A DNA stretch of 64,000 nt, taken from NCBI GenBank assembly GCA_032622095.1, contig CP136066.1:153723152-153787151 (forward strand). Direction: 5' to 3'. The stretch comes from Siphonodentalium dalli (lineage: Eukaryota > Mollusca > Scaphopoda > Gadilida > Siphonodentaliidae). The notes under the pieces are model-generated. The model searched no databases and was not told the origin of the DNA. It worked only from the letters and a program-made list of their open reading frames with translations. Made by a program: the position numbers and the translations under genes. Shown here in pieces: positions 1 to 64,000 of the stretch (its first letter is position 1; every line of letters begins with the position of its first letter).

Positions 1-3000
1 CAGCCATCTTGGATTTTACTCTTTGTATGACTAAATCCTTTAGCACGGGCTACAGGTCCTACTTTTTGTCTGATCATCATAAAATTTGTCAAGAATGTTA
101 ATAATGACATGTAGATGGGAACGAGTCATTTTGGAGTCATTCGGCCAAAAAACATGGCTGCCAGCAGCCATCTTGGATTTTACTCTTTGTATGACTAAAT
201 CCTTTAGCACGGGCTACAGGTCGTACCTTTAGTCTGATCATCATAAAATTTGTCATGGCTGTTGAAATTGGAATGTAGATGGGAACGAGTCATTTTGGGG
301 TCATTCGGACAAAAAACAATGGCCACCAGTGGCCATCTTGGATTTCAAAATTCAAGCCATTAGCACGGGCCACAGGTCGTACTGTTCGTCTGATCATCAT
401 GAAATTTGTCATGGATGTTAATATTGACATGTAGATGGGAACGAGTATTTTGGGGTCATTTGGCCCAAAAACATGGCCGCCAGCAGCCATCTTGGATTTT
501 ACTCTTTGTATGACTAAATCCTTTAGCACGGGCTACAGGTCGTACCTTTAGTCTGATCATCATAAAATTTGTCATGAATGTTAATAATGACATGTAGATG
601 GGAACGAGTCATTTTGGGGTCATTCGGTCAAAAAACATGGCCGCCAGCAGGCATCTTTGATTTTACTCTTTGTATGACTAAATCCTTTAGCACGGGCTAC
701 AGGTCGTACCTTTAGTCTGATCATCATAAAATTTGTCATGAATGTTGATAATAACATGTAGATGGGAACGAGTCATTTTGGGGTCGTTCGGTCAAAAAAC
801 ATGGCCGCCAGCAGGCATCTTTGATTTTATTCTTTGTATGACTAAATCCTTTAGCACGGGCTACAGGTCGTACCTTTAGTCCGATCATCATAAAATTTGT
901 CATGGCTGTTGAAATTGGAATGTAGATGGGAACGAGTCATTTTGGGGTCATTCGGACAAAAAACAATGGCCACCAGTGGCCATCTTGGATTTCAAAATTC
1001 AAGCCATTAGCACGGGCCACAGGTCGTACTGTTCGTCTGATCATCATGAAATTTGTCATGGATGTTAATATTGACATGTAGATGGGAACGAGTAATTTTG
1101 GGGTCATTCGGCCTAAAAACATGAGGCCAGCAGCCATCTTGGATTTTACTCTTTGTATGACTAAATTCTTTAGCACGGGCTACAGGTCGTACCTTTAGTC
1201 TGATCATCATCAAATTTGTCATGGATGTTAATATTGACATGTAGATGGGAACGAGTATTTTGGGGTCATTTGGCCCAAAAACATGGCCGCCAGCAGCCAT
1301 CTTGGATTTTACTCTTTGTATGACTAAATCCTTTAGCACGGGCTACAGGTCGTACCTTTAGTCTGATCATCATAAAATTTGTCATGAATGTTAATAATGA
1401 CATGTAGATGGGAACGAGTCATTTTGGGGTCATTCGGTCAAAAAACATGGCCGCCAGCAGGCATCTTTGATTTTACTCTTTGTATGACTAAATCCTTTAG
1501 CACGGGCTACAGGTCGTACCTTTAGTCCAATCTTCATAAAATTTGTCATGGCTGTTAAAATTGGAATGTAGATGGGAACGAGTCATTTTGGGGTCATTCG
1601 GACAAAAAACATGGCCGCCAGCGGCCATCTTGGATTTCAAAATTTAATCCATTAGCGCGGGCCACAGGTCGTACTGTTAGTCTGATCATCATGAAATTTG
1701 TCATGGATGATAATATTGACATGTAGATGGGAACGAGTAATTTTGGGGACATTCGGCCTAAAAACATGGCCGCCAGCAGCCATCTTGGATTTTACTCTTT
1801 GTATGACCAAATTCTTCAGCACGGGCTGCAGGTCGTACCTTTAGTCTGATCATCATAAAATTTGTCATGGATATTAACAATGTCATGTAGGTGGGAACGA
1901 GTAATTTTGGGGTCATTCGGCCAAAAAACATGGTCGCCAGCAGCCATCTTGGATTTTACTCTTTGTATGACTAAATCCTTTAGCACGGGCTACAGGTCCT
2001 ACTTTTTGTCTGATCATCATAAAATTTGTCAAGAATGTTAATAATGACATGTAGATGGGAACGAGTCATTTTGGAGTCATTCGGCCAAAAAACATGGCTG
2101 CCAGCAGCCATCTTGGATTTTACTCTTTGTATGACTAAATCCTTTAGCACGGGCTACAGGTCGTACCTTTAGTCTGATCATCATAAAATTTGTCATGGCT
2201 GTTGAAATTGGAATGTAGATGGGAACGAGTCATTTTGGGGTCATTCGGACAAAAAACAATGGCCACCAGTGGCCATCTTGGATTTCAAAATTCAAGCCAT
2301 TAGCACGGGCCACAGGTCGTACTGTTCGTCTGATCATCATGAAATTTGTCATGGATGTTAATATTGACATGTAGATGGGAACGAGTATTTTGGGGTCATT
2401 TGGCCCAAAAACATGGCCGCCAGCAGCCATCTTGGATTTTACTCTTTGTATGACTAAATCCTTTAGCACGGGCTACAGGTCGTACCTTTAGTCTGATCAT
2501 CATAAAATTTGTCATGAATGTTAATAATGACATGTAGATGGGAACGAGTCATTTTGGGGTCATTCGGTCAAAAAACATGGCCGCCAGCAGGCATCTTTGA
2601 TTTTACTCTTTGTATGACTAAATCCTTTAGCACGGGCTACAGGTCGTACCTTTAGTCCGATCTTCATAAAATTTGTCATGGCTGTTAAAATTGGAATGTA
2701 GATGGGAACGAGTCATTTTGGGGTCATTCGGACAAAAAACATGGCCGCCAGCGGCCATCTTGGATTTCAAAATTTAATCCATTAGCGCGGGCCACAGGTC
2801 GTACTGTTAGTCTGATCATCATGAAATTTGTCATGGATGATAATATTGACATGTAGATGGGAACGAGTAATTTTGGGGACATTCGGCCTAAAAACATGGC
2901 CGCCAGCAGCCATCTTGGATTTTACTCTTTGTATGACCAAATTCTTCAGCACGGGCTGCAGGTCGTACCTTTAGTCTGATCATCATAAAATTTGTCATGG

Positions 3001-6000
3001 ATATTAACAATGTCATGTAGGTGGGAACGAGTAATTTTGGGGTCATTCGGCCAAAAAACATGGTCGCCAGCAGCCATCTTGGATTTTACTCTTTGTATGA
3101 CTAAATCCTTTAGCACGGGCTACATGTCCTACTTTTTGTCTGATCATCATAAAATTTGTCAAGAATGTTAATAATGACATGTAGATGGGAACGAGTCATT
3201 TTGGAGTCATTCGGCCAAAAAACATGGCTGCCAGCAGCCATCTTGGATTTTACTCTTTGTATGACTAAATCCTTTAGCACGGGCTACAGGTCGTACCTTT
3301 AGTCTGATCATCATAAAATTTGTCATGGCTGTTGAAATTGGAATGTAGATGGGAACGAGTCATTTTGGGGTCATTCGGACAAAAAACAATGGCCACCAGT
3401 GGCCATCTTGGATTTCAAAATTCAAGCCATTAGCACGGGCCACAGGTCGTACTGTTCGTCTGATCATCATGAAATTTGTCATGGATGTTAATATTGACAT
3501 GTAGATGGGAACGAGTATTTTGGGGTCATTTGGCCCAAAAACATGGCCGCCAGCAGCCATCTTGGATTTTACTCTTTGTATGACTAAATCCTTTAGCACG
3601 GGCTACAGGTCGTACCTTTAGTCTGATCATCATAAAATTTGTCATGAATGTTAATAATGACATGTAGATGGGAACGAGTCATTTTGGGGTCATTCGGTCA
3701 AAAAACATGGCCGCCAGCAGGCATCTTTGATTTTACTCTTTGTATGACTAAATCCTTTAGCACGGGCTACAGGTCGTACCTTTAGTCCGATCATCATAAA
3801 ATTTGTCATGGCTGTTGAAATTGGAATGTAGATGGGAACGAGTCATTTTGGGGTCATTCGGACAAAAAACAATGGCCACCAGTGGCCATCTTGGATTTCA
3901 AAATTCAAGCCATTAGCACGGGCCACAGGTCGTACTGTTCGTCTGATCATCATGAAATTTGTCATGGATGTTAATATTGACATGTAGATGGGAACGAGTA
4001 ATTTTGGGGTCATTCGGCCTAAAAACATGAGGCCAGCAGCCATCTTGGATTTTACTCTTTGTATGACTAAATTCTTTAGCACGGGCTACAGGTCGTACCT
4101 TTAGTCTGATCATCATCAAATTTGTCATGGATGTTAATATTGACATGTAGATGGGAACGAGTATTTTGGGGTCATTTGGCCCAAAAACATGGCCGCCAGC
4201 AGCCATCTTGGATTTTACTCTTTGTATGACTAAATCCTTTAGCACGGGCTACAGGTCGTACCTTTAGTCTGATCATCATAAAATTTGTCATGAATGTTAA
4301 TAATGACATGTAGATGGGAACGAGTCATTTTGGGGTCATTCGGTCAAAAAACATGGCCGCCAGCAGGCATCTTTGATTTTACTCTTTGTATGACTAAATC
4401 CTTTAGCACGGGCTACAGGTCGTACCTTTAGTCCAATCTTCATAAAATTTGTCATGGCTGTTAAAATTGGAATGTAGATGGGAACGAGTCATTTTGGGGT
4501 CATTCGGACAAAAAACATGGCCGCCAGCGGCCATCTTGGATTTCAAAATTTAATCCATTAGCGCGGGCCACAGGTCGTACTGTTAGTCTGATCATCATGA
4601 AATTTGTCATGGATGATAATATTGACATGTAGATGGGAACGAGTAATTTTGGGGACATTCGGCCTAAAAACATGGCCGCCAGCAGCCATCTTGGATTTTA
4701 CTCTTTGTATGACCAAATTCTTCAGCACGGGCTGCAGGTCGTACCTTTAGTCTGATCATCATAAAATTTGTCATGGATATTAACAATGTCATGTAGGTGG
4801 GAACGAGTAATTTTGGGGTCATTCGGCCAAAAAACATGGTCGCCAGCAGCCATCTTGGATTTTACTCTTTGTATGACTAAATCCTTTAGCACGGGCTACA
4901 GGTCCTACTTTTTGTCTGATCATCATAAAATTTGTCAAGAATGTTAATAATGACATGTAGATGGGAACGAGTCATTTTGGAGTCATTCGGCCAAAAAACA
5001 TGGCTGCCAGCAGCCATCTTGGATTTTATTCTTTGTATGACTAAATCCTTTAGCACGGGCTACAGGTCGTACCTTTAGTCTGATCATCATAAAATTTGTC
5101 ATGGCTGTTGAAATTGGAATGTAGATGGGAACGAGTCATTTTGGGGTCATTCGGACAAAAAACAATGGCCACCAGTGGCCATCTTGGATTTCAAAATTCA
5201 AGCCATTAGCACGGGCCACAGGTCGTACTGTTCGTCTGATCATCATGAAATTTGTCATGGATGTTAATATTGACATGTAGATGGGAACGAGTATTTTGGG
5301 GTCATTTGGCCCAAAAACATGGCCGCCAGCAGCCATCTTGGATTTTACTCTTTGTATGACTAAATCCTTTAGCACGGGCTACAGGTCGTACCTTTAGTCT
5401 GATCATCATAAAATTTGTCATGAATGTTAATAATGACATGTAGATGGGAACGAGTCATTTTGGGGTCATTCGGTCAAAAAACATGGCCGCCAGCAGGCAT
5501 CTTTGATTTTACTCTTTGTATGACTAAATCCTTTAGCACGGGCTACAGGTCGTACCTTTAGTCCGATCTTCATAAAATTTGTCATGGCTGTTAAAATTGG
5601 AATGTAGATGGGAACGAGTCATTTTGGGGTCATTCGGACAAAAAACGTGGCCGCCAGCGGCCATCTTGGATTTCAAAATTTAATCCATTAGCGCGGGCCA
5701 CAGGTCGTACTGTTAGTCTGATCATCATGAAATTTGTCATGGATGATAATATTGACATGTAGATGGGAACGAGTAATTTTGGGGACATTCGGCCTAAAAA
5801 CATGGCCGCCAGCAGCCATCTTGGATTTTACTCTTTGTATGACCAAATTCTTCAGCACGGGCTGCAGGTCGTACCTTTAGTCTGATCATCATAAAATTTG
5901 TCATGGATATTAACAATGTCATGTAGGTGGGAACGAGTAATTTTGGGGTCATTCGGCCAAAAAACATGGTCGCCAGCAGCCATCTTGGATTTTACTCTTT

Positions 6001-9000
6001 GTATGACTAAATCCTTTAGCACGGGCTACAGGTCCTACTTTTTGTCTGATCATCATAAAATTTGTCAAGAATGTTAATAATGACATGTAGATGGGAACGA
6101 GTCATTTTGGAGTCATTCGGCCAAAAAACATGGCTGCCAGCAGCCATCTTGGATTTTACTCTTTGTATGACTAAATCCTTTAGCACGGGCTACAGGTCGT
6201 ACCTTTAGTCTGATCATCATAAAATTTGTCATGGCTGTTGAAATTGGAATGTAGATGGGAACGAGTCATTTTGGGGTCATTCGGACAAAAAACAATGGCC
6301 ACCAGTGGCCATCTTGGATTTCAAAATTCAAGCCATTAGCACGGGCCACAGGTCGTACTGTTCGTCTGATCATCATGAAATTTGTCATGGATGTTAATAT
6401 TGACATGTAGATGGGAACGAGTATTTTGGGGTCATTTGGCCCAAAAACATGGCCGCCAGCAGCCATCTTGGATTTTACTCTTTGTATGACTAAATCCTTT
6501 AGCACGGGCTACAGGTCGTACCTTTAGTCTGATCATCATAAAATTTGTCATGAATGTTAATAATGACATGTAGATGGGAACGAGTCATTTTGGGGTCATT
6601 CGGTCAAAAAACATGGCCGCCAGCAGGCATCTTTGATTTTACTCTTTGTATGACTAAATCCTTTAGCACGGGCTACAGGTCGTACCTTTAGTCTGATCAT
6701 CATAAAATTTGTCATGAATGTTGATAATAACATGTAGATGGGAACGAGTCATTTTGGGGTCTTTCGGTCAAAAAACATGGCCGCCAGCAGGCATCTTTGA
6801 TTTTATTCTTTGTATGACTAAATCCTTTAGCACGGGCTACAGGTCGTACCTTTAGTCCGATCATCATAAAATTTGTCATGGCTGTTGAAATTGGAATGTA
6901 GATGGGAACGAGTCATTTTGGGGTCATTCGGACAAAAAACAATGGCCACCAGTGGCCATCTTGGATTTCAAAATTCAAGCCATTAGCACGGGCCACAGGT
7001 CGTACTGTTCGTCTGATCATCATGAAATTTGTCATGGATGTTAATATTGACATGTAGATGGGAACGAGTAATTTTGGGGTCATTCGGCCTAAAAACATGA
7101 GGCCAGCAGCCATCTTGGATTTTACTCTTTGTATGACTAAATTCTTTAGCACGGGCTACAGGTCGTACCTTTAGTCTGATCATCATCAAATTTGTCATGG
7201 ATGTTAATATTGACATGTAGATGGGAACGAGTATTTTGGGGTCATTTGGCCCAAAAACATGGCCACCAGCAGCCATCTTGGATTTTACTCTTTGTATGAC
7301 TAAATCCTTTAGCACGGGCTACAGGTCGTACCTTTAGTCTGATCATCATAAAATTTGTCATGAATGTTAATAATGACATGTAGATGGGAACGAGTCATTT
7401 TGGGGTCATTCGGTCAAAAAACATGGCCGCCAGCAGGCATCTTTGATTTTACTCTTTGTATGACTAAATCCTTTAGCACGGGCTACAGGTCGTACCTTTA
7501 GTCCAATCTTCATAAAATTTGTCATGGCTGTTAAAATTGGAATGTAGATGGGAACGAGTCATTTTGGGGTCATTCGGACAAAAAACATGGCCGCCAGCGG
7601 CCATCTTGGATTTCAAAATTTAATCCATTAGCGCGGGCCACAGGTCGTACTGTTAGTCTGATCATCATGAAATTTGTCATGGATGATAATATTGACATGT
7701 AGATGGGAACGAGTAATTTTGGGGACATTCGGCCTAAAAACATGGCCGCCAGCAGCCATCTTGGATTTTACTCTTTGTATGACCAAATTCTTCAGCACGG
7801 GCTGCAGGTCGTACCTTTAGTCTGATCATCATAAAATTTGTCATGGATATTAACAATGTCATGTAGGTGGGAACGAGTAATTTTGGGGTCATTCGGCCAA
7901 AAAACATGGTCGCCAGCAGCCATCTTGGATTTTACTCTTTGTATGACTAAATCCTTTAGCACGGGCTACAGGTCCCACTTTTTGTCTGATCATCATAAAA
8001 TTTGTCAAGAATGTTAATAATGACATGTAGATGGGAACGAGTCATTTTGGAGTCATTCGGCCAAAAAACATGGCTGCCAGCAGCCATCTTGGATTTTACT
8101 CTTTGTATGACTAAATCCTTTAGCACGGGCTACAGGTCGTACCTTTAGTCTGATCATCATAAAATTTGTCATGGCTGTTGAAATTGGAATGTAGATGGGA
8201 ACGAGTCATTTTGGGGTCATTCGGACAAAAAACAATGGCCACCAGTGGCCATCTTGGATTTCAAAATTTAAGCCATTAGCACGGGCCACAGGTCGTACTG
8301 TTCGTCTGATCATCATGAAATTTGTCATGGATGTTAATATTGACATGTAGATGGGAACGAGTATTTTGGGGTCATTTGGCCCAAAAACATGGCCGCCAGC
8401 AGCCATCTTGGATTTTACTCTTTGTATGACTAAATCCTTTAGCACGGGCTACAGGTCGTACCTTTAGTCTGATCATCATAAAATTTGTCATGAATGTTAA
8501 TAATGACATGTAGATGGGAACGAGTCATTTTGGGGTCATTCGGTCAAAAAACATGGCCGCCAGCAGGCATCTTTGATTTTACTCTTTGTATGACTAAATC
8601 CTTTAGCACGGGCTACAGGTCGTACCTTTAGTCCGATCTTCATAAAATTTGTCATGGCTGTTAAAATTGGAATGTAGATGGGAACGAGTCATTTTGGGGT
8701 CATTCGGACAAAAAACATGGCCGCCAGCGGCCATCTTGGATTTCAAAATTTAATCCATTAGCGCGGGCCACAGGTCGTACTGTTAGTCTGATCATCATGA
8801 AATTTGTCATGGATGATAATATTGACATGTAGATGGGAACGAGTAATTTTGGGGTCATTCGGCCTAAAAACATGGCCGCCAGCAGCCATCTTGGATTTTA
8901 CTCTTTGTATGACTAAATCCTTTAGCACGGGCTACAGGTCCTACTTTTTGTCTGATCATCATAAAATTTGTCAAGAATGTTAATAATGACATGTAGATGG

Positions 9001-9862
9001 GAACGAGTCATTTTGGAGTCATTCGGCCAAAAAACATGGCTGCCAGCAGCCATCTTGGATTTTACTCTTTGTATGACTAAATCCTTTAGCACGGGCTACA
9101 GGTCGTACCTTTAGTCTGATCATCATAAAATTTGTCATGGCTGTTGAAATTGGAATGTAGATGGGAACGAGTTATTTTGGGGTCATTTGGACAAAAAACA
9201 TGGCCACCAGCAGCCATCTTGGATTTCAAAATTTAATCCATTAGCACGGGCCACAGGTCGTACTGTTCGTCTGATCATCATGAAATTTGTCATGGATGAT
9301 AATATTGACATGTAGATGGGAACGAGTAATTTTGGGGTCATTCAGCCAAATAACATGGCCGTCAGCAGCCATCTTGGATGACTAAATTCTTTAGCACGGG
9401 CTGCAGGTCGTACCTTTAGTCTGATCATCATAAAATTTGTCATGGATGTCAACAATGACATGTAGATGGGAATGAGTCATTTTGGGGTCATTCAGCCAAA
9501 AAACATGGTCGCCAGCAGCCATCTTGGATTTTACTCTTTGTATGACTAAATCCTTTAGCACGAGCTACAGGTTGTACCTTTAGTCTGATCATCATAAAAT
9601 TTGTCATGAATGTTAATAATGACATGTAGATGGAAACGAGTCATTTTGGGGTCATTCGGCCAAAAAACATGGCCGCAAGCAGCCAACTTGGATTTTACTC
9701 TTTGTATGACTAAATTCTTTAGCATGGGCTACAGGTCGTACCTTTAGTCTGATCGTCATAAAATTTGTCATGGATTTTAACGATGACATGTAGATGGGAA
9801 CGACTCATTTTGGGGTCATTCGGCCGAAAACATGGCCACCAGCAGCCATCTTGGATTTTACT
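1..9862. repeat. 162-bp satellite array with higher-order repeat (pearl-like core monomers)
   Basis: About 61 head-to-tail monomers of 160-163 bp fill this stretch. Each carries the same landmarks: GATCATCATGAAATTTGTCA, GTAGATGGGAACGAGT, CATGGCCGCCAGCAGCCATC and TTTAGCACGGGCTACAGG. Monomer variants recur in a fixed order. The variant with 'cctactttttgtctg' falls at about 61, 2001, 3131, 4907, 6037, 7977 and 8943, giving spacings of 1940, 1130, 1776, 1130 and 1940. This is a 19-monomer block of 3070 bp, with one 18-monomer version of 2906 bp lacking the monomer seen near 740 and 6720. Copies one block apart are nearly identical; monomers within a block differ clearly. After about 8900 the order decays, as expected at an array edge. 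The 79- and 110-residue minus-strand ORFs here are by-products of the repeat. The array lies upstream of the first visible ACP6-like exon, so it is probably intronic. Confidence 0.95.
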
Positions 9863-9995
9863 TTTCTCTTCATGTCTTTTAACTAGTATTAGACATTCAA
9901 CTTTCCACATTCCTAATCGCTCCATTGACTGTACTGCATTAAATTATTCCCTTTCCAAGTTGAGCTACAGTGTCATTGACACTTTCATATTTTGG
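9863..9995 (+). repeat. right terminus of pearl/Helentron-like element
   Basis: Past the last monomer the sequence changes to a unique tail containing 'cacattcctaatcgctcc', 'attattccctttccaagt' and 'tgagctacagtgtcattgac'. The same tail ends the monomer arrays near 39100-39188, 43000-43070 and 59440-59530. The satellite is therefore the internal core of a dispersed element whose left end lies before this window. Confidence 0.8.
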
Positions 9996-10279
9996 GCCTA
10001 TGCTAATGATATGTCTTATTTATTATGCTGATAATTTCAAGGATCAATTATCAGTGGTGCAATGCTGATTACTAATAATTTTGTAATTAATTTTGAGGAA
10101 AAATAATTCACTTCAGCTTCTAAAATATACCCTTTGAAATTATTAGATCAATGGATCTCATAGATTGGGTTTTACATTTGGTTCAAATAGGGGCAGATAT
10201 AGGAGAATTAACCCATATATAGCGACTGTTAACTTCATGTGTTGATTTATAAGCTGAGTTTAGAACCACTTAATTGTGG
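9996..10279. other. AT-rich intronic stretch, nothing recognised
   Basis: No ORF with coding character, RNA gene or repeat relationship was seen. It lies between the satellite terminus and a dispersed repeat. Confidence 0.5.
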
Positions 10280-10690
10280 AGGTTGAAAATGGGAGGGGGG
10301 GTTCTGGTTTTGACCCCCCAACTTGCGTATTCAGTGGATAATATGTTGTAATTAGACCAACAAATGGCCACATTTAGAATATTTCTAACTTTATGAGGGG
10401 TGTCATGTTGGAAATTTCCAACAATTGGAGACCTTGAAGTGCCAGTTGTTAAATATAAAGTTTGGTCCTGTTGGGAGTCGACTGGCTATACGTCAGGGGT
10501 TTGCAGTTGGAAATTTCAAGTGAGCACCCTCTGCCCCCTGCCTGTCAAAGAAACCCCTCTAGCTATGTCCCTGTTTATAAGTTATATAACTGCCTGTTTT
10601 AAAGTAATTTGACAAGTACTGACCATTGTAGTCTTCAAAGTCCCAGTCTTCTCCGTTTTTAAAGTCAGCTGAGCACTCCACAGTCATTGA
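10280..10690 (+). repeat. dispersed repeat, copy 1 of 2 (with 16270-16680)
   Basis: Starts with a G-rich run and 'ttttgaccccc'. It shares an ordered set of blocks with 16270-16680: 'ggtgtcatgttgg', 'gaccttgaagtgccagttgt', 'tatgtccctgttta', 'ttgacaagtactgacc', and 'gtcttcaaagtcccagtctt' against 'gtagttccagtcttctc'. The two copies are diverged and have no shared ORF, so this is an old interspersed repeat of unknown class. The 70-residue ORF at 10400 lies inside it and has no counterpart at 16270. Confidence 0.6.
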
Positions 10691-10793
10691 CTGTCTTGTT
10701 AATGTACTTCTTGATAATATTAATTGTTTTAGGAGATAGGTATAAAATTTATCTTATTCCACATGAACCCACACATCAAAGTCCGTGTGTCCA

Positions 10794-11152
10794 AGCTGCA
10801 AATAGTGTGTCTGTCATTTGCAGAATGAGGTCCCCTGAGCAGCACACAGCAGGCTAGCATCACCAAATTCACCCTCTGTGGACCTCATTATACTTAGCCC
10901 TCATCTTCTGGGAAGTATATATAGTCTCAAATGAACATTATTTTTAGTTACTTTTCCCCCTCTGTTCAGTTTCTACATCCCCTAATTTGCAGAAAATAAA
11001 ATGCATAATCAAGGTGACTAATCTGTGAACATCACCAACTTTCAACTGGTGAACTTCAATCTGATCCTAGGTCTCCCAAAGCAGTTGCGGGATAGCGTCA
11101 CTAAATTCACCCTCTGGGGACCTCATTCTCCAAATGACAGGCACGCTGTTTG
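10794..11152 (+). mobile_element. CAAG-family hAT-like non-autonomous element, truncated copy
   Basis: Begins 'caagctgcaaatagtgtg', followed by 'ctgtcatttgcagaatgagg'. The mirror arm 'ctcattctccaaatgacagg' lies near 11122-11145. Internal family blocks such as 'cttctgggaagtatatatag' and 'gatcctaggtctccca' are present. The outermost right bases are lost. Family definition and target duplications are given at 18424, 30032 and 49267. Confidence 0.8.
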
Positions 11153-11173
11153 TTTACTTTTCCTTTATTTTAG

Positions 11174-11305
11174 GTCACATACAATCAAGATATATTAGGC
11201 ATCTCACCAGGTCATACACTGTTTAATTATCAGAAGACAAATTTAGATGGCGGGCCATGTTCAGAATCAGGACTAGAGGGGTATTACCATACCAAAGTCT
11301 GGAAG
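11174..11305 (+). CDS. ACP6: ACP6-like exon A (first in window)
   Basis: Acceptor 'tttattttag', donor 'gtaaga'; 132 bp, entered and left in phase 0. Encodes VTYNQDILGISPGHTLFNYQ, then KTNLDGGP... to KVWK. This matches the ACP6 region with FDYxxTNLxGGP and a tyrosine-rich stretch before GQL. The residues preceding it in ACP6 contain RHG, so at least one coding exon lies upstream, on the far side of the satellite. Confidence 0.88.
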
Positions 11306-14300
11306 GTAAGATCACAGGGATTTAACCTGTTCTTCACTAAATAGATTCTCCCATCTGTTACAAAAGTATATGGTTTATTCTTCATCTGGAGAGATGTTCA
11401 CAAAATTTATATAAGTTGACGACAGACAGACAAACATTTAAAATACTAGAAAAATTCCTATTCATTGGTCAGAAATGTTCTGATAATAAGTTCAACAAAT
11501 GATCTGTGGTCGTTTGTTTGAACTTATTTTCTGAACATTTTCTAGGGAGATACTCATCAATGAGTATTTAGTAAAAGAAGGGTTAAGCAGCTCGTGTCTG
11601 GTGCTTCCTGGGTGCCAATGCATTCTCTTGTATATGAGGCTCCCTATGGGAGGCTTGAATATATAAGAGATTGCACTGGCACAAGGTCTTTAATGATACA
11701 TCAGTGCAGCTCTCGTCATGAACGGGTTAAGCAGTATGTTCACCCTCTCTCATGTTGATATTTTGGCCACAACAAAAAATATGGTTTGTAAAACTTGCAG
11801 TCACCTGATCTACAGTCCTCAAAAGGCACCTCCCAAGTTAATTTTTTTGCTCTCTTAAGAAAGTAACTTGAGATCCACTGCCTGATATAAACCTAGAACC
11901 TTATTGCAATGCAGCTGGCATGTATAAACTTGTCTGCAAATTCATTTCTGCAGTGACAAGGTGAAGGTGTGAGCTAAAACTTAAAGTGACATATTAAAAC
12001 TCCCAAACTTATCACTCACTGATAAAAGTCCACTTCATACCTATAGGCTGGTGGTCTCTGAATACTCTCAGGTGCCTAACAATAGTGTTGCCAATTTATA
12101 GGCTGGTGGTTTCTGAATACTCTCATGTGCTTAAAAATATTGTTGCCACTTATAGGCTCGTGGTCTCTGAATACTCTCAGGTGCCTAACAATAGTGTTGC
12201 CAATTTATAGGCTGGTGGTTTCTGAATACTCTCATGTGCTTAAAAATATTGTTGCCACTTATAGGCTGGTGGTCTCTGAATACTCTCAGGTTCCTAACAA
12301 TAGTGTTGCCAATTTATAGGCTGGTGGTTTCTGAATACTGTCAGGTGCTTACAAATATTGTTGCCACTTATAGGCTGGTGGTCTCTGAATACTCTCAGGT
12401 GCCTGACAATAGTGTTGCCAATTTTTATTTTTGGAGAAAATTTCCCGTTATCACTATTATTAACCCTGTCATGATGGCAATCTGCGCTGGTGCAGCATTA
12501 ATTGTGTTAATTGTGTCTACCTATATAACGATGGAAAATCCGGAATAGACATCAGTGCGTGAGCGTGATGGAATTACTGCGGGGCATATCAATAGCATTG
12601 TGTACACATGGTTAATTGTCATCGCGCGGTGAGTTATATTGTGATTTGTCTTAAGCGCTGTTTGGAAAGTTATTGTTTTGACAAAAAAAACTATAGAAGG
12701 CCGATTGAGCGGGGTAGGTAACACTTTCGTGTCAAAAATAAAGCTTATAAAAACACGAGCAGGCATGTGAACTCTATTCGGGCGCGTGTTCACGGTGTTG
12801 TTTTAATTTTCCGTATATATGCCCCGAATGTCCCGTATTTACAATCATTCATTCGTAACAATGCCATATAAATGCAGTGTTTTCGGCTGTGGCCGGTCTA
12901 GTGACTCTCAGTTAGGTATAATGCTGTATTCATTTCCAAACGATGTTCGTTTACGTGCCATTTGGTGGGATTTCTGTGGGAAACCTGTTGCGCAAAATCA
13001 GAAACCGATTACATATACCAAATAAAGAGCGTTTAATTTGACAAGTCAGTCATGGTTAGGAATACATACAATTGCAGTTAAAGTGGAGAGTACGTTGAAT
13101 AATTCACGATAACAACTATTCTAAGTCGATTCCCCATTTCCTTCACCATGGCTCAATAAAGAGCGTTCCATGTTAAGAGTTTTCCTAATATGGTACAAAT
13201 AAAAAGAGTTTAATAAAGCTGAAATTGCTATGACTTGGAAGGATATATAAAGCATGCATATCGGAAGTTCGTGTACATGTATTGACCTGTATTGGTGTAA
13301 TCAGTAAAAAAAATCACGATGACAACTGTTCTAAGTCCAGTCCCTTTACCTTGACGCAATAAAGAGCGTTCACTATTACGATATTTTGCGAATAAAGAAC
13401 TCTTGTATATGTGCTTACATACTAAACCGGATTATTATACCTCCTTCAAAAAGTGTTATATATGATTGGATGTTTAAACGAACCACGGCGAACGTTTATA
13501 TATTTTATAATCCTATTGTTATGAGTAATTGACACATAGAGGTTGAGTTATGCCCTGCATAATCAATAGACCGCATCGCTAGAGTGTTAATTTTATAGGC
13601 CAATAACCACGCATAAACGCAGTGATTTCATCAGTGACAGTTGGCAAGATAGTTTGGGGGTAGGGGAAGCAATATTCCGAAATATATATAAACACCATAT
13701 TGCCCTAATATATACATGATTCATAACCAAGAAAAATGAACTTATCATATCATATTGGTAATGAATGACTTGATTATAATTGATTAAATTTTGTTTTACC
13801 GCGTTACGATAAATTAAAACGAAACGCTCTTTATTGACACAAGACAAAGGTCATCTGGAAATTGGAATGTTTACGAGATGATAATTGCCTAATAACTGTG
13901 CAATATATAATATAACTTGGACTATTCCGGTAACGAAAACAAATATATAAACACGAGCACGTGTTTATATAGATAAATGCGCGCAAAACTGAATAATATA
14001 CGGGCAGGGCTTTATAGTAACAACACATCGCGATACATATCATAATAATAGCACGATAAAGACATTTAATTACGAGAACGGTGATGTTTTCGGCAAAGTT
14101 TTGCATTCGTAGTGTGATAACGCGACAATCTTCAAAGGCCGCGATCGACTACATGCAAACTTAAAATACTGCCGTAGCGTATCTATGCGTTGTTGATGGG
14201 TTACCACGTGATCGATCACGTGCTATGCTTCTGTTTACATGTGACAATCACGTGATCGGGCCGATGATCACGTGACTTCGTCTACAACAAAATCTTCGGC

Positions 14301-17300
14301 TAACTTCGGAATTTTTTATAATCGTTATAAAAATAACGAATGGCGGCCGAATATTAGATTATATGCGCCCAATGGACATTATATATATATATTATCGGTA
14401 TATTGAAAGAAAATATTATTGTTTTTTCAGCACCCTATTCCTTTAACCATCGTGCAAAATAGTCATACTTTTCGATCAAAAAATCAACAACATTACGATA
14501 CAGACTCAAAAGGTCTCCCATCAACGACAACAAATGTTAGAAGGGCTGCATCAAAAAAAAAAATTGTGTCTGGCATAATTATGCGTTTGGGGACGAAATG
14601 TTGGCCCATCGTGGACTGTTTCTTGGGTGCAGAATCATGATCACCTACTTGCGAATTTTCTGGAAGTTCAACTTTCGGCTTTTTTGAATTTTCCGTCTGT
14701 GTCGTTCTCTCGAACAGAGCGGGGTGCTTCTGCTGGACATGCAGCCTAAGGTGTGTTGTTGTACCCGTGGGTTGAACAGACAAAAGCGTGGTGCAGTGCT
14801 TACACGCATATTTGTTCTCGCCTTTTAATAAATTGAACAGGCAACGGAACTCAGCCATTTTGGTTTTGTATTATTTTGTAAACACGCGCCTCAGGAATTC
14901 CCAATTACGTCACTTCAATAGTCATTACGACATTACCTACCTTGGTTCTATTTATAGATTATTGGTCGACGCAGCGATCCGTTTGATCTCGATGTCTCGA
15001 GCTGCACGATTATTTCTTTGTTTATAGGGCATAACAATTGGGTTGTTTTCATCGGGTTATGACAGTTGAATGAGTTGATTGCCTATATATGATGTCTGAT
15101 CATGAATGATTCGAAAATACTCGAATCGGACAGTCGAATCGAATTGAATCAGGACGACCGATTCACGAATCGAATCGAATCTCGAAGCTTCGCAGGGGCC
15201 TAATGACAATTTCCATTGAAATACTAAAATTTTCCTTTCCATGTAACTTTTAAATAAAATAGTGAAATGTTAAGCTCAATGTGTAAAATCAGCCAATTTG
15301 TAAAATGACTGAAATTTTCAGTCAATTTGTAAAATGCCTGTTTCACTCAATCACTTTACAAATTGACTGAAATTATTTTTCAACATTTTAAGAGCAGAAA
15401 TCACAAACTCACAATTCCTTGCTGAGAATGAAGACAAGATTTATCAGATAATAAATAGCAGTTCTGCATTAATTAGTCGCTTGATTTAGCTTGCATTCAT
15501 CACATAACTGTACCTGTATTAACACTAATGATGGAAGCTGGTGAATGACTTCCCAGCCTCAAATAATTAACGAGCTGGACATCTTAGCTCAATTTGCCAT
15601 TTAATCCTGGCAATCTGCTTGTAATCAATCCATTGTGCAGCATTATGTCATTCTCCTGAGACTTAGTGTCGCAACATGAGAAGCTGGATGATCCAGACAG
15701 AATGGTGCAAGTTATAGAAACATTCTTCTGCAAACCATCGATTAATTATCCCCAATAATCAGACATCACATTATTATAAATTGTTAACCATGTGACTTCC
15801 TTTACAAAAACTAGCGCTAGTGGTTAACACATTCTAATGCCCCCCTATAGCACCACAAGCATGATCCAGTGTGAAAACTGACCCAGCACTAGCTGAAGGA
15901 TGGGGTGCACAGGCACTACAGGCCCACAAGTGGTCTACCAGCTCACCCGAGCTACAGTAATGCTCTAAGTAATCGACTTCTTAACCACAGCAGAATTATT
16001 GGTAACTTTTCAGGATTTAGTCGGAAATATGGCTTGTTGCCATTCATCAGAAAGCTCTCCCCAAGAGCTTTTCGATGAATGGCAACAATCCATATTTCCG
16101 ACTAAATCCTGAAAAGTTACCCATAATTTTGCTGTGGTTAAGAAGTCGATTACTTAGAGCATTACTGTAGATCAAATAAATTATAACTAATTAAATATAC
16201 AAATTTTTCAGTTTTTTTAATATAAATTCTTTTTTTGGGGGAGGGGGTAGGTGATGGCAATGTTAGGGGAAATGGGGGGGGGGGAGTGCAAAGGGGAGGG
16301 GGTGAGTTTTGACCCCCTACATTGATCACAATTTTAAGCAGTTGTTATCATGTCTGATATAACATATGTTAATTGCGGTTAACTGTTGGACCGAAATATT
16401 TTGGCCGAATTTTTTAACTTAATGGGGGATGTCAGGTTGGCCACAAATTTTAACTTTATTGGGGATGTCAGGTTTGAATTTTCCAAAAGTCGGAGAGCTT
16501 GAAGTACCAGTTGTAAAATTCCAACCTAAGAGGGATGTGTAAAAGGAATTTTGTGAACATAGGACTGTGGTCTGGAGAACCTCCAGTTATGTCCCTGTTT
16601 AGAACAGTTTCTGCTTGTCTTAAGTGATTTTGACAAGTATTGACAGTTGTAGTTCCAGTCTTCTCAGACGTTGCAGCCATAAAAATTTCACACTGGAACA
16701 ACCGGGTGCTTGTCTTTGAATGTGCCGCCTGTAGACCTGTTCAGATTTTTCTTGTATATGTTTGCATGTTTGTGTTCCGGAGATTACAAATTTAGCAGAA
16801 AACTATGGTTTGCCCAGTGCAATGTCCCATTTCTGGTCTAAAACAAACATTATTGCCGAAGCTTTTTGTAAAATGTTGAAAAAGAAGTGATAAACTCCTA
16901 ATTGTTCAATCTTCCGTGATTGATTCAGAAAAGAAAATCAGATGATATCATCCAGCAGGCTCACATCAACAGGCCACGGTGGACGCGATAAGATGCAGAA
17001 AGCGCTTCATATGTATGCCAACATCTCCTCTGATTGTAGAGAGCTGTTCCAAGTCAATTTGTGTTGTCTGCCAGCAGAAGCGAAAACGTGAAATGGCAAA
17101 ATGTGTTGTTAAACCGATTCATTCAAAGGACTTCACTTCTGGAGGCCAGGTGGATTTAGTGGACATGCAGTCGATGCTTTCTGGTTCCTTCAAATGGATT
17201 ATGATATACCAAGATTACCTGACCAAGTACTGCATACTGAGGCCTTTGATATCTAAAAGAGCTGCTGAGGTAGCCTATCAACTAATGGACATTTTTGCAG

Positions 17301-20300
17301 TATCACAAAAATTGAATTAAAAAAAGAATAACTGTCAAAATGACACATTAGCAAGAAAAAATGCTATAGATAATTTAATAAGACAGAACAAGAAAAAGTA
17401 TAAGTTTCAAAAACAGAGATTATTCAAGTGTGCATGTGATAATAGATATATTGTTATAAGAATTTATTTTTTCATGTTTAATGTATATTTATTATGTACA
17501 ACTTTAATATGTAATTGAGACAGACTATGAAAATAAAAATAAATTATAAAAAAAAAAAAAAAAAAACTAATGAACATTTTCCTATTATTCGGGGTGACAC
17601 AAATCTATCTCGCAGAATGGACAATAATAGAAAGACGATGACATTCTTGGTTTGCCATGAACTTGTTTTTGTTTTCATGAATGCTTTCTTGTATAAAGAT
17701 CATAAGCCCACACTGACTTTATCATTCATTGCCATTATATCAAATCTGTTGTTGCATCTTGGAAAGTTTAGAGGCAATTTACAGTAATGCCCTAAATAAT
17801 CGACTCCTTAACCACAGCAGAATTATGGGTAATTTTTCAGGATTTAGTCGGCAATATGGCTTGAAAAATTACCAATAATTCTGCTGTGGTTAAGGAGTCG
17901 ATTATTTAGGGCATTACTGTATGAGAGGGGAACATACATTTTGGAGGTGTTTAGATGTTTTTCTTTCTTTGATGTAGGGTGGAATAGCTTCCGGACAACT
18001 AACTAGCACAGGAGAGCAGCAGCTTTATAACTTTGGTGAGGAGCTCAGGCGACAATATGTTGATAAGATGAAATTTATTGAGCCAGAGTTCAGCCATGAG
18101 GATATATAGTGAGTTGATTTCATGATAATATTGAAATATTGTTTTGTGTATAGTTAACGTGGTGCATGGCATTCACGAATAACTGGACTGTGTGTAAGGC
18201 AGTCATGTGAAAAATTAATAAGATTACCTGTGGATGCTGTATGTTAACCACTTGACCGTGGTTGAACGGCAGTACAACCGCTGTCATTAATGCCCTACAA
18301 ACTTGTTAAAGGGGTTGATAAATTAGCTGCATATGAGTTGATATACATTTATACAGAGATTATCCTACCCTTATTGGGAAATAATCCCAGGCCCCATCAA
18401 TAATGATCCAATTGGGAACTTTCCAAGCCTTGAAATAGTGTGCCTGTCATTTGCAGAATGATGTCCCCAGAGGGTGAATTTAGTGATACCCTGCACAGCA
18501 GGCTAGATCACTAAATTCACCCTCTGGGGACTTCATTTTGCTTATAAGCCTCATCTTCTGGGAAGTATCTATAGTCTCAAATTAACAAATTAAAAAGTTT
18601 TTAGTTACTTTTTCCCATCTGTTCAGTTTCTGTATTCCCTAATTTGCAGAAGATAAAATACATAATTGAGGTTACTAATGGGTGAACATCACCAACTTCA
18701 ACTGGGGAACTTCAGTCTGATCCTAGGTCTCCCATAGCAGTTGAGGCCTTAGCAGATTGAGCTTCCCAGAGGGTGAATTTGGTGATGATAGCCCACCGAG
18801 CGGCATAACGTCACTAAATCCACCCTCTGGGGACCTCATTCTGCAAATGACAGACACACTATTTCAAGTCTTGAAACTTTCAATCGGCGAATTTGCATTG
18901 GCCTTTCTCCAGCTGTAAATAAATAATATAAACTAATATGTTGAATAGTACTGTATACTGGTAGTTGATTATCTAATCACATGCAAACTTACAAAATTTG
19001 ATGTAAATCTTTGGGATCCGCATTCTAGAATCAGGCAATCTAATTTATCATTTATGTGAAATTGTAGAGTAGAAATTGGGAAATTTTTTCTAGTTTTGGC
19101 ATTGGGAAAGGGGCCTATATTTTGCCTCTTTCACTAACAAAGATAATCCCTGCTGTACATGTTATAACTTGATCACACCAATGTGTCATTCCATGTTTAT
19201 TATAGACATGATATATCTATGTTTATACTAAGTACTCACAAAAGTATGAGTTTGATTACTAATATTGTGATTTATAATATACAAACCTACCAATATATGG
19301 AACGAAAAAGTTGAGTTACTTGTTCTATCTAAATTGATATATGATATTGTACTCCGCTTGCAGTATGTTGGAATTTATCCAGTTCGTTCATTCAGAAAGT
19401 AGTGATTTACCTACATTTTATACAATAGTGAAGACCTTTCAGGAATATTTTTAGGTCCCTATTCCCAATAGGAAATAGTCCGTTTTATTCCCAAATTCTG
19501 ACCTGAAAGTTTATTGTTTTCTGAATTCCCATAATTATATGATTTCAAGTCTTTTTGCTCATTTGCATAAATATGAATTGACCATTTAAGAAATACATTA
19601 AACTATTTGATTACATTGATTTTCACAATGAAAGTTTCTTCCCATATATTCTCTATATACATGTATTCCCAATTGTTAGCTGGTATGGCGCAAATTTTCC
19701 CAAAAGGGCCTGGGACCCTTTCACAAATTGGATAGAAGAATCCCTGCCTTTTCCAAAAATGTCATTGTCAAGAACTTTGTCCAAGGACCAAAAGGATTTT
19801 TTTATTTAACTTCTGGATTTTGCTCTATTTCACAAAAAATAAACCAATTTGTGTACAAAATATATCTCCATTGTGTATCAATTGTTGATATGTTCTGTTT
19901 ACAGCATACGATCAACAAACACTAACAGGACAACAAACTCATTGCGATGTCTTCTTGCTGGACTTTTTGGTCGTAGAGAGCTGAATAAAAAAGGTAGAGT
20001 AACCAAAATTAATTGGATCTAGATTTCAAGTTTCTTACACAGGGTTACCAACAGTAGTAAGTATCCTGGTTTTCCCTGGAAAGAAAAATATTTGGTAAAT
20101 TTTTGGTAATTTCTGAAATTCTTTGACCATTTTTCAGAAACTTTGACCAAATTGAAAAACCAAAATCTACATCATTGAGAAAACCTAAACAATAGAATAA
20201 AAAATAAAAAAATGCAAGGCTAGTGAATAAAATGCATGCCCGATAACAAAATAAGTGATCAATTTTGAGACATTGGGGTATTGTATATCAACATAAATTA

Positions 20301-23300
20301 ACATTGATTTGCCTTTTGTTTGACCTGGTGTTTAAGGCCATAGATTTAAGGCTTGATTTACATCCACTCCCGGCCCTATTTTTAGTCCCCTCCTCAATTT
20401 GTTTTTTACTTGAATATCTTTTTTCTCATGCCTTAACTATCAAATTACATTTTAATGACAATTAATCAGTCTATATTGATAAAATTGGACAATCTAAATC
20501 ACCTTGTATTATATAAGATATAAGATACTGCTTCAATATAGAACTGTCTATTACCATTTATGTGAGCTTTTCTGAAAAAGATGAATGTAAACCTAGCAAT
20601 TTATTTTATTATACCCCCTTTTTTTTTTTAAAGGGGGGTATACTGTTTTGCACCTGTCCGTCCGTCCGTCCGTCCGTGAGTCCGTACGTCCGTCCGATGT
20701 CTGTTCGTGTCATAACTTGAACAGTAGTGCTCGGATCTCAATGAAATTAGGTATGGATGTTCACTATTATGAGGACATTAAATAGAGGGTTCCATCGTTT
20801 TGTTTGGATTTTCCATTCTAGAGTTATTCATCTTTGTTTATCTGGAAATAGTGGCTTTTTGGTCCGTCTGGTGACTGTTCATGTCGTAACTTCAACAGTT
20901 GTGCTGGGATCTCAACCAAATATGGTGTGGATGTTCACAACTATGAGGACATTAAATAGAGGGTTCCATCGTTTTGTTCGGATTTTCCATTCTAGAGTTA
21001 TTCATCTTTGTTTATCTTGAAATTTTGGATTTTTGGTCCATCTGGTGTCTGTTCATGTCATAACCTGAACAGTAGTGCTCGGATCTCAATGAAATTTTGT
21101 ATGGATGTTCACTACTATGAGGCCATTCAATAGAGGGTTCCATTGTTTTGTTCGGATTTTCCATTCTAGAGTTAAACATCTTTGTTCATCTGGAAATGTT
21201 GGCTTTTTGGTTCGTCTGGTGTCTGTTCATGTCGTAACTTCGACAGTTGTACTGGGATCTCAATGGGATTTGGTATGGATGTTCACTACTATGAGGACAT
21301 TAAAAAGAGGGTTCCATCGTTTTGTTCTGCTTTTCCATTCTAGAGTTATTCATCTTTGTTCATCTGGAAATGTTGGCTTTTTGGTCCGTCTGGTGTCTGT
21401 TCATGTCGTAACTTCAACAGTTGTGCTGGGATCTCAATGGAATTTGGTATAGATGTTCACTGCTATGAGGACATTCAATAGGGGGTTCCATTGTTCTGTT
21501 CTGCTTTTCCACTCTAGAGTAATTCATCTTTGTTTATCTGGAAATGTTGGCTGTTTGATCCATCCGATGTCTGTTCAGCTCATAACTTGAACAGTAATGC
21601 TCGGATCTCAATGAAATTTTGTATGGATGTTCACCACTATGATGACATTTAATGGCACATTCAATTGTTTGTTTTGGTTTTTTGTTCTATAGTTATTCAT
21701 CTTTGTTTATATGAAAATGCTGATTTCTGGATCCATATGTCTGAGTATAGCCATCATAAGTTATAGATGTGCCCACACTAGGCGGTATTCCACGAGGGGG
21801 TATACCCCCTTTAAAAAACAAAGAGGGGGGTATACTGTTTTGCACCTGTCCGTCCGTCCGTCAGTCCGTGCGTCCGTGAGTCCGTACGTCCGTCCGATGT
21901 CTGTTCGTGTCATAACTTGAACAGTAGTGCTCGGATCTCAATGAAATTTGTATGGATGTTCACTATTATGAGGACATTAAATAGAGGGTTCCATCGTTTT
22001 GTTTGGATTTTCCATTCTAGAGTTATTCATCTTTGTTTATCTGGAAATAGTGGCTTTTTGGTCCGTCTGGTGTCTGTTCATGTCGTAACTTCAACAGTTG
22101 TGCTGGGATCTCAACCAAATTTGGTGTGGATGTTCACAACTATGAGGACATTAAATAGAGGGTTCCATCGTTTTGTTCGGATTTTCCATTCTAGAGTTAT
22201 TCATCTTTGTTTATCTTGAAATTTTGGATTTTTGGTCCATCTGGTGTCTGTTCATGTCATAACCTGAACAGTAGTGCTCGGATCTCAATGAAAATTTGTA
22301 TGGATGTTCACTACTATGAGGGCATTCAATAGAGGGTTCCATTGTTTTGTTCTGCTTTTCCATTCTAGAGTTAAACATCTTTGTTCATCTGGAAATGTTG
22401 GCTTTTTGGTCCGTCTGGTGTCTGTTCATGTCGTAACTTCAACAGTTGTGCTGGGATCTCAATGGAATTTGGTATAGATGTTCACTGCTATGAGGACATT
22501 CAATAGGGGGTTGCATTGTTCTGTTCTGCTTTTCCACTCTAGAGTAATTCATCTTTGTTTATCTGGAAATGTTGGCTGTTTGATCCATCCGATGTCTGTT
22601 CAGCTCATAACTTGAACAGTAATGCTCGGATCTCAATGAAATTTTGTATGGATGTTCACCACTATGATGACATTTAATGGCACATTCAATTGTTTGTTTT
22701 GGTTTTTTGTTCTATAGTTATTCATCTTTGTTTATATGAAAATGCTGATTTCTGGATCCATATGTCTGAGTATAGCCATCATAAGTTATAGATGTGCCCA
22801 CACTAGGCGGTATTCCACGAGGGGGTATGCACCGGACGACAGTCCATCTCTTGTTGGCCTTATATTGAAACCATAAATCAGAAAAATATTGTCAATTGAT
22901 TAAGAAAGGATGCGGTAATATCATCATCGTAAGATGTGTCACTTCCTGTACATTGTTATCCAAACTTACATAGTCGAATAAGTTCGAAACAACTACTGAT
23001 TAATGAATGTAAGGGTTTCAGAGAGATCTGGTGTTAGTGTGAGAGGGGTTTGTTGACTTTCGGCTTGAAATTGTTTCGGTCAAATGTTTGGTTAAATAAA
23101 AAAAAAATCGGCTATTTTTTAAAATGGCAATTTATCGTGGTGGATACTGGTGAATATCTGCTGCAATTTGAGTGAAAATTACAGTGACTTCACTTCAGAT
23201 TTGGAGATGATTTTCATGAAAAACTTATTTTAATTTCTTCTGTTGGGATTTGACCTCATTTGCCACCAAGACACATTTTTGATAAATATTCAGATTATGT

Positions 23301-26300
23301 CTTTCTTTACTATATAGTAAATACTCATTGACAAGTAGTTCCCTTAGGAAATGATCAGATAACCAATAGGTCATGTGTTAAACTTTGTATCTGAACATTT
23401 CACACAATGAATAACAATCCTTTTGCTCTACTATTATTGTCCCCCGTAAAATTTATTTTTGGGGGACTATTGTAATCAGCTCCGTCCGTCCGTCTTCCGT
23501 CCGTCCGTCTTCCGTCCGTCCGTCTTCCGTCCGTCCGTGTGTCCATGCATCCGTCCGTCCGTCCCGAGTTATAACTCCAGTAATGATCATCCGATTTGAT
23601 TGAAAATTGGTATGTAGGTATCTCAACCAAGAACACATGTGCTCTGCAATTCTGGGTTTGATCCGATGTTCTTTAATGGAGTTATTTTCCTTTTTTCAAC
23701 TTTTTATTTACTTAGAAAATTTCTCACTTTTTCGGTTTCCGGATGATATCTCAAGTTTGGATCTTTTAATTGCAAATACCGTTTTTATGTGGATCAGTCA
23801 TATCAAGATACAGGTTGAGTTCGAATTTGAGTTTTCCTTGAGTTATGGACTTTTTCGACTTAGAAATTTCAATTTATCTTCTTTTTTCTTTGGTTTCCGG
23901 ATGATAACTCTGGCTTATAGAGTAAAAGTAAATATTAGTAGGCCAATACATGTACATTCTCTTATATATGCGAGGCGCCCTATGGGCGACTCGCATATAT
24001 AAAAGAATGCATTGGCACAGGATTTTCGCAAAACCTCAGTGAGCTCCAGTTATGGAAGAGTTAATAAAGATGATGACAATGATGAGGATTATGAGGAGGG
24101 GAGCGACAAAGATGACAACAATAATGATGATATCATTGATGATGACAATGGCTACGATGAGGGATTTGATGTTATATGCACATGTGTGCTGGTGAGCGAA
24201 TGTAGCTTATGTACCCTTCCTATATGCTGCATTTCAAACCACCCGCTTTATCCTTGTAGGTCCGGTGAAGTGCCTCATTGATCACCTACAAGATGATGTG
24301 TTACTACCAAGAGCTAGATCTTGTCCTGCCCTCTCCAAGTTTGTGTACACGCCACAAGCACCATACAGTAAATCACCCGACCTCAAAGAAGCGTGGACCA
24401 AAATGCAGAAGATATTAGGTAATAAATGATCTGCCTCCAGGAAGAACTCTGATTGGCCAAACAATGCCTCATGATTCCAATGCAGAGCCCAGTCTAGAAG
24501 TTCAAAACTGAGAGCAGTCACTTCTCCTTATTTATTATGCCCACATAGGAGGTTTCGGGCAATATATCACCTTTTAACTCGGGGGTTAATTATTAGATTG
24601 GTGTTTTAATAGCACAGGTTGGGGGAAATGATACCCACATACTACAGGTTTCGTCTATCAATTTTTACCAGAGTTATGGCCCTTGTTTTACTTGGAAACT
24701 TGTGAATTTTTTATCTGTCTGAACATATCACCTTGTAACTCAGGTTTTAACTATCAAATTTTGTTGTCCTTGGCAAGATTCTCCATCTTTGCTTCAAGTT
24801 TAGCGTTGTTACTAAAGTACCAACTGTTGGAAATCTTTAGAATAGTGATATGTCAATATGAGAAAATGGATAAAATGGGTTTTATCCATCAAGTTCCTCA
24901 GATTTAGAAAATAATAAAATCTTCCATCCATACAAATATTTATATTTAGTATTGCTCACTCTCTAAACTGAGCTTATTTTACTTTCTAATAATAAGCGGG
25001 TATAATATAGGGGTATAACTGCTGTATAAGTTACTATTTTTATTATTATTCTTGTTAGTGCAGAGGTTTTCCTAATATCTAAATAATGTAGTAAATATCT
25101 TGTGTCCTGTTTTAGATGACTCTACACATGTAGGAGATAATAAGCCATATGCGGACTTCATTACTATTCGTGATGATCTCATTGCTAGAAAGGTACTGTA
25201 AAATCATTTTAATTTGTGGCGGTCTATTACTCCTTCATAGTAGATCAGCCTGGATATTGTGTGTCTGTCATATGCATAATGATGTCTCCCGAGCTGCCCA
25301 GAGTGTGAATTTAGTGATGCTATCCTGCACAGTGGGCTAACATCACTAAATTCACCCTCTGGGGAGCCCATTCTGCATAGGCCTCAACCTGCTATGGGAG
25401 GCCTAGGATCAGATTAAAGTAACCAGCTGAAGTTGGTGATGTTCACTCATTAGCCACCTCAAATATGCATTTTATCTTCTGAAAATTAGGGGATATAGAA
25501 ACTGAACAGAATGGAAAAAGTACTAAAAACAATGTTAGTTTGAGACTCTAGATACTTCCCAGAAGATAAGGCCTAAGCAGAATGAGGTCCCCAGAGGGCA
25601 GGGTTTCCATTAGTACGGCTCAGCGTTCGTAGGACGGCCTCATTCCCCTTGCAGATGATCCGTTTGATTCATACATGTACCAAAATTCAATAGCAATATG
25701 CCGTAAAAAATCCGGCTGCAACGGGAGTTCTGGGGGTTAACAGAATACTGGTGAAAAAACGGGTTAATTGTGCACAGTGTGTTACTGGTACAGGTATAAC
25801 CCTTTGAAATAAAAGCACCAAAACTACAACGTTGGTGTGCATTGAAATGCATTGAAAAACTACAACGGTTGGTGTGCATTGAAATAGCGATGTTATATAC
25901 ATGTACACAGCGTAATACATGTCGCAGTGACATCAAAGAATGTCGGAGTGCTGAGTACGGATATTTTTGTGCACAGGATTTCCGTGGACGAAACTACTCA
26001 CACTCGGAGATCCCTTGCAATGGTACGATTACATAATTTGATCAAAGAATGTCGAACTGCTGAGTTGGGAGATTTTTGTGCACGGTATTTCCATGGATGA
26101 AACTACTGATGCTCCGAGATCCCGTGCTATGGTACTATATAATTAATGGGTCCCTTTGCGGAGTTCATATTCTGCAATTCATTTTGATTTTACAATTTTA
26201 CAACAATGCACGTGTTCACATTTCCCGCCGAAATTCAATTATATTTTATAACACGTTGGCTAAAACTCTGTTCTATAGCAGCGGTCGTCACTATAGTTAT

Positions 26301-29300
26301 TGGACTAATGTAGATAGTGTTGAAACGATTAGTGAATTTCAGAGTCGACTAGTCGAGGCCCAAAAGTCGCGTTGCGTCGACTAGTCGGTACCCGATATCA
26401 AAACTTTCAAACATAACATTGTACGGAAAATTCATCGTACACGGCGTACACTGATGACTGATGCAATGACAGTCTATTGCGTTGCGCATTTCCCTGCATA
26501 CACACCAATTTATTTGGGAAATAATAATGTAAACATCTTGATATTTATCCAACACACTGAATCTAATTATATAATTAGACATGTGGTGGATAATGATTAG
26601 AAACACGACATTTATACAGGTTTTAAATTTAATATCAGCGTTCGAGATTATTTCGGTTAGTCACGTGATCACCAATAAACCGGTGCCGAGCGGTGTCACT
26701 ATAAAATGTTAATGTTCCGACTAAATACGCCCTATAGTATGGGCTACATTGTAGAATATGATAGCCAGTTCTTAATGTCAGTATCATTTATATACGGCAG
26801 CACCAATGACGTCATCTTAAGCGACCTTCACCCAGCGTCGCATCATAACCTGACGGTGCAAGATCAATTGAAATATACACAGTGTATATAAAAGCGGTCT
26901 CGGACAAACGACAAAGCTGCGTCAATCATTGCCATCATGTTTTTGACCTCAAACGACGAGTGAGACATTGTGTTGTCAATTTCATTTGTTCAATTAATAG
27001 TCGGGGTCACCGGTCCGTGTGTGTCTATACTAGTAACACTGTCAATTCCGGGTGCCACCAAACGTTATACTTACCATAACTTACGTGCAGTTAACACCGT
27101 TTATGCCGGAATTGATCTTGAAAACGTTATACATGAAACTAATACACTATATTCCGACTAGTCGACGGCAAAATTCAGAGTCGACGTTCTGACATTTCAG
27201 CGTCGTCTACGACTAGTCGATTAATCGTTTCAACCTTAAATGTAGACTATTGAACAAGCTACGAATTCCGATTTCGTTTGAAAGATTTCGCTACCATTCA
27301 CATTATGCCGCTATAAATATCCCCTGTAGATAAACCCTGATAAACCTTACATGCATAATTACATGATTAATGATCTGGATACCATCAGCACAATTAATGC
27401 ACCCACGGAAATGATCGACTTGCGTAACATACTTAGCTTTGGATTGCTTTGTGATTATCTCAGGTGCATGTAAATGGCTACTTTTCCATGACAAATAACA
27501 AAATTTTCACCCAACGGGACAAACCATGGTCTTCCCTTCGAGTTATATGTTTCCCCAATACGGACTCATTAAAATCTCCCTGGCGGAAACCCTGTTGAGG
27601 GTGAATTTGGTGATGCTAGCCTGCTGTGCAGAATAGCATCACAACATTCCCCCTCTGGGACTTCATTCTGCAAATGACGGACACACTATATGCAGGCTTG
27701 TAGTAATACTACATATATTTATTAAGAAATTGTTTGTTTGAACCATCTGTGTAACCAACACCACATACCAGTTTTCTAGTTTGGGATGTTAATACAGTAA
27801 TGCCGTACATAATCAACTCTTTAACCACAGCAGAATTATGGGTAATTTTTAGTCAGAAATATGGCTTGTTGCCATTCATCGGAAAGCTCTCAGTGACAGC
27901 TTTCCGATGATTGGCAACAAGCCATATTTCCGACAAATCCTGAAAAATTACCCATAATGCTGTGGTTAAGTAGTCGATTACTTAGGGCACTACTGTACCT
28001 CTATCAACAGGTAGATAATCAGATTTCATATCAGAGAGGTAGGACAATTGAGTATGATGGTAATTTTGTCACAACAAATCCTCTTTCTTTAAGGGTATCC
28101 GTAAGTTGATGTAGAGCCTATTGGTTTATTGTTTTATTATAATCCACTGGAATGATCAGAATTATTAAGAATTATGACTGCAAAATACTGTTGCAGGGGC
28201 AATTCATGTATTTGGTCTTTGTTTAGACTAATCCAGTTGTACAGACCAAACAAATAAAGTTCCAACTTCCCATGGAGTTTTGAATATTCATGATTCCATA
28301 TATGGAATTCATGAATATTAAAAAGTTCCATATATGGAAAGCTACTCCAGAACTTTGACCTGTAGCACTGAATGTGCAGAACGGGGCTGGATGGATCCCA
28401 ATATGGTAGTGACTCAGTGATCTAGCTTATTGGTAACATACAGACAAGGAAGGCATCACATTTTGAAAGTCTGGATTTCGTCGATGTCGGTGTGATCTGT
28501 TGTCTATCCTGATTGAGCGCCTTAATATAATGTGTCTTACCTCTGTAGGTGTTTATTACCTGTGATTCATGAATATATGATAATCTTGCATTTGTTGTGG
28601 CCAATTGTATTTTCAATAATGTTCATATGTATGCTAAAAATTTGTAAGGGAACACTTGTTTGGTTTTGATTACATGCTATGACTCGATAAGGTTGATTTT
28701 AGAAGCATGCCTTGTCCCGACTCCAGTCTATTCATCATCTATACATATTAAAGAGTAGAATCTGTCTGTCCATATTTTTCTCCCAGACTGCTGGTCTGAT
28801 TTCAAAAAAATTTGGTATGGTGACTCGTGGTACCCTGGCATTAGTTTTTAAAAATTTTGATTTATTAAATAATATTTAATTAAATAAATAACAAAACAAA
28901 AATAAAAGCTCACTATGGGCCTATTTCAGAATCAAACCAAGGCAACATCAAACGTGGGCCAATGCTCCCGAAACATTAAGACTTAAGAAACCAGCCAAAC
29001 ACTACACATACATCACTTATATCAAGGAAGTATCTCGACAGGAAACAGGATAGTTTAAACACAGCAAAAGTATACCCTGCATAGGAACATATAGAACACC
29101 ACTGAGTCTTCTCATATATTTGTCTGTTAATAGGTTTCATTCTACATGCAGACTTTGTAGCAATTGACATTATTTGCTACATAACTGATTGTTTAAGTGA
29201 ACATGATTACTTATTATCACTTTCTCTGGGAGATTCCCTTTCTTGCTCAGTAAAAGGACTGTGATGCCTATTCAAATATCGAGTGTAATAGACTTGAATA

Positions 29301-32300
29301 ATTAGGTTCATAAAATCTTCCCGGGCGAAAAATTTATTACGCCAGTTAAATGTTGCGTGCACAATACGCGAGATTTCCAGGTTTGGAAATTCCCTGTGGT
29401 TTGGTATAAGCTCAGGAGTCATACTATATTTCTCTCAATTTAAAATTTGCTTGTACCAATTGATGCACATAAAAATATATAGTTAGCAGGCTTAAGGCAA
29501 TGGATGTGGATAGGCTGAATTGGTTGTTATCCCATGGTTTTGGGTAAAACTCAAGTTATCAAAATTGGTAAAAAGTCGCCCAGATTTGCTGAAACTGGTA
29601 ACAAGACACCCAGATTCAATTAAGTCTCGTCTGGTTGATATGTTTTGGACTTGGCCGAGTCTCCCTCACGAGATGTATGTCGATAGCCGAGTGGTCAGCT
29701 TGTTCGACTTGTAAGTTTTTCAGCACCATTGTGAGTTTGCAACCAACGGTAGGCTATTGAGTTTCCCTGAACAGTGGCTTGGTCGGATTAAGCAGTGTGT
29801 GACTGCAGAGTCGTACACTTTTCAAATCCTGCACAAAGTTGTGACCCTTGACTTTGCCTTGAGAAAGGTCACACATACTGTGACGGCTTCATAGTACCTA
29901 GACACAAACTAGGTACTTGGCATGTTGGGCAACCGTAAGTTTGTGTGGAGGTGTGTGGGCATGTTGGGGGTGACCACCAGATGGGAGCCTTAAATTTTTT
30001 CAAATCTAGTAGCCATCTTGAATTTTACATTCAAGCCTTGAAATAGGGTGTCTGTCATTTGCAGAATGAGGTTCCCAGAGGGTGAATTTAGTGATGCTAC
30101 CCCACATAGCAGGCTAGCATCACCAAATTCACCCTCTGGGAACCTCATTCTGCTGAGGTGTAAGCAGAATGAGGTCCCCAAAGGGTGAATTTGGTGATGC
30201 TAGCCTGCTATGCGGGGTAGCATTACTAAATTCACCCTCTGGGGACCTCATTCTGCAAATGACAGGCACACTATTTCAAGGCTTGTTTACATTTGAATCA
30301 ATCGCCACATCCTACAGCCCATATTTATTGGAGAAATGTTTTTAAATTTGACAGGAATGGATTTAACTTTTTGCATGACTAAATACTTTGGTATGCCCAA
30401 CAGCCTACTTTCCGCATTCTTTATCGCACAATTGACTGTAATGTATGACATTACCCCTCTCCAAATTGAGCTGCAATGTCATTGAAAATTTTATATTACA
30501 GACCCATGGACTGAAAATACCAGAGTTTCTCAAAGAACACATGGATTTTATAGAAGTGAATGCATCAAAGGCTATTATGATTATGTTCGCAGGCTATCAC
30601 AGGTATCTACTCTTCTGCACTTTCCTCAGAATGAGGTCCCCAGATGGTTAGAATCACCAAATTCACCTTCTGCTTAGGCCTCATATTCTGGGAAGTATCT
30701 ATTGTCTCTAATTAAAATTGTTTTTAGTTACTTTTTCCCTTCTGTTGAGTTTCTACATCCTCTAATATGCAGAACATAAAATGGATAATCGGGGTGACTT
30801 ATGGGTGAACATCACCAAATTTAACTGAGGAACTTCAATCTGATCCTAGGTCTCCCATAGCAGGTGAGGCCCAATCAGAATGAGGTCCCCAGAGTGTGAA
30901 TTTGGTGATGCTAGCCCACTGCAGGATATCGCCACTAAATTAACCCTCTGGGAACCTCATTCTGCTAATGACAGACACTCTAAATTCAGGATTGCTGCAC
31001 ACTTTACTTGAAGTTAAAGATAGTATATCTCTTCCTAATAAGTTTATATAGATTTCAGGGTATAAAATAAATGATAAGAATTTAAGACACCTGTCCAGAC
31101 ATGCTTCTATCAAATATTATTGATTTTATGTTGATTTTTTTCTGGTATAATACATACAACCATTCGGGACAGATTTGATTTATGTGCTATTTTTAGAACA
31201 CAAACTTCAGGCGACCATGCTGAAAGGTTCGGAGCATACACACAGAGAGAACTCTATCTTGTTAGCACCCTCAATCAAACCAAATTTCATTTTAACTAAC
31301 AGAATTCACGGCTCGGTTTATAGACAAATAATATACACAATCTTCAGTTGATCTGCATTTCATTCATAAAAACGCTTTTTGTCTTGATATCAGGTTTTAT
31401 AATAATTATGTTGCTGTAAATGTTGCAGGGAAGAGATACACTATCTTTGAAGTTGTGGGTCTGGATTGAACAAGCATTTTTTTATTTATGCTTACTTCTG
31501 ATAATCAGATTAATTAACAGTACGAGGTGATAAAATTTAATTTTATTCCAACATAATAGTGGAAGTGGTAGCCCAGTTGTTAGGGTGACAGACTTGTAAT
31601 GGTGTTAACGCACCGGCGTGAGTTTGCGCCCCGCCGGTGGACTATCGTGGACAACAGTGGCTTGGCCGGATTAAGCGGTGTGTGTGCTATATAGAGCTAC
31701 ACGCTGTTTCAAATCTCATGCCAGTTTGTGACCCTTGGGCAAGGTCACTTGTACTGTGCTTGCTTCGTTGTACCTAGATGAGAAATAGGGACCTGGTTGT
31801 TGGGTAAGTGTAAGCCGCTCTTGTGAAGCGCCTGTAAGATGGCAGCATGCAGAAGACTCGGCATTACTCAACAGCTTGGGTAATAATGTGAAGCGCTTAG
31901 GGCCCTCCCCGGGATAGGTGCTATACAAGCACCATTTAATATTATTAATTACCGTACTCTAGCCTCTAGAAAAAAAAGTGATCCATAACTGACTAGTAAA
32001 CCAAATGGCTTTAACCTCTTTGCTTCTACAGTAATTCTCTAAGTAATCGACTTCTTAACCACAGCAGAATTATGGGTAACTTTATTCTGCTGTGGTTAAG
32101 AAGTCGATACTTAGAGCATTACTGTATATCTTGGGTATGGATCTGCTTCAGTGCTATCGCAGTCATTTGTTATTGCCTCGAAGCAATAAAGATTGAGTGT
32201 GTTCAAAAGTGTGTGTTTGAAAGTTTGAAGCAATGTTAGATGTTGCTGGCAGAGCTTGCTTGGATAGCAATAACAGAAGTTGCAATAATGTAATTACATG

Positions 32301-35300
32301 ACAACATTTATGTCATTGATTTGACATTTAACTTTTTTTTCCTGTGATTTTTGTTTTCAATTCAACCATGCTTTCGGGATCGATTTCCAAGTATGTACAT
32401 CCGCTATTCATTAAAGCCCAATTTAAACAGAAAATATGAAGTTGTACATATCATGACTAAACCTTCGGCAGACCCTACAGGTCACAGGGCACAGCCCTCA
32501 TCCGATCGTCATCAAACTTCATATGCATTTTCGATGTGGCTTCTGGATGGGAGCTATCAAATTTTTCCAATTTTCATTTAAACCAATTATCCTCCAGTGG
32601 CCATTTTGGATTTCACATTTTAATCAATTTAATCCATTAGAGTTATTGGTGAAATGTTTCAAAATTTACAGGCATGTTTAGCATCAACTCTAGAGGGGGC
32701 TATTAAATTTGAATGATTTCCGATGAGAAACATGGCCACTGGCAGCCATCTTGAATTTTACTCTTTGTATGACTAAATCTTTCAGGACCCTCCTCAAGTT
32801 GAGCTACAGTGTCTTGACACTTTAAATTTTCGAAGATGAGGTCCCTAGAGTGGGTATCTACATGCTGCAGGTTTTGTTCAGTCATCACAGGCCAGGTAAT
32901 CTTTTAAATTACGGGGGTACTCTCTGCGGTGCATTTGTTTATTTTTCTATCTTATTTACAGAATTACTGAGAATGCAGCATTAAGAATGTCAGTTGGTCC
33001 ACTATTTGACTTCATCTTTTCTAATTTTGATGATCATATCGCTGGTAAATGGTAAGTTTATTCCACAACCTCAACTTATTTCATCCATCTATTTTTAGAT
33101 ACATTCCTTTACATAATTTGGATTAAACTCATTACATTAATTATTTTTATGATGAATTCAGTTTATTATACATAAAACCATCCTTATAATTTAATTAATC
33201 AACTAGTTGATTGCAAGATGTTAAATGAGGTCAAAAACACTTATCATATGACTTGCACCGTATATTGGGATTCAGGTATTTCTTAATTCCAAGTGTTGTT
33301 AGTTAGTAACTAATAACACCTTCCATTGATTTGATTGAACCCATGGGGAGCCTCGCATATATAAGAGAATGCACTGGCTTATAAGATCAAGCTAACTACT
33401 GATTCATCTTTTCAGACATTATGTAGTTCATGGTGATTATTCCTTAAAAAATGAAATGGCAAATATATCCTGTCAAACTCTCTATCGACCTACCTATTAT
33501 TTAAAACCACTTTTTTTTACATAGTTGGAAAATATATCTCATATTGTGAGGGTAAAGAGTTGTTGTTATAGTTCTATAGGTTATAAGGGATAATGATTTT
33601 TGTTCCTTCAAATTGATAGTTTGAAATTGAGATTTTTTTGAAAATTTACGAATGGGGTTGGTTCTTAACCAACTTCTGCCTTGTCAACGTATTTTTGGCA
33701 CAAAAATAAGCTCCAATCAAGTCATATCATAAAAGCAAAATGAAATTCTAAGATATCCTCTATATTTCATCGAAAAAGTCTCCACAATCTGGTATTGGAA
33801 CATCAATTTAATGGACGCAGCCATCTTTGATTTAGTTTAATGATATCATGTCACTGTTTTCACACCACCTCCCAAGGTGGAACTGCTGGAACAGAATTGT
33901 GCCGAATGTCACATATCCATAACTTGGGTGTGTTTGATTATAAAAATATGGTGCCTATTACAGAATTGGGTTGTGCCGAAATCAACCATCCCCTGCTTAA
34001 CAATTAAACCTTGATTGGTTCTTCCAGTACTAAGAAGATGCATCTGCTCTCCACTCATGACTCCACACTCAGTGCTATGATACGTGCCCTCGAGATCGAT
34101 GGCGATGACTGGCCTCCATTTGCTGCTGATATTATATTGGAACTCTATGAAGATCCTAAACAAGATCAATTTGTTAAATTAAAATACCTTGGAAAGGTGA
34201 GATCTATATATATATTGTACGGCCTATTCATTTCTTCAAAATTATAAGTTGAGAACTCGAGGCCCTGCACATCAAAATATTCTTTCATCTGAATGATTCA
34301 ATGCTTGGTTTGATATATAACTATAGCCCATGTAATCTTTGTAGGAATTATCAAATCCATTTACATTACATATATATTGACAATCTATTATTATGAGGTT
34401 TTTCGATATGTTACACCTACTGAAATGTTTCAAAACTTTTTGAAAAATATTTTTTTCAAGGGTCTTATCCTCATTGGACTCACCCCAATTTTTAAGACAT
34501 TGAAAAACGATGATGTCATAAATGAAATTAACAACATCACAACTGGCTCTTTCACTTTGTCTTGTACATGAAATTTTACAAGAAAGTAAACTGGAAACAC
34601 AGGCTAGAAGTTGTAAACATGCTAACAGGTTTGCAGTCACATCGCTGTCAATGACCCGAATATGTTTTTTGAAATGCTTTGGACTTGCACCCAAGTTCAT
34701 TTTGTTTGTGTATTTATGTTTCTGAGGAGCCTAGAAATAAAAATTAATGGCAACATGAAAGGTATTACCACTGAAAATTGACTTTGCCAACTGTCCGGAA
34801 TTGTCAAAAAATATTCCGTCCAAGCTTTTGTACATGTAAGTTAATCTGTCACTCATGCGAGATAGTGTGAAAGTGAAAACTTCTATATTCCACTGATTTG
34901 ACTAAAATTTCATCGGTAATTCATTGCTGAGCATTTTAACAATTAAACCTTGTGTAAGACATTCACATTGTTGCATGTGAAAAATTAAAGTAGTTTGTAA
35001 AAGCAGCATCACCAAGAAAAACATTTAAAAGTAGATTGACTTTGTTTTTATGATCATTTATATCAATAAATTTTAGATAATGAGATGTTGAAACAGTTGG
35101 TATGTAAACACTACTGTTAAGCACAAGCCATTTCCTCCACAGTTTATCGAAGTTCAATATATATCAGAAAATGTCAGAGCGTTGAACATTTTTCAGCATG
35201 TAAGATTTTCAAACAATACATTTGAGTTGCATTTTTATTTGCGATGTTTGTTGACAAATCAAATGGCACTGTAACAGTAATGTTTACATAACAGAGGGTT

Positions 35301-38300
35301 CAACACACACAATTCTGTTATTGGAGAGTTAGCAATAATAAATACAAGAACAAAATTGATCTAGTTCATTTACAGAATGAGGTCCCCAGAGGGTGAATTT
35401 AGTGATGCTATCTCGCTCAGCAGCTGGATTCGCCAAATTCATCATCTGGCGACCTCATTCTACTTAGGCGTCATCTTCTGGGAAGTATCTATAGTCTCAA
35501 ATTAACATTGTTTTTAGTTACTTTATCCTCTAATTTGCAGAAGATAAAATAGCAGTTGAGGCCTAAGCAGAATGAGGTTCCCAGAGGGTGAATTTGGTGA
35601 CGATAGCCGGCTGTGTGGGGTAGTGTCACTAAATTCACCCTCTAGGGACCTCATTCTGCATATGACAGACACACTATTTGCAGGCTTGCTTATGTCCCCA
35701 TAATAAATTGAGAGAATCATATAGGCATGTGAATGTGGTGAATGTTATCACATGAGTTTTTAGCTCAACTTTACTTTGTAAAGTTTGAGCTATTGCCATG
35801 GCTTTGTCGTCCGTCGTCCGTGTGTGCGTAATGCGTCAACAATAGAGGCTACAGGTCGTACCTTTGATCGGATCATTATGAAATTTGTCATAGCTGTTGA
35901 CATCAACATTTGTACCGGAATGATTCATTTTTGGGTCATTCGGAAAAAAAACATGGCCGCCAGCGACCATCTTAGATTTCAAAATTCAATCCATTAGCAC
36001 GGGCTACAGGCCGTACTGTTCGTCTGATCATCATGAAATTTGTCATGCATGTTAATATTGACATGTAGATAGGAACGAGTAATTTTGGGGTCATTCGGCC
36101 AAAAAACATGGCTGCCAGCAGCCATCTTCGATTTTACTATTTGCATGACTAAATCCTTTAGCACGGGCTACAGGTCATACCTTTAGTCAGATCATCATAA
36201 AATTTGTTATGGATGTTAACAATGACATGTAGATGGGAACGAGTCAATTTTGGGTTATTCCGGCAAAAAACATGGCCGTCAGCAGCCATCTTGGATTTTA
36301 CTCTTTGTATGACTAAATCCTTTAGCACGGGCTACAGGTCGTACCTTTAGTCTGATAATCATGAAATTTGTCATGGCTGTTGAAATTGGAATGTAGATGG
36401 GAACAAGTTATTTTGGGGTCATTCAGACAAAAAACATGGCCGCCAGTGGCCATCTTTGTTTTCAAAATTCAATCCATTAGCACGGGCCACAGGTCGCACT
36501 GTTCGTCTGATCATCATGAAATTTGTCATGGATGTTAATATTGACATGTAGATGGGAACGAGTCATTTTGGGGTCATTCGGCCCAAAAACATGGCCGCCA
36601 GCAGCCATCTTTGATTTAAAAATTTAATCCATTAGCACGGGCCACAGTCAGTACTGTTCGTCTGATCATCATGAAATTTGTCATGGATGTTAATATTGAC
36701 ATGTAGATGGGAACGAGTACTTTTTGGGTCATTTGGCCCAAAAACATGGCCGCCAGCAGCCATCTTGGATTTTACTCTTTGTATTACTAAATTCTTTAGC
36801 ATGGGCTACAGGTCGTACCTTTAGTCAGATCATCATAAAATTTGTCATGGATGTTAACAATGACATGTAGATGGGAACAAGTCATTTTTGGGTTATTCGG
36901 GCAAAAAACATGGTCGCCAGCAGCCATCTTGGATTTTACTCTTTGTGTGACTAAATCCTTTAGCACGGGCTACAAAGATGGCCACCTTTAGTCGGATAAT
37001 CATGAAATTTGTCATGGCTGTTGAAATTGGAATGTAGATGGGAAACGAGTCATTTTGGGGTCATTCGGACAAAAAACATGGCCGCCAGTGGCCATCTTTG
37101 TTTTCAAAATTCAATCCATTAGCACGGGCCACAGGTCGCACTGTTTGTCTGATCATCATGGAATTTGTCATGGATGTTAATATTGACATGTAGATGGGAA
37201 CGAGTCATTTTGGGGTCATTCGGCCCAAAAACATGGCCGCCAGCAGCCGTCTTGGATTTTACACTTTGTATGACTAAATCCTTTAGCACGGGCTACAGGT
37301 CCTACTTTTAGTCTGATCATCATAAAATTTGTCATCAAATGTTAATAATCACATTTAGATGGGAACGAGTCATTTTGGGGTCATTCGGCCAAAAAACATG
37401 TTCGCCAGCAGCCATCTTGGATTTTACTCTTTGTATGACTAAATTCTTTAGCATGGGCTACAGGTCGTACCTTTAGTCTGATCATCATAAAATTTGTCAT
37501 GGATGTTAACGATGACATGTAGATGGGAACGACTCATTTTGGGGTCATTCGGCTTAAAACATGGCCGCCAGCAGCCATCTTGGATTTTACTCTTTGTATG
37601 ACTAAATTCTTTAGCACGGGCTACATGTCGTACCTTTAGTCTGATCATCATAAAATTTGTCATGAATGTTAATAATGAAATGTAGATGGGAACAAGTCAT
37701 ATTTGGGTCAAAATTCAATCCATTAGCACGGGCTACAGGTCGTACCTTTAGTCTGATCATCATGAAATTTGTCATGAATGTTAACATTGACATGTAAATG
37801 GGAACGAGTAATTTTGGGGTCATTCGGCAAAAAAACATGGCCGCCAGCAGCCATTTTGGATTTTACTCTTTGTATGACTAAATCCTTTAGCACAGGCTAC
37901 ATGTCGTACCTTTAGTCTGATCACCATGAATTTGTCATGGCTGTTGAAATTGGAATGTAGATGGGAACGAGTCATTTTCGAGTCATTCGGCCCAAAAACA
38001 TGGCCGCCGTCAGCCATCTTAGATTTACTCTTTGCAGGACTAAATTCTTTGGCACGGCCTACAGGTCGTACCTTTGGGGAAAAAACATGGCCGCCAGTGG
38101 CCATCTTGGATTTCAATATTCAATCCATTAGCACTGGCTAGAGGTCGTACTGTTTGTCTGATCATCATGAAATTTGTCATGGATATTAATATTTTTTTTA
38201 TATAATTTTCTGTTTTTCTGTATGAGGGTACCTTCATGGTGTAATCAACTCCTTTACAGTTTTGATCGTAGATATTTGAAACTTCCTTTTTTAGCTCAAC

Positions 38301-41300
38301 TTCACTTTGTAATGTTTGAGCTATTGCCATGGCTTTGTCGTCCGTCGTGCGTGTGTGCGTGATGCGTCAACAATTTCCTTTAGCACGGGCTACAGGTCGT
38401 ACCTTTGGTCAGATCATTATGAAATTTGTCATAGCTGTTGACATTGACATGTAGATGGGAACGAGTCATTTTGGGTTCATTCGGGAAAAAATCTTGGCCG
38501 TAAACTTGGGTTGTCATGTAGATGGGAACGAGTTATTTTGGGGTTATTCGGCAAAAAACATGGCCATCAGCCGCCATTTTGGATTTCAAAATTCAATCCA
38601 TTGGCGCGGGCTACAGGTCATACTGCTCGTCTGATCATCATGAAATTTGTCATGGATGTTAATATTGACATGTAGATGGGAGCGAGTCATTTTGGGGTCA
38701 TTCGGCCAAAAAAAATGGCCCCCAGAAGCCATCTTGGATTTAACTCTTTGCATGACTAAATCCTTTGGCGCGGCCTACAGGTTGTAGCTTTGGTCAGATC
38801 TTCATGAAATTTGTCACGGATGTTAACAATGACATGTAGATGGGAATTATTCATTTTGGAGTCATTTGGACAAAAAACATGGCTGCCAGCAGCCATCTTG
38901 GATTTTACTCTTTGCATGACTAAATCCTTTGACACAGGCTACAGATCGTATCATTTGTCAGATCATCATGAAATTTGTACTGGATGTTAATAATGACATG
39001 TAAATGGGAACGAGTCTTTTTGGGGTCATTTGGCAAAAAAACATGGCTGCCAGCGGCCATCTTAGATTTTACTCTTTGCATAACTAGGCCTTTAAACTTT
39101 CCACATTCCTAATCACTCCATTGACTTTAACACATGAAATTATTCCCTTTCCAAGTTGAGCTACAGTGTCATTGACACTTTCATTTTGGATGCTATCACA
39201 CTCGACAAAAGCCATCTTGGATTTCAAAATTCAATCCATTAGCACGGGCTACAGGCCGTACTGTTCGTCTTATTGTCATGAAATTTGTCATGAATGTTAA
39301 CAATGACATGTAGATGGGAACGAGTCATTTTGGGGTCATTCGGCCAAAAAACATGGCCGCCAGCAGCCATCTTGGATTTTACTCTTTGTATGACTAAATC
39401 CTTTAGCACGGGCTTCAGGTCGTACCTTTAGTCTGATCGTCATAAAATTTGTCATGAATGTTAATAATGACATGTAGATGGGAACGAGTCATTTTGGGGT
39501 CATTCGGCCAAAAAACATGGCTGCCAGCCATCTTGGATTTTACTCTTTGTATGACTAAATCCTTTAGCACGGGCTACAGTTCGTACCCTTAGTCTGATAA
39601 TCATAAAATTTGTCATGGATGTTAACAATGGCATGTAGATGGGAAACGAGTCATTTTGGGGTCATTCCGACAAAAAACATGGCCGCCAGCAGCCATCTTT
39701 GATTTCAAAATTTAATTCATTAGCACGGGCCACAGGTCGTACTGTTCGTCTTATCATCATGAAATTTGTCATGGATATTAATATTGACATGTAGATGGGA
39801 ACGAGTGATTTTGGGGTCATTCGGGCAAAAAACATGGCCGCCAGCAGCCATCTTGGATTTTACTCTTTGTATGACTAAATTCTTTAGCACGGGCTACAGG
39901 TCGTACCTTTAGTCTGATCATCATAAAATCTGTCATGAATGTTAACAATGACATGTATATGGGAACGAGTCATTTTGGGGTCATTCGGCCGAAAAACATG
40001 GCCGCCAGCAGCCATCTTGGATTTTACTCTTTGTATGACTAAATTCTTTAGCACGGGCTACAGGTCGTACCTCTAGTCTGATCATCATAAAATCTGTCAT
40101 GAATGTTAATAATGACATGTAGATGGGAACGAGTCATTTTGGGGGTCATTCGGCCAAAAAACATGGCTGCCAGCAGCATCTTGGATTTTACTCTTTGTAT
40201 GACTAAATCGTTGAGCACGGGCTACAGTTCGTACCTTTAGTATTATCATCATAAAATTTGTCATGGATGTTAACAATGGCAATGTAGATGGGAACGAGTC
40301 ATTTTGGGGTCAATCGGCCGAAAAACATGGCCGCCAGCAGCCATCTTTGATTTCAAAATTTAAGTCATTAGCATGGGCCACAGGTCGTACTGTTTGTCTG
40401 ATCATCATGAAATTTGTCACGGATGTTAATATTGACATGTAGATGGGAACAAGTAATTTTGGGGTCATTCGGCCAAAAAACATGGCCGCCAGCAGCCATC
40501 TTGGATTTTACTCTTTGTATGACTAAATCCTTTAGCACGGGCTTCAGGTCGTACCTTTAGTCTTATCATCATAAAATTTGTCATCAAATGTTAACAATGA
40601 CATGTAGATGGGAACGAGTAATTTTGGGGTTATTCAGCCGAAAAACATGGCCGCCAGCAGCCATCTTGGATTTTACTCTTTGTATGACTAAATCCTTTAG
40701 CACGGGCTACAGTTCGTACCCTTAGTCTGATAATCATAAAATTTGTCATGGATGTTAACAATGGCATGTAGATGGGAACGAGTCATTTTGGGGTCATTCC
40801 GACAAAAAACATGGCCGCCAGCAGCCATCTTTGATTTCAAAATTTAATTCATTAGCACGGGCCACAGGTCGTACTGTTCGTCTTATCATCATGAAATTTG
40901 TCATGGATATTAATATTGACATGTAGATGGGAACGAGTGATTTTGGGGTCATTCGGGCAAAAAACATGGCCGCCAGCAGCCATCTTGGATTTTACTCTTT
41001 GTATGACTAAATCCTTTAGCACGGGCTTCAGGTCGTACCTTTAGTCTTATCATCATAAAATTTGTCATCAAATGTTAACAATGACATGTAGATGGGAACG
41101 AGTCATTTTGGGGTCATTCCGACAAAAAACATGGCCGCCAGCAGCCATCTTTGATTTCAAAATTTAATTCATTAGCACGGGCCACAGGTCGTACTGTTCG
41201 TCTTATCATCATGAAATTTGTCATGGATATTAATATTGACATGTAGATGGGAACGAGTGATTTTGGGGTCATTCGGGCAAAAAACATGGCCGCCAGCAGC

Positions 41301-44300
41301 CATCTTGGATTTTACTCTTTGTATGACTAAATCCTTTAGCACGGGCTTCAGGTCGTACCTTTAGTCTTATCATCATAAAATTTGTCATCAAATGTTAACA
41401 ATGACATGTAGATGGGAACGAGTAATTTTGGGGTTATTCAGCCGAAAAACATGGCCGCCAGCAGCCATCTTGGATTTTACTCTTTGTATGACTAAATCCT
41501 TTAGCACAGGCTTCAGGTCGTACCTTTAGTCTGATCATCATAAAATTTGTCATGAAAGTTAATAATGACATGTAGATGGGAACGGATCATTTTGGGGTCA
41601 TTCGGCCAAAAAAAAAGGCCGCCAGCAGCGATCTTGGATTTTACTCTTTGTATGACTAAATACTTTAGCACAGGCTAAAGTTCGTACCTTTAGTCTGATT
41701 ATCATAAAATGTGTCATGGATGTTAACAATGGCATGTGGATGGGAACGAATCATTTTGGGGTCATTCGGCCGAAAAACATTGTCGCCAGCGGCCATCTTT
41801 GATTTCAAAATTCAATCCATTAGCACAGGCTACAGGTCGTACTGTTAGTCTGATCATCATGAAATTTGTCATGGATGTTAATATTGACATGTAGATGAGA
41901 ACGAGTGATTTTGGGGTCGTTCGGCCAAAACAAATGGCCGCCAGCAGCCATCTTGGATTTTACTCTTTGCATGACTAAATCCTTCCCCGTGGGCTACAGG
42001 TCGTAGCTTTGATCGGAACTTCATAAAATTTGTCATGGATGTTAACAATGACATGTAGATGGGAACGAGTTATTTTGGGGTCGTTCAGCCAAAAAACATG
42101 GCCACCAGCAGCCATCTTGGATTTTACTCTTGGCATGACTAAATCCTTTGGCGCGGGCTACAGGTCGTACCTTTTGTCTGATCTTTATGCAATTTATCAT
42201 GAATGTTGACATTGACATGTAGATGGGAACGAGTGATTTTGGGGTCATTCGGCCAAAAAACATGGCCGCTGGTGGCCATCTTGGATTTCAAAATTAAATC
42301 CATTGGCGAGGGCTACAGGTTGTACTGTTAGTCTGATCATCATGAAATTTATCATGGATGTTAATATTAGCATGTAGACGGGAACGAGTGATTTTGGGGT
42401 CGTTCGGCCAAAAAACATGGCTGCCAGCAGCCATCTTGGAGTTTACTGTTTGCATGACTAAATCCTTTCCCGTGGGCTGCAGGTCGTACCTTTGGTAGGA
42501 TCTTCATGAAATTTGGCATGGCTGTTGACATTGACATGTAGATGGGAACGAGTCATTTTGGGGTCATTCGACCAAAAAATATGGCCACTGGTGGCCCATC
42601 TTGGATTTCAAAATTAAATCCATTGACGTGGGCGGGCTACATGTCATACTATTCGTCTGATAATCATGAAATTTGTCATGGATGTTAATATTGACATGTA
42701 GATCGGAACGAGTCATTTTGGGGTCGTTCGGCAAAAAAACATGGCCGCCAGCAACCATCTTGGATTTTACTCTTTGCACGACTAAATCATTTGGAGTAGG
42801 CTACAGGTTGTAGCTTTGGTCGGATCTTCATAAAATTTGTCATGGATGTTAATAATGACATGTAGATGGGAACGAGTTCTTTTGGGGTCATTCGGCCAAA
42901 AAACATGGCCACCAGCAGCCATCTTGGATTTTACTATTTGCATGACTAAATCCTTTGGCACGGGTAAGACATTTCAATCAGCATTTTTCCTATTTCTCCA
43001 TTTACTGTAAACCATTAAATTATTCCCCTACCTAAGTTGAGCTACAGTGTCATTGACACTTTCATTTGGGTTTCTGCAATCATTCGAACAAATATGAACC
43101 AATATCAAAATTATTAATCCAAATTTTTCTTTAAAGTTAAAAATCTTTTTTGTTGGGTTTACGGATATTAAATTCGGGTTGAATTTGCCACGGTGGGGGT
43201 ATGCTAGCACTCGAGTGCACACCTCTTGTTGTTTTTGTTTGATTTCCATATCAGTTAGTCATCTAATCAACACCATATGAGGTTGAGTTGATGTTGTTGT
43301 AGTACCAGTTGGGTTTTCATTCAAGGCATAATTTATGCAAGCTATTGGGATCGCTCTATCACACTTGGTTGAAATTACTTCATAGGCGTTCAGCGATTCC
43401 TGCATTTTTGGATATAACCGATTTTGACTCTTGCTCTTTTTTGATCAGGCTCCAACTTTAAAAAGTTTGCATAGCTTATTAGCGAAGAATAAAAGCTTTA
43501 TTGACAGAAATATGGGTGTAATGGATGCGTGATGAGTTCACTGTTTCTCACAGACCACAATAATCGCCATATTTTGGTTACTGGGCCATAAACCCCATAG
43601 TTAAGAAATTACTCGGACTGTTTTCTGATGTCATGGTTCAGATCAGGATCTAACCAGCTAATTATGTTCTGACTCTAACTTGATCAATACATTTTATTCA
43701 CTCTGTTTTTTGCTCTCACTTCAAATGGCTATGATTATATGAGCCTGAATGTGTAGAAATGTAAAGGAGTGACAATTTTGAAATATATTGTCAAATTTGA
43801 TGTATTTATTGTCCTATAAGGAGAAAACATATCATCTATATTCAACATACTTATGTTTGTTTGAATTTTAAGAGCCAATTAAGAAGATCGCGCTAATAAT
43901 TAGCATTTTTCATGATGTTCCAGTTGTTTTCTTAAATAATCACCATTAAAATTGTATTCAAAGTCGGAACCGAATCCAAAACTGCAGGAATTGTTGAACC
44001 CCAGTGAGACTGAAATAACATAATCAACCGAAATATAGCAATAGGGGTGTAATAAAATGCTATATTTCAGGAGAGAATTGTTAAAGGTTGTACAGGGACC
44101 ATTTGCCCGTATAATACATTCAAAGAATCCATGACCAAACTGTGCATCACTAGAGAAGATTACTGCAAGCTGTGCAATTCTGACATTTATGAAAAACTAG
44201 GAAAAGGTAACTTACTTAACCGTTTGAGTGCCAAGTCCGATTTTTGTATCAACCCATATACCCTGTGCCAATGCATTCTCTTATATATGCGAGTCGACCA

Positions 44301-47174
44301 TAGGTCGCCTCGCATATATAAGAGAATGCATTGGCCTAACAATTTTTCATCATTTGTTATTATTTTTTACAATTTTTTACAATTTTAAAGGTGGATTATC
44401 TCTTTGTATACATGTATTATATAGTTACCGGGGTATAAAATATTAGATTTGAATCGATGACTCCTGTCCGGAAATGCTTCTATCGATTAATTTTAATTTT
44501 ATTTCGAATATTTTCTGGTCTAAAAAGGTGTGTTTGTTCAGTTAACGAACAATAGTGGTTACTGTTAACGGAGACCAGAAATTTTATTGTACAATTTTGT
44601 CACAAATAAACATTAATTAGACTCATTATCGCTTAAGTATGTGGAACAAGACAATACAAACAATCAATCTGGGACATTTGACTTGCGGTGCGTAGCCATA
44701 AGAACTACCCAGTGTTCTATATCGCAATATGGTATCATCCGAATGGTCTATCCTAAAATAGTAACATAAACGGTCCCGATTTAATATTCGAAATAAAATC
44801 AATATTAATTGATAGGAGCTTTTCTGGACAGGGGTATTCAGTTCATATCTATTATTTTATACCCACGCGACTATTTAAAATTTGTTATTTAAAGAGATAA
44901 TCCATCTTTAATAAATTTTTTTAAATGTAAGGCGACACCAATTTTTAAGTCGGGTTTACGAACACCTACTACAACTTTTTTTCCATTTCATGAAAAAAAA
45001 TTAAAAAAAATTCTCCCAAATTATTTTACACGCGTACTGATTTTCATGTGCTGTCGCATCCGGTTCTGCTTTATAATATGATCATTTACAGATCCATAAT
45101 TTCATGTATTTCATGACAAGAAATGTCTTGTTTGGTTCAGAATTTCATTCAAAAACCTTTTTTTCACAATTTTTGTAAAATTTATGTAAAATTCCACGAT
45201 TTACTTGATATAAATTGGGGGGACAATATTTTTATTTTTATTTTTTTCCCTCCTGCATCTACTTTTTTTCTCCCCACATATTCGTAAACCAGACTTTTTT
45301 TTTAGGGCCGATTTTACAGACCGTAAATTAGGGCCGATGAGATCGGCCCCTGGCACTGAAAGGGTTAACCCATTCATGACAGGAGCTGTGCTGGTGCAGC
45401 ATTAAATATCCATGAAATATTCTCTTAGATATGTGAGTCTCCAATAGGGTGTCTCGCATATATAAAAGAATGCACTGGCTTACAAGGTCAAGATAGATAT
45501 TGTTAGGCCAATGCATTCTCTTATATATGCGAGGCTCCCTATTAGAGCCCGAAGCCGCCATCGCATGCCAGCCACACGAAAAAGGCTCCGCCGCAGGAAT
45601 TGTCAAATAGCTGAGTCGTGTGCATAGGCTTATATGTCAAGCACAACTTCACTGTGAATCGCAACATCTCAACCAGGGCCAACAAAAGAATTGGGTTATT
45701 AAGGATGTTCAGGGGCACATCATGAGGACTCAATCCAGTAACTCTCTATAAGCAATTTATATGACCAATCATGGAATATGTGACCATCATAACCGCCGAT
45801 TTACCCAAATCTACACTCAACAAACTTCAAGTAATCCATTATAAAACCTTGAGAATGGCACTCCAAGAAAATATAAGAACCCCATCAGGGCATTACAGAA
45901 TACAGCCAACATACCAGCGCTCCACGTTAGACTTCAAAGTCTGGCGTCAACCACTCTAATTAGACTACAAGGTACTGAATTTAACGATATAAAATATATG
46001 GAAATTGATGCATTATAAATAATTATTTGAGGTGATAACTGTGATAGCTATCCTGTTTCCATTATATAAAATAGAGCTAATAAAGCAATATGCAACAAGT
46101 ATAAGGCCAAAAAAAAAAAGGTTTTGGTTGTCAGGCCCCGCCGCATTGAATAAAAAGGGCCGCATTAGGCCTTTTTATTGCAATTCCTGATGTTATGACA
46201 AAAAAAACTTACGAAAAAATAAATTTGAAAAAATAAAAACATTTTATTTTTTTATTTTATCAACATGTCCATAGCAGATATGTGTTGAATATTAGTGTGC
46301 ATTGAGCTCTAACATGTAATGTGTTAAAAAGTGACTTGCAGGCTTACAACATGAAGTAGATGACTACAATTAAGAAAATGATTAGCTGATCCTCATGCTC
46401 TTCTTACATTTAGTCATTGTGAACAACTTACACTATTAAATTGTAACTTTATACAATTGAAAGGCACAGGACTAAATTCAGGATCACATATTAGAATGGG
46501 GAGGTATCAGTTTTTAGACAACAATAACAGTAGTTAATGTCAGGGGCATTATATATTGTTAGGTAATCCCAGTTATACACTGGTAGTACAATGTCATTTT
46601 TATATAAGACTAAATGAGTTTATATGCATAACAGTTCCCTCTACTTTTCTGGTTATTACTAGACAGAAGAAGGTATCTTTGTCCATGCTTACTATGCGCA
46701 GAAAAAAAATAAAAATAAAAACAAAAAACCCTCCCTCCCTCTTTATAATTTGAAAAAAAAATTGCCCGAGAACCAAAAACCTTTTTTGTTTTGGCCTAAT
46801 GTACTGGAAATGATGTAATCACCACAGTGTAGGGGGTTTGGACATTATTACTTGACGGGTAAGGATACATTTTCAGATTTCAGGAATTGGTCTATTCAAC
46901 AAGAGACATTAAGTGCGAGAAAATAAACAGACATGAGAGTCGCAAAAACAATGATGACAGTCAGATAGGAACTTTCATTTACTTATATCATCCTGTAACT
47001 TATAATATCAATCTCTTAAAATTCTCACCCCAAAATATTGTCCATCTGGGTGGGGAATTCAGCTGATGACGTCTGTGTGTTGAATTTGAGAACAGCTTGA
47101 ATAATGATTGTTGTTCGTTCTTTATTTCAGAGGTTGAAAAGGAGAGGTCCAAACATGGAAGCTGTGGAAGTTGA
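11174..47174 (+). CDS. ACP6: ACP6-like lysophosphatidic acid phosphatase, 3' ten exons (gene span)
   Basis: A histidine acid phosphatase, branch 2. ACP6 removes phosphate from lysophosphatidic acid and is reported as mitochondrial in mammals. Ten exons with GT-AG borders and matching phases join into 1128 bp, or 375 residues plus stop: 11174-11305, 17978-18108, 19905-19993, 24260-24418, 25116-25192, 30502-30602, 32962-33051, 34028-34196, 44071-44206 and 47131-47174. In order they carry NLDGGP, SGQLTSTGEQQLYNFGEELR, YIRSTNTNR (the second active-site Arg), CLLAGLFGRRE, STHDST (the catalytic His-Asp), DDWPPFAADIILELYE and a paired-Cys tail (GCTGTICP...YCKLC). GQLTxxG, RSTN, CLLAGLF and WPPFA favour ACP6 over prostatic/lysosomal acid phosphatase or PXYLP1. 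The N-terminal exons with RHGxR are not between 9995 and 11173 and must lie upstream. No frame break was seen, so the gene looks functional. Confidence 0.92.
11306..12040. other. intron sequence, little recognised apart from the MITE
   Basis: Beyond the palindromic MITE at 11583-11738, this part of the intron shows no coding segment. A short inverted relationship exists between 'agaaatgttctgataataag' (about 11471) and 'cttattttctgaacattttct' (about 11522). Confidence 0.5.
11583..11738. mobile_element. TTAA-type palindromic MITE (TATATATGCGAG family)
   Basis: Contains the imperfect hairpin 'ccaatgcattctcttgtata' / 'tatataagagattgcactgg' around a GC-rich loop. On the minus strand it starts TTAACCCGTTCATGACG and continues GAGCTGCACTG. 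The same order (TTAACCC, TTCATGAC, GGAGCTG, GCATTAAA, hairpin) recurs at 23943-24062 and 45365-45545. The ends suggest a TTAA-inserting (piggyBac-like) MITE. Confidence 0.65.
12041..12425. repeat. 54/55-bp minisatellite, about 7 units in two alternating types
   Basis: Units start 'ataggctggtggtctctgaa'. The 55-bp type continues with 'caggtgcctaacaatagtgt'; the 54-bp type with 'catgtgcttaaaaatattgt'. The two types alternate, so the true period is about 109 bp. The ORFs at 12125 and 12234 exist only because of this repeat. Confidence 0.9.
12861..13025 (+). pseudogene. THAP zinc-finger fragment, transposase-like N-terminus
   Basis: Starts MPYKCSVFGCGRSSDSQLGI and runs on through SFPNDVRLRAIWWDFCGKP. 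This is the N-terminal half of a THAP domain: Met-Pro start, Cys-x4-Cys pair, short basic loop and an invariant-type Trp. The second half, with the C-x2-H pair and AVPTIF-type tail, is missing; the frame stops after 54 residues. THAP domains occur in P-element-like transposases and in domesticated host proteins. With no further exon visible this is best read as a transposon remnant or an isolated first exon. The in-frame Met at 12819 is unlikely, because THAP domains normally start at MP. Confidence 0.6.
13015..13842. repeat. interspersed AATAAAGAGCGTT motifs
   Basis: The motif AATAAAGAGCGTT occurs at about 13021, 13155 and 13358, and inverted (AACGCTCTTTATT) at about 13823. The first three lie in a partly duplicated context ('gacaactgttctaagtccag' against 'aacaactattctaagtcgat'). 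Subterminal transposon repeats or remnants of a short tandem duplication are possible. No gene is recognised here. Confidence 0.5.
14205..14274. promoter_or_regulatory. cluster of four CACGTG palindromes
   Basis: CACGTG sits at 14205, 14217, 14249 and 14269, mostly in the longer form GATCACGTG or CACGTGATC. The spacing and inversion look like a bHLH-type site cluster or transposon subterminal repeats. Similar CACGTGATC sites occur near 26660 and 53790, both beside transposon sequences. The function is inferred only. Confidence 0.35.
14493..14858 (-). pseudogene. hAT transposase N-terminal fragment with BED zinc finger
   Basis: Reads MAEFRCLFNLLKGENKYACK and continues HC...HLRLHVQQKH, then a Lys/Ser-rich linker, then a segment ending FVVVDGRPFESVS. 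The C-x2-C ... H-x-x-x-x-x-H arrangement is a BED finger, and the 'D-x-x-PF-x-x-V' end is the start of the hAT transposase body (ZBED type). The ORF stops there. The next bases read GTAATG, so it could be a spliced first exon, but no downstream catalytic exon is visible toward lower coordinates. Degenerate GATTCG repeats at 15097-15204 may be the element's 5' end. Most likely a partial hAT copy. Confidence 0.65.
15097..15204. repeat. GATTCGAATC-rich inverted motif cluster, possible hAT end
   Basis: Contains at least six overlapping forms of GAATCGAATC / GATTCGAAAA and ends in 'gcaggggccta'. Repeated subterminal motifs beside a CAGGGG-like tip are typical of hAT ends. It lies about 240 bp upstream of the BED-finger ORF, in the expected 5' direction. 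Confidence 0.4.
15240..15954. other. intron sequence without recognised gene
   Basis: AT-rich. A local run of related segments ('gtaaaatgactgaaattttc', 'caatttgtaaaatgcctg', 'ttacaaattgactgaaatta') at 15285-15375 forms an imperfect inverted/tandem repeat. Nothing coding was seen. Confidence 0.5.
15955..16167. mobile_element. mariner-type foldback MITE, copy 1
   Basis: A near-perfect long hairpin from CAGTAATGCTCTAAGTAATC to its mirror ending GAGCATTACTG, flanked by TA on both sides (15953-15954, 16168-16169). Arms of about 100 bp contain 'ttaaccacagcagaattatt' and 'ggatttagtcggaaatatgg'. TA target duplication and CAGT tips fit a Tc1/mariner-derived MITE. Other copies are at 17782, 27795 and 32029. 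Confidence 0.9.
16270..16680 (+). repeat. dispersed repeat, copy 2 of 2 (with 10280-10690)
   Basis: A G-rich run (up to ten G) precedes 'gagttttgacccccta'. The blocks shared with 10280-10690 appear in the same order, with an internal repeat of 'ttaatgggggatgtcaggtt' / 'ttattggggatgtcaggttt'. No coding potential is shared between the copies. Confidence 0.6.
16925..17320 (+). pseudogene. frameshifted integrase fragment (Ginger/KRBA2-like DDE)
   Basis: Frame 1 from about 16960 reads TSTGHGGRDKMQKALHMYAN and on to a stop near 17090: the end of the H2C2 zinc-binding segment. A second frame carries CVVCQQKRKREMAKCVVKPI, then QVDLVDMQS...FKWIMIYQDYLTKYCILRPL, then KRAAEVAYQLMDIF. This is the start of an integrase catalytic core, with the first Asp in VDLVDMQS. 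The protein is split by a frameshift near 17060 and ends before the second Asp and the Glu, so it is dead. Best matches by recall are the integrase-like parts of KRBA2/SCAND3-type proteins and Ginger/gypsy-derived transposons. An A-rich tract follows at 17547-17566. Confidence 0.75.
17782..17919. mobile_element. mariner-type foldback MITE, copy 2
   Basis: Same family as 15955-16167 but with a shorter loop. CAGTAATGCCCTAAATAATC at the left is mirrored at the right, with TA at 17780-17781 and 17920-17921. It ends about 60 bp before ACP6-like exon B. Confidence 0.9.
17978..18108 (+). CDS. ACP6: ACP6-like exon B
   Basis: Acceptor 'tttgatgtag', donor 'gtgagt'; 131 bp, phase 0 in and 2 out. Encodes GGIASGQLTSTGEQQLYNFG, then EELRRQYVDKMKFIEPEFSHEDIY. 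The GQLTxxGxxQ motif is typical of histidine acid phosphatases and follows the first active-site loop. Confidence 0.92.
18424..18873 (+). mobile_element. CAAG-family hAT-like non-autonomous element, full length
   Basis: Starts CAAGCCTTGAAATAGTGTGC and ends with the mirror 'cactatttcaagtcttg'. The flanks are GAACTTTC (18416-18423) and AAACTTTC (18874-18881), an 8-bp target duplication with one mismatch. Each end is itself a hairpin (GTCCCCAGAGGGTGAATTT opposed to its complement), with about 200 bp between carrying 'tctgatcctaggtctcccat'. No ORF. The 8-bp duplication and CA...TG tips indicate a non-autonomous hAT-like element. Confidence 0.9.
18882..19904. other. intron B-C, no gene recognised
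   Basis: AT-rich. The text around 19130-19160, 19450-19500 and 19690-19720 has short pearl-like phrases ('tatgg..caaattt') but no clear element border. Confidence 0.4.
19905..19993 (+). CDS. ACP6: ACP6-like exon C
   Basis: Acceptor 'ctgtttacag', donor 'gtagag'; 89 bp. Encodes (Y)IRSTNTNRTTNSLRCLLAGL, then FGRRELNKK. It carries the conserved Arg of the RSTxxxR motif that binds the substrate phosphate, and the CLLAGLF segment specific to ACP6-type proteins. Confidence 0.93.
19994..20610. other. intron C-D start, no gene recognised
   Basis: AT-rich, with an internal A-rich stretch near 20195-20215. No coding segment was seen before the pearl-like element. Confidence 0.5.
20611..21803 (+). repeat. 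pearl-like element family 2, copy 1
   Basis: Left hairpin 'taccccctttttttttttaa' / 'ggggggta', then 'tactgttttgcacctgtccg' and a (CCGT)n tract, then six or so cores of about 170 bp, then the end 'ggcggtattccacgaggggg'. Cores share 'ggatctcaatgaaattt..tatggatgttcac', 'gagggttccatcgttttgtt' and 'attctagagttattcatctt'. ORFs reading through the cores are not genes. Confidence 0.85.
21802..22828 (+). repeat. pearl-like element family 2, copy 2 in direct tandem
   Basis: Nearly identical to 20611-21803, sharing private variants such as 'gatttctggatccatatgtc' and 'ggcggtattccacgaggggg'. It lacks one internal core of about 170 bp. The junction uses one shared GGGGGTATACCCCC palindrome, so the pair looks like a recent tandem duplication or head-to-tail insertion. 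Confidence 0.85.
22829..23437. other. intron sequence, no gene recognised
   Basis: Mixed AT-rich DNA between two pearl-like elements. No splice-flanked ORF or repeat relationship was seen. Confidence 0.5.
23438..23930 (+). repeat. pearl-like element family 3, left end plus cores
   Basis: Begins with the hairpin 'gtcccccgtaaaatttattt' / 'gggggac', then repeated blocks of 'ccgtccgtccgtctt'. The following units contain 'gaaaattggtatgtagg', 'gagttattttcc' and 'ggtttccggatgata'. The layout matches 61915 onward. Confidence 0.75.
23943..24062. mobile_element. TTAA-type palindromic MITE, copy
   Basis: Hairpin 'cattctcttatatatgcgag' / 'ctcgcatatataaaagaatg', followed by 'cacaggattttcgcaa' and ending 'ttatggaagagttaa'. 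Same family as 11583-11738. Confidence 0.65.
24064..24170. repeat. GAT/GAC-rich simple sequence
   Basis: Purine-rich imperfect triplets. They give an Asp/Glu-rich frame that runs into the exon D acceptor, but it has no start context and no homology. Confidence 0.7.
24260..24418 (+). CDS. ACP6: ACP6-like exon D
   Basis: Acceptor 'atccttgtag', donor 'gtaata'; 159 bp. Completes GP from exon C and encodes VKCLIDHLQDDVLLPRARSC, then PALSKFVYTP...LKEAWTKMQKIL. It aligns with the ACP6 stretch that begins G-P and carries the 'LLPxxxSC' substrate-pocket segment. Confidence 0.9.
24525..24965 (+). repeat. pearl-related repeat, copy shared with 59540-59955
   Basis: Shares long blocks with 59540-59955 in the same order: 'agattctccatctttgcttc', 'gttgttactaaagtaccaac', 'atgggttttatccatc', 'tagtattgctcactctctaa'. 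Earlier parts read 'accagagttatggcccttg', a family 3 core phrase. Confidence 0.75.
25116..25192 (+). CDS. ACP6: ACP6-like exon E
   Basis: Acceptor 'tcctgttttag', donor 'gtactg'; 77 bp, leaving phase 0. Encodes DDSTHVGDNKPYADFITIRD, then DLIARK, matching the VDFFxLxDxxxA segment of ACP6. Confidence 0.88.
25599..27594. mobile_element. hAT-type element with CAGGGTTTCC ends, non-autonomous
   Basis: Left tip CAGGGTTTCCATTAGTACGG; right tip ends GGCGGAAACCCTG, the inverted match. It interrupts the CAAG element inside 'cagagggtgaattt', leaving GAGGG on both sides as an imperfect target duplication. No transposase ORF is visible in the 2 kb. It carries a second element at 26316-27239. Confidence 0.8.
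26316..27239. mobile_element. nested hAT-like element with GTTGAAACGATTA ends
   Basis: Left end AGTGTTGAAACGATTAGTGA, then 'gagtcgactagtcg'; the right end mirrors it as 'cgactagtcgattaatcgtt' plus 'tcaacc'. Flanks are ATGTAGAT (26308-26315) and ATGTAGAC (27240-27247), an 8-bp duplication with one mismatch. Repeated GACTAGTCG motifs near both ends resemble hAT subterminal sites. No transposase ORF is visible. Confidence 0.8.
27795..27995. mobile_element. mariner-type foldback MITE, copy 3
   Basis: Same family as 15955: CAGTAATGCCGTACATAATC mirrored to GGGCACTACTG, with TA at both borders and the shared arm phrase 'ggcttgttgccattcatcgg'. Confidence 0.9.
27996..29674. other. intron E-F, no gene recognised
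   Basis: AT-rich. A short perfect palindrome lies at about 28285-28321 ('gaatattcatgattccatat' with its mirror). An ATTAAATA-rich patch lies at 28855-28900. No coding evidence. Confidence 0.5.
29675..29960 (+). repeat. tRNA-derived SINE, old copy
   Basis: A-box-like 'agccgagtggtcagc', B-box-like 'gtgagtttgcaacc', then the body phrases 'cagtggcttggtcggattaa', 'gttgtgacccttg', 'aggtcacacatactgtg' and 'ttgggcaaccgtaag' shared with 31561-31951. It is diverged and truncated. Confidence 0.75.
29961..30498 (+). repeat. old pearl-like fragment, interrupted at 30032-30285, abutting exon F
   Basis: Contains 'gaccaccagatgggagcc', 'gtagccatcttgaatttta' and, after the insertion, 'gcatgactaaatactttgg', then a decayed right terminus 'tccaaattgagctgcaatgt' + 'cattga'. 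The terminus runs directly into the polypyrimidine and acceptor of exon F. Confidence 0.65.
30032..30285 (+). mobile_element. CAAG-family element, short form with perfect 8-bp target duplication
   Basis: CAAGCCTTGAAATAGGGTGT at the left, 'cactatttcaaggcttg' at the right, flanked by TTTACATT on both sides (30024-30031, 30286-30293). It consists of two back-to-back hairpins without the central spacer of the longer form. Confidence 0.92.
30502..30602 (+). CDS. ACP6: ACP6-like exon F
   Basis: Acceptor 'tatattacag', donor 'gtatct'; 101 bp. Encodes THGLKIPEFLKEHMDFIEVN, then ASKAIMIMFAGYH(R). It fits the AHxLPxxxMLxxF-type helix of ACP6. The acceptor lies within about 15 bp of a pearl-like terminus, and a CAAG-family fragment starts about 20 bp after the donor. 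Confidence 0.88.
30622..30988 (+). mobile_element. CAAG-family element, 5'-truncated copy
   Basis: Starts inside the family at 'tcagaatgaggtcccc' and runs through 'cttctgggaagtatctattg' and 'gatcctaggtctcccatag' to 'aatgacagacactctaaatt'. It begins about 20 bp inside intron F-G. Confidence 0.8.
31018..31446. mobile_element. TTAA-flanked inverted-repeat element, diverged copy
   Basis: Left TTAA + AGATAGTATATCTCTTCC; right GGGAAGAGATACACTATCT + TTGA. Internal phrases 'gacacctgtccagacatgct' and 'tctatcaaatattattga' match the element at 44389-44907. Confidence 0.7.
31561..31951 (+). repeat. tRNA-derived SINE, well-preserved copy
   Basis: A tRNA-like head with A-box 'gtagcccagttgttaggg' and a B-box-like 'gtgagtttgcgccccgcc'. 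The long conserved body has 'acagtggcttggccggatta', 'tttgtgacccttgggcaagg' and 'gtgaagcgcttagggccc', ending in 'gctatacaagcacc' and an ATT-rich tail. This layout (RNA polymerase III head, core, LINE-type tail) defines a SINE. The 70-residue minus ORF here is spurious. Confidence 0.82.
32029..32124. mobile_element. mariner-type foldback MITE, copy 4 (shortest)
   Basis: CAGTAATTCTCTAAGTAATC with its mirror ending GAGCATTACTG, TA on both sides. The loop is reduced to a few bases, leaving almost only the two arms. Confidence 0.9.
32125..32454. other. intron F-G, no gene recognised
   Basis: AT-rich sequence without ORF support or recognisable repeat borders. Confidence 0.5.
32455..32835 (+). repeat. 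diverged pearl-like fragment with right terminus
   Basis: Monomer phrases 'catcaaacttcatatgc', 'ggatgggagctatcaa' and 'cactggcagccatcttga', then 'tcaagttgagctacagtgtc' as the terminus. It is more diverged than the arrays at 35761-43070 and close to the version at 57000-57300. Confidence 0.7.
32962..33051 (+). CDS. ACP6: ACP6-like exon G
   Basis: Acceptor 'ttatttacag', donor 'gtaagt'; 90 bp. Encodes (R)ITENAALRMSVGPLFDFIFS, then NFDDHIAGK(C). The 'MSVGPLxxxI' helix matches ACP6 (MAVGPFLHIL type). Confidence 0.9.
33052..34027. other. intron G-H, only a half MITE recognised
   Basis: A half copy of the palindromic MITE ('ggagcctcgcatatataaga' + 'gaatgcactggc') lies at about 33350-33378. The rest is unrecognised AT-rich intron. 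Confidence 0.55.
34028..34196 (+). CDS. ACP6: ACP6-like exon H with catalytic His-Asp
   Basis: Acceptor 'ggttcttccag', donor 'gtgaga'; 169 bp. Encodes (C)TKKMHLLSTHDSTLSAMIRA, then LEIDGDDWPPFAADIILELYE and ...KLKYLGK. STHDST holds the HD pair whose Asp donates the proton in this family; WPPFAxD...ELY is the ACP6-type strand that follows. This is the most diagnostic exon of the gene. Confidence 0.95.
34197..35371. other. intron H-I start, no gene recognised
   Basis: AT-rich. ORFs of 60-140 residues on both strands overlap each other and show no homology or splice support. Confidence 0.5.
35372..35686 (+). mobile_element. CAAG-family element, internally shortened copy
   Basis: 'acagaatgaggtccccagag' at the left, 'cttctgggaagtatctatag' in the middle and 'tatgacagacacactatttg' at the right. 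The left tip and part of the centre are deleted. Confidence 0.78.
35761..38195 (+). repeat. pearl/Helentron-like element, left end and core array
   Basis: The left terminus 'tagctcaactttactttgta' / 'aagtttgagcta' is a short palindrome. It is followed by 'ccatggctttgtcgtccgtc' and a GT/CCGT-rich tract, then about 14 core monomers of roughly 162 bp, the same family as 1-9862 but without higher-order order. The array breaks off at an AT-rich spacer just before a second left terminus at 38292, so the two arrays may be one element split by an insertion. Confidence 0.85.
38292..39188 (+). repeat. compact complete pearl-like element (both termini)
   Basis: A second copy of the left terminus ('tagctcaacttcactttgta'), the 'ccatggctttgtcgtccgtc' tract, four to five cores, and the right terminus 'aagttgagctacagtgtcat' at about 39153. 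At about 0.9 kb this is the only copy here with both ends, so it defines the element. It sits between two core arrays, consistent with insertion into a larger copy. No target duplication is apparent, as expected for Helitron-type insertion. Confidence 0.8.
39205..43070 (+). repeat. pearl-like core array continuing to right terminus
   Basis: About 23 monomers, then the right terminus 'aagttgagctacagtgtcat' near 43036. Some blocks repeat locally: 'catcaaatgttaacaatgac' occurs at about 40572, 41065 and 41388, showing recent local amplification. ORFs at 42042 and 42564 are repeat by-products. Confidence 0.85.
43071..44070. other. end of intron H-I, no gene recognised
   Basis: AT-rich intron without recognised elements. 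The minus-strand ORF at 43028-43249 has no support. Confidence 0.5.
44071..44206 (+). CDS. ACP6: ACP6-like exon I
   Basis: Acceptor 'gctatatttcag', donor 'gtaact'; 136 bp. Encodes ERIVKGCTGTICPYNTFKES, then MTKLCITREDYCKLCNSDIYEKLGK. The GCxxxxCP...YxxLC cysteine pattern and spacing match the C-terminal part of ACP6. A transposon begins 13 bp after the donor. Confidence 0.92.
44267..44334. mobile_element. palindromic hairpin of the TATATATGCGAG family
   Basis: An almost perfect 68-bp palindrome, 'gccaatgcattctcttatat' to its mirror 'atataagagaatgcattggc'. It is the cleanest copy of the hairpin in the window, here without the TTAACCC arm. Confidence 0.85.
44389..44907. mobile_element. TTAA-flanked inverted-repeat element
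   Basis: TTAA + AGGTGGATTATCTCTTTG at the left (TTAA 44385-44388); AAAGAGATAATCCATCT + TTAA at the right (44908-44911). The inverted similarity extends well over 100 bp inward ('ttatttcgaatatt' opposite 'aatattcgaaataa'). A Kolobok- or piggyBac-like non-autonomous element; it shares its body with 31018-31446. Confidence 0.8.
45365..45545. mobile_element. TTAACCC palindromic MITE, copy abutting the previous TTAA element
   Basis: TTAACCCATTCATGACAGGA, 'gctgtgctggtgcagcatta', then the TATATATGCGAG hairpin arms at about 45419-45476 and a further half arm at 45508-45541. It shares the TTAA at 45365-45368 with the right end of the upstream element. Confidence 0.65.
45625..45960 (+). pseudogene. 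LINE reverse transcriptase C-terminal fragment
   Basis: One frame reads CIGLYVKHNFTVNRNISTRA, then NKRIGLLRMFRGTS, a stop, GLNPVTLYKQFI, a stop, and PIMEYVTIITADLPKSTLNK followed by LQVIHYKTLRMALQENIRTP. The pattern 'lG-x-x-v-x-x-x-l ... R-x-x-LLR ... LY-x-x-x-I-x-P-x-x-EY ... kLQ-x-x-x-x-k-x-LR' is the region after the catalytic domain of Jockey/CR1-like non-LTR retrotransposons. Two in-frame stops and lack of the catalytic motifs make it a dead fragment. Confidence 0.72.
46104..46796. mobile_element. inverted-repeat element with AGGCCAAAA ends
   Basis: Left 'aggccaaaaaaaaaaaggtt' + 'ttggttgtc'; right 'gagaaccaaaaacctttttt' + 'gttttggcct'. The terminal inverted repeats are about 30 bp; the interior is AT-rich without a transposase ORF. 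Superfamily unclear. Confidence 0.65.
47131..47174 (+). CDS. ACP6: ACP6-like exon J (last, with stop)
   Basis: Acceptor 'tctttatttcag'; 44 bp. Completes E and encodes VEKERSKHGSCGS followed by TGA at 47172-47174. The phase matches exon I. The short polar tail is not conserved in the family, so this exon rests on splice signals, phase and the nearby poly(A) signal. Confidence 0.75.
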
Positions 47175-47259
47175 TGATGGTTGAGGACTAGTTTTAATTG
47201 ATATTATTATAAATGTTGGAAGTTATATTTTAGGTATTATTTATGTTGCCATTCACAAT

Positions 47260-47265
47260 ATTAAA
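47260..47265 (+). terminator. poly(A) signal ATTAAA of the ACP6-like gene
   Basis: ATTAAA lies 86 bp after the stop codon, the first good poly(A) hexamer downstream. It implies a 3' UTR of about 110 bp. Confidence 0.5.
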
Positions 47266-48831
47266 GCTACACATGGTGATTTAACCTTTGTCAGGCCAGA
47301 TAAAAAAATTGGTTTGTTTCTTACGAAAACCTCGTCCCAGAATAAACATGCTCCTCACAGCTCCTCTAGCATATTTATGACCTGCCATAAATAAGTAAAT
47401 ATATGAATACTGCTCTGAACCAAAGTTGGTATGCGTATTTCCCAGCTAAAAATACAGGCCAAGTTCGAATATGGGTTTCTGTCCAATTATTTTTATATGA
47501 GTTACAGCCCTTTTTCCACAGGCCCCTGGGGAAAATTACTAAAATAGCAATATAGACTTATACCAGAGACAAGGTTCAAATGATCAATTTTGGCTAAAAC
47601 CACCAAAACTATCAAAGCCCTAATAAATTCTGGAAATCAATAATTGCAGCCAAAATATTCTCATATGTGTCTTATTGTCAATAAAATTTCCTTTCATTTG
47701 GCATATAACTCGGCGAAATTTAATGAAGCGAAGTCGAGATATCGTATCAGAAACTACCAAATTCTACCAAAGAAATTGTGTCATCAATCTCCCTGTCGGC
47801 TCAGAGGCATTTTACCTAGTTATAAAATCAATATTTGTTACCAATAATTTGTCGCGAACATGTACTTAATGGGATAACATAACCTATAAATGCTCATATT
47901 TGTTCCGCAAGTCATTCCGAACAGGCCGAGTTCGAATATGGGTTCTGTTCAAATATTTTCTCATCAGTTACGGCCATTTTTCGGCTTAGAATTTGACCAC
48001 ATTTTGGCATTCAAATTAGGGGTATATCAGATATTCTTTGTAAGCTAAAATTGTTATTTTATTTTACAGTAGTACAATTCGATATGGCTAAAGGGCGTAT
48101 TCTTCCTTTGCCCTAGCGATGCTCTTTGTTTCTTCTAGTATAAAAAAGTGCTCATTTAGAGAATTAGGGGTATATCAGATATTCTTTGTATAAAGCTAAA
48201 AAGTGCTCATTAAGAGACAGATGTTAAATAAAATTTTACAGATGAAGTTTCCATGCCTTCATGAGTAATATTGTATCTAACCAAATCTGCGTGTTTAAAA
48301 TTAGGGTAAGGGTGATGGACCTAATCCTAATCTGATTTATTTCCCATATTTAGTGTCTTTGCTGAAAATGGGTCTCAAATATTTAAAAAATAATTACCTG
48401 CCTCAGAAAAATAATTTAAAATTAAATAATAAATAAAAATATCTGCCTCCCTCATCTCTTAATAAATATTCCATGAGAAACAAACTACTTTGTTTATCTG
48501 GCCTTAAAGTGAAATCATTTTAATTTGAGGGGTTCTATTATTTGCTGATTGACCAAACCCACGAAGTCAAGAGCCAAAGAAATATTTGTCACTAGAAGTG
48601 GTGCTATTTTCCTGGTATTAAAAATGAAAGAAAACATCACTTTCACTTTGCATAAATGTTCTAACAAATACTGTAATGAATAGCCTTTTGAGTCTTGACA
48701 CCTTGAGAAGCAAATATGGTTATAAGTGATATACACTAATACAGTTATCACAGGTTGATATTTATTATTTATAGATTGGTGGAATTTCAATCAGCTTATA
48801 TTCACCTAGCAAATGCCTTGATGACCTTTAA
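47266..48831. other. intergenic sequence with pearl-like family 3 fragments
   Basis: Family 3 core phrases occur at 47404-47520 ('gaaccaaagttggtatgcg', 'caagttcgaatatgggttt', 'gagttacagccctttttcc') and 47920-48005. A local duplication of 'aggggtatatcagatattct' occurs at about 48018 and 48168. Nothing coding was recognised. Confidence 0.55.
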
Positions 48832-49159
48832 CCCTTTGGAGAGTATATGTAACATCATATACATGATGTCATGAGTAAATTTGACGACATCAACGTCATA
48901 GCAATAATTATTAACAAGTTTGGGTCAAAAGGGTCCAATAATTCGTCTTAATTTATACATGTGCATTTTCTGTTAAAGTGCGTTATCATAATCGATTGCA
49001 CTTATACATTTGGGACATTATATTAATCAAAATAACTACAATAGAAATCATTTGTAAATCAGATGATATATTGAAGTTATGTCTACATAAAGTGACACTT
49101 CCCGTCGTTCCACTCGCGAACCATACGGCGACATATATGTCGTTCTACTCACCAAAGGG
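48832..49159. mobile_element. piggyBac-like MITE with CCCTTTGG ends
   Basis: TTAA (48828-48831) + CCCTTTGGAGAGTATATGTA; right 'gtcgttctactcaccaaaggg' core + TTAT (49160-49163). The CCCTTTG/CAAAGGG tips and TTAA site fit piggyBac. 328 bp; no complete ORF of its own. Confidence 0.65.
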
Positions 49160-49266
49160 TTATATTAATGATAATTTAGTAATAAATTCAATAGGTTGAA
49201 GATGTAGATCTGTTTTTATTAAGATTCAGTTTGTGTTCAATTTCCCATGACTATCAATGTTTCAAC

Positions 49267-49636
49267 CAAGTCTGAATTTAGCCTGCATAGCATACCACTG
49301 CGGACCTCATTCTACTTAGGACTCGACTGCTATGGGAGACCTAGGTTCATATTGAAGTTACCCAGTTTAAGTTGGTGATGTCACCCATTATTCACCTTGA
49401 TTATTCAACTTATCTTCTGCAAATTAGGGGGTATGGTAACTGAACAGAAGTGAAAAATTAACTAAAAACAATGTTAATTTGAGACTATAGATACTTCCCA
49501 AAGATGAGCTGTAAATATAATGAAGTCCCCAGAGGGTGAATTTGGTGATGCTAGCCTGCTGTGTGGGGTAGCATCACTAATTTCAACCTCTGAGGACCTC
49601 ATTCTGCAAATGTCAGACACACGAAATTCAGACTTG
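49267..49636 (+). mobile_element. CAAG-family element with 8-bp target duplication
   Basis: Starts CAAGTCTGAATTTAGCC and ends 'cgaaattcagacttg', flanked by GTTTCAAC (49259-49266) and GTTTCAAG (49637-49644). The first hairpin arm is largely deleted; the second (CCCCAGAGGGTGAATTTGGT and mirror) is intact. Confidence 0.85.
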
Positions 49637-49878
49637 GTTTCAAGGAACCATCTCTGTGCAAACTTAAACATTTTAAGCCAATAATTATTTTATATTTTGT
49701 TATATTTTTGAAAATATTCATATTTATAAAAAGATCATATATATTGAAGCCCGGTGACAATGTTTTATTTTAAATGAACTTGATTAGTTGTGATATGAAG
49801 ACATTTATTTATGTATTAATTGCTGTAATTTTGTAGTTGCACCTACCATTCGAACCTATGCGCGCCTCTATGACATTA

Positions 49879-50708
49879 TACAGTTGTCGCCCGCTGTCGA
49901 GGGAGACATTGAGATTTTCACCCGCTCGAGAACGGAATGTCTCCCGAGGAGCGCAGCTCCGAGGGAGACATTCCGTTCTCGAGCGGGTGACAAATCTCGA
50001 TGTCTCCCGAGAAAAAGGGCAACAACTGTTTTGTTATCCGATTATACCACAGGAAAAAATCCTTGCCATCCACACGCATGATGTTGCACTGAGTCACGGG
50101 TGCTATTTTTCCCGATTATGGATATTTTCAGTAACTACTTATCGTCCTATAGGAGTTCTGTTCCATAAACAATAGTCAAGCCGTTAAGCGTTTGATAATC
50201 AGCGTTTATTTACGATCATTGTGGTGGTAAAATCGTCAATGTCGGTATATGCAATGTAAACCAATAAGCCATAAGGTATGTTATCGCCTTCTGCAATGTG
50301 GCATATTCAATATTCGAGACAAATGTATGCATTACGTTGTCCACCAGCAAACATTTATAACCAACCAACCTCAAGGGATCCACTCTTTCAATCTTGCACC
50401 ATAATGTCGACATGAACATATTGAATCACCGAGATGTTTCGATGTAAAAAGGACATAATAACGCTTGTCCGATAAAGGTATCATCTTAAAAGTTTGAATA
50501 TTAGTTTTCACTAAATATATGCAAATTAGCAAACACCACAACTGGTGTGTTTTGCGAATCCGTGAGGTATATAAGATCTATGATTTTAGTAGATCGTAGT
50601 TATGTGAAAAAAATGAGTTACTGCAGTGTGTGTTTGGAGATATTCTTGCAATATAACATCAGGCGGGCGACAAAAACAATGTCTCCCGGCTCAGCGGGCG
50701 ACAGTGTG
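49879..50708. mobile_element. inverted-repeat element with GTCGCCCGCTG ends and a GC-rich palindrome
   Basis: Left 'agttgtcgcccgctgtcgag' + 'ggagacattg'; right 'caatgtctcccggctcagcg' + 'ggcgacagtg', its inverse. Just inside the left end, 49915-49992 is a near-perfect palindrome ('acccgctcgagaacggaatg' ... mirror). An additional 'gtcgcccg' box lies at 50713. No transposase ORF; the ORFs at 49837 and 49884 are palindrome by-products. Confidence 0.7.
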
Positions 50709-51530
50709 ATTTGTCGCCCGGCACGTGACAGGATATGGGCCAATCAGAAGGGTCGAAAATAGGGAAGAGGGTAACAATGTGTTTTGAGACATTTATCTGA
50801 GTCAGTGGATGTGAAAAGGTCGCATGCGTTCACTTCATGAAACCACAGGAGCTTGGAATTTGGTCAAAACCCCTCTTTTATTGGCGGAACCACCACCCGG
50901 GACCATAGGTCCATGGACCATGTTGCCACCCATTTTGAACTCAACTGTATTCCTACAAAAAATATATTTTGACTAAAAAATGTTGGTACCTCTTACACCT
51001 TAGATGCCAATCTACAACATTCCATAGGTATATTTGTCCAGTTCTTCGAAAACTTCACTTTATTTCGGTAATGTATTGTAAATTCACCAACGAACACAAA
51101 TTTGCATATTCTCCATCACCTGTTTTATAATCGGAATGACAAACGGCACAAAACCATTTTTCCGGAATAACAAAGTCGGAACGAAATAAAATCGAAACCT
51201 AAATTTAAAGCCCGCGAAATTCAAAAATATTTGAAAGTGCGTGCGGTTTTCGAACTTAGGCGCCAGAAAACTTAAATCAGTTTATGTTTGCGTCATACTA
51301 GGCGCGTTCTTGAAGATCTAATCCTGATGTTTTGTGCATTTTCCTGAAAATTTCTGTGTTTTTCTGTGTCTGCTGTTATCATCTCATAAAAATGACGACT
51401 ACCCAAGAAGATATTCTTCATTTGACTGAATGGTAATTAGTACAAATATTTTACATATAATTTATTTCTATTTATGGCACGACCACGTTGTATTGTTTTT
51501 TTCTTCTTGTTTTATGTTCGTTATGTACCG

Positions 51531-51940
51531 GTAGGCCTATGTACTACTTGACTTTGTAATGCTACTGGTTGCAATGATTGGTCATAAGGGGACCAAAACT
51601 CTCTAGCTCTCTCTCTCTCTCATAGGAGCTTGTGTCGCGCTCCGTTGTATAGGCCTAAAATATCCATCATATAATAGTAGTGATGCGGACCGGACCACAT
51701 GCCTGGACCGGTCCAAAACGGTCCGGTCCACCTATAATAGGCTATATGTAGGCCTATGTACTACTTGACTTTGTATTGCTACTGGTTGCAATGATTGGTC
51801 ATAAGGGGACCAAAACTCTCTAGCTCTCTCTCTCTCTCTCTCATAGGAGCTTGTGTCGCGCTCCGTTGTATAGGCCTAAAATATCCATCATATAATAGTA
51901 GTGATGCAGTCCGGTACACATGCCTGGAATACCTATAATA
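51531..51940. repeat. 217-bp tandem duplication including a hAT-like tip
   Basis: Segments 51531-51747 and 51748-51940 repeat the same order: 'gtaggcctatgtactacttg', (CT)n, 'tgtcgcgctccgttgtatag', 'tataatagtagtgatgc'. The duplication therefore contains the target site and first bases of the hAT-like element twice. The (CT)n tracts are at 51604-51621 and 51823-51843. Confidence 0.85.
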
Positions 51941-51944
51941 TAAC

Positions 51945-52122
51945 AATAACATGATTTTTGAGGGCATTATGGTTTCTTAACGGCCCGATAGGAATGATTA
52001 ACAGCCAGAGGGCCTATAAGCGGCCCGAGACGAAGTCGAGGGCTGCTAATAGGCACGAGGGCTGTTAATCATTCCGGGAGGGCCGTTAAGAAACCATAAT
52101 GCCCGAAAAATATCATGTTATT
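51945..52122. repeat. 178-bp imperfect palindrome downstream of the recombinase gene
   Basis: 'aataacatgatttttgaggg' with 'cattatggtttcttaacggc' is mirrored by 'gccgttaagaaaccataatg' and 'tatcatgttatt'. The loop contains 'gacgaagtcgagggc' and 'gcacgagggc'. It lies about 170 bp past the recombinase stop codon and may be a foldback MITE or a structural end of the recombinase element. Confidence 0.7.
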
Positions 52123-52288
52123 ACTATTATTTTCACACACTATCATTATGTAAGTGTCGTACCCCGGCAAGTTCAAATATTACACAACATCTCTAAATTA
52201 ACACAATTTAATCAAAATATAGAATAGTATTCAATATCATCAACATTTGATCACAATACTTTAATTGTTCTATGGAGTTTCAGTCAAT

Positions 52289-53785
52289 TCACTTCTCTAC
52301 TCCATAATTGTAATTTATTGTGCACTGATGAACTGTAGCGCCAGCCATGAAATTGTGCGTTGTGTGCATTTGACGCTGGAATGAATTGTGAGTTGATGAT
52401 GCTGAAGTTGGCACATCAATATTAAAAATAGTTCCAGTTGGTGCTGCTGCAGGAATGGTGATGATGCCGTCATCGGACGATGTCAAGTTCATACATGTAG
52501 GTTGCGGTAAGGGTCCTAAGGGAATTATCTCGGTCTGGTCGGTAACCCCAATTATATTAGGATCCGTAGTTGTGTTTGACGAAATAGTACTGGTGTCAAT
52601 ACTAAAGGCGCCCACCGCGAAATCATCATTGTCCGACAGTTCATAAATACCGGGATTGATGCTCATAGATGCATCATTTTGAGGGTTGATGCTCATGGAT
52701 GCATTTAGAATGTTTGAACATTCGCGTCTCTGCGCCGTCGATATATCCGTGATATAATGTTTCAGACTGGCAGTATTCTTGTGGTTCGTCACCGAAATTA
52801 TACTCTCTGGATTTACCCCAGCCTGATACAACGTCGTTATTGTTGATGCCCTGACGCTGTGGCATGTGTAGACTTGTGAAAGACCGGCTTTTGTTGAAAT
52901 CTTTTGCATCATATTTGATAAGGTGTTCTTCCCAAGGGGCTCGTTGCGAAACCAGTGCTCATTCGGTCCATATGTGTTCCTCGGTAGTTGAAAAAGTCTG
53001 GTACATGTCGGGTTCTTTCTACTATAATACAATTTGAAAATTGCAACCCCATTGCCATACATTCTTTGGGTATTGTAGTCGATATTACGTTGTTTGTTGC
53101 CACCTTGGTGATTTTTAGTGACCTCCGTTTGCGCCATCTCAATATATTCCACTCCGTCAGAGTCCTGGCTTAAGGCGAACGTTTCTGTCGTCATATGGGT
53201 CCATCCCTCCCTTCCACGTCTACCGAAACAGTAACACAAGTAGAACCATAGCGATTCTAGAAGAACATCTGGTGATGAATCGTAGGTTGAAAAGTACTTG
53301 GACAATTTCTGCATGTCGGCATCTCCAATGCTGGGCTTATGTTTCGGATTATTGCATTTGAAATACAATTTGCATCTCGCCTCAAACATTTTGTTGCTGC
53401 TAGAGAATTCTCTATCCTTAATGATGTTTATTGGTCGGCTTATGGGTGCGGATATAATATGCCTGTGAATTGCTGCCCATAAACATGTCAAAGTGCTCGG
53501 TGTGAGAGAACTGCCGGATTTCTTCGGTTTAACTTCTGCATAAAATTTTCTCAACAGGTCATTTAGATTATCTGTTGATATTGAAGAGAAATCACAACTT
53601 TTGCTTCTTTTTTTAAGCCAGTCTTCGAAGCGTCTCACTCCATAAATTGTTGATCGAGATGTGCTATCCGGTCTAGCACTATTTTCAAGAAAATTTAGTT
53701 GATTTTCGTCTAATTCACTGGATTGAGACATTTTTTTAATTTTAATATCAAATACGCATGGATCGTCTGGTTTGTGTGCAAACAA
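52289..53785 (-). CDS. Crypton/DUF3504-type tyrosine recombinase, intact
   Basis: A 498-codon intronless ORF on the minus strand; Met19 (MSQSSELDENQ, at 53731) is an equally good start. Residues about 45-110 form the N-terminal helical, DNA-binding part. The catalytic set of tyrosine recombinases is complete: Arg in FGRRGREGW (189-192), Lys224 (TEVTKNHQ), His309-x-x-Arg312 (TCHSVRAS), His335 (VTNHKN) and Tyr344 (LKHYI). PLGKNTLSNMMQKISTKAGL at 283-302 is typical of the DUF3504 family (KCTD1, QRICH1, ZMYM proteins), which derives from Cryptons. Residues 362-380 repeat ASMSINP twice; the C-terminal 120 residues are low complexity. Catalytic residues and frame are intact, unlike domesticated relatives, so it is probably an active or recently active mobile recombinase that cuts and joins DNA through a Tyr-DNA link. 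CACGTGATC lies about 10 bp upstream of the ORF. Confidence 0.9.
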   Translation of the reverse strand: MFAHKPDDPCVFDIKIKKMSQSSELDENQLNFLENSARPDSTSRSTIYGVRRFEDWLKKRSKSCDFSSISTDNLNDLLRKFYAEVKPKKSGSSLTPSTLTCLWAAIHRHIISAPISRPINIIKDREFSSSNKMFEARCKLYFKCNNPKHKPSIGDADMQKLSKYFSTYDSSPDVLLESLWFYLCYCFGRRGREGWTHMTTETFALSQDSDGVEYIEMAQTEVTKNHQGGNKQRNIDYNTQRMYGNGVAIFKLYYSRKNPTCTRLFQLPRNTYGPNEHWFRNEPLGKNTLSNMMQKISTKAGLSQVYTCHSVRASTITTLYQAGVNPESIISVTNHKNTASLKHYITDISTAQRRECSNILNASMSINPQNDASMSINPGIYELSDNDDFAVGAFSIDTSTISSNTTTDPNIIGVTDQTEIIPLGPLPQPTCMNLTSSDDGIITIPAAAPTGTIFNIDVPTSASSTHNSFQRQMHTTHNFMAGATVHQCTINYNYGVEK

Positions 53786-55065
53786 TTATCACGTGATCAA
53801 AACAAAAATCATGTGACCAAAATACATCGGAATTAGGCAAAATATCACCGGCATCTGAGACCAAATAACTCGCGTAATAATGCTTAAATTGAAATAATAT
53901 ATACCTGTGTTTACCTTAGGATACCATTTAGTTGGGTATGTGTTCTATGTAACACATGACAATCGGGTATTTCTTCGTTAAAAATCTTTATTAGAATAAA
54001 GAAATTCCGAAAAATTCAATGGCAGTTTGGTCACATGACGTGTCGGGCCATCTCGTGCTAACGACGAGCAAATTCCATTAGCGCCCTAGGGCCATAATGA
54101 ACTTACATATTCACGTAATTTAGTTAGTGTTATGGGATTTTATCGCAGGATAAAACGTCATTAATATTCTAGAGAACGCCCTTATAGGTGGAAATAATAG
54201 GCTATATGTTAATGAATTCTCTGTTTTCTCAAAGTTTTACTCTGTATAGTACAACCTATAAGGTTACTGAGTTCAGTGCATTGCAATGAGTCCATATTGT
54301 ATGCATCATTGTCTGTCTCTGGTGGGATATACTGGGAATGATGCACGATAATAGTATTTCTAGTAATGCGAACATGCAAAACTAATTAAATGTATTGGAC
54401 AGATATATAGCTAGGGTCAGATGTGTTATAACCAATCTAACGTGGCACTCAACTATTCGTATGCATGATTTGTATCATACTTAATTTCATTAAATTGAAA
54501 TTTAAACAAAATAACTATACTATTATTATCTATTGTCTTCTCTGTATTATTGTTATAATTTTGTTTGTTTGTAAAACATACTCTCCTAGATGGAGGAAAT
54601 AAAGATATATATACCTAAGTACAACTACTATTGGATTAATGTAACTGTCTTGTATATGTACTATGTTTATGACAAATAGTTCCATACTCACTCGGTTGCA
54701 TGTTTGTCGCATTGATAGGGTGCTACAAAGTGTTGGCCAGTGTAGGATAGTAGTTATTAAAAACAATTTAGAACGAAACAAGCAATTTTTATATTTTGAA
54801 AATGTTTTCAGAATGCTTAACATTTTGCGACATCAAAGCAGGCGGCTGGTAATCGGCGACATCAAAGCAGGCGGCCGCCCACACTGGTACTTTCATAAGG
54901 AAAGTGACATGTACAAAGTACATCTATACATTGTTTGCATGGCATCAAACGTTTATTAGATATTAACCACTTGAATGCGTCAATACATCGTTGCTAATTG
55001 ATATGACGGCAAATACGCAATAATATTCGCGATAGTTTATTATAACTGAAGTAAAATAGTGGACC
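53786..55065. other. upstream region of recombinase inside the hAT-like element
   Basis: No second ORF with homology. CACGTGATC at 53790 and 'tcatgtgacc' at about 53808 form an inverted pair near the presumed promoter. A direct repeat of 'gcgacatcaaagcaggcggc' lies at about 54827 and 54857. Confidence 0.45.
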
Positions 55066-55503
55066 GGACCGGAGAGTACCGGACCGGTGGCAAAAAGCGG
55101 TCCGGTCCGGTCCGGTCCAAAGCGGTCCACATCACTATATAATAGTAATAGTAATCAACCCACTGATTACTGGTCGAATATCACGAAGTAGAAGAAAAAG
55201 AAGATATATAGACTCACGGGGAGGCCTGGTATATATGCCTATGCATGAAGCGATTCCTTTGTGCGTTTTGGTGCAGATTCGTTGCCAGAATATCTTAATT
55301 ATTTCCACATAAAATGCTGTTTTTTACTAGTTCTGACAAACAAATATATGTCTTAGTTGATGATAGAAGACATTTTTCTTGAGTTAGGTAACGATATTGG
55401 CCATGCATATATAGAACGAGTGTTTAGTTTCGCGAAATTCAAAATTGTCAATGTCGGGTACAAAAACTCGCCATTAATATGCCAAATACAGTAACAAGAT
55501 CGC

Positions 55504-55922
55504 CACAAGGCTCCGCGATCCGATCACATTCGTAGCCAGGTTTTTTAATCAATCACAAATGTAGCCAGCTTTTCTATGGCGATCACATTTGTAGCCAGCT
55601 TTTCATATTCAGGCGAGCCTCAATGAACAAGATCAGGTTAATCTAATTTTTCTGAGTTGATGGATGAACAACAACTTGAATTTAGTTTTGATATTAGTTC
55701 ATCTAATAACCTGATGTTTCGGATCAATCTCGTTGGAATGCTCGAATTATATTCCAATATAAGTTGATAAACGAAGTCAGTTTTGGAGCATGACGTCGAC
55801 ATTTTAGTCACGAACGTGATGATGTCATATTTCGGGCAATATAAACCACGAATTAGAAAAGCTGACTACGAATGTGATCGCCGGTGAAATAAGCTGGCTA
55901 CGAATGTGACCGGAGCCTTGTG
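55504..55922. mobile_element. foldback MITE with CACAAGGCTCCG ends
   Basis: 'cacaaggctccgcgatccga' at the left is mirrored by 'gaccggagccttgtg' at the right. The box 'gatcacatttgtagccagct' is repeated three times inside the left arm (55525-55605) and inverted twice near the right end. No clear target duplication and no ORF. It lies within the 6-kb shell, outside the hAT-like element. Confidence 0.75.
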
Positions 55923-55989
55923 ACAATGACCCCATCGGCGTAACTTTCATGGTCGATGAAACGAGTGGCTGAAATCCGACGGCGGTCAT

Positions 55990-56440
55990 GTTTCTATGAC
56001 TAATTTAATGATGATCGCACCAATGTTACAGTCTCTAGCAATGATTCGTTCTCATTTTGATACCAATGTCATGACCCATGAACAATTTCACGATGATCGG
56101 TGCATCGACATAGGCCTAGACTCTAGGCAGTGTTATTGATTTAATTATATATGCAGTGTTGTCGCTGAAATCCGACCATGTTTCTTTGAGAATTCACACC
56201 AAAATGACTCGTTCCCATCTACATGTCAATGTCTCCATGACAAATTTAATGATGATCAGATAACACTGCTTCTTCTAGCCCATGCTAAAGGATGCAATTT
56301 TGAAATCGAAGATGGCTGCCAGTGGCCATGTTTTTATGCAAATGAGCCCAAAATGATTCTTTCCCATCTAGACACCAATGTCATCATCCATCAAAAAGTT
56401 CATGATGATCAGTGCATCGGTACGGTCATGTAATAAACAT
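55990..56440 (-). repeat. pearl-like monomers, minus strand
   Basis: Reverse-oriented core phrases: 'aaaatgactcgttcccatct', 'acatgtcaatgtctccatga', 'caaatttaatgatgatcaga'. About three diverged monomers inside the 6-kb shell, showing that the shell picked up or contains pearl-like DNA. Confidence 0.75.
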
Positions 56441-56856
56441 GTAATCAGCAGCTATGTTCGAAATTATAAACGGTACTTTTATGCTATCCGTCTCCGGATC
56501 ATAGTTTTAAAGTTTCCGCATATTTCGGTACTAGTTCCGCTACTTCGATTCTAAAACAGGTGATGGTGAATATGCAAATTTGTGTTCGTTGGTGAATTTA
56601 CAATACATTACCGAAATAAAGTGAGGTTTTCGAAGAACTGGACAAATATACCTATGGAATGTTGTAGATTGGCATCTAGGGTGTAAGAGGTACCAACAGT
56701 TTTTAGTGTAATTATATTTTTTGTAGGAATACAGTTGAGTTCAAAATGGGTGGCAACAATTTTTTGTTTCGTTCCTTCCGTGACCTACGGTCCCGGGTGG
56801 TGGTTCCGCCAATAAAAGAGGGGTTTTGACCAAATTCCAAGCTCCTGTGATGAAAC

Positions 56857-57300
56857 CTTATTGGAATGGGTTGGCGTCCGTCGGTCCATCCATCAACAAT
56901 AACCTTATAGGTCACATCACTCATTCGATCGTCAACAAATTTCATATGGATCTTCGGGGTGATCTCTAGATGGGAGCCATCGACTGTTCTGAAAATCGTC
57001 ATCTTGGATTTCAATTTGAATCCATCAGCACACCCTGCAGGCTGCGTTTATTAGAGAATTGTTTTACAAATTAATAGACATGTTTAGGGTCACCTCTACA
57101 TGGGAGCTTCAAATTTTAATTATTTTCTATCAAAAACATGGGCATCGGCAGCCAATTTGGATTTTACTCTTTGCATGACTAAATCTATGGCTCACCATAC
57201 AGACCCCATCCCTCATTCAAATGTCACCAAACTTCATATGGATTTTTGGGTGACCACTAGATGGGAGCCATCAAATATTTCTGAATTTAGTTGAAAAATT
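56857..57300 (+). repeat. old pearl-like fragment flanking the 6-kb element
   Basis: 'ggcgtccgtcggtccatcca', 'caacaaatttcatatggat', 'ctagatgggagccatc', 'gactaaatctatggctcacc', 'ccaaacttcatatggatttt'. It resembles 32455-32835. The 6-kb element inserted at its left edge. Confidence 0.65.
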
Positions 57301-57437
57301 GGGTAGTCTCATAAATTTTTTATGCTATTGTTGAAAGTGGTTTAAATAGAAAAAATTATTAAATAATTCTTAAAGATATAGCTTTATTGAGGTCGTATTA
57401 ATTGTTTACCTTTCCTCTAATATATAATAGAGGATGA

Positions 57438-57559
57438 GTCCCCACTTTATAGCAGAATTTACAAAACGAGTCCAGTAGATTGGGTCTGGACCAAGCCTTT
57501 GGCTAGGGCCAGACCTAATAACTGGACGAGTTTTGTAAATTACGTTATGAACTGGGGAC
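57438..57559. mobile_element. foldback MITE with GTCCCCA ends
   Basis: 'gtccccactttatagcagaa' + 'tttacaaaacgagtccag' is mirrored by 'ctggacgagttttgtaaatt' and 'atgaactggggac'. The loop 'gtctggaccaagcctttggc' + 'tagggccagac' is also self-complementary. Confidence 0.8.
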
Positions 57560-57584
57560 AAGTTGTATATTCTATTTATTACAG

Positions 57585-57705
57585 GATCACAAACCTTGAT
57601 AAAACATACTTAAATCAACAAATGGGACGTGAAACTAACATCAGCTTCTATAACACCTGCGATGACGTTTCATGTAACTGTGTTGTTTGTCACAAAAAGA
57701 AATAG
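57585..57705 (+). CDS. possible terminal exon, unknown product
   Basis: A good acceptor ('tattctatttattacag') precedes an open frame reading ITNLDKTYLNQQMGRETNIS, then FYNTCDDVSCNCVVCHKKK and TAG. AATAAA follows within about 20 bp of the stop. The Cys-rich end (C-x4-C-x-C-x2-C) looks non-random. No upstream partner exon was found and no family is recognised, so this could be chance. Confidence 0.25.
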
Positions 57706-58124
57706 TCCCAGATAAATAAATTATTTGATGTATTTAATGGCATATATTTAATGAAATAACTTTTCAAACTCTTCATTCATTAGAGTTTGTTGGAAAAATA
57801 TTGGAAGCCATAGTATTTTGAGACGTAGCGTACAGAATGTAAACAGACGACAAACCGGAAGTCAAAGGTCACCTGGCACTATTTCCTGTTACGTAACGAA
57901 CGTTGCATATCACAATTTTTAGAATGTGTTTATTGAATGGAATAAGGGTAGGATCATGCAATAAATTATTTTTCTCAACATGTTATGAAATTTAAAAAGC
58001 TCTTCAACCAAGCATCATCTGTAAACTGAAAAAGATATTTTTCTTCCATATTTTAAGATATATTGGAATGTGTTTTAGTTTTCATATTGCTGCAATTTTT
58101 TTATTATTACCTTATTGTCAAAGT
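57706..58124. other. intergenic sequence, nothing recognised
   Basis: AT-rich with an A/T-rich patch near 58090. No element borders were seen. Confidence 0.5.
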
Positions 58125-58765
58125 CCGGATATTTGCAGAGTGAGGTCCCCAGAGGGTGAATTTAGTTTTGCTACAGTGGGGTAGCATCACCAAATTCATC
58201 CTCTGGGGGACCACATTCTGCACTGCCTCATCTGCTATGGGAGACCTACTGAGATTTAAGTTCCCAGATGGTGAAGATGGTGATGTGCACTCATTGGGCA
58301 CCTCGATTATGCATTTTATGTGGGGACAAAATCTCATTATATTGTGTTTTTGCATGAATTCAGAAGGGCCAAAATAAATTAACACCAAACAAGGCTGCAA
58401 ATATGGTGCATGCAGAATGAGGTCCCTGGAGTGTTTCGTCTACCAATTTGGCGATAAAGAGAAACTAAACTAAAAAAGAAAAAGATAAAAAAAGTTACTT
58501 TCCAGAGAAGATGATGCCTAAGCAGAATGAGGTCTCCATAAGCTGAATTTTGTGTAGTCCAAGTCTTCTCGTACTAAAACCAGCTAAGATATTGGTATGG
58601 CGAGATGCTGGATTTTACCAGCATACCAGCATCTCCATCCCAATATCTTAGCTGGTTTTAGTACGAGAAGACTTGGAACAAATTTTGTGATGCTAGCCCA
58701 CTGCTGGGTAGTGTCACTAAATTTATCCTCTGGGGACGTCATTCTGCAAATGTCCAGCACCATAT
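58125..58765 (+). mobile_element. CAAG-family element interrupted by a hairpin MITE
   Basis: Family phrases at 58135 ('cagagtgaggtccccagagg'), 58220 ('ctgctatgggagacctac') and 58690-58750 ('gtgatgctagcccactgctg', 'cattctgcaaatgtcc'). Both outer tips are eroded. The insertion at 58555-58680 splits the second hairpin. Confidence 0.75.
58555..58680. mobile_element. 126-bp hairpin MITE with perfect 9-bp target duplication
   Basis: 'ccaagtcttctcgtactaaa' + 'accagctaagatattgg' is mirrored exactly at 58640-58676. AATTTTGTG flanks it on both sides (58546-58554, 58681-58689). A 9-bp duplication points to a Mutator-like origin. Confidence 0.85.
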
Positions 58766-58884
58766 TCACCACTCGTGCCCGTAACACTGTTTATGCAATA
58801 TTTGCCTACAGGGCAGTTTATAGGTTGTTCACCATGACATTGTTGCCAGACAAATTGGGCATTACCAAATGACCCTTCTAAATA

Positions 58885-59540
58885 ATATATGAAGAACTTT
58901 GGTCGGATCATCATGAAATTTGTCACGGATGTTAACATTGACATGTAAATGGGAACAAGTCATTTTGGGCTCATTTGGCAAAAAATTATGGCTGCCAGTG
59001 GCCATCTTGGATTTCAAAATTCAATCCATTAGCACAGACTACATGCCGGAGTGTTCGTCTGATCATCATGAAGTTTGTGGAAGTTAATATTGACATGTAG
59101 ATGGGATCATGGGAACGAGTCATTTTGGGGTCATTCGGCCAAAAAGCATGGCCGCCAGCAGCCATCTTGGATTTTACTCTTTACATGACTAAATCCTTTG
59201 ATAATAATAAATAATGACTAGTTTTATATAGCGATTAACCAATTACTTGCTCCAACATGCTTGGTACAATATTTTGACACAGGCTACAGGTTGTATCTTT
59301 TGTCGGATTATCATGAAATTTGTGATGGATGTTAACAATGACATGTAAATGGGAACGAGTCTTTTTGGGGTCATTCGGCAAAAAAACATGGCTGCCAGTG
59401 GCCATCTTGGATTTTACTCTTTACATAACTAGGCCTTTCATCTTTCCACATTCCTAATCACTCCATTGACTGTAAAACATGAAATTATTCCCTTTAAAAG
59501 TTGAGCTACAGTGTCATTGACACTTTCATTATCAGAGTTA
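58885..59540 (+). repeat. pearl-like monomers with right terminus, split by a SINE tail
   Basis: Three to four monomers ('gatcatcatgaaatttgtca', 'catggccgccagcagccatc') and the right terminus 'aaagttgagctacagtgtca' near 59499. An unrelated stretch, 59199-59272 ('ataataataaataatgacta' + 'gttttatatagcg'), interrupts one monomer between TTTGA and TTTTGA. It looks like the tail of a SINE inserted in reverse. Confidence 0.78.
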
Positions 59541-59955
59541 CAGCCCTTTTTGAATTTAGAAATATATTGCATTTTCACTCTGTGCAGACATTTTGCATTG
59601 TAAATCCAGTAGCAATGGTCAGACGTGAATGTTATTTGGAATGCTAATAGACCAGGAATGGCAGAAGGATACTGACAGGTTTTGTTCATTTGTCGGAGTT
59701 ATTGCCCTTTTTGGGAAATAGAACGATAAGATTCTCCATCTTTGCTTCACATTTAGCATTGTTACTCAAGTGCCAACAGTTGGATTTGGATATCTTTGAA
59801 ATAATGATAGGGAAATTTGAGGGAAAGGACACAATGGGTTTTATCCATCGATTTCCTCCAAGTGGCTTGGATTCAGAAGATAATTTTTTTCCATCTGTAT
59901 CTGTCCGTATAAATATTTAGTATTGCCCACTCTCTAAACTGAGCATGGGGGGGGG
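59541..59955 (+). repeat. pearl-related repeat, copy shared with 24525-24965
   Basis: 'gttacagccctttttgaatt', 'agattctccatctttgcttc', 'acaatgggttttatccatcg', 'agtattgcccactctctaaa' match 24525-24965 in order. It follows directly on a pearl right terminus. Confidence 0.75.
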
Positions 59956-60993
59956 GTGTATGATGCCACACTTGGAAAGTCCATTTTCTGTTAAAAAGAA
60001 TAGTCAGGCAAACAGAAATTTAATAACATGTTTCCTATGGATTGTAAAAAAAAAATGAATATGATTGGTTTATGTTCACACTCAATAAAAGATGGTGATG
60101 AAGAAAATATTTGATGGCAGAGTCTTTTTGCTTTCACTTTCTTTTCCATTATTTATTCAGTTTTATTGGAAGAAATAAATAATAAAAATAAATGGAGGTG
60201 AGTAAAACTCATCATATTCAAACATCTTGTGAAATTAATGGATAATTCTGATATTTGTCGATTGTTGTGGTGATGATGCATAATTTTATTTTTATATTTT
60301 CCCTCCTGCGTCTACTTTTTTTCAACCTAAATGTTCGTAAACCAGGCTATTTTATTGTTGTGGCCTTCTGCTGAAAAACAGTGAGTACTAGCCTTACTGC
60401 TGAAAAATAGTGAGTACAGCGTCTGGACAAATTATTGTTCGATCGGTCCAGAAACATGTCTATATGAGCGTATATGAGCGAGGTAAAGGTCAAGGACACA
60501 GTCGCACATGAAATTGGACCCACCCATATTTTTCCCGGGATCAAAGTAGGCCTACATACCAAATTTGAGTCTATAACACACATACTTTTATACATACAGA
60601 CAGAATTTCAAAATATATTATAGATTATATCGTTGTATTCAAATTAAACAAATGAGAACAGAAATATTTATACTATTAAAATTTGATGATAAACTGATAT
60701 AGCTTGATTTCCACATGCACAAATTGGATTATATAGTCAGAATAGCACATGAGACAGAACTATCGTAAATAACAGAAAAGTTTGACAACTAAAATCTGTT
60801 AATGTGTTTGCATATTGTATCCACTAGCATTATCCTTGATTAACAACATGGACGGAATGTGAATATGATATTAAACTGTTTTTATTAGAACATAATTTGT
60901 GCCTCGGTTGCATTATATATTATCCACATTGTTTGAGGAATATTTGTTTGTTTTTTATGAGGGATTGATTATAGAATATATTGAATATAAAAA
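59956..60993. other. intergenic sequence with one shared repeat fragment
   Basis: 60285-60345 ('ttttccctcctgcgtctact', 'gttcgtaaaccaggct') matches 45225-45300, inside the TTAA element at 44220-45364. Otherwise AT-rich and unrecognised. Confidence 0.5.
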
Positions 60994-61045
60994 ATGTCTG
61001 GCCATGTATTCCATAGCCCAGTGATTGTTATCAGTTCAGATGAAG
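60994..61045 (+). CDS. possible first coding exon with a SUMO-interaction-like motif
   Basis: ATG followed by an open frame reading MSGHVFHSPVIVISSDE(G), then a strong donor (gtaagtcc). VIVISSDE fits the SUMO-interaction pattern: four hydrophobic residues followed by Ser/Asp/Glu. No following exon was identified in the last 3 kb, which is mostly pearl-like repeat. The product is unknown. It may start a real downstream gene or a transposon protein. Confidence 0.35.
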
Positions 61046-61914
61046 GTAAGTCCAATATTCCTTTGATTTAAATAATCTTGTGATATCGGTTAATCTAGAT
61101 CAAGCCTGAATTTAGTGTGTCTAACATTTGCAGAATGAGGTTGTCTGCTTATTTTTCATGGACACCCTCTCCAGATGAATCATGGACAGTCACCATCCTA
61201 TTTATTGGAGGGAAATGTTCAGGTAATAAGTTTGTTGAACTTACTATAGCAGAGATTAAACCAAGTGAACCGCTCATTTAAAATCACAAGTGGACATTGT
61301 CACCATTAAAGGTACTCAATCCGATAAAACTCCTATCAATTACTATTTCAATGGCTTCGGGGGTCAAAAATATTTGATTCGAGTCGAGGAAGTCACCCAT
61401 CAAAGCTCAGATTTGTTAGATATCGATTTTAGAAATCTATTATTTTTCATTATCGGGAATTCTTTCTGGCCCAGAAGACAGTCAAAATTTCGTTATTATT
61501 ACCACTTGATTATAGAGTTATCCATCCTTGTCTGTTTGAATAGAGTTTTGGCGTAAAATCTCGAGCAGGTTACCAAATTGACGGCAGTTATTAGTACTCA
61601 TCTCGAGCAATTAACAAATTTCAAAAATCAATATCTAATAACTCTGAGCTTTGTTTGATGGGTTCCTCGACTCGAATAAAATATTGTTTACCCCCAAAGC
61701 CAAAGAAATAGTAATATAGGACCCTCTGATCGGATTGTTGTTGTTGGAATCTGTTGAGATGGGTACCCTCTTTACGGATTGAGTACCTTTAACCCCCAGT
61801 AACCGATTTATTACATAAAAGATATATTTGTTCTGGACTTCACATGATTTGTCAAATCAAACGGGAATTTGTTAATAAGAAAAAATACAATTTATCACAT
61901 TGCTTGCAGCAATT
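61046..61914. other. intron or intergenic sequence with CAAG-family fragment
   Basis: A short CAAG-family tip lies at 61096-61141 ('caagcctgaatttagtgtgt', 'catttgcagaatgagg'). An inverted relation exists between 61280-61330 and 61695-61800 ('aaaggtactcaatccg' against 'cggattgagtaccttt'), so 61305-61800 may be a foldback element. ORF 61290-61556 lies in its left arm and shows no homology. Confidence 0.5.
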
Positions 61915-63862
61915 TTTGTCCCCCGAATTTTTTTTTTCGGGGGACTATTAAAATAGCCGGTGTCCGTCCGTCCGTCCGGAAATGATTTCCGGATGACAAC
62001 TTTAGTTTCAGCTATTAGATCAAAAGCAAATTTCATAGGTGAGTTTATCAGACCAAATTACAGGTCAAGTTCGAATATGGGTTTGCTCCGCCCATTTTTG
62101 CGAGAGTTATGGCCCTTTTTTTACTTAGAATTTTGTAATTCTCTGGTTTCCAGATGATAACTTCAGTTTGTGTGATCATATCTGAACCAAATTTGGTATG
62201 TCAGTTTATCAGCCCAATAGACAAGTCAGGTTCGAATATGGGTTTGCTCCGCCCATTTTTGCAAGAGTTGTGGCTCTTTTTGTCCGCCGACCCAACGGGT
62301 TCGGAGGACTATATAATCAGCCTGTGCGTCCGTGCGTCCGAGGTTTTCGGATGATAACTTTAGTTAGAGTGAACCAAATTAAATTAAATTTTGTATGTGG
62401 GTTTACTAGCAGAATAGACAGGTCAAGTTCGAATTCTGGTTCCGTCCGCCAATTTTCACCAGAGTTATGCCCCCTTTTCGACTTAGAATTTGACCGTCTG
62501 TTAACATTTTTGGTTTCCGACCGATAACTCCAGTTTGGATTATTTGATCTGAACCAAAGTTGGTATGTGTATTTTTCAGCTAAAGATACAGGCCAAGTTC
62601 GAATATGGGTTCCGTCCAATTATTTTTACATGAGTTACGGCCCTTTTTGTCCGCCGACCCAACGGGTTCGGAGGACTATTATAATCAGCCTGTGCGTGCG
62701 TCCGTGCGTGCGTCCGAGGTTTCCGGTTGATAACTTTAGTTAGAGTGAACCAAATTAAATTAAATTTGGTATGAGGGTTTACTAGCAGAATAGACAGGTC
62801 AAGCTCGAATTATGGTTCCGTCCGCCAATTTTCACCAGAGTTATGCCCCCTTTTCGACTTAGAATTTGACCGCGTCTGTTAACATTTTTGGTTTCCGACC
62901 GATAACTCCAGTTTGGATTATTTGATCTGAACCAAAGTTGGTATGTGTATTTCCCAGCTAAAGATACAGGCAAAGTTCGAATATGGGTTCCGTCCAATTA
63001 TTTTTACATGAGTTACGGCCCTTTTTCGACTTAGAATTTGACTGTCTGTTAACATTTTTGGTTTCCGACCGATAACTCCAGTTTGGATTATTTGATCTGA
63101 ACCAAAGTTGGTATGTGTCTTTCTCCCAGCAAAACCCAGGTCAAGTTCGAATTCGGGTTCCGCCCGCCAATTTTCACCAGAGTTATGTCCCTTTTTTTCT
63201 TAGAATTTTTGCCAATTTGAGGTTTCCGGATGATAACTTTAATAAATGTGTACTGAATGAAATTAAATTTGGTATGTAGGTTTACTACCACTATAAAGAC
63301 AGGTTTTTATGCGCAAACAACGGTCGTATCAAGCCGACACTTAGAGGCGGACATGAGGTCTACCGACCTTTTATTCGACTTAGAATCCTGTCAATTTCTT
63401 GTTTCCGGATGATAACTTCAGTTTGTGTGATCATATATCTGAACCAAATTTTAAATGTGCGTTTATCAGCTCGAAATACAGGTCAAGTTCCAATATGGGT
63501 ACACCGCCCATTTTTGCTAGAGTTGTGGCCCTTTTTCGACTTAGAATCCTATCAATTTCTGGTTTCCGGATGATAACTTTAGTTTGTGTGATCATTTCTG
63601 AATCAAATTTAGTATGATAGTTTATCAGCCCAAAATACAGGTTAGGTTGGAATATGGGTTTGCTCTGCCCATTTTTGTGAGAGTTATGGCCCTTTTACGA
63701 CTTAGAATCCTGTCAATTTCAGGTTTCCGGATGATAACTTTAGTTTGTGTGATCATATCTGAATCAAATTTGGTATATGAGTTTATCAGCTCGAAATACA
63801 GATCAAGTTCGAATATTGGTACGATACACCCATTTTTGTCTGGTTGCTTCTAGTAGAGGCTC
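61915..63862 (+). repeat. pearl-like family 3 elements, tandem cores with repeated left ends
   Basis: Left end 1: 'gtcccccgaatttttttttt' / 'cgggggac' at 61917, then CCGT repeats. Left ends 2 and 3 ('gtccgccgacccaacgggtt' + 'cggaggactat') at about 62281 and 62648. Cores of about 170 bp share 'gtttccgaccgataactcca', 'gaaccaaagttggtatgtgt', 'caagttcgaatatgggttcc' and 'gagttacggccctttttcga'. Three embedded left ends show repeated insertion or duplication. None of the ORFs on either strand is a gene. Confidence 0.85.
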
Positions 63863-64000
63863 TTATGTACTCCCGTGTGCACTTTGTGAAGAAATATAGT
63901 GACTATGCCAATGACGTTGCTTGATATCTCAGGCACCAGAAAACAAATGTTAGACACCTTGGGGTCGCGACTGGGTAGATTTATGACGTCATCAAGATGG
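63863..64000. other. window end, nothing recognised
   Basis: Short non-repetitive stretch past the last family 3 core. Confidence 0.4.

Follow-up and report, generated by a model that had tools for sequence, protein, structure and literature searches.

How does an apparently intact tyrosine recombinase gene come to lie inside an element with hAT-like ends? The question arises in a 64,000-nucleotide stretch of the Siphonodentalium dalli genome (the window), where an element at positions 51678-55137 begins exactly with TAGTGATG from 51678 and ends exactly with CATCACTA up to 55137. It is bounded by the 8-bp target site duplication (TSD) TATAATAG at 51670-51677 and 55138-55145, a feature without strand. 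The initial annotation had reported these tips and the duplication, clusters of GGACCG inside both ends and one large open reading frame (ORF) with the tyrosine recombinase residues R, K, HxxR, H and Y, and each of these is present. Together with the bases that follow them, the tips form an inverted repeat, TAGTGATGCGGACCG and TAGTGATGTGGACCG, that agrees at 14 of 15 positions. GGACCG/CGGTCC repeats accompany the TAGTGATG tip in the left end (51678-51739, plus strand) and the right tip, with its inverted repeat at 55123-55137, in the right end (55061-55137, plus strand). The pattern TAGTGATGNGGACCG, allowing at most two mismatches, matched three times in the window against 0.25 expected, a count of at least three being reached in 1 of 100 shuffles. 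Scanning the whole window at spacings of 80 to 10,000 bp for 8-bp TSDs paired with 8-bp inverted tips returned five combinations, two of which have the right end of the outer element in common. Because 35 of 100 Markov-generated control sequences contained at least one such pair, TSD and tips are weak evidence when taken alone, and what carries weight for the putative outer element is the inverted repeat, at 14/15, together with the GGACCG clusters.

The recombinase gene (52289-53731, minus strand, with its ATG at 53731) encodes 480 amino acids and matches the Pfam families DUF3504 (8.7e-11) and Phage_integrase (3.1e-8), both beyond the curated cutoffs. Candidate catalytic residues were located at R (171, 172, or 174), K206, H291xxR294, H317, and Y326, roles that we presume from the family motif. 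A tail of 154 residues beyond the predicted catalytic tyrosine Y326 matched no Pfam family at E values up to 1, and GCR1_C was not among the Pfam matches of the protein at the same limit. Single-sequence structure prediction gave a mean pLDDT of 35.5 and was unusable, and a sequence search of the PDB returned nothing significant (IntI4 at E 0.092, a portal protein at 0.97). Protein searches for relatives yielded 4 pattern stretches in IMG/VR and, with 212 of the 480 residues as the query, 23 stretches in GTDB contigs, none of them confirmed; no relatives were found among phage records, by degenerate DNA pattern, or, in IMG/VR, by palindrome pattern. These collections are not meant for animal genomes, and the missing relatives therefore carry little weight.

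The origin of the gene's surroundings becomes clearer from a tandem duplication that the initial annotation had missed, as it had the 178-nt palindrome described below. The duplicated unit, 217 to 221 bp long, consists of the outer element's left end and 147 bp of flanking sequence. Copy 1 (51531-51749, plus strand) holds the flank and the outer left end and finishes in an uninterrupted ACCTATAATAGGCTATATGT, which spans 51730-51749. Copy 2 (51748-51940, plus strand), with its diverged left end at 51899-51940, reads as far as ACCTATAATA and is then broken by 2,253 bp containing the recombinase, after which the sequence resumes with ATAATAGGCTATATGT. As TATAATAGTAGTGATG occurs at both 51670 and 51891 through the duplication, the true left tip could be either copy.

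The borders of the inner unit (51941-54193, minus strand) thus stand at 51940/51941 and 54193/54194, both inside 51678-55137. The right remainder of copy 1's uninterrupted sequence, 51734-51749, is identical to 54194-54209 over 16 bp, a 16-mer found exactly at these two places in the window, and ACCTATAATA occurs in the window only at 51730 and 51931. These two matches overlap exactly at ATAATA, which bounds the inner unit as a 6-bp direct repeat at 51935-51940 and 54194-54199 (both plus strand). In 2,000 Markov-generated controls, no match exceeded 14 bp. On the right, the empty site amounts to 16 bp, 10 of them beyond ATAATA, up to the duplication junction. Read most simply, copy 1 would be the empty site of the recombinase insertion. 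Read without its insert, the outer element would be expected to run ACCTATAATAGGC.

That tips, TSD, and 16-bp match are all coincidental and owe nothing to transposons is hardly credible: although chance TSD-tip pairs are as frequent in the Markov-generated controls as stated above, the inverted repeat reaches 14/15, GGACCG clusters lie at both ends, and the 16-bp mosaic match exceeds everything in the 2,000 controls.

Without the insert, the outer element comprises 51678-51739 and 54200-55137, about 1.0 kb in all. The right remainder (54194-55137, plus strand) has two ORFs of at least 80 amino acids (97 and 98), neither with a Pfam match at E values up to 1, and no hAT transposase was detected among the outer element's ORFs of at least 80 amino acids tested against Pfam. 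Within the inner unit, the recombinase is the sole ORF of that length. Comparison by eye of 50 bases at each end of the unit gave no inverted repeat between them, and of the 38 inverted pairs in the window, the 25 listed include none that joins its ends.

We consider simple nesting, in which a Crypton-like unit inserted into an older nonautonomous hAT-like element, the most probable account of these sequences (roughly 70%). A nonautonomous hAT-like element of about 1.0 kb, the host favored as part of this reading, would have inserted first and made the 8-bp duplication TATAATAG, as its tips and TSD suggest. A tandem duplication, which is directly visible, would then have copied its left end together with 147 bp of adjoining sequence, and at the ATAATA of copy 2 a Crypton-like element some 2.25 kb long would have integrated. 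For this last step both borders and an empty counterpart can be seen directly, and we infer the enzyme and the order of events. The recombinase would cut and rejoin DNA through its catalytic tyrosine in an exchange between the element's circular form and the target at the shared ATAATA, leaving one ATAATA on either side of the insert. The outer tips may still be mobilized by a hAT transposase from elsewhere, with the recombinase as a passenger.

The initial annotation had weighed two alternatives, a Crypton-like element within a nonautonomous hAT and a mobile unit combining hAT-type ends with a recombinase. The first gains from the empty copy, the internal borders, the 6-bp repeats, and two negative findings, no inner inverted repeats being visible and no transposase detected, while the second found no direct support and is the less probable. 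A composite moving as one unit fits poorly with a recombinase whose borders lie internal to 51678-55137 beside an empty copy, subject to the template-switch account considered next, and the idea of a hybrid element loses its main support. To all appearances the elements are nested in the ordinary way and do not form a new kind of hybrid.

An alternative origin for copy 1 is that the recombinase was original to the outer element and that copy 1 is a deletion product of a template switch at ATAATA microhomology in the course of the tandem duplication, in which 2,253 bp were skipped and about 10 more bases were copied before a return to the flank. Identity of at least 6 bp across a junction is not rare, having occurred in 8,858 of 200,000 random breakpoint pairs of equal spacing, a rate that tandem arrays in the window may inflate; ATAATA by itself is therefore weak evidence. 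The stretch copied past ATAATA is also short, at 10 bp. Short copied stretches occur in multiswitch repair. The skipped segment would, however, have to start by chance 4 bp outside the outer edge of a long palindrome (51945-52122; imperfect, 178 nt, 82%), which begins 4 bp in from the inner unit's left border. Palindromes are plentiful in the window, whose 27 inverted rows comprise 6 spaced inverted repeats and 21 self-palindromes that occupy 18 distinct places and include this one, so the palindrome is unremarkable in itself; given the 24 inverted structures in the window, an edge within 4 bp of an insertion border has a chance of about 1% (0.013). The segment would moreover happen to hold a gene of a class known for direct repeats of 4 to 6 bp, and the scenario requires a recombinase-carrying element with hAT ends, a combination that did not appear among the open-licence records consulted. 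We regard a template switch as unlikely.

Nesting leaves one feature of the duplication to be explained. The two outer left ends differ by 6 mismatches in 42 aligned bases, two of which adjoin a 20-bp gap and depend on its placement, whereas the duplicated flanks differ by 1 mismatch in 147 and a 4-bp gap within a CT run. The left ends are thus more diverged than the flanks (Fisher P = 5e-4), and plain tandem duplication does not account for the difference. The variant left end joined to the insert reads CAGTCCGGTACACATGCCTGGAATACC. Such divergence is what would be expected if a composite from elsewhere, with hAT ends and a Crypton already inside, had been copied in during gap repair once a resident element had excised or broken, giving left ends of different ancestry. 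No second member of such a family is visible within the window, however, and we hold this course of events to be very unlikely. Against nesting there also stand the single locus, with each element known from one copy here, and the 6-bp repeats and 154-residue tail, which differ from published animal Cryptons.

The DUF3504 family was tied to animal Cryptons by Kojima and Jurka (PMC3212892), who found that animal Cryptons lack both terminal repeats and a C-terminal domain. The inner unit resembles these elements (CryptonA and CryptonI; Kojima and Jurka 2011, PMC3212892) in being short, in having a DUF3504 tyrosine recombinase as its sole ORF of at least 80 amino acids, and in showing no inverted-repeat ends, and differs from them in its 6-bp ATAATA repeats, its border palindrome, and a 154-residue tail without a Pfam match. 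Fungal CryptonF and stramenopile CryptonS elements have terminal direct repeats of 6 bp, or of 5 to 6 bp, according to the same text, and share short direct repeats with the inner unit, where they are ATAATA; in contrast, the inner unit lacks a GCR1_C match, and ATAATA is unlike the TATGG termini of most CryptonS elements. DIRS retrotransposons likewise use a tyrosine recombinase, but no inverted terminal repeats are seen in the inner unit, and it holds no reverse transcriptase, the recombinase being its sole ORF of at least 80 amino acids.

A further system for comparison is MarCry-1_FO of Fusarium oxysporum, a fusion of a Crypton and a Mariner DDE transposon, for which four copies more than 97% identical have been analyzed (PMC3212892). 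It too has a Crypton recombinase within an element with inverted-repeat ends and a TSD, but it encodes its own DDE transposase, whereas here none was detected, one copy is present, and an empty counterpart adjoins it. With nonautonomous hAT members the outer element shares an 8-bp TSD, short inverted repeats, and clustered subterminal repeats, as outlined for Hermes in the accessible part of PMC10368747 and in the overview PMC3942097. No transposase was detected among its ORFs of at least 80 amino acids, and against the Hermes preference nTnnnnAn (PMC10368747), TATAATAG fits with A at position 7 and has A, not T, at position 2. The open-licence records consulted, with passages of PMC3212892, PMC4157794, PMC10368747, PMC3942097, and PMC5753468, described neither a hAT-Crypton composite nor a palindrome-ended Crypton.

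With no inverted repeats to mark them, the borders of Cryptons are difficult to locate, as PMC3212892 notes. At this locus the preinsertion sequence was apparently kept beside the filled site by the tandem duplication, which allows each end to be located to the nucleotide. The recombinase gene looks intact enough for an assay, and the locus lets one ask, on a small scale, whether a 6-bp shared core serves animal Cryptons, as is thought for fungal ones. It also offers a test of whether a terminal hairpin matters.

The palindrome might be more than a neighbor of the border. At its inner edge lies GTGAAAATAATA (52125-52136, minus strand), an inverted sequence that tentatively matches the inner unit's right end, GTGGAAATAATA, at 11 of 12 positions. 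By a post hoc count, the GTGGAAATAATA-like 12-mer pattern with at most one mismatch has four matches in the window, itself included, against 0.85 expected. Gapped local alignment of the inner right end, in a slice that cut through ATAATA, with the palindrome's inner edge gave a score no better than chance, reached by 673 of 2,000 controls, and the region upstream of the gene was no more similar to the palindrome than controls were (195/300 and 58/300 on the two strands). A matching hairpin at the unit's other end was sought and rejected: three stretches there fold no better than shuffles, nor does a stretch from the gene's 3' portion. The longest duplication found to flank the palindrome is 4 bp, a length that speaks neither for nor against its being an independent insertion.

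Eulor repeats may form hairpins. Among these vertebrate repeats, Eulor5 and Eulor6 are classed with Cryptons in the accessible part of PMC5753468. The inner unit could be an animal-type Crypton that has as its mobile end a hairpin of about 180 nt, with an inverted near-copy of the unit's own circle junction framing the hairpin. Its recombinase might then work on single-stranded DNA folded back on itself, in the manner of integron integrases, or on inverted sites that pair, a possibility suggested by the internal repeats of DIRS elements; we think this whole reading quite unlikely. On the minus strand, 52125-52136, after agreeing with the inner right end at 11 of 12 positions, runs on into left-end sequence.

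The left end of the hAT-like outer element (tips at 51678 and 55137, 8-bp duplications at 51670-51677 and 55138-55145) occurs twice, which the initial annotation overlooked. The flank at 51531-51677 recurs at 51748-51898 with 146 matches, 1 mismatch and one 4-bp gap within a CT run, and both flank copies then lead into TAGTGATGC... Copy 1, the uninterrupted duplicate, reads ACCTATAATAGGCTATATGT and returns to flank. Copy 2 reads ACCTATAATA and then TAACAATAACATG..., the stretch leading to the recombinase; past that gene, at 54194, ATAATAGGCTATATGT picks up again and the outer element runs on to its right tip. Copy 1 and the 54194 side share an exact 16-bp match. An exact copy of these 16 bases is found nowhere else in the window, and matches in 2,000 Markov-generated controls reached at most 14. 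In the window ACCTATAATA is found only at 51730 and 51931. This match and the unique 16-bp match overlap in exactly ATAATA. On this evidence, copy 1 looks like the outer element in its pre-insertion state.

These comparisons delimit an inner unit of 2,253 bp (51941-54193) with ATAATA common to both ends and no inverted repeat there in a by-eye comparison over 50 bases. The evidence from this one window for its insertion point is good. The initial annotation had posed a choice between a Crypton-like unit that landed in a non-autonomous hAT-like element and a mobile composite of the two; the empty copy 1 and the borders favor nesting, and a moving composite may still apply. From the observed borders, empty counterpart, ATAATA repeat and gene, we infer an order of events, a circular intermediate, the enzyme responsible and its activity: a hAT-like element would have inserted at the locus, its left end would have been tandemly duplicated, and a Crypton-like circle would then have integrated at ATAATA through tyrosine-recombinase exchange. 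A deletion using ATAATA as microhomology could also have left such a junction, given that identity of at least 6 bp arose at 8,858 of 200,000 random breakpoints and that in copy 1 just 10 bp separate ATAATA from the flank.

The left ends (51678-51739 and 51899-51940) show 6 mismatches over 42 aligned bases plus a 20-bp gap, where the flanks show 1 over 147 plus a 4-bp gap (Fisher p = 5e-4), a clustering of changes that should not follow from plain tandem duplication. Such divergence would be explained by gap repair that drew on a different family member, which may already have carried the recombinase; if true, this leaves room for the moving composite. A further point against the favored nesting account is that the outer element and the inner unit are each represented by a single copy.

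The tips, 8-bp duplication, GGACCG/CGGTCC clusters and recombinase ORF were all recovered where the initial annotation had placed them, and the outer inverted repeat matches at 14 of 15 bases (TAGTGATGYGGACCG). The duplication and tips by themselves are not decisive, since the window holds five pairs of perfect 8-bp duplications with perfect 8-bp tips (two having this element's right end) and 35 of 100 Markov-generated controls had at least one. Outside the inner unit, 1,207 bp lie between the tips, tandem duplication included; before that duplication the element would have been 1,000 bp (51678-51739 plus 54200-55137). At a cut-off of 80 aa the outer remainder yields only two ORFs, which overlap, measure 97 and 98 aa and had no Pfam match; no transposase was detected by this search. 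The outer element resembles hAT elements, as described for Hermes (PMC10368747) and in a hAT overview (PMC3942097), in the length of its duplication, its short inverted repeats and the clustering of its subterminal repeats; its duplication agrees incompletely with the Hermes target preference (PMC10368747). No Rfam family reached gathering score. Elsewhere, a 121-aa ORF (14493-14858, minus strand) weakly matches a BED zinc finger (E 0.0019, 18.6 bits against a Pfam cut-off of 20.6) and is possibly a hAT transposase fragment or a BED-domain gene.

Just inside the inner unit, 4 bp from its left border, is the edge of a 178-nt palindrome (82%). As DNA, 51930-52135 folds at -74 kcal/mol, compared with -20.6 (sd 3.3) for shuffles, none of 200 being as good. 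The palindrome is one of 18 distinct self-palindromes in the window, which also has 6 spaced inverted repeats, and could therefore be a foldback element in its own right; with all 24 structures, an edge would fall within 4 bp of either border by chance in about 1% of cases (0.013). Its inner edge, inverted, reads GTGAAAATAATA, a near-match to the right end of the inner unit, GTGGAAATAATA, so that it resembles, post hoc, the expected circle junction; a gapped comparison of the two did no better than chance, its score being reached in 673 of 2,000 controls. This hairpin end is the part deserving follow-up. Another palindrome (254 nt, 92%, 30032-30285), with tips CAAGCCTT and TTTACATT on both sides, is a foldback miniature element bounded by an 8-bp duplication (30024-30293), and those at 17780-17921, 27793-27997 and 32027-32126, which start TACAGTAAT and end ATTACTGTA or CACTACTGTA, apparently form one miniature family. 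Two large arrays of the same ~164-bp tandem repeat occupy 1-9862, extending to the window's left edge, and 35847-42964 (about 61 and 44 copies).

Kojima and Jurka (PMC3212892) describe 4- or 6-bp direct repeats for the original fungal Cryptons and report that none of the animal Cryptons was found to have terminal repeats. They also note that circular excision had been suggested from the parallel with prokaryotic elements. The inner unit departs from the animal elements as published there by its 6-bp repeats and by the 154-residue C-terminal stretch of its recombinase, which counts against the favored account; it looks as if it works in the Crypton manner and may belong to the animal subgroup. 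The nearest hybrid precedent, MarCry-1_FO, has its own DDE transposase and was analyzed in four copies >97% identical (PMC3212892), whereas here no transposase was detected and one copy is available. Neither a hAT-Crypton composite nor a Crypton with a hairpin end was met in the open literature surveyed.

The recombinase gene (52289..53731, minus strand, ATG at 53731) encodes 480 aa matching the Pfam families DUF3504 (8.7e-11) and Phage_integrase (3.1e-8). A recombinase of DUF3504 type would point to an animal host. The R, K, HxxR, H and Y set reported by the initial annotation is complete in this ORF at computed residue positions, and we assign their catalytic roles by motif. Upstream of the gene, TCATGTGACCAAA and its exact inverse (53809-53821 and 54026-54038) lie ~200 bp apart and a near-copy in direct orientation is found near 53790, all possible recombinase or regulatory sites.
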